A stretch of DNA of 64,000 bases from Lentzea waywayandensis (GTDB lineage Bacteria; Actinomycetota; Actinomycetes; Mycobacteriales; Pseudonocardiaceae), in NCBI RefSeq assembly GCF_900115955.1, contig NZ_FOYL01000002.1:248001-312000 (forward strand). The letters run 5' to 3'. A program made the translations under genes and the position numbers. The notes beneath the pieces are model-generated. The model had not been told where the DNA came from, did no database searches, and worked only from the letters and a program-made list of their open reading frames with translations. This document shows, one piece after another, positions 1-64,000 of the stretch. How positions within the stretch are numbered: the stretch's first letter is position 1; each line of letters starts with the position of its first letter.

Positions 1-1046
1 CCGGCGCGGGTGCCGTCGTCGGAATGATCGACCACCTGACGCCCCTCCTGATCGGCGAGGACCCGCGCAACGTCGAGCGGTGCTGGGAGAAGCTGCGCCG
101 CGGCAAGGTCTTCGCCGGCCCCCAGGGCGGGGTGTTCGTGATCGCCCTGTCCGGCATCGAGCTCGCGCTGTGGGACCTCGCGGGCAAGGCGGCGGGTCAG
201 CCGGTCTACCGGATGCTCGGCGGGAAGTTCCGCGACCGGATCCGCCTCTACGCCGACTGCGGCGACGGCGACGACCCGGCGGGCTCGGTCGCCGGGTGCG
301 TCGACCGGGCCCAGCGGATGGTCGCGGAAGGCTTCACCGCCATCAAGTTCGACATCGACGACCTCCACCACCCCGCCAAGTTCGACGCCTTCAACCACAC
401 GATCAACAACGCCGAGCTGCGCTCGATGGTCGAGCGCGTGGCGGCCGTGCGGGAGGCGATCGGACCGGACGTCGATCTGGCCATCGACCTGCACGCCCGC
501 TACGACGTGCCGAGCGCCTGCCGGATCTCGTGGGAGCTCGAACCGTTCCGCCTGATGTGGCTCGAGGAACCGCTGCCGGCGGAGAACGTAGACGCGCTGG
601 CGCGGGTGCGCGCGCAGACCCGCACGCCGATCTGCGCGGGCGAGAACCTCTACCTGCGGTGGGGGTTCCGCGACCTGCTCGAACGCGGCGCCGTGGACGT
701 CATCGAGCCGGACGTGCCGAAGTGCGGTGGCCTCGCCGAAGCCAAGAAGATCGCCAACCTCGCGGAGCTGCACTACATCCCGTTCGCACCGCACCTGGTG
801 TCGACGCCGCTGGGCACGATGGCCACGTCGCACCTGTGCGGAGCCATCCCCAACTTCCTCGTCCAGGAGTGGCACGCCCTCGATGAGCGCGCGGTGTGGG
901 ACAGCTACGTCCACGCCCCCGACGGGAGCGGCTCGATCGTGAAGGACGGCTACATCACGCTGCCCGACACCCCCGGCATCGGCGTGGAGCTCGACATGGA
1001 CGGCGTGCGGGCACACGCCGTCGCGGGCTACGGGGTTTTCGAGTAG
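1..1046 (+). CDS. Enolase-superfamily sugar-acid dehydratase (mandelate racemase / galactonate dehydratase type), 5' end missing
   Basis: The reading frame is open from the window edge (codons start at base 3), so the N-terminus lies upstream and the Met at 24 is probably internal. The product has the mandelate racemase/muconate lactonizing barrel. A D-x-H pair (DLHARY, near 486-503) fits the galactonate-dehydratase-like subgroup. The next metal ligands follow in EEP (near 565) and GEN (near 641), and APH (near 787) carries a likely acid/base His. The family dehydrates or epimerises sugar acids using Mg2+. The exact substrate cannot be read from the sequence. A strong hairpin follows the stop codon. 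Confidence 0.85.
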   Translation, partial: GAGAVVGMIDHLTPLLIGEDPRNVERCWEKLRRGKVFAGPQGGVFVIALSGIELALWDLAGKAAGQPVYRMLGGKFRDRIRLYADCGDGDDPAGSVAGCVDRAQRMVAEGFTAIKFDIDDLHHPAKFDAFNHTINNAELRSMVERVAAVREAIGPDVDLAIDLHARYDVPSACRISWELEPFRLMWLEEPLPAENVDALARVRAQTRTPICAGENLYLRWGFRDLLERGAVDVIEPDVPKCGGLAEAKKIANLAELHYIPFAPHLVSTPLGTMATSHLCGAIPNFLVQEWHALDERAVWDSYVHAPDGSGSIVKDGYITLPDTPGIGVELDMDGVRAHAVAGYGVFE

Positions 1047-1062
1047 CGGAGCCGATCACCCG

Positions 1063-1089
1063 GCCGGGGCGCGTGGTGCGCGCCCCGGC
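1063..1089 (+). terminator. GC-rich hairpin terminator
   Basis: An 11-bp perfect stem (GCCGGGGCGCG / CGCGCCCCGGC) with a 5-base loop begins 17 bases after the dehydratase stop. There is no U-tract, as is usual for high-GC actinomycete terminators. Confidence 0.6.
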
Positions 1090-1264
1090 ACCCTCCACCT
1101 GGACAGGCACCCGAAGTTAGGCACGTTGTGCCGATGCCCCGCGCCCGCGGCCGATCGAGGATCAAGCCGCGGAACGCATCCCCTCGCCATGCCTGGGCGA
1201 CGTGACGGTCCTGCGTTTCCGCGGCTTTCCGACGAACGTCGCGCACAGGAAGTGGGATCAACGC

Positions 1265-1948
1265 ATGTCCACAGCAGTCGTGTCACGGACCGTCAGCAGG
1301 CGCTGGTGGTGGTTCGGGTGGGGGCTCGTCGCCGCGCTGGCGCTGGTCACCGCCGGCATCTTCGTACCGCCCTACCTGGCCGGAGGCACGACCGTGCCGG
1401 GACTCGACCGGGTCACGCCGGGGTACTACACGAGCCTGGTGATCCACGCCGTGCCCGCCGGCATCGCGCTGATCACCGGTCCGTGGCAGTTCGTGCCGAA
1501 GTTCAGGAACCGCTACCCGCGGCTGCACCGGGTGACCGGGCGGGTCTACCTGATCTCGGTCGTCGCCGCCTCGCTCGCCGCGGTCTACTCGTCCGCGGTC
1601 ACGAAGAGCGGGTTCGCGTTGCAGGTCGTCTTCTTCGTGCTGATCGTCGCGTGGCTGTACACCGCCGCGAAGGCCTACCGCACGATCCGCCGGGGCGAGG
1701 TGCAGCTGCACCGGATCTGGATGATCCGCAACTACACCCTGACGTTCGCCGCCGTGACCCTGCGGCTCTACCAGTTGCCGCTCCTCGCGTTGATGAACTC
1801 GGTCACCTGGCTCGAGTACCGGGAGGTCTACACCGTGAGCGCGTGGCTGTCGCTGCTCGGCAACGTGCTCGTGTCCGAGTACTTCATCATCCAGCGCTTC
1901 CTGGCGCCGCTCGGCAAGCGGGAGAAGGTACCGGCTCACAGCGGATGA
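1265..1948 (+). CDS. DUF2306 family membrane protein
   Basis: The product is 227 aa with four or more hydrophobic segments: one near the N-terminus after the Trp-rich RRWWWFGWG stretch, then segments around residues 60-80, 105-125 and 130-150. The core motif LHRVTGRVY and the later QLHRIWMIRNY are typical of DUF2306 proteins, whose function is unknown. The ATG at 1265 is preferred over a start 63 bases upstream because the purine-rich AGGAAGTGGG lies just ahead of it and the hydrophobic N-terminus begins soon after. It ends 16 bases before the LuxR-type regulator, so the two may be co-transcribed. Confidence 0.8.
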   Translation: MSTAVVSRTVSRRWWWFGWGLVAALALVTAGIFVPPYLAGGTTVPGLDRVTPGYYTSLVIHAVPAGIALITGPWQFVPKFRNRYPRLHRVTGRVYLISVVAASLAAVYSSAVTKSGFALQVVFFVLIVAWLYTAAKAYRTIRRGEVQLHRIWMIRNYTLTFAAVTLRLYQLPLLALMNSVTWLEYREVYTVSAWLSLLGNVLVSEYFIIQRFLAPLGKREKVPAHSG

Positions 1949-1964
1949 GGTCCCGACCGCGAGA

Positions 1965-4655
1965 ATGAGCGCCATGGCCAGCCTCGCCGCCGAAGCGATG
2001 ATCGGCCGGCACGACGAGAAACGCCGTGTCGACGAGCTCGTCGGTACCGCGCGTGCGGGCCGGGGTGGTTCGCTGGTGCTGTGCGGCGAGGCGGGCATCG
2101 GCAAGAGCACGTTGCTGACGCACGCGGTGCGCGCGGCCTCCGGCTTCCAGGTCCTCGAGGCCTGCGGCGCGGAGTTCGAGCAGGAACTCCCCTACTCCGC
2201 ACTGCACCAGTTGTGCCTCCCGATCCTCGATCGTCTCGGCGGCCTGCCGCAACGGCGGCGCGAAGCGCTGCGGATCGCGTTCGGACTGGCCGGCGGGACA
2301 CCCCAGCCCTTCGAGGTCGGGCTCGCGGTCCTCGACCTCGTCACGGCGGCGAGCGGTGGACGACCGGTCCTGTGCGTGGTCGACGACGCGCAGTGGCTGG
2401 ACGCGGCGTCGTCGCGGGCGCTGGCCTTTCTCGCCCGCCGCGCGGGGGCCGATCCCGTCGCCGTCGTCCTCGCGCTCCGCTCACCGTTCGTCGCGGGCGA
2501 ACTGTCGGAGCTGGAACGGCTGGACGTCGGCCGGTTGAGCGACGAGGACGCCAAGGCCCTGCTCGCCGCGAGGCACCCGTTCCCCCTCGACGACCGGGTT
2601 CGCGACCGGCTCGTCGCCGAGGCCGGCGGCAACCCGCTGGCGCTGCTCGAACTCCCGCTGGCCGGTGGCTTCGTCCTGCCCGCCGCGTCCTCGGTGCCGT
2701 CCTGGATCGAGGAGGGGTTCCGGGCGCGGCTGGCGGGTCTGCCGGCCGGCGCACGGCTGCTGCTCACCATCGCGAGCGCGGACCCCACCGGCGATCCCGG
2801 CCTGCTGTGGCCCGCCGCCGCGGACCTGGGGGTCGACGTCCCGGTGGCCAGTGCCGACGCGGCTGCCGCCGGACTGGTCGAGTTCGGTGCGCGCATCCGC
2901 TTCTGTCATCCGCTGGCACGGTCGGCGATCTACCGCGCCGACCACGACGGCGCACGGCGCGCGGCGCACGGCGCGCTGGCCGATGCCACCGACCCGCTCA
3001 CTGCGCCGGACAGGCGTGCCTGGCACCGCGCCCAGGCGAGCGCCGGACCGGACGAGACCGTCGCGGCCGACCTGGAGCACTGCGCGTCGCGGGCCCGGTC
3101 ACGCGGGGGCGTCGCGGCGGCGGCCGCGTTCCTGGACCGCGCGGCGGCGCTGTCGCTCGACCCGCGGCGCCGAGCCGAACGAACACTGGCCGCCGTGGAG
3201 GCCGGCATCGAAGCGGGCGTCACCGACCGGGCGGCAGACCTCCTCTCGACCATCGAGCCCGCCTCGCTGGACGAGTTCCAGCGCGCCCGCACCGACCTGT
3301 TGCGCGGCCGGATCGCCTTCACCCGTCCCGGCGACGGCAGCGGTCCGTCGTGGACGGTGAGCGCGGCGCGGCGGCTGTCCGCGCTGGACCCGGACCGGGC
3401 GCGGGACTGCTTTCTCGACGCCCTCGAGATGAGCCTGGTCGTCGGCCGTGGCAGTGGGAACGTCGACGAGGTCCTCACCGCAGCGCGAGCCGCACCGGCG
3501 CCGACCTCGCCGGACCTGCTCGAAGCGCTGATCACCCTGGCCGAGGACGGCTACCGCACCGCGCTTCCGCTGCTGCGCGAGACGTTGCACGCCGAGGGCG
3601 GTCCGTTGTGGAGCCGGCGTCCCGCGCTCGCCTCGATGATCACCACCGAACTGTGGGACCTCGACACGCACTTCGCCATCGCCGAGTGGCTGGTGAAGGC
3701 GGGCCGCGAGTCGGGATCGCCGTTGCTGCTCAGGCTCGCCTTCGCCCAGCAGGCCATCGGCGCCACCCTCGCCGGCGACCTGGGGCCGGCGCTCGCCGCG
3801 ACCGCGGAGGAGGAGGCGGTCGCCGACGCGACCGGCGCCACTCCGCTGCTGTACCACCGGCTCCTGCTGGCGGCGATGAGAGGCCGCCGCGAGGAGACCC
3901 TGGCCCTCGTCCAGGCCGGCGGAGCGGCACAGGCGGCGAGCCTGCACTGGTCCGCGGCCCTGCTGCACAACGGCATGGCCGACTACCCCGCCGCACTGGC
4001 CGCGGCCCGCAAAGCGACGGAGCACGGCGACCTCTTCCTCACCGGAGCGGCCCTGCCCGAGCTCGTCGAGGCCGCCGTCCGATGTCGTGAACCCGCTGTG
4101 GCGACACGGGCGCTGGCGTCGTTGACCGAACGCACGCAGGCGGCGGGGACCGCGCTCGGCCAGGGAGTCACGGCGTACGCCCGCGGTCTCGTGACAGGAG
4201 CCGAGGACGACTACCGGGAAGCCGTCGAGTGTCTCGCGGAGGCTCCCCTGCGCCCCTACCAGGGCCGGGCACATCTGCTCTACGGAGAATGGCTGCGGCG
4301 CAAGGGACGCAGGAAGGACTGCCTCCGGGAACTGCGGACCGCGCACGAACTGCTGTCGGCGGCAGGAGCGGAGGCGTTCGCCGGACGCGCCACCGACGAG
4401 CTGCGTGCCGCCGGGCAGCGGGCCGAGCGCCGATCCGCACAGGCCCACGAGCAGCTGACGACCCAGCAGGTGGCCGTCGCCCGGCTGGTGGCCTCCGGTG
4501 CCACCTCGAACGAGGTCGCCACCCAGCTGTTCATCAGCAAGCGCACGGTCGACGCGCACCTGCGGGCGATCTTCCACAGGCTCGGGGTGACCTCCCGACG
4601 GCAGCTCAGGGACCACCCCGGCGTGCTCGGTCCGGACGCGGATCACGCACGATGA
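1965..4655 (+). CDS. Large ATP-binding LuxR-family (LAL/MalT-type) transcriptional regulator
   Basis: The 896-aa product has the standard LAL layout. A Walker A motif GEAGIGKS lies at residues 41-48, a Walker B-like stretch (VVDDAQWLDA) near 135, a long helical sensor region, and a C-terminal LuxR HTH (TSNEVATQLFISKRTVDAHL) near 845-865. LAL proteins switch DNA binding in response to nucleotide and a small ligand and often activate local genes. The start is ATG 1965, with an alternative ATG at 1974; neither has a well-placed Shine-Dalgarno sequence. It follows the DUF2306 gene by 16 bases. Its ligand and targets are unknown. Confidence 0.9.
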   Translation: MSAMASLAAEAMIGRHDEKRRVDELVGTARAGRGGSLVLCGEAGIGKSTLLTHAVRAASGFQVLEACGAEFEQELPYSALHQLCLPILDRLGGLPQRRREALRIAFGLAGGTPQPFEVGLAVLDLVTAASGGRPVLCVVDDAQWLDAASSRALAFLARRAGADPVAVVLALRSPFVAGELSELERLDVGRLSDEDAKALLAARHPFPLDDRVRDRLVAEAGGNPLALLELPLAGGFVLPAASSVPSWIEEGFRARLAGLPAGARLLLTIASADPTGDPGLLWPAAADLGVDVPVASADAAAAGLVEFGARIRFCHPLARSAIYRADHDGARRAAHGALADATDPLTAPDRRAWHRAQASAGPDETVAADLEHCASRARSRGGVAAAAAFLDRAAALSLDPRRRAERTLAAVEAGIEAGVTDRAADLLSTIEPASLDEFQRARTDLLRGRIAFTRPGDGSGPSWTVSAARRLSALDPDRARDCFLDALEMSLVVGRGSGNVDEVLTAARAAPAPTSPDLLEALITLAEDGYRTALPLLRETLHAEGGPLWSRRPALASMITTELWDLDTHFAIAEWLVKAGRESGSPLLLRLAFAQQAIGATLAGDLGPALAATAEEEAVADATGATPLLYHRLLLAAMRGRREETLALVQAGGAAQAASLHWSAALLHNGMADYPAALAAARKATEHGDLFLTGAALPELVEAAVRCREPAVATRALASLTERTQAAGTALGQGVTAYARGLVTGAEDDYREAVECLAEAPLRPYQGRAHLLYGEWLRRKGRRKDCLRELRTAHELLSAAGAEAFAGRATDELRAAGQRAERRSAQAHEQLTTQQVAVARLVASGATSNEVATQLFISKRTVDAHLRAIFHRLGVTSRRQLRDHPGVLGPDADHAR

Positions 4656-4689
4656 CACCGCGGTACGCGGTGGTCCTACGATCTCCGGG

Positions 4690-5544
4690 GTGAGTTCGAC
4701 AACGCGAGATCGATTGGCTGCCTTCCGTGAAAAGGCTGTCGCACAGGGGTTCTCCGCCGACGAGGTGGAGCGGTGGGCGGCTGTCGCCCGTCCCTGCCTC
4801 AGGCTGAACCTCGGCGGGGACGGGCCGGTCGTCGGCCAGTTCGGAGGTCCGCTCCTGCTCCCCGCCGACGCCCCGGACCCCTCCCACCCCTTCGTCGCAT
4901 CCCTCGACCTCGCGGCGCTGCCCGCCGAGGCCGCCGGGCTTCCCCTGCCTGCCGACGGTCACCTGCTGCTGTTCGCCTTCCCCGAGGACGACGACTGCGA
5001 CGGCAACGTCGGCAGCGCGGTCCACGTCCCCGCGGGAACCGCCGTGACCGAGCGCGACAGGTACGTGTCCTGGTGGGCCGACGAGGACGACTACGGCGAC
5101 ATGATCGAGCAGTACCCGCAGGGTCCGTTGCGGGCGGCGGCCGACGTGTCGCTGCCCCACTTCTGCGACGACGCCTTCACCGTCGGCCTGTGGGACGACT
5201 CGAAGTGGCCCCCGTACTCGGCCGCACTGATCGAACTCCTGCGCGAGGCCCGCGACGACGCGAGCGACTGGGGCACGCTCCAGATCGGCGGCTGCGCCTC
5301 CGAGGAGGTGGTGGACCTCCACGATCCGATCGAGTCGGTCATCAGCACGGCCCTGCGAGCCCGGGAGGCGGGCGAGGTGGACGGCGAGGTGTCGGAGCAC
5401 TTCGCGGACTGGGTGCTTCTCGCCGACTGGCACACCGACATCGAGGGCTGGGAGGGCGCCACCGTCCACTGGGCGGTGCAGCGCGAGGACCTGATCGCCC
5501 GGCGCTTCGACCGCGTCTTCGTCACGCGGTACTGGAATCCCTGA
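4690..5544 (+). CDS. DUF1963 (YwqG-like) protein
   Basis: The 284-aa cytoplasmic protein starts at GTG 4690. It carries YwqG/DUF1963 hallmarks: FGGPLLLPADAPDP near residues 50-65, a conserved LLLFAFPEDDD segment near 95-105, and the late IGGCASEEV block that resembles the usual IGG(Y/H)P motif. DUF1963 proteins have no established biochemical role. The protein is very acidic. It is transcribed toward the sugar-binding lipoprotein gene and shares the 5552-5589 hairpin with it. Confidence 0.8.
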   Translation: MSSTTRDRLAAFREKAVAQGFSADEVERWAAVARPCLRLNLGGDGPVVGQFGGPLLLPADAPDPSHPFVASLDLAALPAEAAGLPLPADGHLLLFAFPEDDDCDGNVGSAVHVPAGTAVTERDRYVSWWADEDDYGDMIEQYPQGPLRAAADVSLPHFCDDAFTVGLWDDSKWPPYSAALIELLREARDDASDWGTLQIGGCASEEVVDLHDPIESVISTALRAREAGEVDGEVSEHFADWVLLADWHTDIEGWEGATVHWAVQREDLIARRFDRVFVTRYWNP

Positions 5545-5551
5545 CCTCGGC

Positions 5552-5589
5552 GCGTGAGCGTGGCGGCGATGTCACCGCCACGCTCACGC
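5552..5589. terminator. Bidirectional hairpin terminator between convergent genes
   Basis: A perfect 15-bp stem (GCGTGAGCGTGGCGG and its complement) with an 8-base loop fills nearly all of the gap between the DUF1963 stop and the convergent lipoprotein stop. It would work in both directions. Confidence 0.75.
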
Positions 5590-5591
5590 GG

Positions 5592-6686
5592 CTACCGGAG
5601 CTGGTCGTCGGTGTAGTACCCGGACTCCACGAGAACCTTGTGGTAGTTGGCCTTGTCGACGCTCACCGGGTTCAGCAGGAAGGCCGGGACGACCTTGACG
5701 CCGTTGTCGTAGTCGGTGAGGTTGTTCAGCTGCGGCGGCGTGCGGTCCTTCAGCACGGCCTCGGCCATCGACGCCGTGGCCTTCGCCAGTTCGCGGGTGT
5801 CCTTGTAGATCGTCGAGTACTGCTGGTCGGCGAGAATCGACTTCACCGAGCCGAGCTCGGCGTCCTGGCCGGTCACGATCGGGAAGGCGGGGCCGTAGCC
5901 GCCGTTCTTCAGCGCGGTGAGGATGCCGAGGGAAATGCCGTCGTAGGGCGAGAGCACGCCGTTCACCTTGGCACGGCGGTAGGCCGTGCCGAGGATCTCC
6001 TCCATGCGCTTGCGGGCGGTCTCGCCGTCCCACCGGAGGGTCGTGACAGCCTGGAACTCCGTCTGACCGCTGCGCACCACCAACTTGCCGTTGTCGAGGT
6101 ACGGCTTGAGCACGGACATGGCTCCGTTGAAGAAGAACGCCGCGTTGTTGTCGTCCGCCGAGCCGGCGAACAGCTCGATGTTGAACGGACCCGCCGCGGG
6201 GCCGGGGCCGGCGTCCGGGCTGCGCAGGCCCAGCCCGGTCAACAGCGACTCGGCCTGGTAGACGCCGACCCGGAAGTTCTCGAACGTCGCGTAGAAGTCG
6301 ACGTACGGGCTGCCGCGCAGAAGCCGGTCGTAGGCGATCACCGGAATCCTGGCGTTCGCGGCCGTGTCGAGCGGCTGGGTCAGCGCCGAGCCGTCCACCG
6401 AGGCGATGATCAGGAGCTTCGCGCCCTTGGCGATCTGGTCCTCGATCTGCTTCACCTGGGTGGGCACGTCGTTCTCGGCGTACTGGAGGTCGACCCGGTG
6501 CCCCCGCGACTCCAGGTCGCGCTTGATGTTCTCACCGTCGCTGATCCAGCGCTCCGACTTGGTCGTCGGCATGGTGACGCCCACGAGCGCACCGTCACCG
6601 GGCTTGGGCTGATCACCGGCCGCTGGTGCGCCGCACGCCGCCACTAACAGCACGACAGCCAGCACAGCGACCTTCGGACATCCCAT
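5592..6686 (-). CDS. Sugar ABC-transporter substrate-binding lipoprotein (ChvE/XylF type), orphan
   Basis: The 364-aa product has a signal sequence ending in a lipobox (VAAC at about residues 16-19), so it should be an anchored exported lipoprotein. The mature part is a type I periplasmic-binding fold of the multiple-sugar (ChvE/XylF) kind, with an early TKSERW motif, a YDRLLRG hinge-region motif, and a C-terminal half containing VVTGQDAELG-type sequence. These proteins bind pentoses or other monosaccharides and feed an ABC importer. No permease or ATPase gene is adjacent, which is unusual. GAGGAGCC precedes ATG 6686. The upstream region has a 10-bp palindrome TCAACGTTGA (6705-6714). Confidence 0.87.
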   Translation of the reverse strand: MGCPKVAVLAVVLLVAACGAPAAGDQPKPGDGALVGVTMPTTKSERWISDGENIKRDLESRGHRVDLQYAENDVPTQVKQIEDQIAKGAKLLIIASVDGSALTQPLDTAANARIPVIAYDRLLRGSPYVDFYATFENFRVGVYQAESLLTGLGLRSPDAGPGPAAGPFNIELFAGSADDNNAAFFFNGAMSVLKPYLDNGKLVVRSGQTEFQAVTTLRWDGETARKRMEEILGTAYRRAKVNGVLSPYDGISLGILTALKNGGYGPAFPIVTGQDAELGSVKSILADQQYSTIYKDTRELAKATASMAEAVLKDRTPPQLNNLTDYDNGVKVVPAFLLNPVSVDKANYHKVLVESGYYTDDQLR

Positions 6687-6872
6687 TCCGGCTCCTCGCG
6701 TGGATCAACGTTGACGGTCGCCACGGTGTTGAGGCAGGCCGAAAGCACGGTTCTGTGTGATCCGCGCCACAAGCGGTTGTGCACGTTAACAAGCGAACTT
6801 GGACGAATCAAGCGAAGACGCGAAGACGTTGTCGCGCTTGTCAGTTCACCGATTCGAATCTCGAATCAGTCC

Positions 6873-6904
6873 TTGCACCTGACACTGGCGTCAGGTTCTA
6901 ACGT
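6873..6904 (+). promoter_or_regulatory. Candidate promoter with an elongated spacer and dyad (MerR-type architecture)
   Basis: TTGCAC (6873-6878) and TAACGT (6899-6904) are spaced 20 bp apart. The spacer holds a perfect inverted repeat, ACCTGAC-N6-GTCAGGT (6877-6896). An operator inside a 19-20 bp spacer is the hallmark of MerR-regulated promoters. The predicted start of transcription coincides with ATG 6911, implying a leaderless mRNA. Confidence 0.45.
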
Positions 6905-6910
6905 CACGGC

Positions 6911-8041
6911 ATGACGCTCTCCTCCGGCACGCACGACGGTCGCTTCGATGCCGTTCGCGCCGCGTTCGAGAACAACCTCGCCACCGGTGAAGAGCTCGGC
7001 GCTTCTCTCGCCGTGGACATCGACGGTGAGTCCGTTGTGGACATTTGGGGCGGCTACCGCGACGCCGCACGCACCGCCGCTTGGGAACGGGACACCATCG
7101 TCAACGTCTGGTCGACGACGAAGACCGTCACCAGTCTCGCGACCCTGATGCTGATCGATCGCGGACAGCTGGACGCGCACGCCCCAGTTGCCCGGTACTG
7201 GCCGGAGTTCGCCGACCAGGGCAAGGACGTCATCGAGGTCCGCCACCTCCTGTCGCACTCCTCCGGCCTTTCCGGACTCGAGCAACCGGTGAAGCTCACC
7301 GATCTCTACGCCCCGGCGGACACGACGGCGCTCTTCGCAAGCCAGGAACCCTGGTGGGAACCAGGTACCGCGGCGGGTTACCACGCGGCCACCTATGGCC
7401 ACCTCCTCGGCGAACTGGTCCGGCGGGTCACCGGCAGCACGCTGCGCGAGTTCGTGGCGAACGAGCTGAGCGGCCCGCTGGCGGCGGACTTCCAGCTGGG
7501 CGCGGCCGAGAAGGACTGGCCGCGCATCGCCGAGATCGTCCCGCCGCCTCCGCCGGCGCGGTTGCCCGAGCCGGGCAGCATCGCGGCCAGAACGTTCGCC
7601 GGTCCTGCTGTGGATGCCGGTGCGGCCAACACAGCGGACTGGCGCGGAGCGGAGATCGGCGCGCTGAACGGCCACGGCAACGCCCGTTCGGTGGCCCGGC
7701 TGCTGTCCGTGATCGCCAGGGGCGGCAGCGTCGACGGCACCCGCTTCCTCGGCGACGCGACCCTGGATCTGATCTTCGAGGAACAGGCCGACGGCGTGGA
7801 CCTGGTGCTCGGCATTCCGATCCGCTGGGGAACGGGTTTCGCGTTGCCGAAGAAGGAGACCCTTCCCTGGATCCCCGCCGGGAAGATCTGTTTCTGGGGT
7901 GGGTGGGGCGGGTCGATGATCATCATGGACCTCGAGCGCCGGCTCACCATCTCGTACGCGATGAACCGCATGGCGCCCGGCATCATCGGCTCGAACCGCA
8001 GTGAGGCCTGCGTTTCCGCCGTGTACGACGCGCTCACCTGA
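6911..8041 (+). CDS. Serine hydrolase, class C beta-lactamase/EstB esterase family
   Basis: The 376-aa product has the S-x-x-K nucleophile motif STTK at about residues 73-76 and the downstream YHAATYGHLLGEL segment that supplies the catalytic Tyr region. A late GHGNARSVARLLS motif and a Gly-rich FWGGWGGS follow. This pattern fits family VIII carboxylesterases and penicillin-binding-like hydrolases. There is no signal peptide, so it is probably cytoplasmic, which favours an esterase role over beta-lactam resistance. There is no Shine-Dalgarno sequence, and the promoter at 6873-6904 predicts a leaderless transcript starting at this ATG. Confidence 0.88.
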   Translation: MTLSSGTHDGRFDAVRAAFENNLATGEELGASLAVDIDGESVVDIWGGYRDAARTAAWERDTIVNVWSTTKTVTSLATLMLIDRGQLDAHAPVARYWPEFADQGKDVIEVRHLLSHSSGLSGLEQPVKLTDLYAPADTTALFASQEPWWEPGTAAGYHAATYGHLLGELVRRVTGSTLREFVANELSGPLAADFQLGAAEKDWPRIAEIVPPPPPARLPEPGSIAARTFAGPAVDAGAANTADWRGAEIGALNGHGNARSVARLLSVIARGGSVDGTRFLGDATLDLIFEEQADGVDLVLGIPIRWGTGFALPKKETLPWIPAGKICFWGGWGGSMIIMDLERRLTISYAMNRMAPGIIGSNRSEACVSAVYDALT

Positions 8042-8054
8042 CTCAGGACCCGGA

Positions 8055-8099
8055 CGAGGCCGGCTCCCTCACCCCGGTGAGGTGAGAAGGCCGGCCTCG
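8055..8099. terminator. Compound hairpin terminator between convergent genes
   Basis: An outer stem CGAGGCCGG / CCGGCCTCG encloses an inner stem CTCACC / GGTGAG. It sits between the serine hydrolase stop and the GH62 stop and probably serves both. Confidence 0.65.
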
Positions 8100-8122
8100 G
8101 TGCAATGACCTGTGTCAGGCGC

Positions 8123-9649
8123 TCAGCGTTGCAGCGTCAGCACACCCGGCCGGTACGGCAGGAGGCCGTAGTCGCCGCCGGAGTTGGGGTCGCGACCCTG
8201 GTAGAGGAGCTGAAGGTTGCAGGGGTCGATGGTCTTGGTCTGGTCCGGGTTGGCGCGGATGAGGTCGCCGTGGCTGATGTCGTTGGTCCAGGTGGCGCCG
8301 CTGTTGGCCTTGCCGGCGAACGGGTTGCTCTCGGTGGCGGCCTGCGGTGTCCAGGAACCGCTGAGGCTGCTGGACGTGAACGAGCGGAAGTAGCGCCCGT
8401 TGTTCCCCATCGCCTCGACGATCATGAGGTACTGGTTCCGGCCCTGGACCTTGTAGACCTCGACGCCCTCGAACAGGTTGGCCGTCGTGTCGCTCATGAT
8501 CTGCGTCCAGGACGAGCCGAAGCTGCCAGGGAAGTTCCCGATGGGCATGGTGGCCCGGTAGATCCTGCCGTTGTCACCGGCGAAGAACAGGTACATGTTC
8601 GTGTCGTCACCGATGAGCGTCTGGTCGATGGGGCCCGTGCCGGAGTTGGGAATGCTTCCGGTGAACAGGGTCTGCGGCGACGACCACCCGTTCGCGTTGG
8701 TGGGGTCGTTCGACGTCCGGTAGCTGAAAGCGGTCGGGCCCCACTGGTAGGTGAGCACCCAGATGTTCCTCGGCGCGAAGTAGAACAGCGTCGAGGCGAC
8801 CGCGCCCGTGCTCATCCCGTTCTGGCTGGCCGAGGCCATGTCCGACCAGTTCGTGAACGTCCCGAAGTTCATCGAGCCCCAGGTCGTTCCCGTGTCGTGC
8901 GTCGTCGCGTAGACCAGGTGCTTGCCGTTGTGGAGGACGTGGGTGAAGTCCTTGAGCGACACCCATCCCTGCTTCGGAGTCGCCAGCGAGCCGGTCGACG
9001 ACCAGCGGTAGCTCGACGGGAGCTGACACGTGCCGCCCGGCGGAGTGGTCGTCGTGGTGGTGGGGCCCGTGCCGCCACCGACGCGGACGAGCTGCCACTG
9101 CTGGTTGGCGCCGTTCCAGTCGCTGTACTGGACGACGTTGGCGCCATCGGTGGTCGAGCCGCCCTGGACCTCGATGCTCTTGTTGCTGTTGCGGTTGATC
9201 AGGCGCACGTGGCCGCTGTCGGAGTCGGCGAGGCGGAACTGCTGGTTGGTGCCGTTGCCGTCCGCCCACTGGACGATGTTGCCGCCGTCCGCGGTCGAGA
9301 AGTTGTAGACGTCGAGGACCTTGCCCGACAGCCGTGACTTCACCCGGTAGTAGCCCCCGCCCGAGTCGACGAACTGCCACTGCTGCTGGTTTCCGTCGTT
9401 GCGGGTCCACTGGGTGATGCGCGCGCCGTCGTTCGTGGCGAGGTTGTAGACGTCCAAAGCCTTGCCGCTGTTGCGGTTGACCAGCACGTACCAGGCGGAG
9501 GTGTCGACGGTCGCCGCCGACACGGGCGTCGCGCTGAAAGCCGCCACGAGACCGCCGAGCAGGACGGCCACGACGGCGGTGACGCCCGCCACTCGACGTC
9601 TGCCGGCGCGGGGGACGGAGGTGGACGGGTGATGGCCTGATCCGGCCAT
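8123..9649 (-). CDS. Secreted GH62 alpha-L-arabinofuranosidase with N-terminal ricin-type (CBM13-like) domain
   Basis: The start is ATG 9649, which has a good AAGAGGAG site; longer starts would place over 25 residues before the signal peptide. In the 508-aa product, an Arg-rich N-terminus and hydrophobic segment (to about residue 44, ending TPVSA) form a Sec or Tat signal. A ricin B-type domain with Q-x-W repeats (QQW, NQQF) covers about 47-170. A Thr/Pro/Gly linker follows, then a GH62 catalytic domain ([17 protein letters not shown] near 215, [15 protein letters not shown] near 325, the end [11 protein letters not shown]). GH62 enzymes remove arabinose side chains from arabinoxylan outside the cell. 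This fits a soil saprophyte. Confidence 0.93.
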
Positions 9650-9989
9650 GAGCGTGCTCCTCTTCGTTGAGGTGAGCGAGAACCCCGACCGGAGGCACCA
9701 TTCGACCGGCCACTTGCGCCGAGTGGCCGATCGCACGCTTTCTGAACGAACAGTGATTACGTCGCAGAGGTGCCACTGCTGCGGATACCGGTCGCGTCCG
9801 TCAAACTGTGGAGGAGGATCTCCGTCCGGTCAAGAAGTGTCGAATGCATTCGACTGGCTCCACACGCTAAGCGCGACGCTATTTCGTTCCCGCTATGCGC
9901 ACCGATTCCGAATAGAGCTTTCTCACGGAACCAACGAAGAATCTACCTCTTCCGCATTCTTGAAGATCGAAGCCCGCCCTTCGCCGCGG
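9650..9989. other. 340-bp intergenic region upstream of the GH62 gene
   Basis: This stretch is clearly lower in GC than its surroundings and holds no convincing gene. It should contain the GH62 promoter and the 3' end of the upstream oxidoreductase transcript. The one feature I see is the 16-bp palindrome at 9839-9854. Confidence 0.6.
9839..9854. promoter_or_regulatory. 16-bp perfect palindrome, candidate operator for the GH62 gene
   Basis: GTCGAATGCATTCGAC is a perfect 16-bp palindrome about 190 bp upstream of the arabinofuranosidase start, in the AT-richer promoter region. It could bind a LacI- or TetR-type repressor. No regulator gene adjoins it. Confidence 0.35.
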
Positions 9990-12221
9990 CTATGGCCCGA
10001 GCGGTTCGAGTCGGGCCGGCACGTGCTTGTGCCACGGTGTGCCGGCCCACTCGTCGCGGTCTTCCGCGGCGGTGAGCTCGTTGGGAGCAACGCCCGTGCG
10101 TTCCTTCACCGTGAGCCCGAGGCCGTTGGGAAGCGAGATGTGGCCGGAGCGCATGGTGTCCGTGGCGTCCACGGACACCTCCGCGCTGCCGCGCCGGGTC
10201 GTGAGCCTGACGCGGTCGCCTGTCGTGACACCGAGCCGCGTCGCGTCGGCGACGCTGATGCGCAGGCGGCCGTCCGGGTCACGCCGGCGCCAGGTGGGGT
10301 CGCGCATGATCGTGTTGGCGGTGAAGGCACGCCGTTCTCCCGCGGACAGCACGAACGGCCAGTCCGGATCCTGCCGCGGGACGGGACGGTCGCCCAGCGC
10401 GGCCACCGCGGCGAGCAGTTCCGGCACGGCGAGGGCGATTCGCTTGCCGCGCAGGCGCTGCCACGAGGCGTCGTACTCGTCGTCGGTGATGTGCACGCCG
10501 TGCGGGCCGTTGACGATCGCGTCGAAGAGCCGCTCCCCCGCCTCGAGCCCCGAGCCGTAGCCCGCTTTCTCGACTCCGGCCGGGTTTTTGCGGGCGCACT
10601 CGTGCGCGGCCATCCACAGCACCGCGGCTGCTGACGCGTCGTGCGGCAGCGTCGGGCCGAGTGTGCGGTACAGCAGGACGGACGCGAGCCGCCGCTTCAC
10701 CGGATCCGCGAGTGCGGAGAGGAACGCCTGCGCGAACTCGGCTCGTCCAGCGTTCGCGGCCGTGCGCAGTGGTGCGTAGTCGGCCTCGGTGAGCGCGCCG
10801 GACGCCTCGACGAGACGGGCGTGGATCTCCGGCTCGGGCAGCACGCCTTGCGGGGCGGGTACGACGGGGTGCCGCAGGTGGAAGATGTTGCGCGGGAAGT
10901 CGAAGTTGAAGAAGGTGGCCTCGAACTTCTCGAACTGCGTCGGCGCCGGCAGCACGTAGTCGGCCAGGCGTGCGGTCTCGGTCATCGCGACGTCGATGAC
11001 GACCACGAGTTCCAGTGCGGCGAGCGCCTCCCGCATGCGGGCCGAGTCGGCCAGGGAGTGCGCGGGGTTCGCGCTCTCGACCAGCATCGCCCGGTAACGG
11101 GCCGGGTGGTCGGTGAGGATCTCCTCCGCGATCACGTTGCACGGCACGAGGCCACTGATGATCCGCGCGCCCGCGACCGGGCTGCGCGGGCCCTCGCCGT
11201 CGGCGTGCCCGCGGTCACGGCCAATCGGCACGAGGCTGGAGGGCACGTACTGGGCGCCTTGTTTGCCGAAGTTGCCGGTGAGCAGCCAGACCAGCTTCTC
11301 GACGTAGCTCACGAGCGTGGAGTCGCGGTTCATCTGGACCCCGAGGTCCTCGAACACGGCCACGGAGTCCGCGGCGGCGATCCGGGTGGCGACCACTCGC
11401 ACCAGCGTTTCCTCGACGTCGGCGACGGCGCAGTAGTCGCCGACGGGTACCTGCCGCAGGACAGCGGCGACGGCGTCGAGGCCGTCCGCGTGCTCGGCGA
11501 GCCAGTCGGCGGCGATCAGGTCCTCCTGCACGAGCACGGCGGCCAGCGCCGTCAGCAGGTAGAGATCGGTGCCAGGCCTGACCTGGAGGTGGAAGTCGGC
11601 CAGCTCCGCCGTCTCGGTCCGCACGGGGTCGATCACGATCATCGACCTGGCCGGGTCCTTCGCGATCTCCTTGAGCACCGAACGGGCCCGCGGGAAGCCG
11701 TGCGACTGATAGGGGTTCTTGCCGACGAACAGCGCGACCTCGCAGTGCTCGAAGTCCGCGCGGGTCATGTTGCCGAGCATGCGAGCGCTGACCCAGAACT
11801 CGCCGGTCTTCTCCTGCGCGAGCGCGGACGAGCGATAGCGGGCACCGAACGCGGCCAGGGTGGCGGTCGAGTACGCGCCGCCGAGGTGGTTGCCCTGACC
11901 GCCGCCACCGTAGTAGAAGATCGTCTCCCCGCCGAAGGTGTCGCGGACCTCGCCCAGACGCGCCGCGATCTCGCTGATCGCGGTGTCCCAGTCGATCTCC
12001 TCGAAGGTGCCGTCGGGCCTCCGGCGCAGCGGGTGCGTGATCCGGCCCGTGTCGCCGTTCTGGTGCAGGCCGAGGCGCAGCGCCTTGTTGCAGGTGTAGC
12101 CGGCTGACGCGGGGTGGAGCTTGTCGCCGCGGATCTTGTCGAACGACCGGCCGTCGTCACCGACGAGGATCTCGATCCCGCAGTTGCACTCGCAGAGGAT
12201 GCAGGCGCTGGGTTTCCACAT
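9990..12221 (-). CDS. Molybdopterin-dependent oxidoreductase (formate dehydrogenase/nitrate reductase-like catalytic subunit)
   Basis: The 743-aa product has an N-terminal [4Fe-4S] motif, Cys8-x2-Cys11-x3-Cys15 and a fourth Cys in GYTCNKALR near residue 44. A large molybdopterin domain follows, then a C-terminal dinucleotide-binding domain (FTANTIMRDPTWRR onward, with the late RSGHISLPNG). There is no Tat signal, so the enzyme is cytoplasmic, as in assimilatory or orphan Mo/W-bis-MGD enzymes. No electron-transfer partner or cofactor gene is adjacent, so the substrate cannot be stated. The TetR gene ends 11 bases upstream on the same strand and is probably co-transcribed. Confidence 0.88.
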   Translation of the reverse strand: MWKPSACILCECNCGIEILVGDDGRSFDKIRGDKLHPASAGYTCNKALRLGLHQNGDTGRITHPLRRRPDGTFEEIDWDTAISEIAARLGEVRDTFGGETIFYYGGGGQGNHLGGAYSTATLAAFGARYRSSALAQEKTGEFWVSARMLGNMTRADFEHCEVALFVGKNPYQSHGFPRARSVLKEIAKDPARSMIVIDPVRTETAELADFHLQVRPGTDLYLLTALAAVLVQEDLIAADWLAEHADGLDAVAAVLRQVPVGDYCAVADVEETLVRVVATRIAAADSVAVFEDLGVQMNRDSTLVSYVEKLVWLLTGNFGKQGAQYVPSSLVPIGRDRGHADGEGPRSPVAGARIISGLVPCNVIAEEILTDHPARYRAMLVESANPAHSLADSARMREALAALELVVVIDVAMTETARLADYVLPAPTQFEKFEATFFNFDFPRNIFHLRHPVVPAPQGVLPEPEIHARLVEASGALTEADYAPLRTAANAGRAEFAQAFLSALADPVKRRLASVLLYRTLGPTLPHDASAAAVLWMAAHECARKNPAGVEKAGYGSGLEAGERLFDAIVNGPHGVHITDDEYDASWQRLRGKRIALAVPELLAAVAALGDRPVPRQDPDWPFVLSAGERRAFTANTIMRDPTWRRRDPDGRLRISVADATRLGVTTGDRVRLTTRRGSAEVSVDATDTMRSGHISLPNGLGLTVKERTGVAPNELTAAEDRDEWAGTPWHKHVPARLEPLGP

Positions 12222-12232
12222 GGGCCAGGCTC

Positions 12233-12811
12233 CTAGTCTCGTCGCTCCAGCAGGGGCGCGATCTCGACGAGCACGTCGTCGAGCGGGCCCAGGTCACGGT
12301 GAGCGCGGCAGAGGATGATCGCTCCCTCGATCGCGGACACGACCAACGTCGCCAGCCGCTGCGCGCGTTGTGTCGCGAAACCGTTGGCGGCCAACGCTTT
12401 CGCGAGGCTGGCCTGCCAACTTGTGAAGATCTCCCGCACCACGTCACCGGCGTCGGGGACGAGGTCACGGCTGTCCATCGCCATCGCGGCGACGGGACAC
12501 CCCGCCCGGTAGCCGGTCCTGGTCAGCGCCCGCTTCCAGAAGGCGACGAGACGGTCCACCATCTGCCGGACGTCGCCCTCGGCCGCAGACTCGCTGACCA
12601 TGGCGGCGATGTAGTCCCCCGCCTGACGGACCGCACCCAGGACCATCTCGTTCCTGCCACCGGGAAAGTGGTGATAGACGGAACCCCGTGGCGCACCGCT
12701 GTGCGCCAGCACCGCGTCGACCGTCACGCCGGCCGCGCCACGTTCCCGCAGCAGCAGCACCGCGCTGTCCAGCATCCGCTGCCTGGTGCCCCGCCTGCCC
12801 TGCTCGCTCAT
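12233..12811 (-). CDS. TetR-family transcriptional regulator
   Basis: The 192-aa product starts at ATG 12811, chosen for its GGGGGAAGG site; a longer in-frame version has no family match at its start. The N-terminal HTH spans about residues 8-55 (TRQRMLDSAVLLLRERGAAG, then GSVYHHFPGG), and the remainder is the helical ligand/dimer domain with CPVAAMAMD, as in the YxaF/LmrA-like TetR group. It is immediately upstream of, and on the same strand as, the molybdopterin oxidoreductase, and likely represses that operon and itself. Its inducer is unknown. Confidence 0.88.
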   Translation of the reverse strand: MSEQGRRGTRQRMLDSAVLLLRERGAAGVTVDAVLAHSGAPRGSVYHHFPGGRNEMVLGAVRQAGDYIAAMVSESAAEGDVRQMVDRLVAFWKRALTRTGYRAGCPVAAMAMDSRDLVPDAGDVVREIFTSWQASLAKALAANGFATQRAQRLATLVVSAIEGAIILCRAHRDLGPLDDVLVEIAPLLERRD

Positions 12812-12930
12812 GGCGCCTTCCCCCTGATTCGGGAGTATGGCAGAGACCATAGTCGGCCTCGCCGGCCGTGGCCACCCGTCGGACGAGCCCGTCTCCGCGG
12901 CGACCTCACCGAGAGCCGACAGCACTGGTG

Positions 12931-12948
12931 CATCAATCTGGATTGATG
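12931..12948. promoter_or_regulatory. ArsR-type operator upstream of the arsR-arsC fusion
   Basis: CATCAATC-TG-GATTGATG is a perfect 18-base inverted repeat ending 12 bases before ATG 12961. The half-site resembles ATCAA/TTGAT operators of actinobacterial ArsR proteins. Its position over the promoter and start suggests autorepression. Confidence 0.6.
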
Positions 12949-12960
12949 TATTTTCCGGGC

Positions 12961-13722
12961 ATGCCCACCGACCGGCGAGTGTCGAGTCCGCCCCCGTTTC
13001 TCGGGCTGGCGGGCGAGGCGCTGCGATGGGGACTGCTGCGCGAGCTCGCCCGAAGCGATCGACGGGTGGGTGAGCTGGTCGCGGCGGTCGGTCAGCCGCA
13101 GAGCCTGGTCTCCTACCACCTGCGCAAACTGCGTACGGGCGAGGTGGTGACCGCGCGGCGCAGTTCGGCTGACGGGCGAGACACCTACTACAGCCTCGAC
13201 CTCTCGCGGTGCGCCGCCTTGCTCACCGAGACCGCGAGCGCACTGCACCCCGGCCTGCGGCTCAGTCCGGCGCCGGAGACCACAGTGGACACCGTCACCG
13301 GCCGCGTGTTGTTCCTGTGCACCGGAAACAGCGCCAGGTCGCAGATGGCCGAGGCGCTGCTGGCGGCTCGGGCGAACCGGATCGAGGTGTTCAGCGCGGG
13401 CAGTCATCCCAAACCCGTGCACCCCAACGCGGTCGCCGTGATGCAGGACCACGGCGTCGACCTGTCCGGTCACCGCAGCAAGCACCTGAGCGAGTTCGCC
13501 GGACAGCGTTTCGACTACGTGATCAGTCTGTGCGACCGGGTGCGCGAAGTGTGCCCGGAGTTCCCCGGCGGGGCCGAGCTCGTGCACTGGAGCATGCCCG
13601 ACCCGTCCGCCGAAGGCACCGGCTCGGCGTTCCGGCGCACCGCCGAGGAGCTCACGATCCGGATCGGCTACCTGCTGCGAACCATGGCCCACGACAACGA
13701 AAGAGAGGTACCGGAACCATGA
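12961..13722 (+). CDS. ArsR-type HTH fused to low-molecular-weight-phosphatase arsenate reductase (ArsC)
   Basis: The 253-aa product has a winged-helix ArsR domain at about residues 12-95 (QPQSLVSYHLRKLRTGEVV as recognition helix) and an ArsC domain at about 115-245. The ArsC domain has the P-loop C-T-G-N-S-A-R within VLFLCTGNSARSQMAEALL, and a later C-D-x-V-R-E-V-C-P pair that supplies the thiol-relay cysteines of thioredoxin-linked arsenate reductases. The ArsR part has no paired Cys metal site; its only Cys is in SRCAAL, so how it senses arsenic is unclear. ATG 12961 follows the operator directly. It overlaps the next gene by ATGA. Confidence 0.88.
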   Translation: MPTDRRVSSPPPFLGLAGEALRWGLLRELARSDRRVGELVAAVGQPQSLVSYHLRKLRTGEVVTARRSSADGRDTYYSLDLSRCAALLTETASALHPGLRLSPAPETTVDTVTGRVLFLCTGNSARSQMAEALLAARANRIEVFSAGSHPKPVHPNAVAVMQDHGVDLSGHRSKHLSEFAGQRFDYVISLCDRVREVCPEFPGGAELVHWSMPDPSAEGTGSAFRRTAEELTIRIGYLLRTMAHDNEREVPEP

Positions 13723-14096
13723 GTGATGCCCTCGCCAACGTCCGCTACCTGGTCGACGACGTGCAGGCCTGCGTCGACTTCTACACCACCCACCTGGGGT
13801 TCACGCTGCGCTCGTCCGCGGCGCCCGCGTTCGCCGACGTCGTGCGCGGACCGTTGCGGCTGCTGCTGTCCGGCCCGGCCAGTTCGGCGGGACGCCCCAT
13901 GCCGGACGGAGAGACTCCGGTGGCCGGCGGCTGGAATCGCATCCACCTGGTCGTCGACGACCTCGACGCCGAGGTCGCCCGCCTGCGCGAGGCCGGGGTG
14001 CGGTTCCGCAACACCGTCGTCAGCGGACCGGGCGGCCGTCAGATCCTGCTCGTCGACCCGGCGGGGAACCTCGTCGAGCTGTTCCAGCCGCGCTGA
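13719..14096 (+). CDS. VOC (glyoxalase/bleomycin-resistance) family protein
   Basis: The 125-aa product is a two-module VOC fold (ANVRYLVDDVQACVDFYTTH at the start, DPAGNLVELFQP at the end). Translation is coupled to the ArsR-ArsC gene through an ATGA overlap, so it is very probably part of the arsenic response. ArsI C-As lyases are VOC proteins in similar settings, but they use a Cys pair and this protein has only one Cys. The C-As lyase role is therefore not supported, and thiol-conjugate handling or an unknown role is equally possible. Confidence 0.8.
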   Translation: MSDALANVRYLVDDVQACVDFYTTHLGFTLRSSAAPAFADVVRGPLRLLLSGPASSAGRPMPDGETPVAGGWNRIHLVVDDLDAEVARLREAGVRFRNTVVSGPGGRQILLVDPAGNLVELFQPR

Positions 14097-14157
14097 CGCT
14101 GCTCCACGAAGGGATGCCGGCCCTCGACGACATAGTGGAACGACCGACAGCCGAGAC

Positions 14158-15117
14158 TCACGTGGACGCGCCACCCGCCGCGCGTCGGAACCTGGACGCG
14201 AGGCGATCGAACGCCACCGCGAGCTCGTCTCCTTCGATCACCTCGATGTCGACGTCGAGCTGCGCCATCCACAGCGCGAGCCGGTCCGGGTCGTCGGAAC
14301 CCACCTCGACCCGGCACGTGGACTCGTCGACCACCTCGATGTCGACCGGGATGTGGATCTTCGCGGCGACCTTGGCGGCAGGGGCGTGCACGAGCACTCG
14401 GGCGCGGTACTTCCAGGCCCCCTTGCTGACGCGTCCGACGACGTACTCGACGACGCTGTCCTCCGGGATCACGCGCGGCCGGAACCGCGCACCCGTCGGT
14501 GCGTGCGCACCCATGCGGTCGACCCGGAAGACCCGCCAGTCGTCACGGTCGAGATCCCACGCGAGCAGGTACCAGAGCGCTCCCCAGCTCACCAGCCGTT
14601 GCGGTTCGGTGTGGCGGGCCTCTTCGTCGCCCCCTGGCTTCGTGTACCCGAACCGGAGCCGTTCGTGGCCGCGGATCGCGGCGGCGACCGCGCCGAGAAC
14701 CGAGACGTCCAGGGGCGGGCCCGCCCCTGGAACAACGCTGGTCGCCTCGCGCACCGCCTCCACGCGCCGGCGCAGACGCGAGGGCAGCACCTGCTCCAGC
14801 TTCGCGAGCGCGGTCAGCGACGTCTCCTCGACTCCGAACCTCTGGGTCGCGACCACACCCAGTCCGACGGCGACGGCGACGGCCTCGTCGTCGTCGAGCA
14901 GCAGCGGGGGCATCGCCGTCCCCGCGGCCAGCCGGTACCCGCCCGCGACGCCGGGGCGCGCGTCCACGGGATACCCGAGCGACCGCAGCTTGCCGATGTC
15001 GGCGCGCACGGTCCTCGTGCTCACGTCGAGCCGCCCGGCGAGCTCGGTGCTCGTCCAGTCGCGCTTGAGCTGGAGCAACGACAGCAGTTCGAGCAGACGC
15101 GCCGAGGTCTCCAACAT
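14158..15117 (-). CDS. WYL-domain transcriptional regulator (DeoR-type HTH)
   Basis: The 319-aa product has an N-terminal HTH (TSTELAGRLDVSTRTVRADI, about residues 22-42), a central WYL domain (GALWYLLAWDLDRDDWRVFRV, about 185-205), and a C-terminal WCX region. WYL proteins sense small ligands or nucleic acids and act as repressors or activators. The start at ATG 15117 (MLETSARLLELL) matches the usual family beginning; an in-frame ATG at 15129 is possible. It is divergent from the epoxide hydrolase gene with only 63 bases between starts, so it probably controls that gene. Confidence 0.87.
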   Translation of the reverse strand: MLETSARLLELLSLLQLKRDWTSTELAGRLDVSTRTVRADIGKLRSLGYPVDARPGVAGGYRLAAGTAMPPLLLDDDEAVAVAVGLGVVATQRFGVEETSLTALAKLEQVLPSRLRRRVEAVREATSVVPGAGPPLDVSVLGAVAAAIRGHERLRFGYTKPGGDEEARHTEPQRLVSWGALWYLLAWDLDRDDWRVFRVDRMGAHAPTGARFRPRVIPEDSVVEYVVGRVSKGAWKYRARVLVHAPAAKVAAKIHIPVDIEVVDESTCRVEVGSDDPDRLALWMAQLDVDIEVIEGDELAVAFDRLASRFRRAAGGAST

Positions 15118-15138
15118 GTTCTCGATCATTCCAGCAAT

Positions 15139-15159
15139 TGCGGAAGCTAACCTGCCGCA
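15139..15159. promoter_or_regulatory. Possible operator in the WYL regulator / epoxide hydrolase divergent promoter
   Basis: TGCGG-N11-CCGCA, with flanking AATTGCGG and CCGCATTG extending it imperfectly, lies centrally in the 63-bp divergent promoter. The placement is what a shared operator would need, but the arms are short. Confidence 0.3.
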
Positions 15160-15180
15160 TTGCCTGAAAACGTCAGCGTC

Positions 15181-16323
15181 ATGAACGAGAACAACGCACT
15201 CACACCGTTCCGCGTCGACATCCCGCAGACGGACCTCGACGACCTGCGCGACCGGCTGGCGCACACGCGCTGGCCGATCCCCGTGCCGGGCAGGGACGAT
15301 CGCACCGACTTCAGCCGCGGCATCCCGCTCGCGTACCTGAAGGAGCTCGCCGAGTACTGGCGCGACGGGTTCGACTGGCGTGCGCAGGAGGAGAAGCTCA
15401 ACGAGCACGAACAGTTCACGACGGTCGTCGACGGCCAGACGTTCCACGTCGTCCACGTTCGATCGGCGAACCCGGAGGCCATCCCGCTGGTCCTGAACCA
15501 CGGCTGGCCGGGATCGTTCGTCGACTACCAGCGACTCATCCCGCTGCTGACCGACGAGTTCCACGTGGTCGTCCCGGCCCTGCCCGGCTTCGGGTTCTCC
15601 ACTCCGCTGTCAGGGACCGGCTGGGAGCTGGCGCGGACGACGGAGGCCTACGCCGAGATCATGACGCGTCTCGGCTACCAGAGGTTCGCGGCCCACGGCA
15701 CCGACGTCGGCGCGGGCACCACCGGCCGCCTCGCGGCGACCTACCCCGAGCGCGTCATCGGCACGCACACCGGCGTCGACCGCCTGTTGCTCGGGTTGCT
15801 CGGCGACAAGTTCCCTTTCCCCGAGGGCCTGTCCGATGACGAGGTCGCCCAGATCGAGGCGATGCGCACCGAGCACGCGGCCGATCGCGGGTATCTCCTG
15901 ATGCAGGACCACCGTCCCGACACGATCGGCGCGGCGCTCACCGACTCGCCGGTCGGTCAGCTCGCGTGGATCGCCGAGAAGTTCAGGACCGGGACCAGCG
16001 GCGCCTACCGGACGCCGGACGAGTCGGTCGACCGCGACCAGCTCCTCACCAACGTCAGCCTGTACTGGTTCACCCGCAGCGGGGCGTCGAGCGCGCAGTT
16101 CTACTACGAGTCCGAGCACTCCGGACTCGACCTGGTCATGGGCTCCGCCGTGCCGTCCGGCTGGGCCGTGTTCGGCACTCACCCGCTCGTGCGCCGCGCG
16201 ATGGACCCGTGGAACGCGATCGGCCACTGGAGCGAGTTCGCCGAGGGCGGTCACTTCCCGGCGATGGAAGAGCCGAAGCTGCTCGCGGACGACATCCGCG
16301 GCTTCTTCCGCGGCATCTCCTGA
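15181..16323 (+). CDS. Epoxide hydrolase (EHN-domain alpha/beta hydrolase)
   Basis: The 380-aa product has the N-terminal EHN domain (about residues 4-110: PFRVDIPQTDLDDLRDRL, then TRWP) followed by an alpha/beta-hydrolase fold. The oxyanion motif HGWPGSF is near 108, the nucleophile Asp is in HGTDVGAG near 170, and the catalytic His is in EGGHFPAMEEP near 360. Members hydrolyse epoxides to diols in detoxification or secondary metabolism. ATG 15181 is preferred to a TTG seven codons upstream. The gene is divergent from the WYL regulator. Confidence 0.9.
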   Translation: MNENNALTPFRVDIPQTDLDDLRDRLAHTRWPIPVPGRDDRTDFSRGIPLAYLKELAEYWRDGFDWRAQEEKLNEHEQFTTVVDGQTFHVVHVRSANPEAIPLVLNHGWPGSFVDYQRLIPLLTDEFHVVVPALPGFGFSTPLSGTGWELARTTEAYAEIMTRLGYQRFAAHGTDVGAGTTGRLAATYPERVIGTHTGVDRLLLGLLGDKFPFPEGLSDDEVAQIEAMRTEHAADRGYLLMQDHRPDTIGAALTDSPVGQLAWIAEKFRTGTSGAYRTPDESVDRDQLLTNVSLYWFTRSGASSAQFYYESEHSGLDLVMGSAVPSGWAVFGTHPLVRRAMDPWNAIGHWSEFAEGGHFPAMEEPKLLADDIRGFFRGIS

Positions 16324-16387
16324 CCGATCAGGTTTTCGCTCCGCGCCCGTCTGTACGTGTGAGATCGACTCACGAGAGGCTGGCACG

Positions 16388-16951
16388 ATGCGGAAACTGT
16401 TCTTCGGCATGAACGTGACCCTGGACGGCTACATCGCCGCGCCCGGCGACGACATCGGCTGGGGCGGACCGAGCGACGAGATGTTCCAGTGGTGGCTCGA
16501 CCAGGAGCTGGCGAACGACATTTCGCTGTACGGGCGCAAGCTGTGGGAGGCGATGAGCTCCTACTGGCCGACCCGTGACCAGCAGCCCGACGTCACGCCA
16601 GCGCAGGCCGAGTACGCGCGGAACTGGCGAGACACGCCGAAGGTGGTGTTCTCCTCGACGATCGACGAGGTCGACTGGAACACCCGCCTGGTCACCGGCG
16701 ACGCGGTCGCCGAGATCACCCGGCTCCGGGCCGGGGACGGCGGCCCGATGGGCATCGCCGGCGCGACGCTCGCCGGGGCGGCCATGCGGGCCGGGCTGAT
16801 CGACGAGTACGCCCTGGTGACCTACCCGGTCCTGGTGGGCGCCGGCACGCCGTTCTTCACGGCGCTGGACAGCTGGGTGAACCTGAACCTCGTGGAGACG
16901 CGGACGTTTCCCGGCGGCGTGGTGCTGACCCGCTACGAGACGAGGCGATGA
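16388..16951 (+). CDS. RibD C-terminal/dihydrofolate-reductase-like protein
   Basis: The 187-aa protein begins MRKLFFGMNVTLDGYIA, the standard start of the stand-alone RibD_C family, and contains GRKLWEAM near residue 50 and GIAGATLAGAAMRAGLIDEY near 122-141, which form the nucleotide-binding core. Members look like NADPH-dependent reductases, but the substrates of these small versions are mostly unknown. GAGAGG lies ten bases before the ATG. It is separated from the convergent sigma factor gene by two stacked hairpins. Confidence 0.87.
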   Translation: MRKLFFGMNVTLDGYIAAPGDDIGWGGPSDEMFQWWLDQELANDISLYGRKLWEAMSSYWPTRDQQPDVTPAQAEYARNWRDTPKVVFSSTIDEVDWNTRLVTGDAVAEITRLRAGDGGPMGIAGATLAGAAMRAGLIDEYALVTYPVLVGAGTPFFTALDSWVNLNLVETRTFPGGVVLTRYETRR

Positions 16952-16954
16952 GTT

Positions 16955-16994
16955 CTTCTGGCACCAGAAGCCCCGCCGGCGACGCCGGCGGGGC
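16955..16994. terminator. Two adjacent hairpins between convergent genes
   Basis: CTTCTGG-CA-CCAGAAG (16955-16970) is followed by GCCCCGCCGGC-GAC-GCCGGCGGGGC (16970-16994). They serve as a bidirectional terminator for the RibD-like and sigma factor genes. Confidence 0.75.
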
Positions 16995-17018
16995 GGTGGT
17001 GTGCCGGCGCACGGGTGA

Positions 17019-18011
17019 TCACAGCGTCGGGGGCAGGTCCAGCCAGGGTGTACCGGCGACGTCGAACCCGGTGAGCTCGGCGATCTTCCCGTCGACGACG
17101 TGCAGGACCGCGATGGCGAACAGCCGGTGCTCGGGGGCGTCGGGGGTGCGGAGGTACAGCGCGGCGGCAGGCATGCGGTTGACCGTCGTGGTGATACCGC
17201 GCCAGTCGTCGTGGCCGGGCTGGAAGAGCCCACCGGACACCCAGCCGTCCACCGCGTCCTTGGCCGTCGTGACCGAGGTGCCCGCCTCGGGCAGCATGAC
17301 GAAGCGCAGGTCGTCGCGCAGCAGGGACATCAGCCCGTCGAGGTCGTTGCGCTCGTGGGCGTCGATGTACGACCTCACGACGCCGCGCTCGTCGTTCGAC
17401 AGCTCGTGGGTGGCGGGGCTCCGCCAGTCCAGGCGCCGGCCGGGCAGCTGCTCGCGCATCGTCACGCGCGCCCGCTGCAGCGCGCTGGTCACCGATGCGA
17501 CGGTCACCTCGAGCGCGTCGGCGGCCTTCGACGCCGGCCACCCGAGGACGTCGCGCAGGACGAACACCGCCCGCTGCCGCGGCGGCAGGTGCTGGACGGC
17601 GACGATGAACGCCAGCTCGATCGTCTCCCGCGCCACCACCGATTCCTGCGGGTCCTCGGGAAGCATCCGGTCGGGGTACGGCTGGAGGTACAGCACCTCG
17701 GAGCCGGGCGGCACGGGTGTGCGGTCGTGGCGCTTCTCGAGGAAGTCGAGGCAGACGTTCGTCGCGATCCGGTACAGCCAGGTCCGCACCGCGGCGTGGC
17801 CTTTGAACGACTCCCGCTTGTTCCACGCTCGCAGGAACGTCTCCTGCGTCATGTCCTGGGCGTCCTCGTAGTTCGCGAGCATCCGGTAGCAGTGCACCTG
17901 CAGCTCACGACGGTGGCGCTCCGTGATGAGCGCGAACCGCGCCGCGTCGCCTGAGCGGGCCGCCGCGATGAACGTGGTCTCGTCGGCGCTCAGCGGTCTG
18001 GCGTCGGTCAT
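17019..18011 (-). CDS. ECF sigma factor with C-terminal SnoaL-like domain (SigG type)
   Basis: The 330-aa product has sigma-70 region 2 at about residues 22-90 (YRMLANYEDAQDMTQETFLRAW), region 4 at about 140-195 (LPPRQRAVFVLRDVLGWPASK), and a SnoaL/NTF2-like domain from about 210 to the end. This architecture defines the SigG/SigJ-like ECF groups, which often work without a classical anti-sigma gene; the tail regulates the factor. The start at ATG 18011 has a GGAAGGA site. No anti-sigma gene is adjacent. The upstream neighbour on the same strand is the four-helix coiled-coil membrane protein, 82 bases away. Confidence 0.9.
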   Translation of the reverse strand: MTDARPLSADETTFIAAARSGDAARFALITERHRRELQVHCYRMLANYEDAQDMTQETFLRAWNKRESFKGHAAVRTWLYRIATNVCLDFLEKRHDRTPVPPGSEVLYLQPYPDRMLPEDPQESVVARETIELAFIVAVQHLPPRQRAVFVLRDVLGWPASKAADALEVTVASVTSALQRARVTMREQLPGRRLDWRSPATHELSNDERGVVRSYIDAHERNDLDGLMSLLRDDLRFVMLPEAGTSVTTAKDAVDGWVSGGLFQPGHDDWRGITTTVNRMPAAALYLRTPDAPEHRLFAIAVLHVVDGKIAELTGFDVAGTPWLDLPPTL

Positions 18012-18093
18012 GGTCGTCGATCCTTCCACCGGTGCGAGAGGGCTGCCAGAACTGACTGTTCGGCGGAGGATTTCTGATCGGTGAGCGCGCGGG

Positions 18094-19080
18094 TCAGCCG
18101 ATCGCACGCCGCTCGGCGTTGCGGGCTTCCAGCTGGGCGAACCAGTGCTGTCCCGGTGCGCCGCAGGTGTCGCGGATCTCGTGCTTGAGCTCGTGCGTCT
18201 GGGCGTTCAGGAACTGGACCCTGCCGAGTCCGGTGTGCACCTCCGCCCGCAGCTGGTTCCGTCCCCAGGCCAGATGTCCCGCGAGCCCCCGTGCCTCGGC
18301 GCGGCCCCGCAAGGCCCGCTGTTCCATGTGGGACACCGTGTCCAACGAGACCCGGGCCGACGAGTAGACGGCGTGGACGACGTCGGCGCAGCGGAACGAC
18401 TCGACGTGGCAGACCCGCAGCCGCCGGAACTCCACATCGGACCAGACCGGCCTGGTCCACCCGGCCTCCGGGTGCCACGTCCGGCCCGTGGCCTGCGGAG
18501 GGGGCGACCACGCGCGGAGCTCCGCCAGGCGTGCCTGCACCTGCAGGACCTGCTGGTGCACCCGCTCGTTGGCGGCACGGACCTCGTGCAGAGTGCGGTC
18601 GACCTCCGCGACCGTGTGCCGGATCTCCTCGACGGTGATGGGGTCGGGCCGCGGCCGCCGGTCCCACACCCAGATCGCCACCAGCACCGCGCCGCCGAAC
18701 ACCCCGGCGGTGAAGGCGACCGGCAGATCGGCGCCGGCCTGCCCGGTGGCGGAGGACAACACGAACCCGAGAACGTTCAGAACTCCGAGCAGCGCCGCGC
18801 CCAGGTTGAACGTCCACGCCCACCGGGTCGACTGAGGCTCGGAACGTACCCGGCCGTTCTTGCTCAGAACGAGCCGGACCAGGCCCGTCGCCAGGGGCAA
18901 CGACAAAGCCGCGAACGCCAGCCACTGCGGCAGCACGTCCAGCGAGCCGGCGATCAGGGTGCGCGCCGCCATCGCCGGTGCGAGCAGGACCGTCATCAGG
19001 AACGAGAGCAGCGACATCCCGACGCAGGACGCGAACGCCGCGAGCGCACAGCCGCCGTAACCCTTGGTGCTGTCGGACAT
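18094..19080 (-). CDS. Uncharacterised four-helix membrane protein with cytoplasmic coiled-coil region
   Basis: I do not recognise this 328-aa protein. About four hydrophobic segments occur in the first 140 residues (10-40, 45-65, 85-110, 115-140). A charged helical stretch (TVEEIRHTVAEVDRTLHEV onward, about 150-195) with coiled-coil character follows, then a His/Arg-rich C-terminal half ending in ELKHEIRDTCGAPGQHW and ARNAERRAIG. ATG 19080 is chosen because the first hydrophobic segment starts soon after. It shares a 182-bp divergent promoter region with the acyltransferase gene. It may be a membrane-tethered structural or signalling protein; nothing more specific is supported. Confidence 0.7.
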   Translation of the reverse strand: MSDSTKGYGGCALAAFASCVGMSLLSFLMTVLLAPAMAARTLIAGSLDVLPQWLAFAALSLPLATGLVRLVLSKNGRVRSEPQSTRWAWTFNLGAALLGVLNVLGFVLSSATGQAGADLPVAFTAGVFGGAVLVAIWVWDRRPRPDPITVEEIRHTVAEVDRTLHEVRAANERVHQQVLQVQARLAELRAWSPPPQATGRTWHPEAGWTRPVWSDVEFRRLRVCHVESFRCADVVHAVYSSARVSLDTVSHMEQRALRGRAEARGLAGHLAWGRNQLRAEVHTGLGRVQFLNAQTHELKHEIRDTCGAPGQHWFAQLEARNAERRAIG

Positions 19081-19262
19081 GGCAGGTTCATCACACCGGC
19101 GCGGCTGATCGTTACAGCCCGAACGAACGCGCTGATCGGCGTACGACAGGACGCGGCGCTGTACTTCGGCGCAGGCGGCGTCCTGGTCGTGGTGCCGGCT
19201 GCCAGGTGTTCCCGAGACCGGAAGAAGGCCCACACCGGCGATCCGGTTGTAGGGTCGTCCGC

Positions 19263-20207
19263 GTGGATCTGGAGCACACCGCGGCCCGGCTCGGAGTTCC
19301 CGTCGAGGAGGTCGAGCGCGTGCACCGGCTCGCCGGTGATCTGCCGTCCGCTCCCCTGCCCTTCAGCGCCGACGCTCCGGCCTTGCTCGACCGCCTCGCG
19401 GTGCCGCCGGAGGACGCCGCCGAGATCATCGCCGGCTGGCCGGTCCCCGACTCTCCACTGTGGACTCCGGAGCTGCGGTGGTTGCTGGACCGCTCGATCG
19501 CCCTGGTCCGGGCGGATCTCGGCGGCTTCGAGTGGTTGCCACCCGGTCCGGAGCTGCCGCGCGAACGGGGTCTCGCCTGGCGGCACCTCTACGTCTACGC
19601 GTACCTGTCGTTGGTCGGCGTGGTCACGAGGTACCACCGCGAGAACGGCATCGCCGACGCCGTGTCGTGGGCGACCCTCGCGGACCTGGGCCGCAACCTC
19701 GCGGTCGACCGGCGGATGCGCGGTGAGGGCTGGCCGGTCATGCAGAGCTGGCTGACGCTGCACACGCGGGGAGGCGTCTACGAGCTCGGCCGCCTGCAGC
19801 ACCAGCGTGGCGACACCGCCATCTCCCTGCACGTCCCCGACGCGGGACCGCTGACGCCGAAGGCCGTCGACGCGTCGCTCGACGAGGCTCGCGCGTTCTT
19901 CCCGCGCCACTTCCCCGGCGAGCGGTACACGACGTTCTCCTGCGGGTCGTGGCTGCTCGACCCGCAACTGCGGGAGCACCTGCCGGAGGACTCCAACATC
20001 GTCCGGTTCCAGCAGCGGTTCGAGCTGGAGTCCTATGTGGAACAGGACGTGCCCGACGGCGACGTCGAGGTGCTGCGGTTCGTGTTCCGCACCCTGACAA
20101 CGCCGCTCGACCGGCTACCGCGCCGCACAGCACTGCAACGCGCGGTCGTCGACCACCTGCAAGCGGGCCGCCACTGGCACTGGCGCACCGGTCGCTTCCC
20201 GCTCTGA
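19263..20207 (+). CDS. Two-domain acyltransferase-like protein (GNAT-like)
   Basis: The 314-aa product starts at GTG 19263. The N-terminal half is helical (DLEHTAARLGVPVEEVERV; a Trp-rich YAYLSLVGVVTRYHRENG region near residue 120). The C-terminal half resembles the GNAT-like C-terminal domain of actinobacterial 'acyltransferase domain' proteins (ISLHVPDAGPLTP, then FFPRHFPGERYTTFSCGSWLLDPQL near 225-250). Substrates of this family are unknown. It is convergent with the following gene, with only 6 bases between stops and no room for a hairpin. Confidence 0.7.
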   Translation: MDLEHTAARLGVPVEEVERVHRLAGDLPSAPLPFSADAPALLDRLAVPPEDAAEIIAGWPVPDSPLWTPELRWLLDRSIALVRADLGGFEWLPPGPELPRERGLAWRHLYVYAYLSLVGVVTRYHRENGIADAVSWATLADLGRNLAVDRRMRGEGWPVMQSWLTLHTRGGVYELGRLQHQRGDTAISLHVPDAGPLTPKAVDASLDEARAFFPRHFPGERYTTFSCGSWLLDPQLREHLPEDSNIVRFQQRFELESYVEQDVPDGDVEVLRFVFRTLTTPLDRLPRRTALQRAVVDHLQAGRHWHWRTGRFPL

Positions 20208-20213
20208 CACCGT

Positions 20214-21233
20214 TCAGGCGATGTCCTCGAGGGCGAGCCGCGACCAGCTGTCGTCGAGGAGGACGTGCAGGTCGGCGCCGCGACCGCTCACCTCCGCCGA
20301 CCGCGGCAGCGGCTGCCCGTCCGGCTGGACGAGCCGGAACTCGCCGGTCACGTGGAGGCGGTCGTCGCCCAGTTCACCCACGACCAACCGGTCCCAGTCG
20401 GGTCCGTAACCGCCGTACAGCGCGACGCGGGAACCATCGGCCGCGATCGCCTTGGCGCCGTGGACGTCGTTGTGCCAAGCGGTGATGGTGCCGTCGTGGA
20501 TCCGGACCACCGGGAAGTCGGTGTAGTAGCAGGTCCAGGTCGTGTTGTTGCCGACGTTGAGCGCGTAGCAGTCGCTGATCGCGTCCCACCCGCCGAAGCC
20601 GTACGGGAAGCGCCACTCCTGGGCGAACCCGGTGGAGAACCGCGTCAGCCCACACGACCCCATGGGCGACGGGCTGCCGTCCCTACCCCAGCCGTAGTTG
20701 CCGTAGACGCCTTCGTCGAAGTAGCCCACCCAGACCTCGCCCCGGCGGGTCGCCTGCACGTGCTCGATGCCATCGCCCAGGATGTGCTCGCTCAGCACCG
20801 CCCCCTCGTGGTCGAACACGATCGCGTTGCGCTCCGCACCCTGCGGCAGCCACCGGCAGCGTGCGCCCACGACCAGGACCTGGCCGTCGGGCATCGGCTG
20901 CACCATGGGGTGCGCCACCGGCAGTCCGGGGAGGTGGGTGGTGATGACGCTGTCCGCCACGTGCACCGTCACCCGCGCCCCTGCCGACCGTGACGCCCTG
21001 GAATCGGGGAACCTGGCCGTACCCGCCAGCGTCGTCGCCGAGGTCAGCGCCTCCAGGTCCGCGGGCGACGACCACAGCGCCACGACGTCGTCCGCCGGGC
21101 CCACCGACGCGGACACCCGCACGTCGCCCTGCAGCGGCGGCAGGAGCGGCGCGTGATGCCGCGCCTCGATGGTCGGCAGTGCCAGCACCTCGGCACGCCG
21201 TGCCGCGCTCCGCTGCTCCCAATCTGCGTTCAC
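20214..21233 (-). CDS. Conserved hypothetical protein, probable beta-propeller-like
   Basis: The 339-aa protein has no signal peptide. It is rich in beta-strand-like repeats with Trp/Gly-Asp motifs (GEVWVGYFDEGVYGNYGWGRD near residues 165-185, GFGGWDAISDCYALNVGN near 212-230, ALYGGYGPDWDRLV near 270). The pattern resembles actinomycete propeller-like proteins without assigned function. I cannot name a reaction. It lies between a convergent acyltransferase-like gene and the SulP gene, 35 bases upstream of the latter's stop, with no obvious functional link. Confidence 0.65.
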   Translation of the reverse strand: MNADWEQRSAARRAEVLALPTIEARHHAPLLPPLQGDVRVSASVGPADDVVALWSSPADLEALTSATTLAGTARFPDSRASRSAGARVTVHVADSVITTHLPGLPVAHPMVQPMPDGQVLVVGARCRWLPQGAERNAIVFDHEGAVLSEHILGDGIEHVQATRRGEVWVGYFDEGVYGNYGWGRDGSPSPMGSCGLTRFSTGFAQEWRFPYGFGGWDAISDCYALNVGNNTTWTCYYTDFPVVRIHDGTITAWHNDVHGAKAIAADGSRVALYGGYGPDWDRLVVGELGDDRLHVTGEFRLVQPDGQPLPRSAEVSGRGADLHVLLDDSWSRLALEDIA

Positions 21234-21268
21234 CAGCGCATTCGATCACACCGAGGCAAGCGGATTCG

Positions 21269-22865
21269 TCACGGCAGTGTGCCGTTGCGGCGCAGGTGGT
21301 TCCGCGCGTGTTCGATGGCCTCCGGCGTGCTGGCGAACATGTGCACGCCGTGGGTCTCCAGCTGGCGGCGGTGTTCGTCGCGCACGCCGGAGAGCAGCAC
21401 GGTGACGCCCCTGCGCTCCAGCCGTTCGACGGCGTCACGCAGGACCAACACCCCGGTGCCGTCCATTGTGGACACGTGGGACATCCGCAGGATCACCACG
21501 GAGACCACCGCTATCTCGGTGAGCTCCAGCAGGAAGCGGTGTGCCGCGGCGAAGAACAGCGGTCCGTCCAGCCGGTAGGCGACGATGTGCTGGGCGAGCA
21601 GTTCGTGCTCCTCCCGGGTGTGGTCGCCGGGCTCCAGCGGTTCCTCGTCGATCCGTGCCGACCTGGCGACGGCTCGCAGCGCCAGCGCTCCGGCCACGAC
21701 CAGGCCGACGATGACGGCGGTGACCAGGTCCAGTGCCAGCGTCGCGATCGCGGTGAGGGCGAGCACCACGGCGTCGGAGCGGTTCGCTCGCATCAGCACC
21801 CGGACGGAACCGACCTCGACCATCCGCACCGCGGTGGCGAGCAGGACTCCGGCCAGCACGGCCAACGGGATGCGACCGACCAACGGTGCCGCGGCCAGCA
21901 TGATGACGGCGAGCGTCACGGCGTGCACCAGGGCCGCCAGTCGCGAGGTCGCGCCGGACCGGACGTTGACCGCGGTCCTGGCGATCGCCGCGGTCGCGGG
22001 CACGCCGCCGAACATCGGCGTGATGACGTTCGCGATGCCCTGGCCGAAGAGTTCGCGGTCCGGGTCGTGCCGCTGGTTCACGCTCATGCCGTCGGCGACC
22101 GTCGCGGACAGCAGACTCTCCAGCGCGGCGAGTGCGGCCACCGCGATCGCGGACGGCAGCAGCGTCCACAGCGCGCCCAAGTCCAGAAAGGACAGCGACG
22201 GCGCTGGTAGCAACGCCGGCAACGTGCCGATTCGAGGCACGGGAAGGGACCAGATCTCCGCCACCACCGTGCCCGCCGCGACGGCCAGCAGCGAGAACGG
22301 GATCGCCGGTCTCCAGCGCGCCGACCAGCATGATCACGACGACACCGCCCGCGAGGGCGACGGCGGGCAGAGCCGGGCCGGACCCGAACGCGCGGATGGC
22401 GTTCAGCACGACGTTGTGCCCGTCGGGGGTGGGCACACCGAGTGCGGCGGGGATCTGTTGCAGCGCGATGACCGCGGCGATTCCGAGGGTGAAGCCCTCG
22501 ACCACCGGAGCCGGCACGTACCGCATGTAACGCCCGGCTCTGGCCGCCGCCAGCGCGAGAAGCAGCACGCCCGCGAGCAGGCCGACGGTCAGCACGCCGC
22601 CCGGCCCGAACGTCGCGACGATCGGCACCAGTACCACGGTCATCGCGCCGGTGGGCCCGGACACCTGAAGGCTGGAGCCGCCGAAGATCGCGGCCAACGT
22701 GCCCGCGACGATCGCCGTCGCCAATCCCGCGGCGGCACCGAGGCCCGACGCGACGCCGAACCCCAGTGCCAGCGGCAACGCCACGACCGCGACTGTCAGA
22801 CCTGCGACGACATCTCTCGATGTGGCGGCCGACCAGTCGGCCTTCGCGGGCAGGAAGGCTCTCAC
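21269..22865 (-). pseudogene. SulP-family anion transporter with STAS domain, broken by a frameshift
   Basis: The GTG start at 22865 opens a typical SulP N-terminus (DVVAGLTVAVVALPLALGFG; later LQVSGPTGAMTVVLVP). After VVIMLVGALE the family sequence switches frame and continues as RPAIPFSLLAVAAGTVVAE through the rest of the membrane domain and a C-terminal STAS domain (SHVSTMDGTGVLVLRDAV) to 21269. The join lies near 22310-22322 in a GCGCGC-type tract. Restoring two bases (GC) would give a continuous GARWRPAIP. It is either a real inactivating mutation or a sequence error. SulP proteins carry sulfate, bicarbonate or similar anions. The start overlaps the ArsR stop by GTGA. Confidence 0.8.
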
Positions 22866-23194
22866 GCGGAGTCCTCGCGCAACCGGGCGAGCAACTCGTT
22901 CTGCCCGGCCAGCAGCTCGGTGAGGATCCTCCTGGCCGCCTTCATCAGATCGGCCACGTCCGCGCCCGCGAGCGCGTACACCACCGTCGACCCTTCGCGG
23001 GTCGCCGTCACGATGCCGGACCTGCGCAGGACGGCCAGCTGCGCGGACAGGTTGGACGGCTCGACCTCGATCTCGGCCAGCAGGTCACGCACCGCCTTCG
23101 GGCCGTCCTGCAACAACTCCAGCACTCGGATGCGCACCGGGTGGCCGAGCATCCGGAAGAACTCGGCCTTCGCCTGGTACAGCGGAACCGGCAC
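22862..23194 (-). CDS. ArsR-family winged-helix regulator of the SulP operon
   Basis: The 110-aa product starts at GTG 23194. The winged-helix covers almost the whole protein (FFRMLGHPVRIRVLELLQDG near residues 12-31, recognition helix in EPSNLSAQLAVLRRSGIV near 45-62, wing in REGSTVVYAL). It has no Cys and no ELCxCD metal box, so the signal is not a thiol-bound soft metal at that site; another ligand is likely. It lies between the 58-aa protein (3-base gap) and the SulP gene (GTGA overlap). The 16-bp palindrome at 23394-23409 is its likely operator. Confidence 0.87.
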   Translation of the reverse strand: MPVPLYQAKAEFFRMLGHPVRIRVLELLQDGPKAVRDLLAEIEVEPSNLSAQLAVLRRSGIVTATREGSTVVYALAGADVADLMKAARRILTELLAGQNELLARLREDSA

Positions 23195-23197
23195 CGC

Positions 23198-23374
23198 TCA
23201 GCCCTCCTCGGGCGCGCCGACCGGCACCCCGTGTTCCGCCGCCAGGCGCCGCAGGTTGGCGAGATCCGCGCGGTGCACGTCCGCCGCGTACTCGTCCTGC
23301 TGCTCCACCGCCCGCCGCACCGCTTGTTCCGCCTGCTCGACGCGGATGAGCAGGCTGTCCACGAACTCGTTCAC
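23198..23374 (-). CDS. Small 58-aa charged helical protein in the arsR-sulP operon
   Basis: GTG 23372-23374 opens a 58-codon frame (VNEFVDSLLIRVEQAEQAV ... GVPVGAPEEG). The sequence is Glu/Gln/Arg-rich with heptad-like spacing, suggesting one long helix or short coiled coil. It is the first gene after the 16-bp palindrome and ends 3 bases before the ArsR start, so it is probably translated in the same operon. The Shine-Dalgarno (AGGTCG) is weak. The family is unknown. Confidence 0.6.
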   Translation of the reverse strand: MNEFVDSLLIRVEQAEQAVRRAVEQQDEYAADVHRADLANLRRLAAEHGVPVGAPEEG

Positions 23375-23393
23375 GGAACCACGACCTGTCGAC

Positions 23394-23409
23394 TTGAAGA
23401 ATTCTTCAA
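23394..23409. promoter_or_regulatory. ArsR-family operator, 16-bp perfect palindrome
   Basis: TTGAAGAATTCTTCAA is a perfect palindrome 20 bases upstream of the 58-aa protein start. The TTGAA-N6-TTCAA form is a common ArsR/SmtB-family site, so autorepression of the small-orf-arsR-sulP operon is likely. Confidence 0.7.
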
Positions 23410-23429
23410 TTCGACACTCTACAACTCCG

Positions 23430-24026
23430 TCAACTGAACTCGACGTCGGTCACGCCTGCGACCGCGCGGACCAGCACATCGACCACGTGCCGTTCGGTGG
23501 CGCTGTTCCCCTTGTCCACGATGGACACCTTGCCTCCGGCCACCGCGACCTGCCACCGCTGCGCGCCACCGACCATGGCGAGCCGGTTGTGGATCTCGGC
23601 CTCGACGACCCAGTCCGCGCGGGTGATCGAGCGCAGCATGTCCCGGCGGGTCACGATCCCCGCGAGGTGGCCCTCGTGCACGACCGGCACGCTGCGCACG
23701 TCGTGTTCGAGCATCAGGTCGGCGACCTCGGCCAGGTCGGTGTTCGGGCTCACGGTCACCGGGGACTTCGTCATCGCCTGGGCGACCACGTCCGCGGGCG
23801 CCTGCCTGGCTTCGACGGGTTCGCCGTGCACGAGCCGTCTCGGGTCCTGCGGAAGGCGGTTCCGCAGCAGATCGGCTTCGCTGACCATGCCGACCAGCGC
23901 GCCGAACGCGTCGACCACTGGCAGGGCAGTGAAACCGCGATCGGCGATCAGCCTGGCGGCGTCACGCGCCGGTGTGTCCTGTTCGACGACCACGACGTCC
24001 GTCGTCATCACATCTCGAGTCCTCAT
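23430..24026 (-). CDS. Tandem CBS-domain protein with BON-like tail
   Basis: The 198-aa product has two CBS motifs, about residues 7-62 (DVMTTDVVVVEQDTPARDAA, GFTALPVVD) and 80-135 (AMTKSPVTVSPNTDLAEVAD, RSVPVVHEG). A C-terminal BON-like segment of about 60 residues (VEAEIHNRLAM ... VDVLVRAVAGV) follows. CBS pairs bind adenine nucleotides and report energy charge; Rv2626c of the mycobacterial DosR regulon is a CBS protein. ATG 24026 has a clean GAGGAG. It lies 8 bases after the upstream CBS-BON gene and is probably in one operon with it. Confidence 0.88.
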   Translation of the reverse strand: MRTRDVMTTDVVVVEQDTPARDAARLIADRGFTALPVVDAFGALVGMVSEADLLRNRLPQDPRRLVHGEPVEARQAPADVVAQAMTKSPVTVSPNTDLAEVADLMLEHDVRSVPVVHEGHLAGIVTRRDMLRSITRADWVVEAEIHNRLAMVGGAQRWQVAVAGGKVSIVDKGNSATERHVVDVLVRAVAGVTDVEFS

Positions 24027-24034
24027 GACGCTCC

Positions 24035-24721
24035 TCAGCCGAAGATCTCGGTCTGGCGGGTGTGCGTGGTGTCGTTCCACCCCGCCCGCAGCTGGTTGTG
24101 CACGTCCACCACGCCTGGCAGGGCGCGCACGAGGTGTTCGGCGATCTCGACCTCGCTCTGCCGCTCCAGCTGCCCCTGCACGGTCACCACGCCGTCGGTC
24201 ACCGCGACGTAGAGGGAGTCGGGGTCGACCCACAGCACCCGGCCGAAGACCTCGTCGCGGATCGTCGTGCGCAGTTCGTCGTCCTCACGCACGAAGAGCT
24301 TCAGCAGGTCGCGGCGGGACAGCACGCCGGCAAGCGCGCCATCGGAGTCCACGACGAAGAGCCTGCGCACACCGGCGGCCGCCAGTTCGCGGGCGGCGGC
24401 GCTCGCGGCGAGGTCCGCCGGGACGCTCTTCACCGGCGACGTCATCACGTCGCGGGCGGTCACCCCGCTCGCCTGTTCCCAGCGGTGCTTCGTCGCGCGG
24501 CCCGTGAACAGACCGGGTGCTTCTTCGGTGCCGCCGCGGAACTCCTCCTTGGGCAGCAGGTCGGCTTCCGAGACGACGCCGACCGGAAAGCCACCGTCGA
24601 GCACCGGGACCGCGCTGATCTTGTTGTCCTCCAGCAGCTGCACGAGCTCCTTGAACGAGCACTCGACGTCTGCGGTGATCACCTCACGGGTCATCAGCGA
24701 GGCGACTGTCGGTTCACGCAT
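24035..24721 (-). CDS. Tandem CBS-domain plus BON-domain protein
   Basis: In the 228-aa product, CBS 1 is at about residues 7-65 (LMTREVITADVECSFKELVQ, KISAVPVLDG), CBS 2 at about 95-150 (DVMTSPVKSVPADLAASAAA, VRRLFVVD), and a BON domain at about 157-220 (TTIRDEVFGRVL ... EIAEHLVRALPGVVDVHNQL). It likely senses ATP/AMP, with the BON part binding a ligand or surface. The start at ATG 24721 has GGAGGGT. Its divergent promoter region, shared with the Acg nitroreductase gene, contains three DevR-type boxes, so induction by oxygen limitation is likely. Confidence 0.88.
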   Translation of the reverse strand: MREPTVASLMTREVITADVECSFKELVQLLEDNKISAVPVLDGGFPVGVVSEADLLPKEEFRGGTEEAPGLFTGRATKHRWEQASGVTARDVMTSPVKSVPADLAASAAARELAAAGVRRLFVVDSDGALAGVLSRRDLLKLFVREDDELRTTIRDEVFGRVLWVDPDSLYVAVTDGVVTVQGQLERQSEVEIAEHLVRALPGVVDVHNQLRAGWNDTTHTRQTEIFG

Positions 24722-24809
24722 GACACCCTCCGGCGGTCCTTGGTTCGTATGTGACCAAGCCTCGTCGGCGACGCGGCGGGCAGACACCTGCCAAGGGCGT
24801 GGGCGGCTC

Positions 24810-24823
24810 GGGACGTTCCGACC
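24810..24823. promoter_or_regulatory. DevR/DosR-type box (weak match)
   Basis: GGGAC-GTTC-CGACC. The left half is consensus and the right half is imperfect. Its centre lies about 95 bp upstream of the CBS-BON start at 24721. Confidence 0.4.
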
Positions 24824-24831
24824 CCTCCCGG

Positions 24832-24845
24832 AGGACCGAAGGACC
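24832..24845. promoter_or_regulatory. DevR/DosR-type box (variant)
   Basis: AGGAC-CGAA-GGACC, the same variant form as the site at 51513-51526. It lies in the divergent CBS-BON / nitroreductase promoter. Confidence 0.45.
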
Positions 24846-24887
24846 CTGCGCACCAACTCGGTGAGTGCCTCGGATCCCGGCCAGACC

Positions 24888-24901
24888 GGGACGTAGGCCC
24901 C
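24888..24901 (+). promoter_or_regulatory. DevR/DosR-type box upstream of the Acg-type nitroreductase
   Basis: GGGAC-GTAG-GCCCC. If the centre sits near -42, transcription would start near 24937, giving a 26-base leader that includes the GGAGGTGAG site of the gene at 24963. Confidence 0.65.
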
Positions 24902-24962
24902 TCTCCAGCGGCCGCTCGTGCTGCGAGCTTCACAGCAGGACTTCAACGTGGAGGTGAGCGGG

Positions 24963-25958
24963 ATGGACCGCGGTCAGCCCGACGAGACGACGGTACGAGC
25001 GGCGGTAGCACTGGCGGGACGAGCGCCGTCGGTGCACAACTCCCAGCCGTGGCGCTGGGAGGTCGGCGCACACAGCCTCCACCTGTACGCCGACCGCACA
25101 CGCGGCCTGCCCGCGACGGATCCGCTGGGCGCCGACCTGGTCATCAGCTGCGGGGCCGCGTTGCACCACCTGCGAGTCGGGCTCGCCGCACTCGGCTGGC
25201 GCGCGAAGGTCCACCGGCTGCCCAACCCGGCCCTGCCCGACCACCTCGCGGCGATCGAGTTCGAGTCGTCCGAGCCGAGGGAGCCGCACGTCGCGCTCGC
25301 GGCGTCGATTCCCCGCAGGCGCAGCGATCGCCGCGCGTTCTCCTCCTGGCCCGCTCCCGACGAGATCCTCCAGCAACTCGTGGCGATCGCCCGCTCCGAA
25401 GGGGTGGACGCCCACGTCGTCACCGGCAAGGCGCACGACGAACTCCTGATCGCCATCGGCAAGGCGGCCGCGATCCAGGAGGCCGATCCGGCCTACCAAG
25501 CCGAGATCCGGCAGTGGAGCGGCGTGTATCCCGGGGCGTCGGCGGGTGTTCCCGCGGCGAACATCCCGGCTGGGTCGCGGCAGTACGGCAACCTCACGAT
25601 GCGCGAGTTCGCGCCGGGATCGTTGCTGCAAGGTGGCCCCAGCCTGCTCGGCGAGGACGCGGGAACGCTCCTCGTGCTCAGCACGTCGTCCGACGACGAC
25701 CTGTCGCGCCTGCGGGCCGGCGAAGCGGCCAGCGCGGTGCTGCTGGAAGCCACCGCCGCGGGTCTGGCGACGTGCCCGCTCAGCCAGCCGCTGGAGATCG
25801 TGGAGACCAGGGACCTGGTGCGCGACGAGGTCCTCGGCGGCGCCTCCTGCCCGCAACTGGTGATCCGCGTCGGCTGGGCCGCGTTCAACTCCGACCCGTT
25901 GCCCGCCACGCCCCGCCGTCCCGTCATCGACCTTCTCCGCGACCAGGAGCAGAAGTGA
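24963..25958 (+). CDS. Acg-family nitroreductase-like flavoprotein
   Basis: The 331-aa product starts at ATG 24963, with GGAGGTGAG just upstream. It carries Acg hallmarks: [14 protein letters not shown] near residues 20-33, the [13 protein letters not shown]-type block, [18 protein letters not shown] near 60-77, [10 protein letters not shown] near 115, and the C-terminal LVIRVGWA with the PATPRRPV end. In Mycobacterium tuberculosis, Acg (Rv2032) and relatives are DosR-induced, bind FMN tightly and appear non-catalytic, possibly as flavin stores. It is the first gene after three DevR-type boxes and overlaps PEP synthase by GTGA. Confidence 0.9.
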
Positions 25959-28201
25959 CCACCTTCATCCGCGACTTCAGCACGCTCACCAAGACCGACA
26001 CCTCCGTCGCCGGTGGCAAGGGCGCCAACCTCGGCGAACTCACCCGCGCCGGGCTCCCGGTGCCACCCGGCTTCGTCGTCACCGCCCAGGCGTTCCTGAC
26101 GTCCATGAGCCAGGTCCGCGACGACCTCGCCGCAGAGCTCACGATCGCGCTCGACCGCGGCACCTCGCCGCAGCGGCTGGAGGAGTCCGCCGAACGGATG
26201 CGCGAACTCGTGCGCAAGGCGGGCGTCTCCGACGACGTGCGGCACGCGGTGTTGCAGGCGTACCGCGACCTCGGCCAGGACGAGTCCGTCGCGGTCCGGT
26301 CCTCGGCCACGTCGGAGGACACCGCCGGCTCGTCGTTCGCGGGAATGAACAGCACGTTCACCAACACTCGAGGCGCGCACGGCGTGCTGGACCGGCTGCT
26401 GGACTGCTGGGTGTCGTTGTTCGGCACGCGCTCGATCGCCTACCGGGCCGAACAGGGCATCACCGACGAGCCCGCGATCGCCGTCGTGGTGCAGAGGATG
26501 GTGAACTCCGAACGCTCCGGCGTCATGTTCACCGCCGACCCCTCCAGCGGCGACCGCGACAAGTTGCTCGTCGAGGCCTCCTTCGGGCTCGGCGAGGTGG
26601 TGGTCAGCGGTTCGGTCGAACCCGACACGTACGTGTTGCGCCGCAACGGCGACGCGGTGTCCCTTGTGGACACTCGCGTCGGACGCAAGTCGCACAAGAT
26701 CGTGCGAGGCGCCAACGGCAACGACGAGCGGATCGACCTCACCACCGAGGAATCGCACGCTCAGGTGCTCACCGACGCCGAGGCCGTCGCGATCGGGCAG
26801 CTGGGCATGCGCGTGCAGCGGCACTACGGCGAACCTCAGGACACCGAGTGGGCCATCGCCGACGGCAAGACGTGGCTCGTGCAGTCCCGGCCGATCACGA
26901 CGTTGCCGGACGAGACCGTCGCGTCGACAGGCCCGTTGGTCGCCGGGCTCGCCGCGTCTCCGGGCATCGCCTCAGGCCGCGTTCGCGTGCTGCGCTCCCC
27001 CGACGAGGGTGGCCGGTTGCGGGACGGCGAGGTGCTGGTCGCCGAGATGACCAACCCGGACTGGGTGCCGACGATGCGCCGGGCGTCCGCGGTGGTCACC
27101 GACGGCGGCGGCATCACGTGTCACGCCGCGATCGTGGCCCGCGAACTGCGTGTGCCGTGCGTGGTCGGTACCGGTTCGGCCACCACGGTGCTGAAGGAAG
27201 GCCAGCTGATCACCGTCGACGGCAGCTCCGGCGAGGTCCGTTCCGGCTCGGCGCCGATCACCACGGCGCCCCGCATCGTCGCCCCGGCGGTGCCGGCGAC
27301 CGAAGCCCTCGGCACGCGCGTGTACGTGAACCTCGCGCTGCCCGAGCACGCCGCCGAGGTCGCCGCGATGCCGGTGGACGGCGTCGGCCTGCTGCGCGCG
27401 GAGTTCATGCTCACCGAAGCGCTCGGCGCCGAGCACCCTCGCCGGTTCCTCGCGCAGCGCGGTCCCGATGACTTCATCAACGCCATGGCGTCGTCGCTGC
27501 TGCAGATCACCCACGCGTTCGCGCCGCGCCCGGTCGTGTATCGGACGATGGACTTCCGCACCAATGAGTTCCGCGAGCTCGCCGGCGGTGAGGAGTTCGA
27601 GAAGCACGAGCACAACCCGATGATCGGCTATCGCGGCTGTTACCGGTACGTCGACGACCCGATGCTGTTCGCGCTGGAGCTCGAAACCCTGTCCAGGGTG
27701 CGGGAGCAGACGCCGAACCTGCACCTGATGATCCCGTTCGTCCGCACCAAGTGGGAGCTCGAAGCCTGCCTGGAGCAGATCGACCGCAGCCCGCTCGGCC
27801 GCCACCGCGGCCTGCACCGGTGGGTGATGGCCGAGGTTCCCTCGGTGGCGTACTGGATTCCCGAGTACGCGCGGTCCGGCATCGACGGGGTTTCCATCGG
27901 CAGCAACGACCTCACGCAGCTGATGCTCGGCGTCGACCGCGACTCCGAACTGTGCGCGGACCTGTTCGACGAGTCCGACCCCGCCGTGCTCGACATGATC
28001 GGCCGCATCGTCGGCGCCGCGTCCGACGCGGGCATCACCTCGTCGCTGTGCGGACAGGCGCCCTCCAACAAGCCGGAGTTCGCCGAGAAGCTCGTGGAGT
28101 TCGGCATCACCTCGATCTCGGTCAACCCGGACGCGGTACCCGCCGCCAGGGCTGCGATCGGATCGGCCGAACGGCGGTTGTTGTTGCGGCAGAAGCGTTA
28201 G
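25955..28201 (+). CDS. ppsA: Phosphoenolpyruvate synthase
   Basis: The 748-aa product has an N-terminal ATP-grasp/PPDK_N domain ([20 protein letters not shown] near residue 14; [20 protein letters not shown] near 110-129), a phospho-His swivelling domain with catalytic His in [15 protein letters not shown] (about 385-400), and a C-terminal TIM barrel ([48 protein letters not shown]). It converts pyruvate + ATP to PEP + AMP + Pi, or can run toward pyruvate with ATP gain. GTG 25955 overlaps the nitroreductase stop, so it should be DevR-controlled. Within the island it would re-set carbon between pyruvate and PEP during energy stress. Confidence 0.92.
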
Positions 28202-28228
28202 CGCCAGAGCAAACAGGGCCGCTCAACG

Positions 28229-28242
28229 GAGCCGAAAGTCCC
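28229..28242 (+). promoter_or_regulatory. DevR/DosR-type box upstream of GAPDH
   Basis: GAGCC-GAAA-GTCCC; the complement reads GGGAC-TTTC-GGCTC. It lies 122 bp before the GAPDH start. It is embedded in an inverted repeat AACAGGG ... CCCTGTT (28212-28246) that may also end the PEP synthase transcript. Confidence 0.6.
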
Positions 28243-28364
28243 TGTTGCCTGGAAACACCATTGAGGACGCTGGAGAACGGCGGCGGCGCGCGGCGCAGAT
28301 TGTCACGATCAAACCGAACCGCGTCGCCGCCCCTGCGGTGTTCTCCCTTGCTCAGGAGGCACCC

Positions 28365-29378
28365 ATGACCACCACCCGCGTTGCCATCAACGGTTTCGGC
28401 CGAATCGGCCGAGACGTCCTGCGCGCCGCTTTCGACCGGCGCGACACGGCGATCGAGATCGTCGCCGTCAACGACATCACCAGCCCGGAAACCCTGGCGC
28501 ACCTGCTCGCCTACGACTCGACGTACGGACCGTGGAGCAAGCACGTCTCCGTCGAACACGACACCCTCACCGTGGACGGTCACAGCATCCTGGTGACCGC
28601 GCAGCCGGACCCGCAGAACCTGAACTGGGACCAGCTCGGAGTCGACATCGTCATCGAGGCGTCGGGGCGGTTCCGCACCCGTGAGACCGCGGGCGTCCAC
28701 CTCGCACGCGGTGCGCGCAAGGTCATCATCACCGCTCCTGGCAAGGATGTCGACGCGACGATCGTCCTGGGCGTCAACGACGACGTCTACGACGCGAGCA
28801 AGCACCACATCATCTCGAACGCCTCCTGCACCACCAACTGCGCCGCCCCGATGGCCGCCGTGCTGAACGACGCGTTCGGCATCGTCGAGGGCCTGATGAC
28901 GACGATCCACAGCTACACCGGCGACCAGGCGTTGCTCGACCGGCCGCACAAGGACCTGCGCCGGGCCCGTTCCGCCGCGGTGAACATCATCCCGACCTCC
29001 ACCGGTGCCGCCCGCGCGATCGGGCAGGTGATCCCGGCGCTGGACGGCAAACTCGACGGCCTGGCCGTGCGGGTGCCCGTCGAGGACGGCTCGCTCACCG
29101 ATCTCACCGTGCGCCTGGCCGAGCAGGCGACCGCGGGACAGGTCAACCGCGCGTTCGCGGAAGCGGCCGAACGACACCTCAAGGGAATCCTGCGCTACAC
29201 CACGGATCCCGTCGTGTCGCGGGACATCATCGGCGATCCGGCGTCGTGCGTGTTCGACTCCTCGCTCACCAAGGTGCGGGGACACGTGGTGAAGGTGATG
29301 GGCTGGTACGACAACGAGTGGGGCTACGCCAACCGCACGCTGGACCTCACCGACCGCGTCGCGCGGACCATGCCGTGA
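28365..29378 (+). CDS. gap: Glyceraldehyde-3-phosphate dehydrogenase, type I
   Basis: The 337-aa product has an N-terminal Rossmann motif INGFGRIGRDVLRAAF (residues 8-23) and the catalytic loop SNASCTTNC with Cys155. TSTGAARAIG lies near 213 and the terminal WYDNEWGYANR motif near 315. The VNDI segment after the second strand suits NAD rather than NADP. It oxidises glyceraldehyde-3-phosphate in glycolysis. AGGAGGCACCC precedes ATG 28365, a strong site. A DevR-type box lies upstream, so this is probably the hypoxia-induced copy rather than the housekeeping gene. It overlaps the following cyclic-nucleotide-domain gene by GTGA. Confidence 0.94.
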   Translation: MTTTRVAINGFGRIGRDVLRAAFDRRDTAIEIVAVNDITSPETLAHLLAYDSTYGPWSKHVSVEHDTLTVDGHSILVTAQPDPQNLNWDQLGVDIVIEASGRFRTRETAGVHLARGARKVIITAPGKDVDATIVLGVNDDVYDASKHHIISNASCTTNCAAPMAAVLNDAFGIVEGLMTTIHSYTGDQALLDRPHKDLRRARSAAVNIIPTSTGAARAIGQVIPALDGKLDGLAVRVPVEDGSLTDLTVRLAEQATAGQVNRAFAEAAERHLKGILRYTTDPVVSRDIIGDPASCVFDSSLTKVRGHVVKVMGWYDNEWGYANRTLDLTDRVARTMP

Positions 29379-29824
29379 CCACCGCCCTGGACAGCCTGCC
29401 GTTGCTCACAGGTCTGTCACCGACTCAGCGCGCAGCCGTCGCCGGCGTCAGCACGGTCGAGACGTACGCGCCTGGCCACCGGTTGTTCGACGAGGGTGGC
29501 GTCGCCGACCGCTGCTGGGTCGTGCTCACCGGGTGCGTCATGATCGACCACACGACACCGGGCAGCGGCCGCGTGGCGTTGCAAAGCCTCGGCCACGGCG
29601 AACTGGTCGGCTGGTCGTGGGCCATGCCTCCGCACCGCTGGCACTTCGGCGCCACCGTCGTGTCGCCGACCCGAGCGGTCGTGGTGGACGCGGTGAGGCT
29701 GCGCGAGCTGGCCGACGCCGATCCCGAACTCGGCTACCGCGTCGCGCTGGTCATGCTCGAGACGCTGGTCGAGCGCCTGCAGACCACCCGGATCCGGCTG
29801 CTCGACCTGCAACGCCAACCGTGA
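29375..29824 (+). CDS. Stand-alone cyclic-nucleotide-binding (Crp-like) domain protein without HTH
   Basis: The 149-aa product starts at GTG 29375 within the GAPDH stop. It consists of a cNMP-type jelly roll (YAPGHRLFDEGGVADRCWVVLTG near residues 30-52, LGHGELVGWSWAMPPHRWHFGATVV near 72-96) and a C-terminal helix (ALVMLETLVERLQTTRIRLLDL), but it stops before any DNA-binding domain. It is therefore a sensor or partner protein, not a transcription factor. Translational coupling to GAPDH suggests it works with that enzyme. A strong hairpin follows 4 bases after the stop. Confidence 0.85.
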   Translation: MTTALDSLPLLTGLSPTQRAAVAGVSTVETYAPGHRLFDEGGVADRCWVVLTGCVMIDHTTPGSGRVALQSLGHGELVGWSWAMPPHRWHFGATVVSPTRAVVVDAVRLRELADADPELGYRVALVMLETLVERLQTTRIRLLDLQRQP

Positions 29825-29827
29825 CGC

Positions 29828-29864
29828 GACGGAGCCGGACACCTCCAGGGTGCCCGGCTCCGTC
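29828..29864. terminator. Bidirectional hairpin terminator
   Basis: GACGGAGCCGG pairs perfectly with CCGGCTCCGTC across a 15-base loop. It lies between the cNMP-domain gene and the convergent flavodoxin gene, touching the latter's stop codon. Confidence 0.7.
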
Positions 29865-30387
29865 AGCGGCTCGCCGCCTCGATGTCGACGAGCGCGTCCG
29901 CGATGCCCGTGCTCCACTTCTCGATCGCGGCCCAGTCGCGGAAGTCTCCGAACCGGCCGCCCACCGCCCGGAACACGAACGCCCCGAACCAGCCGAAGGC
30001 GCCCGGTGTGACGACACCGGAGAACAACCGGTGTTCGATCGGCTCGACGTCGTCGAGCAAGGCCGCCAGCACATCGGCTTCCGTGAGCAGGACCCACTTG
30101 CGCAACGGTCCGCGCAGGGCTCCGGGCAGGCCGACGCTGAACAACCACACCGGCTTGCCGTACAGCGCCTTCCGGTGCTGTGCCAGGAAGGCCGCGCCAG
30201 AGGGAAGCCATGCCTGGTCGCGCACCGCACTGCCGACGACGAAGGCGTCGTGGACCTGGGGGTCGGTGACCTCGTCGACCGCGCACACCACCACCTCGTG
30301 CCCGCCTGCCTGCAACGATCCCGCGATCCGCTCAGCGACGCCGGCCGTCGACCCCGCCACGGTCGCATACGCCACCAGCACCTTCAC
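29863..30387 (-). CDS. Flavodoxin-domain protein
   Basis: The 174-aa product has start VKVLVAYATVAGSTAGVAERIA, the flavodoxin FMN-phosphate loop (about residues 8-16). DAFVVGSAVRD and PVWLFSVGLPG strands follow, as in the HemG/flavodoxin_5-like group. It probably binds FMN and carries electrons. GTG 30387 is chosen because GGAGGTG lies 6 bases upstream and the start overlaps the stop of the 43-aa protein (GTGA). It is a paralogue of the divergent gene at 30637. Confidence 0.85.
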   Translation of the reverse strand: MKVLVAYATVAGSTAGVAERIAGSLQAGGHEVVVCAVDEVTDPQVHDAFVVGSAVRDQAWLPSGAAFLAQHRKALYGKPVWLFSVGLPGALRGPLRKWVLLTEADVLAALLDDVEPIEHRLFSGVVTPGAFGWFGAFVFRAVGGRFGDFRDWAAIEKWSTGIADALVDIEAASR

Positions 30388-30515
30388 GACGCCACCTCCG
30401 ATCGCGCCGGCTCGCCGGCACCCGCGTCGAAGCGGAACGGCGGGCAGGCGTCGGTCACCGACCCGGCGCAGGCGATGCCGAACATCGCCGGACGGCCGGT
30501 CGTCGAGGTCGTCAT
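30384..30515 (-). CDS. 43-aa small protein preceding the flavodoxin gene
   Basis: ATG 30515 is preceded by a near-perfect Shine-Dalgarno, AGAGGAGGTAACG, and the frame ends in a GTGA overlap with the flavodoxin start. The peptide is Gly/Ala-rich with a Cys-x7-Cys pair (ACAGSVTDACPPF, about residues 16-28). I do not recognise a family. The ribosome site and coupling make real translation likely. It could be a small partner of the flavodoxin, or a leader controlling its translation. Confidence 0.6.
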   Translation of the reverse strand: MTTSTTGRPAMFGIACAGSVTDACPPFRFDAGAGEPARSEVAS

Positions 30516-30587
30516 CGTTACCTCCTCTGACGACCAGCCTCGCGCGCGAACCGGCCCGCCACGAGTAACCGGCGGCCCGTCGCCGCG

Positions 30588-30601
30588 GGGCACAAGGGCT
30601 C
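30588..30601 (+). promoter_or_regulatory. DevR/DosR-type box upstream of the second flavodoxin gene
   Basis: GGGCA-CAAG-GGCTC. Its centre is 42 bp before ATG 30637, so a start of transcription at the ATG itself is predicted. Confidence 0.5.
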
Positions 30602-30636
30602 TGTCCACGCCTGACCAGCAGCCCGATGGTGTTGGT

Positions 30637-31131
30637 ATGACTGAGATCCTCGTCGCCTACGCGACCAAGATGGGTGCCACCAAGGAAATCGCCGAAGCGA
30701 TCGCCACCCGGATCCGTTCGGCGTCGCACGAGGTCGTCGTCCTGGACGCCGGGGATGTCGGCTCCGTCGAGCCCTACAAGGCGGTCGTGCTCGGCAGCGC
30801 GCTGTACGCGGGCCGGTGGCGGCGGGAAGCGGTGAAGCTGTTGACCCGCAACGAGAAGCTCCTGCACACCCGGCCGTTGTGGCTCTTCCACAGCGGACCG
30901 CTCGGCAGCGACGTCACGCCGCAGCAGGCGCCGCGCAAGGTGCGCGAGATCGCCGCGCGCATCGGTGCGGACGAACCCATCACCTTCGGCGGCAGGCTCA
31001 CGCCGGAGAGCGCTGCCGGCTTCATCGCCAGGAAGATGGCGCAGGGCCCGATGGCGGGCGACTTCCGGGACTGGGACGAGATCGACCGCTGGGCGTACAC
31101 GATCGCCCAGCGGCTCGTCGCGGCGCGCTGA
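30637..31131 (+). CDS. Flavodoxin-domain protein
   Basis: The 164-aa product begins MTEILVAYATKMGATKEIAE, with the FMN-phosphate loop at about residues 8-15. AVVLGSALYAGRW near 48 and LWLFHSGPLGSD near 85 are conserved flavodoxin_5/HemG-like strands. Mycobacterial DosR regulons also include a flavodoxin-like gene. There is no Shine-Dalgarno before ATG 30637, and the DevR-type box places transcription start at the ATG, so the mRNA may be leaderless. It is divergent from the 43-aa/flavodoxin operon. Confidence 0.87.
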   Translation: MTEILVAYATKMGATKEIAEAIATRIRSASHEVVVLDAGDVGSVEPYKAVVLGSALYAGRWRREAVKLLTRNEKLLHTRPLWLFHSGPLGSDVTPQQAPRKVREIAARIGADEPITFGGRLTPESAAGFIARKMAQGPMAGDFRDWDEIDRWAYTIAQRLVAAR

Positions 31132-31135
31132 CTCC

Positions 31136-31438
31136 TCAGTTGTGCATCTTCAGCAGCTGGCGGTGCAGGTGGTCCCGGACGGCGTCGACCGCCTCGGTGA
31201 CGGTGTTCGCCTCCGCCTGCGCCACCACGTGGGTGCCGTTGACGTCGAGGTTCGCGTGCACCTCGACCATGCGCGGGCCGGGGTTCGCGATGCGGACGTG
31301 CGCGTAGTTCGTCGGTTCGGGTGCGAATCTGGCGAGCGGAGCGATTCGGTCGTGCGCGTACTGCCTGGCGTCCGGCGAGGTCTGGTCGCCCGCCTCGACC
31401 ACGACGTTGGCGATCTCCTGCCGTCCTGCGTTCTTCAT
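31136..31438 (-). CDS. Short ribosome hibernation-promoting factor-like protein (S30AE domain)
   Basis: The 100-aa product is an S30AE/HPF-type fold only: VVVEAGDQTSPDARQYAHDRI near residues 12-32, YAHVRIANPGPRMVEVHANLDVNG near 45-68, and VTEAVDAVRDHLHRQLLKM at the end. It lacks the long C-terminal dimerisation domain of HPF-long. Such proteins bind the 30S decoding site and idle ribosomes during dormancy; DosR regulons in mycobacteria include an HPF homologue. ATG 31438 has AAGGGAAG upstream and is coupled to the preceding frame by TGATG. Confidence 0.75.
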   Translation of the reverse strand: MKNAGRQEIANVVVEAGDQTSPDARQYAHDRIAPLARFAPEPTNYAHVRIANPGPRMVEVHANLDVNGTHVVAQAEANTVTEAVDAVRDHLHRQLLKMHN

Positions 31439-31689
31439 CAGCTTCCCTTCGACCCATTTCCCTGCGGCGCAACGCGATCGGACCCGTCGTGGTGAGGACG
31501 GCAGGTGCGGCACGTGTGCGAACGGCGAGACGTCCATCCGGCCTCGACCAGGACGATCCCGGTGAGCACCCGGGCAGCAGGCACCTGCGCGAGTGCGTCG
31601 ACGAACGCCCTGCCGATCTGGCCGGCGTCACCGGTCCGTGCCGCCTGCCCACCGTAGCCCTCAGCGGCCACGCCGAGCAGCGCGAACAT
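31438..31689 (-). CDS. Hypothetical 83-aa protein coupled to the HPF-like gene
   Basis: The frame opens at ATG 31689, just after an in-frame stop, and ends in a TGATG junction with the HPF-like gene. The N-terminal half (GQIGRAFVDALAQVPAARVL) looks like ordinary actinomycete protein. The C-terminal half is low-complexity with a Cys-x2-Cys (CRTCRPHH). The Shine-Dalgarno is poor and I recognise no family. It may be a degraded remnant. If it is not real, 31439-31875 is a 437-bp gap holding only the box at 31799. Confidence 0.35.
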   Translation of the reverse strand: MFALLGVAAEGYGGQAARTGDAGQIGRAFVDALAQVPAARVLTGIVLVEAGWTSRRSHTCRTCRPHHDGSDRVAPQGNGSKGS

Positions 31690-31798
31690 CGCCGGCCTGG
31701 ACGGTCAGGCCGAGACCGCTGGTCCGGCCGCTGCTCTCATGCGTTCGACGCCAGGTACGTGGCGCGCGCGGGAAGAGGGCCTAGCGGCACGGCCGCGG

Positions 31799-31812
31799 GG
31801 ATCCGAAGGGCC
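31799..31812 (+). promoter_or_regulatory. DevR/DosR-type box (weak) upstream of the GerW-like gene
   Basis: GGATC-CGAA-GGGCC. A centre near -42 predicts transcription from about 31848, 28 bases before ATG 31876. Confidence 0.4.
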
Positions 31813-31875
31813 CTGCCCAGCAGGGACCCGTTCACCGGATGCTGGATGCGGAAGACCGACGAACCGGGAGTGATG

Positions 31876-32208
31876 ATGAAGATCGAGGAACTGATCGCCA
31901 GCGTCAAGAACTCCGTGGAGGCGAAGAGGGTCTACGCCGAGCCGTACGAGCGGAACGGTGTCACGGTCATCGCCGCCGCGTCCGTCTCGGGTGGCACGGG
32001 CGGTGGCTCAGGACGGGACGAGAAGGGCCAGGAGGGCGAGGGCGGAGGGTTCGGGATCTCCGCGAAGCCGACCGGCGCCTACGTGATCAACGGAGACGAC
32101 GTGAGGTGGGTGCCCGCGGTGGACGTGAACCGGCTGATCGCCACCCTGGGCGCAGTCGCGGTCGCGGCGATCTTCGTGGCCGCTCGCCTCTTGAAGTCGC
32201 GCAGGTGA
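31876..32208 (+). CDS. GerW/YtfJ-family protein with C-terminal membrane helix
   Basis: The 110-aa product begins with a helical segment (KIEELIASVKNSVEAKRVYAEP, typical of GerW/YtfJ). The Gly-rich GGTGGGSGRDEKGQEGEGGG loop and GFGISAKPTGAYVINGDDVRWVP core follow, then a single hydrophobic helix (about residues 85-105) ending in KSRR. GerW is a spore-germination protein in Bacillus; its role in non-sporulating actinomycetes is unknown. ATG 31876 is favoured over 31873 by the GGGAG spacing. Its presence among dormancy genes is suggestive. Confidence 0.82.
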   Translation: MKIEELIASVKNSVEAKRVYAEPYERNGVTVIAAASVSGGTGGGSGRDEKGQEGEGGGFGISAKPTGAYVINGDDVRWVPAVDVNRLIATLGAVAVAAIFVAARLLKSRR

Positions 32209-32276
32209 CCCTACGGGGCGTGGACGAGCTGCGGCACCGGTATCACCGCGGCAGGTCATGACGTCCCGGCCGGGTC

Positions 32277-32290
32277 GGGACCAAGGGCTG
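32277..32290 (+). promoter_or_regulatory. DevR/DosR-type box upstream of the DoxX-like gene
   Basis: GGGAC-CAAG-GGCTG. The predicted transcription start is near 32326, 24 bases before ATG 32350, leaving room for the GGGAGG ribosome site. Confidence 0.6.
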
Positions 32291-32349
32291 CGTTCGCGGG
32301 CGACGCTCCCGGCAAGACTCGAAGTAGAAGAACTTCCTGGGAGGTAAAG

Positions 32350-32901
32350 ATGTCCGCTGTTCACGCTCCTGCTCGCACCCGGACTGAAACGGGTGCGGTG
32401 CCCCTCGCGGTTCTGCGCATCGCGACCGGGTTGCTGTTCCTCTGGGCGTTCGTCGACAAGGCGTTCGGTCTCGGCTACGCCACCCAGGCCAAGAACGCGT
32501 GGTTCTCGGGAGGCTCGCCCACGAAGGGCTTCCTCAGCCGGGTCGCCGTCGGGCCGTTCGAGTCGTTGTTCCACGACATCGCCGGCGCCTGGTGGGCCGA
32601 CCTGCTGTTCATGGCCGGTCTGCTCGCGGTCGGCGTGGCGCTGCTGCTCGGCATCGGAATGCGGATCGCGGCCGTCAGCGGCGGCCTGATGATGCTGCTC
32701 ATGTGGGTGGCGGAATGGCCGCCGGCGCAGCACACCTCGACCGGTGAGGCGACGATGTCGACCAACCCGCTCATCGACTACCACGTCATCTACGCCCTGG
32801 TGCTGGTCGCCCTCGCGGCCACCGCGTCCGGCGTCACGTGGGGCCTGGCGCGCTGGTGGAACGGTCTGCCGGTGGTCAAGTCGAATCCTTGGCTGCGGTG
32901 A
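32350..32901 (+). CDS. DoxX-family membrane protein
   Basis: The 183-aa product has four hydrophobic segments: about residues 18-38 (VLRIATGLLFLWAFVDKAFG), 80-100, 102-120 and 140-160. DoxX-like proteins act in thiosulfate:quinone oxidation in archaea and in membrane-linked redox/oxidative-stress complexes in mycobacteria. The insertion WFSGGSPTKGFL after the first helix is characteristic of an actinobacterial subgroup. GGGAGG lies just before ATG 32350. It is a monocistronic unit between its own DevR-type box and a strong terminator. Confidence 0.82.
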   Translation: MSAVHAPARTRTETGAVPLAVLRIATGLLFLWAFVDKAFGLGYATQAKNAWFSGGSPTKGFLSRVAVGPFESLFHDIAGAWWADLLFMAGLLAVGVALLLGIGMRIAAVSGGLMMLLMWVAEWPPAQHTSTGEATMSTNPLIDYHVIYALVLVALAATASGVTWGLARWWNGLPVVKSNPWLR

Positions 32902-32911
32902 GAATCCGGAG

Positions 32912-32945
32912 GAGGGGCAGGGACGCCGCGGCGTCCCTGCCCCTC
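32912..32945 (+). terminator. Strong hairpin terminator after the DoxX-like gene
   Basis: A perfect 16-bp stem (GAGGGGCAGGGACGCC and its complement, 2-base loop) is followed by TTTCC. This is the most stable terminator in the window. Confidence 0.85.
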
Positions 32946-33026
32946 TTTCCGTGCGCGGAGTCAGGCAGGTCGGTGAGCCTGCTCGGCCGCCCGCGCACAG
33001 CGGCCTCCTTCGCTGCGTGCAAAGCA

Positions 33027-33055
33027 CTGCGCCGAACCACAGAGGTCCGGCGCAG
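33027..33055 (-). terminator. Hairpin terminator for the Rv1733c-like gene
   Basis: CTGCGCCG and CGGCGCAG pair across a 13-base loop, 32-60 bases beyond the stop of the minus-strand gene. Confidence 0.5.
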
Positions 33056-33086
33056 CGGCGGAAAGCGGAAACCGTCCGACAGGAAC

Positions 33087-33680
33087 TCAACGCCCGGTCC
33101 AGTCCGGCGCGGTCAGCTCCCATTCGAGCTGCCACCAGCGCAGGCGAACCCTCATGCACACGAACCTCACCAGTCCGAACAGCAACGCCATCGCACCCGC
33201 GATCAGTCCCCACAGCAGCAGGGCGCTGAGGATCGCGTTGAACGCGGCTCCCTGGTTCGTCATGGGAGGCTCGGTCGGCTCACCGCCGAGATCGACCCAG
33301 ACTCGCAGAGTCGTGCCGGCCGCGGCGCCGTAGGGCGCCCGAACGACGCCCTTCCGCTCCAGGCCATCAGGCGCGCGCCAGGTCGCGACGGCGTCGGTCG
33401 TCTCGATCAGCGCTTCGCTACTGGCGGCACCGTCCATCGTGGGCGCGTTCTCCACGAGCACCGCGTCCACCTGGGTCCGGCTCTTCTGCTCGGCCGCGAC
33501 GCGGGACACGTGCTTCGCGTAGATCTCCGAGCCGACCGCTCCGGACACCGGGACGGCGAGCAACACCACCACGACCCCCAGCGCGAGCACCCCACCTTCG
33601 AACCGGTCGCCGAACGTGGCGAGCGGGTTGCGTCCGGGGAATGCCCGGCGGACTAGTCGGGACATCGCGTTCGCGGTCAT
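33087..33680 (-). CDS. Rv1733c-like two-helix membrane protein
   Basis: The 197-aa product has two hydrophobic segments, about residues 28-48 (GGVLALGVVVVLLAVPVSGAV) and 148-170 (LSALLLWGLIAGAMALLFGLV). The extracytoplasmic domain between them contains WRAPDGLERKGVV and TTLRVWVDLGGEPTEPP. This is the layout of Rv1733c, a DosR-induced mycobacterial membrane antigen of unknown function. GGAGGTGGG precedes ATG 33680. A good DevR-type box (33727-33740) is centred about 53 bp upstream. Confidence 0.8.
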   Translation of the reverse strand: MTANAMSRLVRRAFPGRNPLATFGDRFEGGVLALGVVVVLLAVPVSGAVGSEIYAKHVSRVAAEQKSRTQVDAVLVENAPTMDGAASSEALIETTDAVATWRAPDGLERKGVVRAPYGAAAGTTLRVWVDLGGEPTEPPMTNQGAAFNAILSALLLWGLIAGAMALLFGLVRFVCMRVRLRWWQLEWELTAPDWTGR

Positions 33681-33726
33681 GGCCCACCTCCACCGTCAGA
33701 ATTCCTGGTGGAGGCGGTGGACCCCA

Positions 33727-33740
33727 GGGACCTTGGTCTC
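33727..33740 (-). promoter_or_regulatory. DevR/DosR-type box upstream of the Rv1733c-like gene
   Basis: GGGAC-CTTG-GTCTC, a 9-of-10 match to GGGAC-N4-GTCCC. It lies between the promoter of the Rv1733c-like gene and the terminator of the ppk2 operon. Confidence 0.65.
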
Positions 33741-33747
33741 GTCGCCG

Positions 33748-33786
33748 ATGAGCCCCAGGTCTCGCGAAACGAGGCCTGGGGCTCAT
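33748..33786 (-). terminator. Hairpin terminator of the six-gene usp-to-ppk2 operon
   Basis: ATGAGCCCCAGG pairs perfectly with CCTGGGGCTCAT, with a secondary stem (TCTCG/CGAG) in the loop. It begins 10 bases after the ppk2 stop on the minus strand. Confidence 0.8.
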
Positions 33787-33795
33787 AGGTGACGT

Positions 33796-34587
33796 TCAGA
33801 CGAGTTTGGCTGCGTGATCCGGCACTTCTCGCTGGAGTGTGCGAGCCGTGCGCTGGTAGCCGCTGGACGGTGGACGCGGGGGCAGCTTGATCTTCGGCGC
33901 GCTGACCTCGTGGTAGTCGATCGTGCTGAGCAGGTGGGCGATCATGTTGATCCGCGCCCGTCGCTTGTCGTCGCCTTCGACCGCGTACCAAGGGGATTCG
34001 GCCATGTCGGTGTGCACCATCATCTCGTCCTTGGCGCGCGAGTAGTCCTCCCAGCGCGTCAACGACTCGAGGTCCATCGGGGAGAGCTTCCAGCGTTTCA
34101 AGGGGTCGTCGAGGCGCTTGCGGAAGCGGCGTTCCTGTTCGGCGTCGCTGACCGAGAACCAGTACTTGCGCAGCAGGACGCCGTCCTCGACGAGCATCCG
34201 TTCGAACTGCGGGCACTGCCGGAGGAACAGCCTGTGTTCCTCCGGCGTGCAGTAACCCATCACGCGTTCGACGCCCGCGCGGTTGTACCAGCTGCGGTCC
34301 AGCAGCACGATCTCGCCCGCCGCCGGCAGATGTGCCACGTAGCGCTGGAAGTACCACTGGGTGCGTTCGCGTTCGCTGGGTGCGGGCAGCGCCACGATCC
34401 GGGCGACGCGCGGGTTGAGGTGCTCGGTGATCCGTTTGATCGCCGAGCCCTTGCCCGCCGCGTCCCTGCCCTCGAACGCCACCACGAGCCGGGCGCCGGT
34501 GGCCTTCACCCACTCCTGGAGCTTCACCAGCTCTGTCTGCAGCCGGAGCAGCTCCTGCTCGTAGACCTCGCGCCCCAGCTTGGCCAT
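33796..34587 (-). CDS. ppk2: Polyphosphate kinase 2 (PPK2 family)
   Basis: The 263-aa product has a P-loop kinase motif, VVAFEGRDAAGKGSAIKRI (about residues 36-54). The conserved LPAPSERERTQWYFQRYV is near 72-89, the lid DRSWYNRAGVE near 98-108, and WEDYSRAKDEMM near 175-186. PPK2 enzymes move phosphate between polyphosphate and nucleotides, with this class usually making NTP or NDP from polyP, a way to keep nucleotide pools when respiration stops. The gene is coupled to the ATPase by TGATG and is last in the operon running from 41036. Confidence 0.93.
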   Translation of the reverse strand: MAKLGREVYEQELLRLQTELVKLQEWVKATGARLVVAFEGRDAAGKGSAIKRITEHLNPRVARIVALPAPSERERTQWYFQRYVAHLPAAGEIVLLDRSWYNRAGVERVMGYCTPEEHRLFLRQCPQFERMLVEDGVLLRKYWFSVSDAEQERRFRKRLDDPLKRWKLSPMDLESLTRWEDYSRAKDEMMVHTDMAESPWYAVEGDDKRRARINMIAHLLSTIDYHEVSAPKIKLPPRPPSSGYQRTARTLQREVPDHAAKLV

Positions 34588-37112
34588 CAGCTGCCTTTCC
34601 CGTGACGCTGCCGCCACTTCTCCAGCTCCACGACGACGTACGCCGCCGCACTCAGCATGAAGACCACCAGCCAGGGCTGCCACCCGAGCGGTGCGGTGTG
34701 GAACAGGTCGTTCATGAACGGCACGTACGTGAGCAGCAGTTGCAGCCCCACGGTCAGTCCGACACCGACCCACAGCCAGCGGTTCGGTCCGGTGGCCGGC
34801 CGCCACTTCTCCAGGGAGCGGCAGTTGACCAGGTAGGCGATCTGGGCTCCGACGAAGACGTTCACCGCCACCGTCCGCGCGACCTCCAACGTGGCGCCCG
34901 AGGCGAGCTGCCAGCGGAACGCACCGAACGAGCACGCGAGCAGGATCGCGGAGACGAACACGATCCGGCCGACGAGCCGGCGGGTCAGCAGCGGGAGCGA
35001 CGGCGGCAGTGGCGGCCGGCTCATCACGTCCGCCTCGCGCGGTTCGAACGCCAGCGTCAGTCCCAACGCGACCGCGGTGGTCATGTTGATCCACAGGATC
35101 TGCACCGGCAGGATCGGCAACGCCGCGCCGAGCAGGATCGCCGTGAGGATCACCAGGCCCTCGGCCATGTTGGTCGGCAACGTCCAGATGATGAACTTGC
35201 GCAGGTTGTCGAAGACCGCGCGCCCTTCCTCGACGGCGGCGCGGATCGAGGCGAAGTTGTCGTCGGTCAGCACCATGTCGGCGGCCTGCTTGGCGACCTC
35301 GGTGCCGCCCTTGCCCATGGCCACGCCGATGTCCGCGCGCCGCAACGCAGGAGCGTCGTTCACGCCGTCGCCGGTCATCGCGACGACCTCGCCGGCGGCC
35401 TGGATCTCCTTGACCAGCCTCAGTTTCTCCTCGGGGGCGACGCGGGCGTGCACGTCGGTGATGCCGAACTCCGCCGCGATGGCACGGGCGGTGGCCGGGT
35501 GATCGCCGGTGATCATCTTGACCTCGATGCCCGCCGCCTGGCAGGCACGGACGGCTTCGATCGCCTCGGGCCGCGCCGGGTCGTGCATCGCGACCAGGCC
35601 GAGCAGAACCACGTTGCCCCGCAAGCCTTCCTCGGACAGCTCCGCGCCGGCCGCGCGTCCGACGGCCAGGACCCGCAGGCCGGCGGCGGACAGTTCCTCG
35701 GCTTCGGGATGGTGGTCGAGCCCCGCGAGGGCGAGGATCCGTTCGACCGCGCCCTTGACGTAGACCACGTCGTTGGCGTGCCGGGTCGCCATGAACATCC
35801 GTTCCGAGCTGAACGGCAGCACGTCCACCCGTTCCGGTACGTCGCTGTGGTCGAGCCCGGCTTTGTGCGCCGCCACGACGAGCGCGGCCTCGGTCGGATC
35901 ACCGACGGGGAGCCAGCGTCCGCCGTCCTCGACGATCCGCGCGTCGTTGCACGCGAGGCCCGCCAGCAGGCACTCGCGCAAAGCCGAGGTCGGCTCAGGC
36001 GTGATGACCCCGGCGGGCTCGTAGCCGATGCCCGAGAGCTCATGACGCGTGCTTCCCACCACGACCGCGTTGACGGTCATCGCGTTGGCGGTCAGCGTTC
36101 CGGTCTTGTCGGTGCAGATCACCGTGGTGCTGCCCAACGTCTCGACGGCGGGCAACCTGCGGATGATCGCGTTGCGCTTCGCCATCCGCGCCACGCCGAT
36201 CGCCAGCGTCACGGTGACCGCGGCGGGCAGGCCTTCCGGGATCGCTCCGACAGCGAGCGCGACGGCCGCCGTCACCATCTCCGCGAGCGGTTCGCCGCGC
36301 AGCAGGCCGACCACGACGCTGAACGCCGCGAGCCCGAGGATCACCACGGTCAGGATCTGGCTGAAGCGCGTGAGCTTGCGGGTCAACGGGGTCTGCACGG
36401 TGGTGGTCGTGCTGACCAGCCGGTGCACACGGCCGATCTCGGTGTCCGTAGCGGTCGCGACCACGACACCACGCCCGCCGCCCGCGGTCACGAGCGTGCC
36501 GGAGTAGGCCATGTTGGTCCGGTCGGCCAGCGCGGTGTCCGAGGGCAGCGCCACCGGACTCTTCGCCACCGGCAGGGACTCACCGGTCAACGCCGACTCG
36601 TCGACGCGCAGCTCCTTCGTGGTGACGAGCCGGAGATCCGCGCCGACCTGGTCGCCCGCCTCCAGCACCACCACGTCGCCCGGCACGAGCTCCGCGGACG
36701 GAACCCGTGCGGTGAGACCGTCGCGCACGACGGTCACCTGGGTGCGCACCATCGCCGTCAAGGCGTCCAGCGCGCGTTCGGCACGCGCCTCCTGGATGAA
36801 CCCGATGACGGCGTTGACCACGACGACACCGAACACCACGGAGGCGTCCACGATCTCGCCGAGTGCGGCGGTGATGCCCGCGGCTACCAGCAGCACGTAG
36901 ATGAGCGGATGGTGCAGCTGTCCGAGCAGCCGCACCACCCAGCTCTGCCCGCGCTGGGCGGGCAGCTCGTTCGGGCCGAGCGCGGCCAGCCGGTCCCGCC
37001 ACTGGTCGGTGGTGAGTCCGGCGGCCTCGTCGGTCTCCGCCATCAGGACGACCTCGGCCACCGGCAGTCCGTGGTGGACGACGTCCTCGCGGTCAGCAGT
37101 GCTCAGCGGCAT
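34587..37112 (-). CDS. P-type cation-transporting ATPase (CtpF-like)
   Basis: The 841-aa product has an N-terminal cation-ATPase domain (RDRLAALGPNELPAQ near residues 38-53) and helices near 65-110. The actuator TGES is near 177, the phosphorylation motif CTDKTGTLTANAM near 325, the PEGLP ion-site motif near 283, hinge MTGDGVNDAPALRRADIG near 577-594, and several C-terminal helices. It matches type-II (Ca2+-like) ATPases such as DosR-induced CtpF of M. tuberculosis. The ion cannot be fixed from sequence. It overlaps the upstream CBS gene by 20 bases and sits in the usp-acs-usp-cbs-ATPase-ppk2 operon. Confidence 0.93.
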   Translation of the reverse strand: MPLSTADREDVVHHGLPVAEVVLMAETDEAAGLTTDQWRDRLAALGPNELPAQRGQSWVVRLLGQLHHPLIYVLLVAAGITAALGEIVDASVVFGVVVVNAVIGFIQEARAERALDALTAMVRTQVTVVRDGLTARVPSAELVPGDVVVLEAGDQVGADLRLVTTKELRVDESALTGESLPVAKSPVALPSDTALADRTNMAYSGTLVTAGGGRGVVVATATDTEIGRVHRLVSTTTTVQTPLTRKLTRFSQILTVVILGLAAFSVVVGLLRGEPLAEMVTAAVALAVGAIPEGLPAAVTVTLAIGVARMAKRNAIIRRLPAVETLGSTTVICTDKTGTLTANAMTVNAVVVGSTRHELSGIGYEPAGVITPEPTSALRECLLAGLACNDARIVEDGGRWLPVGDPTEAALVVAAHKAGLDHSDVPERVDVLPFSSERMFMATRHANDVVYVKGAVERILALAGLDHHPEAEELSAAGLRVLAVGRAAGAELSEEGLRGNVVLLGLVAMHDPARPEAIEAVRACQAAGIEVKMITGDHPATARAIAAEFGITDVHARVAPEEKLRLVKEIQAAGEVVAMTGDGVNDAPALRRADIGVAMGKGGTEVAKQAADMVLTDDNFASIRAAVEEGRAVFDNLRKFIIWTLPTNMAEGLVILTAILLGAALPILPVQILWINMTTAVALGLTLAFEPREADVMSRPPLPPSLPLLTRRLVGRIVFVSAILLACSFGAFRWQLASGATLEVARTVAVNVFVGAQIAYLVNCRSLEKWRPATGPNRWLWVGVGLTVGLQLLLTYVPFMNDLFHTAPLGWQPWLVVFMLSAAAYVVVELEKWRQRHGKGS

Positions 37113-37488
37113 GGCCCACTCGCAGGTGCGGGTCGTCGTGGCTGATGGCCCGCAGCACGTCGAGCCGGGTGACCACGCCGATGACCCGGCCGTCGTCGAG
37201 CACCGGCACGCAGAGGACCTCGTAGCGGGTCATCGCCTCGAAGAGCGCCGCCACGTCGAACTCCGGCCCGACCGTCAGCGCCGGCTGCGACATGACCTGC
37301 TCCACCTTGGGCGAGTCGTCCTCGCCACGGCGGCAACCGGCTTTGGTGACCACGGCGACGAACACGTTCCCGTCGACGACGGGCAGCATCGTCAGGCCGA
37401 AGTCGTCCATCAGCCCCTCAGCGTGGCGGGCGAAGTCACGCGGTCCGACCGTGACGAGCGGCCGGACCATCGCCTCGACGGCCTTCAT
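37093..37488 (-). CDS. Two-CBS-domain protein
   Basis: The 131-aa product has CBS 1 at about residues 3-50 (AMVRPLVTVGPRDFARHAEG, LTMLPVVDG) and CBS 2 at about 66-118 (VMSQPALTVGPEFDVAALFE, VLCVPVLDDGRVIGVVTRLD). The length resembles the DosR-regulated Rv2626c. It probably senses adenine nucleotides and may modulate the ATPase encoded immediately downstream, with which it overlaps by 20 bases. The start overlaps the upstream USP stop by ATGA. Confidence 0.87.
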   Translation of the reverse strand: MKAVEAMVRPLVTVGPRDFARHAEGLMDDFGLTMLPVVDGNVFVAVVTKAGCRRGEDDSPKVEQVMSQPALTVGPEFDVAALFEAMTRYEVLCVPVLDDGRVIGVVTRLDVLRAISHDDPHLRVGHAAEHC

Positions 37489-37934
37489 CGCGTGGTCTCA
37501 GCGAGTTCGCGGTCGTTCACCGGGATGACGACGATCGGCGCGTGCGCGTGCCGCACGACGTGCATGCTCGTCGAGCCCAGGACGATCTGGCGGATCCGGT
37601 GTCCGGTGTGCGAGGCGACGACCAGCATCGCGGCGCCCTCCGAGGCCTTCTCGAGCGTCTCGGCAGCGTCGCCGCGCAGGCTCTTGCGGACGATCTCGGG
37701 CAGGTCCTGGCGCTGTTCCGACGCCTTCAGCACCGCCTTCTCGATCAGTGCCGCCGACTCGGCCCGCACGCGCTGCTCGGTGGTCTCGGTCCAGTCGGCG
37801 AGTGCCTCGAAGGCCCAGGCGTGCACGACGTGCAGCGGGCATCCGCGCACGACCGCCTCGTCCAACGCCCATTCCAGCGCTCGGTCCGACGCGGGCGTTC
37901 CGTCGATGCCCACCACGATCGGCTTGGTGCTCAT
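37485..37934 (-). CDS. Universal stress protein, single domain
   Basis: The 149-aa product has the N-terminal VVGIDGTPASDRALEWALDEA (about residues 7-27) and C-terminal ATP-loop VASHTGHRIRQIVLGSTSMHVVRHAHAPIVVIP (about 106-138, quoted in part: G-x2-x-x9-GST). It keeps the ATP-binding pattern G-2x-x-9x-GS. USPs in DosR regulons (for example Rv2623) bind ATP and slow growth. AGAGGAG lies before ATG 37934. It is 24 bases downstream of the acyl-CoA synthetase gene in the same operon. Confidence 0.9.
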   Translation of the reverse strand: MSTKPIVVGIDGTPASDRALEWALDEAVVRGCPLHVVHAWAFEALADWTETTEQRVRAESAALIEKAVLKASEQRQDLPEIVRKSLRGDAAETLEKASEGAAMLVVASHTGHRIRQIVLGSTSMHVVRHAHAPIVVIPVNDRELAETTR

Positions 37935-37959
37935 GGCTTTTCTCCTCTGGTTCGCGTTG

Positions 37960-40536
37960 TCAGGTGGTGCGCAGGCGGCGCAGGAACGGGTCGGTGTGCT
38001 GGGCGGGCGCGACGCGTACGCGTGCGTCGACGACCACGCATCCCGTGTCCGTCAGCACCAGGGGGTTGATGTCGAGCTCGACGATCTCGGGCAGTGCTCC
38101 GGCCAGTTCGGCGACTCGGAGCAGGACTTCCCGGACGGCGTCCTCGTTGGTATCGGCGAGCACGTGGCCCGCGGTGCGGAAGCCGTGCAGCAGGTCGTCG
38201 GCGTCCGCTGTGGACAGTGGCGCGAGAGCCGCGGCGCGGTCGTCGAGCAGATCGGTGTCCACGCCGCCGAGGCCGGTGACCACGAGCGGTCCGAACTTCT
38301 CGTCGGTGACGACGCCGACCAGCAGTTCCCGGCCGCCAGACGCCATCGGCTGCACGAACACGCCGCGCAACCGGTCGCCGAACTTCTCCTGGAACGCGCG
38401 GAAGGCTTCCGCCACACCGCCCGCGTCGGTGACGCCGAGTTCCACGCCACCTCCCTTGCTCTTGTGCAGCAGGTCGTCGGCCACCGCTTTGAGTGCGACC
38501 GGAGCGTCGTAGGCCTGTTGCGCCGCCACCGCGTGCTCCTCGGTCGTCGCGAGCGTTCCGCCCAGCACGGGGAGCCCGAACGTGTTCAGCAGCGCCATCA
38601 CCTGGTCCGGAGGCAGCCAGCCCTCTTCCTTGGCCACGATGGCCTTCGCGGTGTCGAGGTCGATCCGGTTCAGGCGGGCGAACTCCCTCGGGCGGGCCAG
38701 CCAGTCCGCCCGCTCGACCAGTCGTGCCAGCGCCGCAGCGGCGCGGGCGGGTTCGGCGTAGCAGGGCACCTCACCCGCGAGCCGTTCGGTTTGGCCGGTG
38801 CGCACCGCGAGCACGGGTTTGCCTTCGACGTTGTGCACGCCGCCCGTGGGTTCGCCGAGTGCGGTCGGCACCGTCACGGTGATCACGGAGTCGACCGCGG
38901 GGTCCGCGCCGATGATGTCGAGGCAGCGGGCGAAGGTCTTCTCGTCGACGACCGCGGTGGTGTCGACCGGGTTCTGCAGACTGGCCGTCTGAGGAACGAG
39001 CTGCGCCAACGCCTTGCGGGTCTCCTCACCGAGTACGGCCATGTGCAGGCCTTGGCGTACACAGGCATCCGCGGCCAGCACGCCGAGTCCTCCGGCGTTG
39101 CTCAGCACCGCCACCGACCGTCCACCTGGGAGTGGCTGCCAGCTCAGGGCCATCACGGCGTCGGTCAGTTCCGGCACGCTGTCGACCGCGATCACGCCCG
39201 CCTGCCGGAACAGCGCGTCCCTGGTGACCGACGGCGTCGCGGTCGAGGCGGTGTGCGAGGCGGCGGCGCGCTGGCCGGCTTCGCTGGTGGCCGCGCGGAT
39301 GGCCAGCACCGGTTTGGTCGCGGCGACGCGGCGAGCGATGCGGGCGAACTTGCGCGGGTTGCCGAAGGACTCGAGGTACAGCGCGATGATCCGGGTGTCC
39401 TGGTCGTGCTCCCACCACATCATCAGGTCGTTGCTGCTGATGTCGAGCTTGTCGCCGGTGGAGACGAGGTTCGACAGTCCGAGACCGAGCCGGCGCAGTT
39501 CTTCCTGCACGCCGATCGCGATACCGCCGGACTGGGTGATCAGCCCGATGTGGCCGGCGAGCGTGCTGTGCGCCGCGAAGGTCGCGTTCATCCGCACACC
39601 GGGCGAACTGGTCGACACGCCGAGGCAGTTCGGCCCGACGAGCCGCATGCCGTGCGCACGAACCGCGTTCAGCAGCTCTTCCGCGTTGACACCGGACGAG
39701 ATGACGACCAAGGCCCGCACGCCGCGGCGACCGCATTCCTCGGCGACTGCGGGAACGGCCTTCGCCGGCACGCAGAGCACCGCCAGCTCGGGTGCCTCCG
39801 GCAGTTCGTTCACCGAGGCGTAGCAGTCGACCCCGGCCACGGACTTCGCGTGCGGGTTGACCGCGTACAGGTCGCCGGTGAAGTCGCCCTCGGCGAGGTT
39901 GTGCAGGACGGCGTGGCCCACCGAGTCCGGTGACCGTCCGGCGCCGATCACGGCGATCGAGGTGGGGCGCAGCACGTGGGTGAGGCTCGCGACGTCGGCG
40001 CGCGACTCCCGTTCGCTGATCACGTCGAGGTAGTGGTCGCCGGGCTCGAGGACGAGCTCGACGAAGATGATCTCGCCGTCGGGCACGATCGAGGTGACGA
40101 GGCCCATGCTGGTGAACACGCGCAGCATCCGGCCGTTGATCGTGAGCACGTCGGCGGTGAACCGCCGGACGCCGCGGCTGCGTGCCAGCGACGCCAGGTG
40201 CTCCAGCAGCAGCGTCCCGACGCCGTGGGCCTGCTCGGCGTGCGACACGACCAGCGCGACCTCCGCGAAGTCCGTCTCCCGCACCACCACGTAGCTCGCA
40301 GCCCCCAGCAGCCGGTCGTCGCGGTAGGCGCCGAGCACCACGTGGTGCGGGGAGTCCGGCGAGACCATCCGCTCGACGAAGTCCTCCAGCTGCCGCGGCG
40401 ACGTGCTGAAGAACCTGAGGTACTGGTCCTCGATCGGCAGTCCGCGGTGCAGTGCGAGCAGGGCCGAGACGTCGTCCGGCCCCAGTTCGCGCACCGTGAC
40501 GACCGAGCCGTCCGTCAGCAACGCCGCCGCGTTCAC
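37960..40536 (-). CDS. GNAT acetyltransferase fused to ADP-forming acyl-CoA synthetase
   Basis: The 858-aa product starts at GTG 40536, overlapping the upstream USP stop. A GNAT domain is at about residues 1-155 (VALVVSHAEQAHGVGTLLLE). It is followed by a CoA-binding domain (about 180-275, IAVIGAGRSPDSVGHAV), a succinyl-CoA-ligase-like domain (LITQSGGIAIGVQEE), and a C-terminal ATP-grasp (about 640-858). Protein acetyltransferases of the Pat type have this pair of modules but usually the reverse order and no catalytic His. Here the SHT motif retains His428, equivalent to the phospho-His of true ADP-forming synthetases. It may therefore make acetate + ATP from acetyl-CoA as well as acetylate proteins. 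Confidence 0.85.
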   Translation of the reverse strand: MNAAALLTDGSVVTVRELGPDDVSALLALHRGLPIEDQYLRFFSTSPRQLEDFVERMVSPDSPHHVVLGAYRDDRLLGAASYVVVRETDFAEVALVVSHAEQAHGVGTLLLEHLASLARSRGVRRFTADVLTINGRMLRVFTSMGLVTSIVPDGEIIFVELVLEPGDHYLDVISERESRADVASLTHVLRPTSIAVIGAGRSPDSVGHAVLHNLAEGDFTGDLYAVNPHAKSVAGVDCYASVNELPEAPELAVLCVPAKAVPAVAEECGRRGVRALVVISSGVNAEELLNAVRAHGMRLVGPNCLGVSTSSPGVRMNATFAAHSTLAGHIGLITQSGGIAIGVQEELRRLGLGLSNLVSTGDKLDISSNDLMMWWEHDQDTRIIALYLESFGNPRKFARIARRVAATKPVLAIRAATSEAGQRAAASHTASTATPSVTRDALFRQAGVIAVDSVPELTDAVMALSWQPLPGGRSVAVLSNAGGLGVLAADACVRQGLHMAVLGEETRKALAQLVPQTASLQNPVDTTAVVDEKTFARCLDIIGADPAVDSVITVTVPTALGEPTGGVHNVEGKPVLAVRTGQTERLAGEVPCYAEPARAAAALARLVERADWLARPREFARLNRIDLDTAKAIVAKEEGWLPPDQVMALLNTFGLPVLGGTLATTEEHAVAAQQAYDAPVALKAVADDLLHKSKGGGVELGVTDAGGVAEAFRAFQEKFGDRLRGVFVQPMASGGRELLVGVVTDEKFGPLVVTGLGGVDTDLLDDRAAALAPLSTADADDLLHGFRTAGHVLADTNEDAVREVLLRVAELAGALPEIVELDINPLVLTDTGCVVVDARVRVAPAQHTDPFLRRLRTT

Positions 40537-41036
40537 AGCAGCGGTCCGGGCGTCAGCGGTGCGGCCGCGGCAGCCAGCGTGTGCTCCTTCTTGACCTTCG
40601 GTTCGCGGATGACGACGACCGGGCACGCGGCGTGGTGCACGCAGTACGAGCTGACCGAGCCGAGGATGATCTCGGCCACCGTGTTGTGCCCGCGGCTGCC
40701 GACCACGAGCAGTTCCGCCTCCTCCGACGCCTTGGTGAGCGCGTCCCTGGGGTCGCCCTCGACCAGGATCCGGCGGATCTCCACGCCCTCGAACCCGTGC
40801 ACCGCACCGTCGAGCGCCTTCTGCGCCGCGTCTTTCATCGCCTGCGGGGACAACGCCATCAGGACCTCGGCGGGCACCGGCCCGATCATCCCGCCGTAGT
40901 CCGGGTGCCACGCCGTGATCACGTCGACCGGGCACCCGCGCCGGCGAGCGTCCTCCACGGCCCACCGCAACGCGGACTGTGCGGCCGGTGATCCGTCAAT
41001 ACCGACCACCACGGGCCGGGTCTCGTTCTCGCTCAT
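40533..41036 (-). CDS. Universal stress protein, single domain
   Basis: The 167-aa product has start motif VVVGIDGSPAAQSALRWAVEDARRR and a complete ATP-binding signature GSRGHNTVAEIILGSVS (about residues 119-135), followed by CPVVVIRE and an Ala/Pro-rich tail. It is the first gene of a six-gene minus-strand operon (usp, GNAT-acyl-CoA synthetase, usp, cbs, ATPase, ppk2). A perfect DevR-type box (41096-41109) predicts transcription from about 41060, 24 bases before ATG 41036 with GGAAGG. Confidence 0.92.
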   Translation of the reverse strand: MSENETRPVVVGIDGSPAAQSALRWAVEDARRRGCPVDVITAWHPDYGGMIGPVPAEVLMALSPQAMKDAAQKALDGAVHGFEGVEIRRILVEGDPRDALTKASEEAELLVVGSRGHNTVAEIILGSVSSYCVHHAACPVVVIREPKVKKEHTLAAAAAPLTPGPLL

Positions 41037-41095
41037 GTACTTGAGCCTTCCGGTCCGCGCCGCGGCCGGTGAGTGCCCGCGGTCCCGCGCCGTTC

Positions 41096-41109
41096 GGGAC
41101 CTTCGTCCC
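41096..41109 (-). promoter_or_regulatory. Perfect DevR/DosR-type box driving the six-gene operon
   Basis: GGGAC-CTTC-GTCCC, an exact match to the symmetric core GGGAC-N4-GTCCC. Its centre lies 66 bp before the USP start. Confidence 0.8.
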
Positions 41110-41113
41110 CGGC

Positions 41114-42328
41114 CTACCAGGCCATGCCGAGCCCGACCGCGACGACGACCGGCGCGAGCCACGCGGCGAGCCGCAGCGCGAACCGCGGCCCGCCGGCCAC
41201 CGTGGCCAGCACGAGCTTCACCACGGTGTTCGTGGCCAGTGCCGCACCACATGCCAGCACCGCGATGTGCACCGAAATCGACTGCGGCGCAAGCGAAGCG
41301 GCCGCGATCGCCGCGGCGTGCGCGTCCGCCAGCCCGCCCAGCGCTCCGGCCGCCACCACTCCCCCGCCGCCGAGCCACTCGGCCGCCGCGCGGGTGATCA
41401 CGAGGAACAACACCAGGATCGCGGCCAGCGAGAGCGCCGCCTTGAGCGACATCGGCCTGCTCACCACGGGCTCGTCGTTCTCCGCTTCCGCGGGCTTGGT
41501 GCGCCAGACGAGCCACGCCACCTCGGCCAGAAGCACCACCGCGCCCGCTCCGATCGCGGGCAGGAGTCTCAGCGCGACGGGCGGACTCGCGATGGCGGTC
41601 ACCGCGACGATCTGCGCCAGCGTGGCCAGGTTGACCGCCACCGCGCCGGGAAACACCGCCGCGCCAACGGTTCGGTACTTGCGCGCCATCACCGCGGTCG
41701 TCGCCGAGCCGGACACGAACCCGCCCGCGAACCCCGTCACCAGCAGGCCCCAGCGCTCGCCGAACGCGCGCGCCGCGACGTAGCCGGCCCAGCCGATGAC
41801 CGTGACGGCGATGACCAGCCACCACACGCGGGCGGGGTTGAGCACGCCGTACGGGCCGAGCGGCCGGTTGGGCAGCAACGGCAGCACGACGAACGCGACG
41901 ACGAACAGGATCATGGCGTCACGCACGTCCTGGTCGCTCACCACCTTGCGGGCGAACTGGTGCAACGGCCGTTTGGCCGCCAGCAACGCGGCAGCGGCGA
42001 CACCCACGGGCACCGCGAGTTCGGGCCGATGCCAGGCGAGCGCGCCCAGCAGGAACGTGGCGATGGCCGCGATCTCGGTCGTGGCACCCGGCTCGGAACT
42101 GCTCAGGTACCAGGCGATGACGAGCGCGGCGACGGCGCCGAGTGCGACACCCAGCGCGACCGGTGACAGCGCCGCACTCACCGCACCGGCCAGGGCGATC
42201 AGCGGGAACGTCCGCGAGCCCGCGGGCCGGCTGGAGTTGTCCGCGTTGTCGTGCTCGCGCTCGACGCCGAGCAGCAACCCGATCGCGAGCGCCGTCGCGA
42301 GATGGCCGAGCGCGACAACGGTGTCCAC
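41114..42328 (-). CDS. MgtC/SapB and DUF4010 family membrane protein
   Basis: The 404-aa product has about eleven hydrophobic segments. The N-terminal block ATALAIGLLLGVEREH (about residues 11-26) is the MgtC/SapB signature and the C-terminal half is DUF4010. MgtC-type proteins help survival under Mg2+ limitation or acid by acting on ATP synthase or ion balance; the DUF4010 fusion has no defined role. The start is GTG 42328. It is on the same strand as, and 4 bases downstream of, the DUF1918 gene, and ends only 77 bases before the downstream USP start. Confidence 0.85.
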   Translation of the reverse strand: MDTVVALGHLATALAIGLLLGVEREHDNADNSSRPAGSRTFPLIALAGAVSAALSPVALGVALGAVAALVIAWYLSSSEPGATTEIAAIATFLLGALAWHRPELAVPVGVAAAALLAAKRPLHQFARKVVSDQDVRDAMILFVVAFVVLPLLPNRPLGPYGVLNPARVWWLVIAVTVIGWAGYVAARAFGERWGLLVTGFAGGFVSGSATTAVMARKYRTVGAAVFPGAVAVNLATLAQIVAVTAIASPPVALRLLPAIGAGAVVLLAEVAWLVWRTKPAEAENDEPVVSRPMSLKAALSLAAILVLFLVITRAAAEWLGGGGVVAAGALGGLADAHAAAIAAASLAPQSISVHIAVLACGAALATNTVVKLVLATVAGGPRFALRLAAWLAPVVVAVGLGMAW

Positions 42329-42332
42329 GAGC

Positions 42333-42530
42333 TCAGCCCGCGTGGAGGCGCGCGGCCTCGTCTTCGGCCGTGACGACGTGCGTGTCCGGGCCGGGGAACA
42401 CCAACGTCTCGTGTTCGGTGTCCAGCCACCGCACGAGGTACGGAGGTCTGCCGTCCTCGTGCTTGACCGCCGTGATCCGTCCGCGCCGCCCGCCGGGGTC
42501 TACCAGCCAGTCGCCCCTTTTCGCCTTCAT
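42333..42530 (-). CDS. DUF1918 small protein
   Basis: The 65-aa product begins MKAKRGDWLVDPGGRRGRI, the standard opening of DUF1918, and has the conserved PYLVRWLDTEHETLVFPGPD (about residues 30-49). The family is a small SH3-like beta-barrel, common in actinobacteria and often close to stress genes; its function is unknown. ATG 42530 has GGAGGACACG upstream. It probably forms an operon with the MgtC/DUF4010 gene and is divergent from a USP gene with a DevR-type box between them. Confidence 0.87.
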   Translation of the reverse strand: MKAKRGDWLVDPGGRRGRITAVKHEDGRPPYLVRWLDTEHETLVFPGPDTHVVTAEDEAARLHAG

Positions 42531-42611
42531 CGTGTCCTCCATCCGATGGATCTGATCCGAGGATTCGCCACGCGCGTGCGCGTCAGCAGTGCGGATGGAC
42601 TCGCCTGGCTC

Positions 42612-42625
42612 GTGACATTGGTCCC
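42612..42625 (+). promoter_or_regulatory. DevR/DosR-type box between the DUF1918 and USP genes
   Basis: GTGAC-ATTG-GTCCC, a 9-of-10 match to the core. A centre near -42 predicts transcription at about 42661, 17 bases before ATG 42678 with a GGGAGC site. Confidence 0.65.
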
Positions 42626-42677
42626 TGACAGCTGTCGCTTCAGAGCCCCACGCTGGTTCCGAGTGATGGGAGCAGCC

Positions 42678-43124
42678 ATGAGGACACCTGTGATCCTGGT
42701 CGGCGTGGACGGTTCGGCCGAGTCGCGCGCGGCGTTGCGGTGGGCGATGCAGGAGGCGTCGCACCGCGGCGCACGAGTGGAGGCGATGCTGGCCTACTAC
42801 CAGGAGCCGGTGGTCGTGCCGGCCGTGCCGATGGGGCTCAACCCGTACGGCGAGATGCCACAACGGCACCCGGCGCGCGAACTCCACGACACCGTGCAGC
42901 AGGTGCGCGCCACGATGCTCCACGCGCCGGACGTCGCCGAGTGCGTGGTCGTCGGCGACGCGGCCGAACACCTGACGGAGGCGTCGAAGCACGCCGCGAT
43001 GCTGGTGATCGGCACGCGTGGCCGTGGGGCGGTTCGCGAGTTCCTGTCGCACGGCGTCGCCGCGAACTGCCTGCGCCATGCCGAATGCCCGGTCGTGGTC
43101 ATTCCACCGGCGGCAACCCGCTAG
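42678..43124 (+). CDS. Universal stress protein, single domain
   Basis: The 148-aa product has VILVGVDGSAESRAALRWAM at the start and GTRGRGAVREFLSHGVAANCL near residues 112-131. The ATP loop is slightly altered: S-H-G replaces the usual G-S after the nine-residue spacer, so nucleotide binding may be weakened. ATG 42678 is preferred over 42666 by the GGGAGC site. It is monocistronic, with its own DevR-type box. Confidence 0.88.
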   Translation: MRTPVILVGVDGSAESRAALRWAMQEASHRGARVEAMLAYYQEPVVVPAVPMGLNPYGEMPQRHPARELHDTVQQVRATMLHAPDVAECVVVGDAAEHLTEASKHAAMLVIGTRGRGAVREFLSHGVAANCLRHAECPVVVIPPAATR

Positions 43125-43255
43125 TTGCCGTGCTGGAGCTGCGGCCGGCACATCCGGCGCCATGGCCTCTCGAGGCGGCCGGCTGCTGATGAACCGCTCG
43201 CCCACACCTGAGCGCTACGGCGTCTGACGGGGCATGCCTGTCGACGCCGGTGACG

Positions 43256-43621
43256 TCAGGAAGACGTCAGACAGAAGGGGTGGCCGGCCGGATCCAGGAG
43301 CACCCGCCAGCGTCCGTCGCCGGGCTGATGGTCCGGTTTGGTCGCTCCAAGTTCCAGCGCCAGCTCTTCCACCGCGGCGAGGTCGTCGGCGCGGAAATCC
43401 AGGTGGAACTGTTGTGGCACGTCCTGACCTGGCCACTGCGGAGCCCGGTATCCGTCGACCCGCTGGAATCCCAGGTCACAGCCGGAGCCGTCCGTCAGAG
43501 CGACGAACTCGTCCGTGCCGAAGAGCTCGCGCATCCCGGTCAGCGCACCGTAGAAGCCCGCCAGCGCCTGCGGGTCGGCACAGTCCAGAGTCACCCCTCG
43601 CAGTTCAGCGCCTGGCAACAT
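43256..43621 (-). CDS. VOC-superfamily (glyoxalase-like) protein
   Basis: The 121-aa product has the paired VOC modules (GVTLDCADPQALAGFYGALTG near residues 9-29; FHLDFRADDLAAVEELALELGA near 72-93; DPAGHPFCLTS at the end) of the Glyoxalase_6-like group, which is abundant in actinomycetes and usually of unknown substrate. It lies between two universal stress protein genes, but no DevR-type box was seen before it, so it may be a bystander in the island. Confidence 0.85.
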   Translation of the reverse strand: MLPGAELRGVTLDCADPQALAGFYGALTGMRELFGTDEFVALTDGSGCDLGFQRVDGYRAPQWPGQDVPQQFHLDFRADDLAAVEELALELGATKPDHQPGDGRWRVLLDPAGHPFCLTSS

Positions 43622-43773
43622 TCGCTCCTTCGTGTCCGCGCGTCCGTCTCCGCAAGCCGCCGCTGCACGCGATCACCGGCCACAGCCACACCGTACGCAC
43701 CACATACACCGCCGAAGTAGCGGTTTATCCCTTCCTCAGGAGCGACGGGTGGCTGTGACCAGCGCTTTCGACC

Positions 43774-44649
43774 CTAGTCGGGTCGCACGATCGCCAACGG
43801 GCACGGCGCGTTGTAGACGAGAGCCTGACTCGTCGAACCGAGCAACATGCCGGCGAAGCCGCCGTGCCCGTGGCTACCGACCACCACGAGCTGCGCCTCG
43901 GCCCCGTAGCGCATCAACGCCCGCACCGGCCGATCGCGCACGACGACCGGATGCACCTGCACGTCCGGGTACTTCTCCTGCCACCCGGCGAGACGCTGCG
44001 CGAGCAACCTGCGCTCGTCTGCCTCCACCTGTCCCCAGTCCACGGTGAACCGTGACGCGGTGTAGGCGCTCTCCACCATGAAGTCCTGCCAGCACATCAC
44101 CACGGTCAGCTGGGCGCTGCGCATCGAGGCCGTCTCGAAGGCGAACGCGAGCGCGGCCTCGCTGGTCGGGGACCCGTCGACGCCGACCACCACCGGCCCA
44201 TCTGGCACAGCCGTGCCCCGGACCACGATGACCGGACTCTTGCCGTGCGCCGCCAACGCCAGGGCGGTGGAGCCGACCAGCATGCCGGTCACCGTGCCGA
44301 GGCCCTGCGAACCGACCACGACGAGGCGCGCGGACTTCGACTCCTCGATCAGCAGCGCGGTGGAGCCGCAGCACACGATCTCCGTCGTCACCTCGACGTC
44401 CGGTGCCGCCGCCCGCGCGGCCGCGGTGGCCTCCTCCAGCTTGTCGCGGCCCAGGCTCTCGATCGCCTGGCGGATCTCGTTGCCGGTGAGGATGACCTCG
44501 GGGTAGCCGCGGGTCGGCAGCACGTAGGCGTGCACGAGCCGCAGCGGCACCCTGTGGCGGGCGCATTCCTGCGCCGCCCAGGTGACGGCGGTCAGCGCCG
44601 AGGTGGAGCCGTCGACACCGACCACGATCGGGGCGGATGGGGCCTTCAT
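43774..44649 (-). CDS. Universal stress protein, tandem domains
   Basis: The 291-aa product has two USP domains: residues 7-145 with ATP loop GSQGLGTVTGMLVGSTA (about 114-130) and residues 152-290 with GSHGHGGFAGMLLGSTS (about 258-274). Both keep the G-2x-G-9x-GS signature, so two nucleotides could bind, as in DosR-induced Rv2623. GGAGGACAACG precedes ATG 44649, and the start overlaps the CBS stop by ATGA. It is the third gene of the nitroreductase-cbs-usp operon. Confidence 0.92.
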   Translation of the reverse strand: MKAPSAPIVVGVDGSTSALTAVTWAAQECARHRVPLRLVHAYVLPTRGYPEVILTGNEIRQAIESLGRDKLEEATAAARAAAPDVEVTTEIVCCGSTALLIEESKSARLVVVGSQGLGTVTGMLVGSTALALAAHGKSPVIVVRGTAVPDGPVVVGVDGSPTSEAALAFAFETASMRSAQLTVVMCWQDFMVESAYTASRFTVDWGQVEADERRLLAQRLAGWQEKYPDVQVHPVVVRDRPVRALMRYGAEAQLVVVGSHGHGGFAGMLLGSTSQALVYNAPCPLAIVRPD

Positions 44650-45212
44650 CGTTGTCCTCCAGTCAGAACGCGGGCGCGGCGCACTCCCGGCACCGCGTCG
44701 GCGAGTGCGACGAGGACCCGTTCGGTCTGCTCGTCGGTGGTCGCGGCACCGATCACGGCTTCGCCGTCGTGGACCGTGACCGTCCACTTGCGACCGCTGC
44801 CGTACATGTCGAGCACGCGCTGGACCTCCGCGGCCACCGTCGTGTCGGCCCTGGCGAGCACCCGCACCAGGTCGCGGCGGGTGACGACGCCGATCACGGT
44901 CGAGCCGTCGACGATCGGGACGCACCGCCTGCGGTCGTCGATCATGACGCGGGCCAGCATCTCGGCGGGTGCGGCGGCGTCCATCGCGACGGCGGGGGTG
45001 GTCATCACGTCGGCGACCACGGTGCCGGTCTCCTCGAGGTAGCCACCACGCACCAGGTCGGCCTCGGTGATGATGCCGACCAGGCGTTTGTCGTCATCGA
45101 CGACGGGCAGCGCGGTGAACCCGTGCGAGACCATCAGTGCGGCCGCGCCCTTGAGCGGTACGGCCGGTGTCACGGTGATCACCGGGCTGGTCATGATGTC
45201 GCGAGCACGCAT
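44646..45212 (-). CDS. Tandem CBS-domain protein with BON-like tail
   Basis: The 188-aa product has CBS 1 at about residues 5-60 (IMTSPVITVTPAVPLKGAAA, GFTALPVVDDD) and CBS 2 at about 70-125 (VMTTPAVAMDAAAPAEMLAR, RCVPIVDGSTVIGVVTRRD). The BON-like C-terminal segment (VAAEVQRVLDM ... VALADAVPGVRRARV) is shared with the protein at 23430-24026. ATG 45212 has GGAAGGGAG. It is 26 bases downstream of the short nitroreductase and is followed by the tandem USP. Confidence 0.88.
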   Translation of the reverse strand: MRARDIMTSPVITVTPAVPLKGAAALMVSHGFTALPVVDDDKRLVGIITEADLVRGGYLEETGTVVADVMTTPAVAMDAAAPAEMLARVMIDDRRRCVPIVDGSTVIGVVTRRDLVRVLARADTTVAAEVQRVLDMYGSGRKWTVTVHDGEAVIGAATTDEQTERVLVALADAVPGVRRARVLTGGQR

Positions 45213-45238
45213 GGCGGAACTCCCTTCCGGTTGCAACG

Positions 45239-45931
45239 CTAGGAATCCGAACGACCCGCGGACGCAGTCGTTGGTCCCGTGCCGACCGGGCCTTTGGCAC
45301 CGACGATCGCCATCGCCTGCGGGAAGCCGGCGAGCTCGTGCCGTTCGATCAGACCCGCCCGCCACTGCTGCCGATGCACCAGGTGCACCACCGGCCGTAC
45401 CGCCACTCCGCTGCCGCGACCGGCCAGCACCGCGGCCTGCAGGGCCGCGCCGCCCCGGACGTGGTCGGGACGGCGGTCGTCGGTGGTGATCACGACGAGT
45501 TCGTGGTCGCTCAGTGCGCGTAGCTCCGTTCCCGCCCAGTGGTTCACCCGGCCGAACGAGTGCGCGTCGCCTCCCCCGGACGCGTCGGCGAGCCGGATCG
45601 CCCGGTGCAGGTCGAGGTCTTGGGGGTCCGGTGACTCGCGGCGGTCCGCACGAACGACGGCGAGCACGTCGGGGCTGGCCTGGTCGGTCGGGAACACGAC
45701 GTGCGGGTGCCACCCGGCGTGCCGGATCGCGAGCACGACGTGCTCCAGGGCGGCGCCGCACGACAGCAGCCGATCGAAGCCGAGCGGGTCGTGCGCGGAC
45801 CGCTGCCCGGTCTCGAAGAGGTAGACCGACCGGCCGTGCAGCTCCAGCGCCCACGGGCGATCGGCGCTGTAGACGGGTGCCTTGCCGGCCGCCTCGACGA
45901 TCTCCGCGGACTCCGCTGGGTTCCATTTCAT
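45239..45931 (-). CDS. Short Acg-type nitroreductase-like protein
   Basis: The 230-aa product is about 100 residues shorter than the two other Acg-type proteins here. It keeps KAPVYSADRPWALEL (in place of PSVHNSQPW), LLSCGAALEHVVLAIRHAGWHP near residues 63-84, and a C-terminal FPQAMAIVG in place of the usual PQ-x-x-x-R-x-G end. The middle region holding the long variable insertion is missing. Flavin binding is uncertain because the SVHN residues are changed. It heads an operon with a CBS and a USP gene, and a DevR-type box lies at 45991. Confidence 0.75.
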   Translation of the reverse strand: MKWNPAESAEIVEAAGKAPVYSADRPWALELHGRSVYLFETGQRSAHDPLGFDRLLSCGAALEHVVLAIRHAGWHPHVVFPTDQASPDVLAVVRADRRESPDPQDLDLHRAIRLADASGGGDAHSFGRVNHWAGTELRALSDHELVVITTDDRRPDHVRGGAALQAAVLAGRGSGVAVRPVVHLVHRQQWRAGLIERHELAGFPQAMAIVGAKGPVGTGPTTASAGRSDS

Positions 45932-45990
45932 GCCTCGACGATTCCGCCGCGGCACACCGCGCGGACAGAGCGGACCTGCTCACCCGGATC

Positions 45991-46004
45991 GGGCACTTGG
46001 ACTC
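45991..46004. promoter_or_regulatory. DevR/DosR-type box in a divergent promoter
   Basis: GGGCA-CTTG-GACTC. The centre is about 66 bp from the short nitroreductase start on one side and 62 bp from the SHOCT gene start on the other, so it could serve both. Confidence 0.5.
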
Positions 46005-46059
46005 TCCTCGCGGCCGGGCCGGCGGGAAGAACCTGGACACGACGACGGAGGAGATGGCG

Positions 46060-46281
46060 ATGACCTGGTACTACGGCACCCCGATGGGCTGGGGCGGATT
46101 CTCGATGATGGCACTGACCATGCTGGTGTTCTGGGGCGGCTTGGTCGCGTTGGTGGTCGTGATGCTGCGCCGGTCCCCGCACACCGGCTCGGAGACCCGC
46201 ATACTGAGGGAACGGCTCGCCCGAGGTGAGATCGACACCGAGGAGTTCGAGCGGGTGCGGAAGACCCTGGATTCCAGGTGA
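46060..46281 (+). CDS. SHOCT-domain small membrane protein
   Basis: The 73-aa product has one hydrophobic helix (MMALTMLVFWGGLVALVVVML, about residues 16-36) followed by a C-terminal SHOCT motif (ILRERLARGEIDTEEFERVR, about 49-68). SHOCT domains are short oligomerisation modules. ATG 46060 is chosen because GGAGGAG ends 6 bases upstream; an ATG at 46054 is too close to that site. It immediately precedes devR. Confidence 0.82.
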   Translation: MTWYYGTPMGWGGFSMMALTMLVFWGGLVALVVVMLRRSPHTGSETRILRERLARGEIDTEEFERVRKTLDSR

Positions 46282-46283
46282 CA

Positions 46284-46297
46284 GGGTCTTTGGTCCC
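46284..46297 (+). promoter_or_regulatory. DevR/DosR-type box upstream of devR
   Basis: GGGTC-TTTG-GTCCC, nine of ten core bases. A centre near -42 predicts transcription at about 46333, so devR is probably autoregulated. Confidence 0.7.
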
Positions 46298-46358
46298 TGT
46301 GTGCCGTCTGCAGGCTGAGAGATCGTGATCCCGGAACGATCGAGAGAAGGTGGTTGCG

Positions 46359-47011
46359 GTGGTGTCGCGAGTCTTCCTGGTGGATGACCATGAGATCGTC
46401 CGGGTCGGCATCAGGGAGCTGCTCAGCGCCTCCCCCGACCTGGAGGTCGTCGGCGAGGCGGCCTCGGTGACCGAGGCGCTCACGATGGTCCCGGCCACCA
46501 ACCCCGACGTGGCGGTTCTGGACGTGCGGCTGCCCGACGGCAACGGCATCGAGCTGTGCCGCGAGCTGATGTCCCGGCTGCCAGACCTCAAATGCCTGAT
46601 GCTGACGTCGTTCACCGACGACGAGGCGTTGTTCGACGCGATCATGGCGGGCGCGTCCGGGTTCGTGCTCAAGCGCATCCTGGGCACCGACCTCACGACG
46701 GCGGTGAAGACCGTCGCGGCCGGACAGTCCCTTTTGGACGCCCGCTCGACCGCCGCGCTGCTCAACAGGATCCGGCGCGAACGTGAGCAGGGCGACCCCG
46801 TCCGCGCGCTCACCGAGCAGGAGCGGACCGTGTTCGACTACATCGGTGACGGCCTGACGAACCGGCAGATCGCGGAGAAGATGTTCCTCGCGGAGAAGAC
46901 CGTGAAGAACTACGTCTCGCACCTGCTCGCCAAACTCGGCCTCGAGCGCCGCACCCAGGCCGCCGTGCTGGCCTCGCAGTTGCGCAAGCCCACGCACGAC
47001 AACGAGACCGG

Positions 47012-47015
<4 letters not shown>
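46359..47015 (+). CDS. devR: Hypoxia/dormancy response regulator DevR (DosR), NarL/FixJ family
   Basis: The 218-aa product (GTG 46359; mycobacterial DevR is 217 aa) has the receiver start [20 protein letters not shown], acidic pocket Asp9-Asp10, and phospho-acceptor Asp55 in [13 protein letters not shown]. The conserved Lys lies in GFVLKRILG, and a LuxR HTH is at about residues 155-205 ([25 protein letters not shown]). It should be phosphorylated by DevS and bind GGGAC-N4-GTCCC sites through the island. The GTG frame also opens at 46350; 46359 gives the best spacing to AGAAGG and the family length. Its TAG stop lies inside the CTAG end of a foldback element. Confidence 0.93.
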
Positions 47016-48835
<1,820 letters not shown>

Positions 48836-48884
48836 TCAAGCCTTTCACGAGGCCGCTGCGGCGCCAAGCGGTCCCTGCCAGGTC

Positions 48885-48898
48885 GGGACCTTCGACGG
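48885..48898. promoter_or_regulatory. DevR/DosR-type box between devS and an Acg-type gene
   Basis: GGGAC-CTTC-GACGG. The left half is perfect and the right half is poor. It is flanked by an inverted pair, GCGGTCCC (48868-48875) and GGGACCGC (48900-48907), so two or more sites may overlap. It is 87 bp before the nitroreductase start at 48972. Confidence 0.5.
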
Positions 48899-48971
48899 TG
48901 GGACCGCTCAGCGGTTGCGCAGACAGTGGAGCGAACAAGAGTTCTACCGGCAACACGATGGGGTGACGGAC

Positions 48972-49970
48972 ATGGCCGAGGTGACCGCGGCGTTGGGGCT
49001 GGGGCCTGAGCAGGTCGAGCGAGTGCTGAAGGCGGCCTCGCTCGCGCCGTCCGTGCACAACACCCAGCCCTGGCTCTTCCGGGTGCGCCCCGACCGCATC
49101 GAGCTGCACCCGGACACCTCCCGCAGGCTGGAGGCGACCGACCCCGAGGACCGCGAGCTGCGGCTGTCGTGCGGTGCGGCGCTGTACAACATGCGGCTGG
49201 CGTTGCAGGACTTCGGTGTTCGACCGCTCGTGACGATGCTGCCCGGTCAGGACGCGCCCGGCGCGCTCGCGGTCGTGCGCAAGGGCGGCACGATCAAGCC
49301 CGACGGCGAGAACAGTGCGCTGCTCGACGCCGTTCCCCACCGGCGCACCAACCGCCATCCGTTCCACGAAGCCCACGTCGACCCTCGCCAGCGTCACTCC
49401 CTGGTGCGGGCGGCCGAGCTGGAACGTTCGTGGCTGCACGTGGTCACGACCCCTGACAGCCGAGCCCAGCTCAAGCGATTCGTCCAGCGGGCGCACCAGA
49501 TCCAGCTGGACGACGGGCGCGTGCAGGCGGAGCTGGCGGCCTTCACCGGCCACCGTCCGGACGCGGTCGACGGCGTGCCACCCGCGTCGGCGGGGCTCCG
49601 GCCGGAGCCGCAGGACGAGTGGACGTTCCGCGACTTCCACGGCCCTGAACGCCACCCCGGCAAGGACTACGAGTCCGACCCGCTCGTCGTGGTGCTCTGC
49701 TCGTTCTACGACGGGCCCCTCGGCGAACTTCAGGCAGGCCAGGCACTCCAACGCGTGCTGCTCACCGCGACCACGCACGGGCTGTCCGCGTCGTTCCTGT
49801 CGCAGCCGGTCGAGGTGCGGATGGTTCGCGAGGAACTGCGGCGCTCACTCGGCGGGATGCTCGTCCCGCAGACCGTGCTGCGCATCGGGTTCAGCACACC
49901 GGTCCCGGCCACGCCGAGGCGCCAGGTGGCCGAACTCCTGATGGACTCCAAGGACCGCGCCGGATGCTAG
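48972..49970 (+). CDS. Acg-family nitroreductase-like flavoprotein
   Basis: The 332-aa product has LAPSVHNTQPWLFRV near residues 26-40 and RLSCGAALYNMRLALQDFGVRP near 71-92. PHRRTNRHPF lies near 124 and VPQTVLRIGFSTPVPATPRRQV near 298-319 closes the family pattern. It is the full-length Acg type found in DosR regulons. ATG 48972 follows GGGGTGACGG; GTG 48963 is an alternative. The TAG stop lies in the CTAG end of foldback repeat B. The gene is divergent from devS. Confidence 0.9.
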   Translation: MAEVTAALGLGPEQVERVLKAASLAPSVHNTQPWLFRVRPDRIELHPDTSRRLEATDPEDRELRLSCGAALYNMRLALQDFGVRPLVTMLPGQDAPGALAVVRKGGTIKPDGENSALLDAVPHRRTNRHPFHEAHVDPRQRHSLVRAAELERSWLHVVTTPDSRAQLKRFVQRAHQIQLDDGRVQAELAAFTGHRPDAVDGVPPASAGLRPEPQDEWTFRDFHGPERHPGKDYESDPLVVVLCSFYDGPLGELQAGQALQRVLLTATTHGLSASFLSQPVEVRMVREELRRSLGGMLVPQTVLRIGFSTPVPATPRRQVAELLMDSKDRAGC

Positions 49971-50115
49971 GCCGTGTCCTGTAGGTCCGTTCGATGAGAG
50001 TCACGGGCGAGAGACCCGGAGGCGGCACCGCCGGAACGCCCTCATACCGGGCCGGTGCCGTCTCCGGGCCCTCGGCCGCGACTGTCGCGGACGAGACCTA
50101 CAGGACACGGACTAG
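49967..50115. mobile_element. Foldback repeat B (MITE-like)
   Basis: A 149-bp element bounded by CTAG on both sides. Terminal inverted repeats of 17 bases after the CTAG (core CCGTGTCCTGTAGGTC) match with one or no mismatch, and the two 70-bp arms remain roughly complementary to the centre (CCCGGAGGCGGCACCG against CGGTGCCGTCTCCGGG). There is no coding capacity. The CTAG flanks look like the target used by IS5-family (IS427-group) elements, so this is probably a non-autonomous derivative. The left CTAG supplies the stop codon of the preceding gene. Confidence 0.65.
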
Positions 50116-50128
50116 GCCCTGCGACGGT

Positions 50129-50142
50129 GGGACTTTGGTCCC
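50129..50142 (+). promoter_or_regulatory. Perfect DevR/DosR-type box
   Basis: GGGAC-TTTG-GTCCC, an exact core match, 13 bases beyond foldback repeat B. A centre near -42 places transcription start near 50178, which argues against ATG 50174 as the start of the following gene. Confidence 0.8.
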
Positions 50143-50200
50143 TGCTCAGTGGACTCTTCCCGCCCTGCTCCAGATGGACGCGATGAACCATTGTCAACGC

Positions 50201-50893
50201 ATGGAACCGATCGTGATCATCCAAGACGGCGCCAGACGTGACGAGAACGCGCTGAGGTGGGCCGCCGCCCACGCGCAGCTCGTCGGCACCGGCCTCGAGA
50301 TCCACCGTCCGCAGGACGACTTCCGCGCCCAGCTCGTGGTCGTCGGCTACCGGGGTCCGGGGAACTCGACGCTGGGACTGGGTGGCCACGTCCTGCCGCT
50401 GCTGGCCGAGACGCGCTGCGACACGGTGGTCGTGCGCGGGACGCCCGCGGCCGTCGACTTCCGGCACCGCCACGTCACCGTGCTGGTCAGCGGTGGTCCC
50501 GGTGATCGCCGGGTGCTCCGTCACGCCGCCGACTTCGCGCGGCGACGCGATGCGGCCCTGCGGGTCCTCCACGCCGCACCAGAGCCCCCGGTCCGGAGCG
50601 GCGTGGACACAGACCACACGTATGTGCTCGCGCGCGCCGCAGCGGCGCTCGATGGATTGCGGCACCACGCCGTGCTGGTTCGCGCGCTACCGCACGAGGC
50701 GATCGCGCGGTGCACCGACACCGACCTGATCGTCGTCGGTTCCGGCGACACGCACGAGAGCGGTACCGTCACCAGAGCCGCGCTCCACCACGCGCCGTGC
50801 CCTGTTCTCGTGGTGCACCAACCGGTTCTGGAGGCGCACCACGGCCGCACCGCCATCCCCGCTCCTCGCCGGCCGGTTCGCCTCCAGGCCTGA
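50201..50893 (+). CDS. Divergent universal stress protein, shortened first domain
   Basis: The 230-aa product has a first USP domain (EPIVIIQDGARRDENALRWAA) cut to about 75 residues and ending GYRGPGNSTLGLGG, and a second (VTVLVSGGPGDRRVLRHAADFARRR) ending GSGDTHESGTVTRAALHHAPCPVLVVH. Neither keeps a full G-2x-G-9x-GS ATP loop, so it is probably a non-ATP-binding USP. ATGs at 50174 and 50183 are also in frame. The perfect DevR-type box upstream predicts transcription near 50178, which favours 50201 or 50183. No clear Shine-Dalgarno precedes any of them. Confidence 0.75.
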   Translation: MEPIVIIQDGARRDENALRWAAAHAQLVGTGLEIHRPQDDFRAQLVVVGYRGPGNSTLGLGGHVLPLLAETRCDTVVVRGTPAAVDFRHRHVTVLVSGGPGDRRVLRHAADFARRRDAALRVLHAAPEPPVRSGVDTDHTYVLARAAAALDGLRHHAVLVRALPHEAIARCTDTDLIVVGSGDTHESGTVTRAALHHAPCPVLVVHQPVLEAHHGRTAIPAPRRPVRLQA

Positions 50894-50966
50894 GTTCGGC
50901 GGCACGGAATGCTCCTCGCGTTCGACCTCATGACCCCAGGTCACCGCCGGACGGTCGTGTGCCGTT

Positions 50967-51476
50967 CTACCCCACGTCGGCCGCGCACTTGGCTCCCCAG
51001 ATCCGGGCACGGTCGGGCTCACCTTCGACCAGCGGGCCCGCGGTGCCGTCGACGTAGAAGTTCTCCGCCGACGTGAGCACCGGGAAGTGGGCGCGCCGCA
51101 ACCGAGTCAGCGCGGCACGGGCAGCAGAGCCGGGCAGCGGAGGCCGCCTGACCTTCGTGTCGAACGCGGCGACCGGCGGACGTGCCGTTCCCTTGCCGAC
51201 CTGCTCCACCCACTCCCGCAGTCCCGCTGCCGCGGCCGCCCGCTTGTCGGCGCCCTTGGTCGCGGCGTCGGCGCGGGTGTTCGGCCTGCTCATGCTGAAC
51301 GCGTGCGTCGGCCCGCCGACCACGAGCAACCCGATCTCGTCACTCAGTTCCACCGGAGCCGAACCCACCTCGACGACCTTGACCGTCATCGAGCCCCGCA
51401 GCCCTTCGGCCACGGCTTCGGCGATCTCCTTGGTGTTTCCGAACATCGACTCGTAGACCACCAGCGCGTGCTTCAT
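50967..51476 (-). CDS. Flavodoxin family protein
   Basis: The 169-aa product has start MKHALVVYESMFGNTKEIAE (FMN-phosphate loop at about residues 9-16, closer to classical flavodoxins than the other two), GLLVVGGPTHAFSMSRPNTR near 49-68, and RPPVAAFDTKV near 100. It is a probable FMN electron carrier. A DevR-type box centred at 51519 predicts transcription starting essentially at ATG 51476, so the transcript may be leaderless. It is divergent from the fermentation operon. Confidence 0.88.
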   Translation of the reverse strand: MKHALVVYESMFGNTKEIAEAVAEGLRGSMTVKVVEVGSAPVELSDEIGLLVVGGPTHAFSMSRPNTRADAATKGADKRAAAAAGLREWVEQVGKGTARPPVAAFDTKVRRPPLPGSAARAALTRLRRAHFPVLTSAENFYVDGTAGPLVEGEPDRARIWGAKCAADVG

Positions 51477-51512
51477 ATCTCGACCGTAGGTCCGCCGCAC
51501 GTGGCAGCAGGA

Positions 51513-51526
51513 GGTCCTTAGGTCCT
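51513..51526 (-). promoter_or_regulatory. DevR/DosR-type box (variant) upstream of the flavodoxin gene
   Basis: On the minus strand AGGAC-CTAA-GGACC, the same variant as 24832-24845. The centre is 43-44 bases before the flavodoxin ATG. Confidence 0.55.
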
Positions 51527-51535
51527 CCGGCGTCG

Positions 51536-51549
51536 GGGACCAGGGGCTC
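51536..51549 (+). promoter_or_regulatory. DevR/DosR-type box upstream of the fermentation operon
   Basis: GGGAC-CAGG-GGCTC. A centre near -42 gives transcription at about 51585, 25 bases before ATG 51610, with GAGGAGGAATCGCG in the leader. Confidence 0.65.
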
Positions 51550-51609
51550 TGCGCGGCGCCCGCCGACCCGAGAAGTCTGGGATCGACGAACCGACGAGGA
51601 GGAATCGCG

Positions 51610-52647
51610 ATGAAGGCGCTGGTCTACCACGGTCCTGGCAAGCGCGTGTGGGAAGAGGTTCCCCGGCCGGAGATCGAGGAACCCACCGACGCGATCGTCC
51701 GCGTCACCGCGGTCACGATCTGCGGCACGGACCTGCACATCCTCAAGGGCGACGTGCCCGAGGTCGAGCCCGGCCGGATCCTCGGCCACGAGGCGGTCGG
51801 CGTCGTGGAGCAGGTCGGCGCCTCGGTCACCGGTGTGAAACCGGGCGACCGGGTGCTCATCTCGTGCATCACGTCCTGTGGCCGCTGCGAGTACTGCCGC
51901 GTCGGCAGCTACGGCCAGTGCCTCGGCGGTGGTGGCTGGATCCTCGGCCACACGACCGACGGCGTGCAGGCCGAGTACGTGCGCGTGCCGTTCGCCGACA
52001 CCTCCACGCACCTGCTGCCCAACGACGTCACCGACACCGCCGCGGTCGCGCTCGCGGACATCCTGCCCACCTCCTACGAGGTCGGTGTCCTCAATGGACG
52101 GATCAAGCCCGCCGACACCGTGGTGATCGTCGGCGCGGGGCCGATCGGACTCGCCGCGATCCAGACCGCGCAGCTCTACAGCCCCAGCCACATCGTCGCG
52201 GTCGACCTGGCGACGTCCCGGCTCGACGCCGCGAAGCAGTTCGGCGCGGACGTCACCGCGGGCACCGCCGAAGAAGCCGAACGCGTCGTCGGCGAGCTGA
52301 CCGGCGGACTTGGCGCGCACGTCGCGATCGAGGCGGTCGGTGTGCCGGAGACCTTCGAGCTGTGCACGAAGCTCGTGCGGCCCGGCGGGCACGTCGCCAA
52401 CGTCGGCGTGCACGGCAAGCCCGCGACGCTGCACCTGGAAAGCCTCTGGATCCGCAACGTCACCATCACCACCGGCCTGGTCGACACGAGCTCGACGCCC
52501 ACCCTGCTGCGCATGGTCGCGGCGGGCCGGATCGACGGCGAGCGGTTCATCACGCACCGGTTCGCACTCGACGAGATGGAGCAGGCGTACGAGGTGTTCG
52601 AGAACGCCGGCGACACCGGCGCGCTCAAGGTCGTGCTGACGCGATGA
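51610..52647 (+). CDS. Zinc-dependent medium-chain alcohol dehydrogenase
   Basis: The 345-aa product has the catalytic zinc ligand in TICGTDLH (Cys38), GHEAVG near residues 60-65, the structural zinc motif C-x2-C-x2-C-x7-C ([15 protein letters not shown], about 92-106), and the NAD-fold [15 protein letters not shown] near 176-190. Within this operon its likely job is to re-oxidise NADH by reducing an aldehyde, though no acetaldehyde dehydrogenase is encoded nearby. GAGGAGGAATCGCG before ATG 51610 is a strong ribosome site. It is the first gene of the seven-gene operon and overlaps pflB by ATGA. Confidence 0.92.
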
Positions 52648-54860
52648 CTGCGACCGCCGAGCGCACGACCACCCACGAGATCGACGTGCGCGGTTTCATC
52701 CAGGCCAACTACACGCCGTACGACGGCGACGCGACGTTCCTGTCCGGTCCGACACCGCGCACAACAGCGTTGTGGCACCGGTTGACGGAGATGTTCGTCG
52801 ACGAGCGCGCCCGCGGGATCCACGACGTCGACCCGAACACACCGTCGTCGATCACCGCGCACGCTCCGGGCTACATCGACCGGGACCACGAGATCATCGT
52901 GGGGTTGCAGACCGACGCGCCGCTCAAGCGCGCGATCATGCCCACCGGCGGCCTGCGGATGGTCGAGACGAGCCTCGCGACCTACGGCTACCAGCTCGAC
53001 CCGAGCGTCCGGGACATCTTCACCAAGTACCGCAAGACGCACAACGACGGCGTGTTCGACGTCTACACCGCCGAGATTCTCAGGGCCCGCAAGGCAGGAA
53101 TCATCACCGGCCTCCCGGACGCCTATGGACGAGGCCGGATCATCGGTGACTACCGGCGGGTTCCGCTCTACGGCGTGGACCGCCTCGTCACGGCCAAGAA
53201 GGCCGAACGGGCGGCGCTGGACGAGTCGATGTCCACAGAGGACGTCATCAGGGACCGGGAGGAGCTCGCCGAGCAGGTCCGGGCGCTGGAGGAACTGCGC
53301 GGCATGGCCGCGTCCTACGGCTACGACATCTCCGGTCCGGCCCGCAACGGCCGTGAAGCCGTGCAGTGGCTGTACTTCGCCTATCTCGCCGCGGTGAAGG
53401 AGCAGAACGGCGCAGCGATGTCGCTGGGTCGCACGTCCACCTTCCTGGACGTGTACCTGCAACGTGACCTCGACGAAGGCGTGCTGACCGAACGCGAGGC
53501 GCAGGAGCTCGTCGACGACCTGGTCATCAAGCTGCGGATCGTGCGCTTCCTGCGCACACCGGAGTACGACCAGCTGTTCTCCGGCGACCCGACCTGGGTC
53601 ACCGAGTCCATCGGCGGCATGGGCGACGACGGACGGCCGCTGGTGACGCGGACGAGCTTCCGGTTCCTGCAGACGCTCTACAACCTGGGCCCCGCACCGG
53701 AACCGAACCTGACCGTGCTGTGGTCGCCGCGTCTGCCCGAAGGCTTCAAACGCTTCTGTGCCAAGGTCTCCATCGACACCAGCTCGATCCAGTACGAGAA
53801 CGACGACCTGATCCGGCCGCGGTTCAGCGACGACACGGCGATCGCGTGCTGCGTGTCGGCCATGAAGGTCGGCGAGCAGATGCAGCTGTTCGGCGCGCGG
53901 GTCAACCTCGCCAAGGCACTCCTGTACGCGATCAACGGCGGCCGCGACGAGATCAGCGGCGTCCAGGTGGCTCCGGCGTTCCCGCCGATCGCCTCCGACC
54001 ACCTCGACCACGAAGAGGTGCGGGCGGCGTTCGACCGGATGACCGACTGGCTCGCGAAGACCTACGTCGAGGCGCTCAACGTCATCCACTACATGCACGA
54101 CAAGTACGCCTACGAACGCATCGAGATGGCGTTGCACGACCATCCGGTCCAACGGTTGCTCGGCTGCGGCATCGCCGGCCTGTCGGTGGTCGCGGACAGC
54201 CTGTCCGCGATCAGATACGCCCGCGTCCGCGTGATCCGCGACGACACCGGCCTCGCGGTCGACTACCTCGTGGAGGGCGACTTCCCGAAGTACGGCAACA
54301 ACGACGACCGCGCCGACGCGATCGCCGTCGAGCTGGTGGAGAGCTTCATGCGCAAGGTGCGGCAGTACCCCGCCCACCGCGGCGCCGTGCACACGCAGTC
54401 GGTGCTCACCATCACCTCGAACGTCGTCTACGGCAAGCACACCGGCAACACCCCGGACGGCCGCCGTGCCGGTGAACCGTTCGCACCCGGCGCCAACCCG
54501 ATGAACGGCCGGGACCGGCACGGGCTCGTCGCCGCGGCGTTGTCGGTGGCCAAACTTCCCTACGACCAGGCGCAGGACGGGATCTCGCTGACCGCGAGCA
54601 TCACGCCGGCAGGACTCGGACGCACCGAGGACGAGCAGGTGACCAACCTCGTCGGCGTGCTCGACGCCTACACCGACGCGGGTGGGTTCCATCTGAACGC
54701 CAACGTGCTCAACCGCGAAACCCTGCTCGACGCCATGGCACACCCGGAGAACCATCCGCAGCTGACGATCCGCGTCTCCGGGTACGCGGTGAACTTCGTC
54801 CGGCTCACGCCCGAGCAGCAGCGGGACGTCATCAACCGCACGTTCCACGAGTCGCTGTGA
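52644..54860 (+). CDS. pflB: Pyruvate formate-lyase (formate C-acetyltransferase)
   Basis: The 738-aa product has the catalytic Cys402-Cys403 pair in [12 protein letters not shown], equal to Cys418-Cys419 of the E. coli enzyme. The glycyl-radical residue is Gly713 in RVSGYAVNF near the C-terminus. Full-length agreement from [16 protein letters not shown] onward marks it as true PflB rather than a diol dehydratase. It splits pyruvate + CoA into acetyl-CoA + formate and works only when anaerobic, since O2 destroys the radical. It is unusual in an aerobic actinomycete. It overlaps both adh (ATGA) and pflA (GTGA). Confidence 0.95.
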
Positions 54861-55585
54861 CCACCGGATCAGTCCACTCGTGGGACGTCGCCACCGCGGT
54901 CGACGGACCGGGCACCCGCTTCGTGCTGTTCCTGAGCGGGTGCCCGCTGCGGTGCCTGTACTGCCACAACCCGGACACCTGGCACATGCGTGACGGTCAC
55001 CGCATGACCGTCGACGAGGTCATGGTCGAGGTCGCGAAGTATCAGCGGTTCATCGAGGTCGCCGGCGGCGGGCTGACGATCAGCGGCGGAGAACCGCTGC
55101 TACAGCCGGACTTCACCGCCGAAGTCCTCCACCGCGCCAAGCAGCTCGGCCTGCACACCGCGCTGGACACGTCCGGTTTCCTCGGCGCACGGGCGTCCGA
55201 GGAACTTCTCACCGACACCGACCTGGTCCTGCTGGACATCAAGTCCTGGGACCCGGTCATCTACCGGCACGTCACCGGCGGCGAGGTCGCACCGACGCTG
55301 GAGTTCGCCCGCCGGCTGTCCGCGCTGCACAAGCCGATGTGGATCAGGTTCGTCCTCGTGCCCGGCCACACCGACGCCGAGGACAACGTCGCCGGCATCG
55401 CGTCCTTCGTCAGCACCCTGGACGCGGTCGAACGTGTCGAAGTGCTGCCGTTCCACAAACTCGGCGCCCCCAAGTACGCCGCGCTCGGCATCCCGTTCCC
55501 GCTGGCCGACGTCCCTTCCCCCGACACCGACCTCGTGCGGCGAGTGCGCGACCAGTTCGCCGGCTGCGGTGTCCCCGTCCACTGA
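54857..55585 (+). CDS. pflA: Pyruvate formate-lyase activating enzyme (radical SAM)
   Basis: The 242-aa product has the radical-SAM cluster motif Cys29-x3-Cys33-x2-Cys36 ([13 protein letters not shown]), the SAM-binding [14 protein letters not shown] near residues 69-82, and [15 protein letters not shown] near 126-140, as in the E. coli enzyme (246 aa). It abstracts hydrogen from Gly713 of PflB to switch it on and needs reduced flavodoxin as electron donor, which the divergent flavodoxin (51476) could supply. The start GTG 54857 overlaps the pflB stop. Confidence 0.95.
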
Positions 55586-55614
55586 CCGCACCAAACCCGA
55601 ATGAGGAGCGCGAG

Positions 55615-57945
55615 ATGTCGAACGCCGACCTGGAACTCGTCGACGCGTACTGGCGAGCCGCCAACTACCTGTCGGCCGGCCAGATCTACCTGATGGACAA
55701 CCCGCTGCTGACCGAACCGCTGGCGCCGGAGCACATCAAGCCCCGTCTGCTGGGCCACTGGGGCACCACGCCGGGCCTGAACTTCATCTACGCGCACCTC
55801 AACCGGATCATCCGGGAGCGCGACCTCGACATGATGTTCGTGACCGGCCCCGGCCACGGCGGCCCCGCGTTGCTGGCCAACACGTGGCTGGAAGGCACCT
55901 ACAGCGAGACGTACCCGAACGTGCCGCGCGACGCCGTAGGCATGCAGAAGCTCTTCCGGCAGTTCTCCTTCCCCGGTGGCGTGCCGAGTCACGTGGCGCC
56001 CGAGGTGCCCGGCTCCATCCACGAAGGTGGTGAGCTGGGCTATTCGCTGGCGCACGCGTTCGGCGCGGCGTTCGACAACCCCGGTCTGATCGTCGCGTGC
56101 GTCGTCGGTGACGGCGAGGCCGAGACCGGGCCGCTCGCGGCCAGCTGGCACGCCAACAAGTTCCTCAACCCGAAGAGCGACGGGGCGGTGCTGCCGATCC
56201 TGCACCTCAACGGGTACAAGATCGCCAACCCGAGCCTGCTCTCGCGGATCCCGCACGACGAGCTGGATGCGTTGCTGCGCGGCTACGGCTACACGCCGTT
56301 CTACGTCCAGGGCGACGAACCCAAGGCGATGCACGCCCGCATGGCGGAGGTGCTCGACCAGATCGTGGACGAGATCCACCGCGTCAAGGCCTCGGAGGAC
56401 CGGCCGCGCTGGCCGATGATCGTGCTGCGCAGTCCCAAGGGCTGGACCGGTCCGTCCGAAGTGGACGGCGTGCCGGTCGAGAACACCTGGCGGGCACACC
56501 AGGTGCCGCTGGCAGGCGTGCGCGACAACCCGGACCACCTGCGGCAGCTGGAGACCTGGCTGCGGAGCTACCGGCCGGCCGAGCTCTTCGACGACAACGG
56601 AGCGCCACGCCCAGAGCTCGCCGAGCTGGTACCCGCTGGTGATCACCGGATGGGCGCGACCCCGCACGCCAACGGCGGACTGTTGTTGCGCGAGCTGAAG
56701 ATGCCGGGCATCCGCGCGCACGCGGCGGAGGTCGTGAAGCACGGCACCACGCACTCGGAACCGACCAGGGTGCTCGGCCGGATGCTGCGCGACATCATCA
56801 CGCTCAACGCCGACGCCCGTTCGTTCCGGATCTTCGGGCCGGACGAGACGGCGTCCAACCGGCTCGACGCCGTGTACGAGGTGACCGGAAAGCAGTGGCA
56901 GGCCGAGACTCTGCCGGTCGACGAGCACCTGGTCCACGACGGCCGGGTCGTCGAGGTGCTGTCCGAGCACCTGTGCCAGGGCATGCTGGAGGGCTATCTG
57001 CTCACGGGCAGGCACGGGTTGTTCAACTGCTACGAGGCGTTCATCCACATCATCGACTCGATGTTCAACCAGCACGCCAAGTGGCTCAAGACGCACAAGA
57101 AGCTGGAGTGGCGCAGGCCCGTTGCGTCGCTGAACTACCTGCTCAGCTCGCACGTGTGGCGCCAGGACCACAACGGATTCTCCCATCAGGACCCCGGCTT
57201 CATCGACCACGTGATGAACAAGAAGGCCGAGGTCGTCCGCGTCTACCTGCCGCCGGACACCAACACCCTGCTCTCCGTCGCGGACCACTGCCTGCGCAGC
57301 AAGGACTACGTCAACGTCATCGTGGCCGGCAAGAACGAGACGCCGGACTGGCTCGACGTGGACGAGGCGATCCTGCACTGCACCCGTGGCGCCGGTATCT
57401 GGGAGTGGGCGAGCAACGACGACAGCATCGAGGAGCCGGACGTCGTGCTGGCGTGTGCCGGCGACGCCCCGACCGTCGAGGTGCTCGCCGCGACGAAGCT
57501 CCTGCGCGAACACCTGCCGTCACTGCGAATCCGGGTCGTCAACGTGGTGGACCTGATGCGCCTGCAACCGGACACCGAGCACCCGCACGGCATGCCGGAC
57601 CGCGAGTTCGACGCGTTGTTCACCGCCGACAAGCCCGTCATCTTCGCCTACCACGGCTACCCGTGGCTGATCCACCGCCTGACCTACCGCCGCACCAACC
57701 ACCACAACCTGCACGTCCGCGGCTACAAGGAAGAAGGCACGACCACCACCCCGTTCGACATGCTGGTGCTCAACGACATGGACCGCTACCGGCTGGTGAT
57801 CGACGTCGTCGACCGCGTGCCAGGACTCGGGCCCAAGGCGGCCCGGCTCCGGCAGCACATGCAGGACCAGCGCACGCGTCACCACAACTGGATCCGCGAG
57901 CACGGCGAGGACATGCCCGAGATCCGTGACTGGACCTGGCAGTGA
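55615..57945 (+). CDS. xfp: Phosphoketolase (xylulose-5-P / fructose-6-P)
   Basis: The 776-aa product shows family hallmarks: the opening [40 protein letters not shown] near residues 78-95, the ThDP motif [22 protein letters not shown] near 166-187, [10 protein letters not shown] near 280, and C-terminal [13 protein letters not shown] and [17 protein letters not shown]. It cleaves xylulose-5-phosphate (and often fructose-6-phosphate) with phosphate to acetyl-phosphate, giving AckA its substrate directly. ATG 55615 has GAGGAGCGCGAG. It is 29 bases after pflA and overlaps ackA by GTGA. Confidence 0.95.
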
Positions 57946-59048
57946 ACGTTCTCGTCGTGAACGCGGGCTCCTCCAGTCTGAAGCTCCGCGTGCTCGGCGA
58001 GGACGACGTGGTTCTCGCCGGGACCGACGTCGAACGGTGGTCGGGTGGCGACGAAACCGGCCCGCTGGAGGATTTCCTGAGCGGCGCGCCGTCCGTGGAC
58101 GCGGTCGGCCACCGCGTCGTGCACGGCGGCTCTGCCTTCACCGGTGCCACCGCGATCGACGACGACGTGCGCGCCAGAATCGAGGCACTCACGGGGCTGG
58201 CGCCCCTGCATCAACCCCGTGCGCTCGCCGGCATCGACGCGGCGAGGCGACTGCTGCCCGATCTGCCGCAGGTCGCGTGTTTCGACACCGCCTTCCACAC
58301 CACGATGCCCGCAGCCGCCACGACCTACGCCATACCCGCCGCGTGGCGTCACAAGTGGGAGCTGCGCAGGTACGGGTTCCACGGGCTGTCACACGCTTAC
58401 GCGTCCCGGCAGGCGGCCGCGTTGGCGGGCAGGCCCGGCGCTCGGGTGGTGACCTGCCACCTGGGCTCCGGGGCGTCGCTCGCCGCTGTCGCGAACGGAC
58501 GTTCGGTCGACACGACGATGGGCTTCACCCCGTTGGCGGGCCTGGTGATGGCGACCCGAAGCGGTGACGTCGATCCTGGTCTGCTGGTGTGGCTGCAACG
58601 CGCCGGACTGACGCTGGACGAACTCGAGGACGGCCTGGAACACCACTCCGGGCTCGCCGGCCTGTCCGAGGTCGGCGGTGACCTGCGGGACGTGCGCAAG
58701 GCCGCCGAGAACGGCGACGAGCACGCGGTCCTCGCGCTACAGGTGTACGTGCATCGGTTGCGGCAGAGCATCGCCGCCATGACGGCGTCGCTGGGCGGCA
58801 TCGACCTGCTCGTGTTCACCGGCGGCGTCGGCGAGCACGACGCCACGTTGCGGGCGGACACCGCTGCCGGGCTGGCTTTCCTCGGTGTCAGCCTGGACGG
58901 AGGACGCAACGCCGAAGTCGTGCGGGACGGCCGCATCAGCGCGAGCGGCTCGGCTGTCGCGGTGTGGGTCGTCGAAGCGCGGGAGGACGTGGAGATCGCC
59001 ACGCGGACCCGCGCACTCGTGCACGAACCGAGTTGGAGGAGGCGATGA
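57942..59048 (+). CDS. ackA: Acetate kinase
   Basis: The 368-aa product starts [19 protein letters not shown], the acetate kinase signature. It has [13 protein letters not shown] near residues 55-67, the catalytic [10 protein letters not shown] near 108-117, [12 protein letters not shown] near 142-153, [20 protein letters not shown] near 171-190, and [13 protein letters not shown] near 288-300. It makes ATP + acetate from ADP + acetyl-phosphate. Paired with phosphoketolase it gives substrate-level ATP without Pta. GTG 57942 overlaps the xfp stop. Confidence 0.95.
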
Positions 59049-59926
59049 CCGTGACCAGGCCGGTGGTCGTGGGACTGGACGGATCGAAGTCCGCGACGCA
59101 TGCGGTGCGATGGGCCGCGGAGGAGGCCGCCCGGCGCAAGACCGGGCTCGTGATCACGCACTCGTGCGTGCTGGTTCCAGCGCGCACGCTCGACGTGATC
59201 GCGCCGGCCGAGTCCTATTCGGACGGTGTTCTCGAGGAAGGCCGGCAATGGCTCGCCGAAGCGGCGGACGCAGCCGGGAAAGCAGCCCCCGGGATCGATG
59301 TGAAGATCGAACTGGCAGCCGGCGACGCGGCTGAGCAACTCGTCGGCCGATCCGCGTCGGCCGGCCTTCTGGTGCTGGGCTCACACGGCCGGGGAGGATT
59401 CGCCGGCCTGCTCGCGGGTTCGACCGCGGTCGCCGTGACGACGCACGCGCACTGCCCCGTCGTCGTGGTTCGCAACACCGGCGCGGATCCGTCGCCGGAC
59501 GCTCCTGTCGTTGTGGGACTGGACGGATCGCCGGCCAGCGACGCGGCTCTGGACTTCGCGCTCGACGCTGCCGCTCTGCGCAGCGTGGCCCTGCACGCGG
59601 TGCGGACGTGGTGGGACATCACCGCCGAGACCGCGTGGCAACGCGGGCTGACAGCGACGAACCTCGCGTCGATCGAGGCCGCGGAACACCGGCTGCTGGC
59701 CGAACAGGTCGCCGGTCCTTCAGCCGCACGTCCCGATGTGCCCGTGCGGCAGTTCCTCACTCGCGACCGCCCCGCGCACACCTTGGTCGAGCAGTCGGCG
59801 CACGCGCGGCTGATCGTGGTCGGCACCCGAGGACGCGGCGGCTTCCGCGGTCTGCTGCTCGGGTCGACCAGCCAGGCTTTGATTCGCCACGCGCATTGCC
59901 CGGTCAGCGTGGTTCCGTTGGCATGA
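59045..59926 (+). CDS. Universal stress protein, tandem domains
   Basis: The 293-aa product has two complete USP domains: ATP loops GSHGRGGFAGLLAGSTA (about residues 116-132) and GTRGRGGFRGLLLGSTS (about 260-276). It is the closest relative in the window to the tandem USP at 43774-44649. ATG 59045 overlaps the ackA stop (ATGA), so it is translated as part of the fermentation operon, and it may tie ATP status to that pathway. Confidence 0.93.
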   Translation: MTVTRPVVVGLDGSKSATHAVRWAAEEAARRKTGLVITHSCVLVPARTLDVIAPAESYSDGVLEEGRQWLAEAADAAGKAAPGIDVKIELAAGDAAEQLVGRSASAGLLVLGSHGRGGFAGLLAGSTAVAVTTHAHCPVVVVRNTGADPSPDAPVVVGLDGSPASDAALDFALDAAALRSVALHAVRTWWDITAETAWQRGLTATNLASIEAAEHRLLAEQVAGPSAARPDVPVRQFLTRDRPAHTLVEQSAHARLIVVGTRGRGGFRGLLLGSTSQALIRHAHCPVSVVPLA

Positions 59927-60546
59927 AGGTGATTTCAGGGATGAGAACCGAACTGGCCGCGCGCGAAATCTGGCAGTCGTGGTTCCGCTGGACGACAGCG
60001 GGAGAGTTCGCGGGCTTCCTCGCGCCGGCGCTCGTGGGTGCGCTCACCTCATCACCGCAGCTGCTCGTCCTGGCAGGAGTGATCGAGGGCGCCGTGCTCG
60101 GCGCGGCGCAAGCCGTGGTGCTGCGGCGTGTGGACCACGCGCCGCAGGCACGCAGCTGGATCGGCGCCACCGCTCTGGCAGCGGGATTCGCCTGGGCGGT
60201 GGCGATGCTGGCGGTGCACAACGGCGAGCGGCTGAACACACTTCCCCTCGTTGCCGTGCTGCCCATCGCCACGGTGGCCGGCGCCGGAGTGCTGCTGTCG
60301 CTGGGAACCGCGCAGTGGTACCTCCTCCGCCACCACTTCCCCGGTGCTCATCTGTGGATCTGGGCCAACGCCCTGGCCTGGGGTGCCGGCCTCCTGGTGT
60401 TCACCGCCGTCACCACTCCCCTGTGGCAACCAGGTCAGTCTCCCGCACTCATCGCACTCATCGGGGCCTTCGGCGGACTGCTCATGGCGTCCACGATGGC
60501 GGCCATCACGGGCTCGGCGCTGATCCGGCTCACGAGGATGACGTAG
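59923..60546 (+). CDS. Multi-helix membrane protein ending the fermentation operon
   Basis: The 207-aa product has about six hydrophobic segments (residues 25-45, 48-66, 83-102, 107-130, 142-165, 172-195) with short loops. I do not recognise a family. It is too short and lacks the motifs of formate/nitrite (FNT) channels, although a product exporter would fit the operon. The ATG overlaps the USP stop by ATGA, so it is the seventh co-translated gene. An in-frame ATG at 59941 is a possible later start. Confidence 0.75.
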   Translation: MKVISGMRTELAAREIWQSWFRWTTAGEFAGFLAPALVGALTSSPQLLVLAGVIEGAVLGAAQAVVLRRVDHAPQARSWIGATALAAGFAWAVAMLAVHNGERLNTLPLVAVLPIATVAGAGVLLSLGTAQWYLLRHHFPGAHLWIWANALAWGAGLLVFTAVTTPLWQPGQSPALIALIGAFGGLLMASTMAAITGSALIRLTRMT

Positions 60547-60600
60547 CGCCCGCCACCCCAACGGATCGCCCTCCTGCCAAGCCCGCCGGTCGCGGGTCCC

Positions 60601-60614
60601 GGGACGAAAGTCCT
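60601..60614 (+). promoter_or_regulatory. DevR/DosR-type box upstream of the flavohaemoprotein gene
   Basis: GGGAC-GAAA-GTCCT, nine of ten core bases. The centre is about 144 bp before GTG 60752. A further small inverted repeat, GTGTTC-G-GAACAC (60674-60686), lies between. Confidence 0.65.
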
Positions 60615-60751
60615 CCCCCAGAAGCGACGTTGATACCTGCGTTCACCCCGGCCTGATCACGCAAGCTCGAGATGTGTTCGGAACACGGACTCCTGGCCCT
60701 CGTGCCGCGCTGTCCGTCGGCGACCAAAACCCATCATCGAGGAGAACACCT

Positions 60752-61912
60752 GTGCTTTCCGCTGCTTCGGCCGCCGTGGTCCGCGCGACCCTGCCCGTCG
60801 TCCGAGACCACGCCACCGAGATCACCGCCGAGTTCTACCCGTCGATGTTCGCCGCGCACCCCGAACTGCTGAACCTGTTCAACCGCGGCAACCAGGCCAG
60901 CGGCAAGCAGCAGATCGCACTGGCCGCCGCGGTGATCGCCTACGCCCAGCACCTCCTCGACGGGACGCCGTTCGGCCCGATCGCGGAACGCATCGCCCAC
61001 AAGCACGTCTCGCTCGGGGTGCGGCCCGACCAGTACCCGATCGTCGGGAAGCACCTCATCGGCGCCGTCGCCACCGTGCTCGGTGACGCCGTCACTCCTG
61101 AGGTCGCCGCGGCCTGGGACGAGGTCTACTGGCTGTTCGCGGTCTCGCTGATCGCCGCCGAGGCACGTCTGTTCCAGACCGCGGGCGTCACACCCGAGAC
61201 GCTGTGGCGTCCCTGGCGGGTGGCGAAGCGCGACGAGCAGGCGGCCGACACGGTGTCCTTCACCCTCCTGCCCGATGACGGCGGTCCGGTTCCGGCGTTC
61301 GAGCCGGGCCAGTACGTGTCCGTCGCGGTCGACCTGCCGGACGGTGGCCGGCAGCCGCGCCAGTACTCCCTGTCGCAGGCACCCGGCCGCGGCGAGCTGC
61401 GCATCACCGTGCGGCGAGTTCGCGGCGAGGACGGCGCTCCGGACGGTGCGGTGTCGAACTTCCTGCACGACCACGTCCACGCCGATGACACCGTGCTGGT
61501 CGGTCCGCCCGCCGGCGAGGTGACCCTCGAACCCGGCGACCGGCCCGTGCTGCTGATCAGTGCGGGCATCGGCATCACGCCGATGTTGTCGATGCTCGAC
61601 CACATCGGTGCCACGCAACCGACGCGGACGGTCGTCGCCGCGCACGCCGAGAGCTCGGCCGTCCGGCACGCACACCGCGCCGAGTACGCCCGCCTCGGAC
61701 AGCTGACCTGGTACGAGAACGGCGACGAGGGCGGGCGGCCGGGCCGGATCGAGGTGGACGCGATCCCGTTGCCGCCTGGGGCGGTCGCCTACCTGTGCGG
61801 TCCGATCACCTTCATGCGCGACGTGCGCGCGGGGCTCCTTCGTCGCGGGATGCGCGCCGACGACATCAGGTACGAGGTGTTCGGCCCCGGCATGCTCGAG
61901 AATCGGGCGTGA
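60752..61912 (+). CDS. Flavohaemoprotein (nitric oxide dioxygenase)
   Basis: The 386-aa product has a globin domain at about residues 1-135, with the B10 Tyr in EFYPSMF (Tyr29) and the proximal His in IAHKHVSLGVRPDQYPIVG near 85. An FAD domain (RQYSLSQAPGRGELRITV, about 205-222) and an NAD domain (LISAGIGITPMLSMLDH, about 268-284) follow, and the protein ends YEVFGPGM. It converts NO + O2 to nitrate using NADH and defends DevS and respiration from NO. GTG 60752 has GGAGAACACC. A DevR-type box lies upstream. Confidence 0.92.
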   Translation: MLSAASAAVVRATLPVVRDHATEITAEFYPSMFAAHPELLNLFNRGNQASGKQQIALAAAVIAYAQHLLDGTPFGPIAERIAHKHVSLGVRPDQYPIVGKHLIGAVATVLGDAVTPEVAAAWDEVYWLFAVSLIAAEARLFQTAGVTPETLWRPWRVAKRDEQAADTVSFTLLPDDGGPVPAFEPGQYVSVAVDLPDGGRQPRQYSLSQAPGRGELRITVRRVRGEDGAPDGAVSNFLHDHVHADDTVLVGPPAGEVTLEPGDRPVLLISAGIGITPMLSMLDHIGATQPTRTVVAAHAESSAVRHAHRAEYARLGQLTWYENGDEGGRPGRIEVDAIPLPPGAVAYLCGPITFMRDVRAGLLRRGMRADDIRYEVFGPGMLENRA

Positions 61913-61945
61913 TCACGCGGACGAAGCTCCTGTCCGCTCATCGGC

Positions 61946-62779
61946 CTACTGGCCGCCCGGCGTGCAAAAGGCGCTGACGCCACAGCACGAGTCTTCGCCC
62001 TGCGGCGGGAGCACTGCGGCGGCAGGCTCGACGTCGAGTGGCTTCACGGCGCGGACGACGGCCGAGTGCATCCCGTCCGCCGCCTCGAACGCCGGGGTGA
62101 TCTCGATGCCGGTGAAACCGGCCGCCCGCAGGCCTTCGCGGTACTCGGTGAAGGTGAGGGCTCCGGCGACGCAGCCGACGTAGGACCCGCGCTCGGCCCG
62201 CTCGGCGGGTGTGAGGCGATCGTCCGCGACGACGTCGGAGATGCCGAGGCGGCCGCCGGGACGCAGGACGCGGAAGGTCTCGGCGAACACGGCGGGCTTG
62301 TCGACGGAGAGATTGATCACGCAGTTGGAGATCACGACGTCGATGGTGTTGCCGGGCAACGGGATTGCCTCGATGTCGCCCTTGAGGAACTCGACGTTGG
62401 CGGCACCGGCCTTCTCCGCGTTCGACAGGGCCAACGCGAGCATCTCGTCGGTCATGTCCAGGCCGTAGGCCTTGCCGGTGGCGCCCACGCGACGGGCGGA
62501 GAGCAGGACGTCGATGCCACCGCCGGAGCCCAGGTCCAGCACCCGCTCCCCTTCGCGGAGCTCGGCGACGGCGACCGGGTTGCCGCAGCCGAGTGACGCG
62601 GCCACCGCCGCTGCGGGCAGTTCGTCGCGCTGGGCCGCCGGGTAGAGCGTGGCGCCGAAGGTCTCGTCGATCTCCGCGGTCTGCGGTCCACAGCACCCGC
62701 CTCCACCCTCGACGACGGCGGTCGCGGCGGCGGCGTAGCGGGCGCGGACGGTCTCGCGCAGCTCGGTCTGCTCGCTCAT
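61946..62779 (-). CDS. arsM: Arsenite S-adenosylmethionine methyltransferase
   Basis: The 277-aa product has a SAM motif VLDLGSGGGIDVLLSARRVG (about residues 80-99), and the arsenic-binding cysteines are present: the CC pair in GGGGCCGPQ (29-30), SNCVINLS near 149, and GCVAGAL near 200. A Cys-rich tail (EDSCCGVSAFC) follows. It methylates As(III) toward volatile or less toxic forms. It is divergent from the ArsR gene with 79 bases between starts. Confidence 0.92.
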   Translation of the reverse strand: MSEQTELRETVRARYAAAATAVVEGGGGCCGPQTAEIDETFGATLYPAAQRDELPAAAVAASLGCGNPVAVAELREGERVLDLGSGGGIDVLLSARRVGATGKAYGLDMTDEMLALALSNAEKAGAANVEFLKGDIEAIPLPGNTIDVVISNCVINLSVDKPAVFAETFRVLRPGGRLGISDVVADDRLTPAERAERGSYVGCVAGALTFTEYREGLRAAGFTGIEITPAFEAADGMHSAVVRAVKPLDVEPAAAVLPPQGEDSCCGVSAFCTPGGQ

Positions 62780-62845
62780 GAGCGATCTACCTCCAGGCTG
62801 TATTGAAGTCTGTCTATGCAGTGTTGCGCGAAGCCCGTAGTGCCG

Positions 62846-62855
62846 TCAATATTGA
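62846..62855. promoter_or_regulatory. Candidate ArsR operator in the arsM-arsR divergent promoter
   Basis: TCAATATTGA is a perfect 10-bp palindrome ending 3 bases before ATG 62859. A further half-site TATTGAAG lies at 62801-62808. The ATTGA element is shared with the operators at 12931 and 23394. Confidence 0.5.
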
Positions 62856-62858
62856 AAT

Positions 62859-63212
62859 ATGTCGAAGCAAGAGTCGGGCTGCTGCGAGCCGCTGCCGGAA
62901 GAGCCGCTGGCCGCGGCACAGGCGGTGGAGCTGTCGGCGATGTTCAAGGCGCTCGGCGACCCGGTGCGGCTGCGACTGCTGTCGATGATCGCTTCTCGAA
63001 CCGAGGGCGGGGTCTGCGTCTGCGAGCTGACGCCCGCGTTCGAGCTGTCCCAGCCCACGATCTCGCATCACCTCAAGCTGCTGCGCCAGGCGGGCCTGGT
63101 CGACTGCGAGCGCCGGGGCACGTGGGTCTACTACTGGGTCCGCCCGGAGACGACCGATCGGATGGCCGCGATGCTGAGCAGCGTGAGCGATCGGCGACCG
63201 GTCACGGCCTGA
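62859..63212 (+). CDS. arsR: ArsR-family arsenic-responsive repressor
   Basis: The 117-aa product has a winged helix (MFKALGDPVRLRLLSMIASR, about residues 28-47; SQPTISHHLKLLRQAGLV near 65-82). As(III) ligands are probably Cys53 and Cys55 in GVCVCELTP together with the N-terminal CC pair (8-9); this is the actinobacterial CVCELTPAF type rather than ELCVCD. The palindrome 62846-62855 touches the start, so repression probably blocks its own and arsM transcription. The 3' end overlaps the convergent monooxygenase gene by 11 bases. Confidence 0.9.
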   Translation: MSKQESGCCEPLPEEPLAAAQAVELSAMFKALGDPVRLRLLSMIASRTEGGVCVCELTPAFELSQPTISHHLKLLRQAGLVDCERRGTWVYYWVRPETTDRMAAMLSSVSDRRPVTA

Positions 63213-64000
63213 TCGCCGCGGCGATCTTCGCGACCGCTGCCTTCGCGGTCGGCCCGACCCCGATCAGCGTCGCGGACGCCGGGCCGGTCCAGCCGCCGTA
63301 GCCGAGCAGATGCAGGCGCGGCTCGTCCACGGCCGTGGTGCCGTCAACGGCGACGCGACCGTCGGTGTCGCGCAGTCGCAGCGGTGACAGGTGGCTCAGG
63401 GCCGGGCGGAATCCGGTGCACCACACCACGACGTCCGCGCCGGACAGGGCTTCGACGTCTATCGAGGTGGCCACGAGCAGTCCGCTGTCACGGGCCTCGC
63501 GCACCGGCGGCACAGCCACGATGTCGCCGAGTCCGCTGACGCTGCCGCGCCGGGTGGCGATGTCGAACAGCGCTTTGCCGTCGATCTCGTCCGGCATGTA
63601 CCGCGGCGGCCGGCGGGTCATCCAGGTCAACTCGGTGTGCGGCGCGAGGTCGGCGGCGATCTGGGCACCGGAGTTGCCGCCGCCGACCACGACGATCCGC
63701 TGACCGGCGAACTCGAGCGGGTCGCGGTAGTCCACGGTGTGCAGTTGGCGGCCGGGCAGGTCGACCAGCGGCCGGAAGGGCCGCCACCAGGTGCCCGTCG
63801 CGCTGACGACGTGCCGCGCCGACCAGGTTCCGGAGTCGGTGCGCACCAGCAGCCGGTCGCCGTCGCGGATCACCGAGGTCACCTGGACGGGCCGGTGGAC
63901 GGGGATGTCGTAGCGCTTCTCGTAGGCGGCGAGGTAGTCGACGACGTGCCGCGCGGTCGGGTAGCCGTCCGGAAAGGACGGCATGGGCCAGCCGGGCAGG
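63202..64000 (-). CDS. Flavin-dependent monooxygenase/oxidoreductase (ArsO-like), 5' end outside the window
   Basis: The frame is open to the window edge; 265 codons are visible. It has an NADPH-binding motif RIVVVGGGNSGAQIAADLAP, a preceding VVSATGTWWRPFRP flavin-monooxygenase loop, and the late VVWCTGFRPALSHL ATG-type motif, ending in a GYGGWTGPASATLIGVG segment. The pattern matches class B flavin monooxygenases and the ArsO proteins commonly placed in actinobacterial ars clusters. Its N-terminal FAD motif is not visible. It is convergent with arsR and overlaps its stop. Confidence 0.87.
   Translation of the reverse strand, partial: LPGWPMPSFPDGYPTARHVVDYLAAYEKRYDIPVHRPVQVTSVIRDGDRLLVRTDSGTWSARHVVSATGTWWRPFRPLVDLPGRQLHTVDYRDPLEFAGQRIVVVGGGNSGAQIAADLAPHTELTWMTRRPPRYMPDEIDGKALFDIATRRGSVSGLGDIVAVPPVREARDSGLLVATSIDVEALSGADVVVWCTGFRPALSHLSPLRLRDTDGRVAVDGTTAVDEPRLHLLGYGGWTGPASATLIGVGPTAKAAVAKIAAAIRP

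Follow-up and report, generated by a model that had tools for sequence, protein, structure and literature searches.

A pyruvate formate-lyase and phosphoketolase operon in a DevR/DevS island of Lentzea waywayandensis: a probable fermentative block of a hypoxia regulon

Analysis of a 64,000-nucleotide stretch of the Lentzea waywayandensis genome (hereafter, the window) revealed an adh-pflB-pflA-xfp-ackA-usp-membrane protein gene array (positions 51610-60546; all seven ORFs on the plus strand, catalytic motifs intact) that is embedded in a DevR/DosR-type island of about 38 kb, in which devR and devS are accompanied by stress genes and by nine DevR boxes located between genes (Table 1). The gene content and context support the prediction that functional-looking pyruvate formate-lyase (PFL) and phosphoketolase genes form one operon inside a DevR/DevS island. 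In an actinomycete whose group is otherwise aerobic, this operon is probably the part of a DevR/DosR-type hypoxia regulon that provides energy by fermentation; the aerobic, filamentous lifestyle of the host is presumed from its kin.

The first-pass annotation had described seven co-directional genes joined at all junctions but one by 4-base overlaps, and this description holds: such overlaps are present at five of the six junctions, and pflA and xfp are separated by a 29-base gap. The overlap between usp and the last gene requires the start at 59923, and the gene caller favoured 59941. A promoter and terminator scan yielded no promoters (0.5 in shuffled sequences) and one terminator (3.6 in shuffled sequences). 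The retention of the PflB cysteine pair and glycyl-radical glycine and of the PflA radical-SAM motif, claimed in the same annotation, was borne out as well. PflB is a full-length equivalog match to TIGR01255 (1148 bits, cut-off 994, profile search) with adjacent cysteines 402-403 and the C-terminal glycyl-radical motif RVSGYA at 710, the features expected of a PFL; PflA matches TIGR02493 (313, cut-off 232) and carries the CX3CX2C cluster motif at 29-36, as expected of a PFL-activating enzyme. Xfp matches all three XFP domains and is accordingly assigned to the phosphoketolases. Its nearest solved relative is 8io8 (1157 bits); the bifidobacterial-type, dual F6P/X5P enzyme is not the nearest among the solved relatives, the XFPK entries 3ahc (which we take to be a bifidobacterial XFPK; 908 bits) and 3ai7 (899 bits) scoring about 250 bits lower. 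The latter is a bifidobacterial XFPK according to the available text of PMC5315409. AckA is identified as an acetate kinase by TIGR00016 (364, cut-off 293) and the NAGSSS motif, and is some 30 residues shorter than 2iir near the N-terminus. Homologs of the membrane-type protein encoded by the last gene are found within DevR-type islands of the genus.

Table 1. Features of the operon and of the surrounding DevR/DevS island (positions in the window)
Feature	Position	Strand	Remarks
PEP synthase / pyruvate dikinase family	25955..28201	+	
glyceraldehyde-3-phosphate dehydrogenase	28365..29378	+	DevR box (1 mismatch) at 28229
N-terminal GNAT + ADP-forming acyl-CoA synthetase	37960..40536	-	retains the two His expected for catalysis; candidate for converting acetyl-CoA to acetate + ATP
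usp	40533..41036	-	lies upstream of 37960-40536 and overlaps it; the two presumably form an operon
DevR box, perfect	41096..41109		67 nt upstream of usp 40533
devR	46350..47015	+	response regulator; closest PDB entry DevR 3c3w; DevR box without mismatches at 46284
devS	47159..48832	-	two GAF domains + histidine kinase; first GAF DevS-GAF-like, HPPM motif
Acg (Rv3131) family FMN oxidoreductase-like protein	48963..49970	+	
DevR box, perfect	50129..50142		upstream of usp 50201
promoter region	51477..51609	+	degenerate DevR-like sites 51512, 51536 (2 mismatches each), weaker 51481 (3 mismatches)
adh	51610..52647	+	zinc-dependent medium-chain alcohol dehydrogenase (family/domain matches)
pflB	52644..54860	+	pyruvate formate-lyase; Cys402-Cys403, RVSGYA
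pflA	54857..55585	+	PFL-activating radical-SAM enzyme; CX3CX2C
xfp	55615..57945	+	phosphoketolase; bifidobacterial type not nearest
ackA	57942..59048	+	acetate kinase
usp	59045..59926	+	double universal stress protein
membrane-type protein	59923..60546 (start perhaps 59941)	+	no Pfam or NCBIfam match
DevR box, 1 mismatch	60601..60614		upstream of flavohaemoprotein gene
flavohaemoprotein-like protein	60752..61912	+	NF009805 361 bits, under cut-off 432; next unit of the island

The linked genes for DevR and a DevS-type kinase mark the surroundings of the operon as a predicted DevR/DosR-type regulon; beside these and the Acg family protein, the window encodes Rv1733c family members, universal stress proteins (USPs) and CBS proteins. 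Boxes that match the DosR consensus with at most one mismatch are concentrated between genes (9 of 11, with an intergenic share of the window of 9.8%; P 4e-8). A matrix built from Streptomyces coelicolor OsdR sites separates less well than the consensus, given that only 12 of its 32 matches scoring at least 6 in the window are intergenic. The operon had also been placed under a DevR-type box, which is the weak spot of the description. The operon's own box is degenerate: the best sites upstream of adh, 51512 and 51536, each miss 2 of the 11 defined consensus positions, two or more such sites occur in this promoter stretch in 4.9% of 1000 dinucleotide shuffles (P 0.049), and the OsdR-site matrix gives the operon's own boxes at most 3.6 of 22.4. 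Both sites are conserved blocks in all four aligned promoters, that of the window included. The predicted link between the operon and DevR rests on the island context, this conservation and the statistics over relatives.

The arrangement had been called unusual, which is true of the exact seven-gene fusion (2 of the 30 family PFL loci examined) but not of PFL in DevR-type islands, which recurs in Streptomycetaceae, Streptosporangiaceae and Micromonosporaceae in addition to the family of the window. At least two types of island markers lie within 9 kb of PFL at 25 of the 29 other family loci (flanks from 30 of the 31 genomes with full-length PFL, G104 being left out, in a sample of 297) and at 16 of the 40 class-survey loci for which flanks were covered (a sample of 394 genomes). 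Among named loci, taken from the best 80 of at least 585 stretches and perhaps without the near kin of the window, the counts are 9 of 27 for the class and 0 of 53 for the others, one of which is a Coriobacteriia MAG (L074). None of 20 random 20-kb regions at hand-picked positions has two marker types, compared with 17 of the 20 hand-picked XFP flanks. Fewer than two types of island markers were counted at 24 of the 40 class-survey loci and at 18 of the 27 named class loci (the latter again from the best 80 of at least 585). Short flanks account for some of these; loci with such flanks, for example L007, L009, L225, L226 and L233, were scored as lacking an island. In a quick tree, 50 of the 51 island rows fall in one PFL clade, and in the named Sphaerisporangium and S. 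globisporus loci (among the same best 80 of at least 585) devR follows pflB-pflA. The relatives in these counts are not independent samples.

The boxes show the same association. Sites with at most one mismatch are present upstream of 17 of the 27 named pfl units (best 80 of at least 585), 13 of the 29 family pfl units and 18 of the 29 xfp genes, and none of 150 permuted motifs matches these counts, the permuted maxima being 8, 11 and 16, respectively. With the OsdR matrix, the enrichment is modest, a score of at least 6 being reached upstream of pfl in 19 of 58 loci (two of them non-actinomycete, L026 and L028, both omitted from the permuted-motif test) versus 12.3% of controls. XFP is encoded in all 31 family genomes with full-length PFL versus 173 of the 266 others, 12 of which have PFL matches that are weak or fragmentary (P 6e-6, with no correction for kinship). 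The gene ackA adjoins xfp in 20 of the 20 chosen XFP loci and for 5 of the 8 XFP matches near family PFLs, and full-length PFL is present in 9 of the 24 genus genomes. Unlike the exact fusion, its parts are not rare: xfp-ackA is an island resident, and adh-pflBA is a patchy cassette that is also sited in such islands.

In the scheme of regulation, flux and products that we infer from the genes, motifs, gene order, boxes, island context and kinship, the haem kinase DevS would sense a drop in oxygen and phosphorylated DevR would turn the island on. Acetyl phosphate would then arise by phosphoketolase cleavage of pentose phosphate (perhaps of hexose phosphate), AckA would use it to produce acetate and ATP, and PFL would split pyruvate into acetyl-CoA and formate; neither the phosphoketolase nor the PFL step would yield NADH, which would suit cells unable to re-oxidise it. 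A search of the genome for Pta family proteins gave no match (99.6% complete; the control search was positive in 10 of 14 genomes), so that AckA could serve Xfp only, the two arms would stay separate, and the PFL-Pta-AckA mixed-acid route lacks its phosphotransacetylase. The acetyl-CoA formed by PFL would go to synthesis, or an ADP-forming acyl-CoA synthetase may convert it to acetate and ATP; the gene for this candidate enzyme lies 11 kb away, downstream of a perfect DevR box. The SHT and HK motifs of this protein, the histidines of which we take to be the catalytic ones, are present in 8 of 8 aligned rows, the window included; its TIGR02717 score (403 bits) is under the curated cut-off of 567. 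The order of its domains, with GNAT at the N-terminus, is one that the available text of PMC6456759 files under lysine acetyltransferases. Leftover NADH would be disposed of by the alcohol dehydrogenase or by a group-3b-like hydrogenase, which is encoded in the genome behind a one-mismatch DevR-type box, retains both CxxC pairs and may take the electrons.

Several other partners of the operon were considered and rejected. Formate export through a FocA-type channel has no match in the genome, and nitrate respiration has no NarG over the cut-off, with two weak matches. Formate hydrogenlyase as a formate sink was represented by a six-gene complex-I-like cluster (G000:C24, about 19-26 kb), which was not taken for a NiFe hydrogenase because its large subunit is devoid of any CxxC pair. 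For an ethanol route, two acylating acetaldehyde dehydrogenases score over the cut-off but are encoded outside the island.

The same enzymes could instead serve biosynthetic supply under low oxygen, with PFL formate feeding one-carbon metabolism, acetyl-CoA feeding lipid stores and Xfp-AckA acting as a carbon-saving bypass, with no net fermentation. The lack of Pta and FocA matches in the genome is compatible with this scenario, as are two wax-ester/diacylglycerol acyltransferase-like genes, one of which a congener carries between pflA and xfp and the other of which lies next to a boxed usp in the genome of the window; nevertheless, we consider it unlikely, given that the adjacency of ackA and xfp points to acetate and ATP and that the boxed hydrogenase fits energy metabolism. 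Very unlikely, in our assessment, is a primarily signalling role in which Xfp would be the main source of acetyl phosphate for phosphorylation of DevR and acetylation of proteins, and the operon would act less as a fuel route than as a feed-forward loop: the absence of Pta, the island markers around most of the chosen XFP loci and the use of acetyl phosphate for in vitro phosphorylation of the orthologous OsdR (available text of PMC5069765) speak for it, but ackA in the same operon would drain acetyl phosphate and pflBA would be left without a role. That the genes have little function, as a relic or as cargo gained by lateral transfer, and lie near a stress island by chance is suggested by the patchy adh-pflBA and by a congener in which a remnant of pflB lies between adh and xfp, but appears highly improbable in view of the full catalytic motifs, the 4-base overlaps, the conserved promoter blocks and the island PFLs of several families.

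The fermentative reading that we favour can be compared with several known systems. Acg and Rv1733c are members of the Mycobacterium tuberculosis DosR/DevR dormancy regulon, and the window shares with that regulon a DevR related to 3c3w, relatives of the DevS GAF domain, an Acg/Rv3131 protein and Rv1733c family members; unlike it, the island holds PFL and phosphoketolase. In M. smegmatis, DosR-dependent fermentative H2 production by an obligate aerobe was reportedly described by Berney in 2014; the boxed group-3b-like hydrogenase is a point of likeness, whereas the DevR island of the window itself has acetate- and formate-forming enzymes. Bifidobacteria possess phosphoketolase with acetate kinase, PFL and alcohol dehydrogenase as a full enzyme set, a combination that the window shares, although its Xfp is closer to 8io8 than to 3ahc or 3ai7. 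The bifid shunt itself is described in the available text of PMC5315409. The OsdR (DevR) regulon of S. coelicolor and S. lividans resembles the window in regulator and box type and in genes for USP, alcohol dehydrogenase, pyruvate phosphate dikinase and nitroreductase (available text of PMC5069765 and PMC6302529). The link between OsdR and PFL is already visible in a published S. lividans expression table, in which a putative PFL (the term occurs twice in the paper, both times in this table) and its activase are among the OsdR-correlated genes, the activase as an N-terminal fragment and putative pseudogene (available text of PMC6302529). The OsdR-regulon island differs in carrying respiratory nitrate reductase genes, whereas the genome of the window has no NarG over the cut-off and has xfp-ackA fused to adh-pflBA. 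The word phosphoketolase is absent from the main text of PMC5069765 and PMC6302529. Titles and opening lines of abstracts in a mostly non-subscription literature returned no such DevR-linked PFL-phosphoketolase module. A broader proposal, possible but doubtful, is that DevR regulons of aerobic actinomycetes in several families would encode a complete Pta-free fermentation with Xfp-AckA and PFL-ADP-forming acyl-CoA synthetase as parallel ATP arms and with H2 from a DevR-boxed group-3b-like hydrogenase as electron sink, and that acetyl phosphate from Xfp would signal flux back to DevR.

The DevR-linked PFL clade, which spans several families, together with xfp-ackA in similar islands, offers a testable answer to the question of how mycelial actinomycetes that are considered obligate aerobes withstand anoxia, namely fermentation: the fermentation genes of the island, and the same parts in relatives from several families, suggest that fermentation may carry these bacteria through periods without oxygen. 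If this is true, the DosR/DevR dormancy regulon would comprise substrate-level ATP formation in addition to respiration and stress proteins.

The part of the window between about 23.4 and 61.9 kb reads, from its gene content, as a DevR/DosR-type island. It encodes DevR, DevS, one Acg and one Rv1733c family protein, together with PEP synthase, GAPDH, nitroreductase-like proteins, flavodoxins, a flavohaemoprotein-like protein, CBS proteins, a cNMP-binding protein, an S30AE protein of the ribosome-hibernation type, PPK2, a P-type ATPase and USPs. The closest solved relative of this DevR is DevR 3c3w. In DevS, GAF domain 1 matches 2vzw as well as several DevS GAF entries, and its HPPM motif, the His of which would hold the haem, is retained. 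Using the DosR consensus from PMC2947987, we found 11 boxes (DevR-type sites) with at most one mismatch in the window, nine of them intergenic and all nine within 24.8-60.7 kb, against an intergenic share of 9.8% (binomial P 4e-8). Stand-alone cNMP-binding domain proteins, one encoded after GAPDH and one within a hydrogenase operon elsewhere in the genome, are possible small sensors of the regulon. Directly beyond the flavohaemoprotein gene, a methyltransferase is encoded next to an ArsR-family regulator, a pair that may be of the arsenic type.

The ORF list, sequence and translations bear out the first-pass annotation of seven co-directional genes with 4-base overlaps at all junctions but one (spacings -4, -4, +29, -4, -4 and -4 bases). 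NCBIfam and Pfam identify a zinc alcohol dehydrogenase (reaching no NCBIfam equivalog cut-off), pyruvate formate-lyase (PFL), PFL-activating enzyme, phosphoketolase (XFP), acetate kinase and a double USP; the last product, a membrane-type protein, has no match in either. Residues 11-737 of PflB align with 1h16, the Escherichia coli PFL, and the alignment and a motif check show that the Cys pair and the glycyl motif are both kept, as had been claimed. The 10.15-Mb genome (99.6% complete) contains a single PFL-like and a single XFP match.

In place of a good DevR-type box, the operon has two degenerate sites upstream of adh, each with two mismatches. Two or more such sites occur in 4.9% of 1000 shuffles of this upstream region and in 1.5% of 481 window tiles. 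Alignment of this promoter with three others, two upstream of adh in the congener G290 and one upstream of pflB in G182, gave 17 consecutive invariant columns over the block at 51512 and 12 invariant columns of 15 over that at 51536, compared with an average column identity of 70%. We read these sites as a probable array of weak sites, short of proof.

Linkage across genomes was assessed by counting loci with two or more island marker types within 9 kb of PFL. These numbered 25 of 29 in the family, 16 of 40 in the class survey and, among the best 80 of at least 585 stretches in the named-genome scan, 9 of 27 from the class and 0 of 53 others, a Coriobacteriia MAG being one of these. As a control, a single 20-kb region was taken at random from each of 20 genomes with PFL, and 0 of 20 had such markers (Fisher P 4e-10 for family versus random regions, the relatives being non-independent). 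Boxes with at most one mismatch lie upstream of 30 of 58 pfl units (named loci again from the best 80 of at least 585) versus 6.4% of 2320 random windows, and 18 of 29 xfp genes versus 6.2% of 1160. None of 150 palindromic permutations of the motif reached the observed counts for named pfl (17/27, from the same best 80 of at least 585), family pfl (13/29) or xfp (18/29), the permuted maxima being 8, 11 and 16. Against the linkage stand the kinship of the relatives, the many Streptomyces PFLs outside islands, and the modest enrichment with the matrix of OsdR, the Streptomyces DevR orthologue (score 6 or more in 19/58 PFL loci versus 12.3% of controls).

In a PFL tree of 150 rows built by a quick method, a 64-row actinomycete clade (SH-aLRT 98) holds 50 of the 51 island rows; Streptomycetaceae PFLs without an island fall into two other clades. 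The families with island PFLs are Streptomycetaceae, Streptosporangiaceae and Micromonosporaceae, besides the family of the window. PFLs of the non-island Streptomyces-type clades (L012, L015, L029, L246-L249, L254, L256 and L258) share their fetched locus with a gene resembling formate dehydrogenase, 32-34% identical to the one in locus L303; this appears to be a second, different PFL setting.

Among 297 family genomes, 43 have some PFL match and 31 a full-length one (9 of 24 in the genus); XFP is present in 204, including all 31. Flanks of up to 20 kb were fetched around 29 of the other 30 family PFLs, and window proteins were mapped onto them. In all 29, pflB is followed by pflA; adh lies directly upstream in 11, and an XFP match lies within 9 kb in eight. 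The gene-order search recovered the core adh-pflB-pflA-xfp-ackA order on one strand only in L117 (G290), where pflA and xfp are separated by a WS/DGAT-like gene of opposite orientation; other arrangements are a co-directional xfp-usp-nitroreductase-usp-adh-pflB-pflA array in G096 and a divergent xfp and pfl pair in G293. Genes similar to the L117 acyltransferase (30-32%) occur in L116, L118, L175 and L180.

In 20 of 20 flanks hand-picked from the family XFP list, ackA adjoins xfp. The genus backbone there is devR-devS-Acg-(usp)-(flavodoxin)-xfp-ackA; a usp, membrane or flavohaemoprotein gene frequently comes next. PFL is absent from this place in L175, L176, L177, L179 and L182, some with an incomplete backbone gene set; G286 and G007, the source genomes of two of these loci, carry PFL elsewhere. 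Because the backbone carries xfp-ackA without PFL, we take xfp-ackA to be the probable older resident and adh-pflBA a patchy cassette. A second G290 island, L180, contains adh, a pflB remnant, a one-mismatch box and then xfp-ackA-usp-membrane gene, evidence for a likely deletion scar of the same adh-pfl-xfp order from which pflBA was lost, in an assembly (92% complete, 260 contigs) that may contain mixed strains.

Coordinates of the operon, its upstream sites and associated features
Feature	Position	Remark
Seven-gene operon	51610-60546	adh to membrane gene
DevR-like sites	51512; 51536	upstream of adh
cNMP-binding protein	29375-29824	after GAPDH
GNAT/acyl-CoA synthetase	37960-40536	
Methyltransferase/ArsR pair	61946-63212	
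hsp20/NiFe hydrogenase operon	L300:4037-9402 (G000 C24, about 42-47 kb)	divergent; one-mismatch box between, L300:4532
cNMP-binding protein	L300:5675-6136	within hydrogenase operon
Complex-I-like six-gene cluster	L302:9308-16221 (G000 C24, about 19-26 kb)	flanked by ArsR-type regulators
WS/DGAT-like gene	L117:11893-13068 (G290 C197)	
pflB 5' remnant	L180:8736-9000 (G290 C192)	short, stop-ended, between adh and xfp

Partner functions were sought in the window's own genome (G000). It has no match to the Pta family or FocA and no NarG above the cut-off; of several formate-dehydrogenase-alpha-like matches the best scores 648 bits versus a cut-off of 666. The gene for a GNAT plus ADP-forming acyl-CoA synthetase lies behind usp and a perfect box. 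Its SHT and LHKS motifs align with those of ADP-forming 4-hydroxybutyrate and 3-hydroxypropionate CoA ligases, the first motif being missing from the protein acetyltransferase 9it0; both catalytic-type His are present in 8 of 8 aligned rows, the window included. We regard the product as a candidate ADP-forming acyl-CoA synthetase that may instead be a lysine acetyltransferase, because it misses the TIGR02717 cut-off and N-terminal-GNAT proteins of this build are classed under lysine acetyltransferases in PMC6456759.

The hsp20/hydrogenase locus lies on the same contig as the operon, some 250 kb away. Its large subunit keeps both CxxC pairs, and by subunit make-up we assume group 3b; similar hydrogenase genes occur near PFL or XFP in L001, L006 and L192. 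The complex-I-like cluster, the hydrogenase-type large subunit of which lacks CxxC pairs, has a WS/DGAT gene and a usp with a box in its neighbourhood and is reminiscent of the Rv0081-Rv0088 locus.

The first-pass annotation knew of no such described system, and the literature searched, as far as its accessible parts go, likewise yielded no account of a DevR-linked PFL-phosphoketolase module. In the main text of the OsdR paper (PMC5069765), phosphoketolase does not occur and pyruvate appears in two passages, both on the dikinase; among the S. lividans genes that PMC6302529 gives as correlated with OsdR are SCO0206, a putative PFL, and a fragment of the activase, at 0 to 74 TPM. Our verdict is that the system belongs to a known kind, the DevR/DosR dormancy regulon, here in a form with a fermentative block; the window's seven-gene operon joins two modules that recur, and this fusion is rare.
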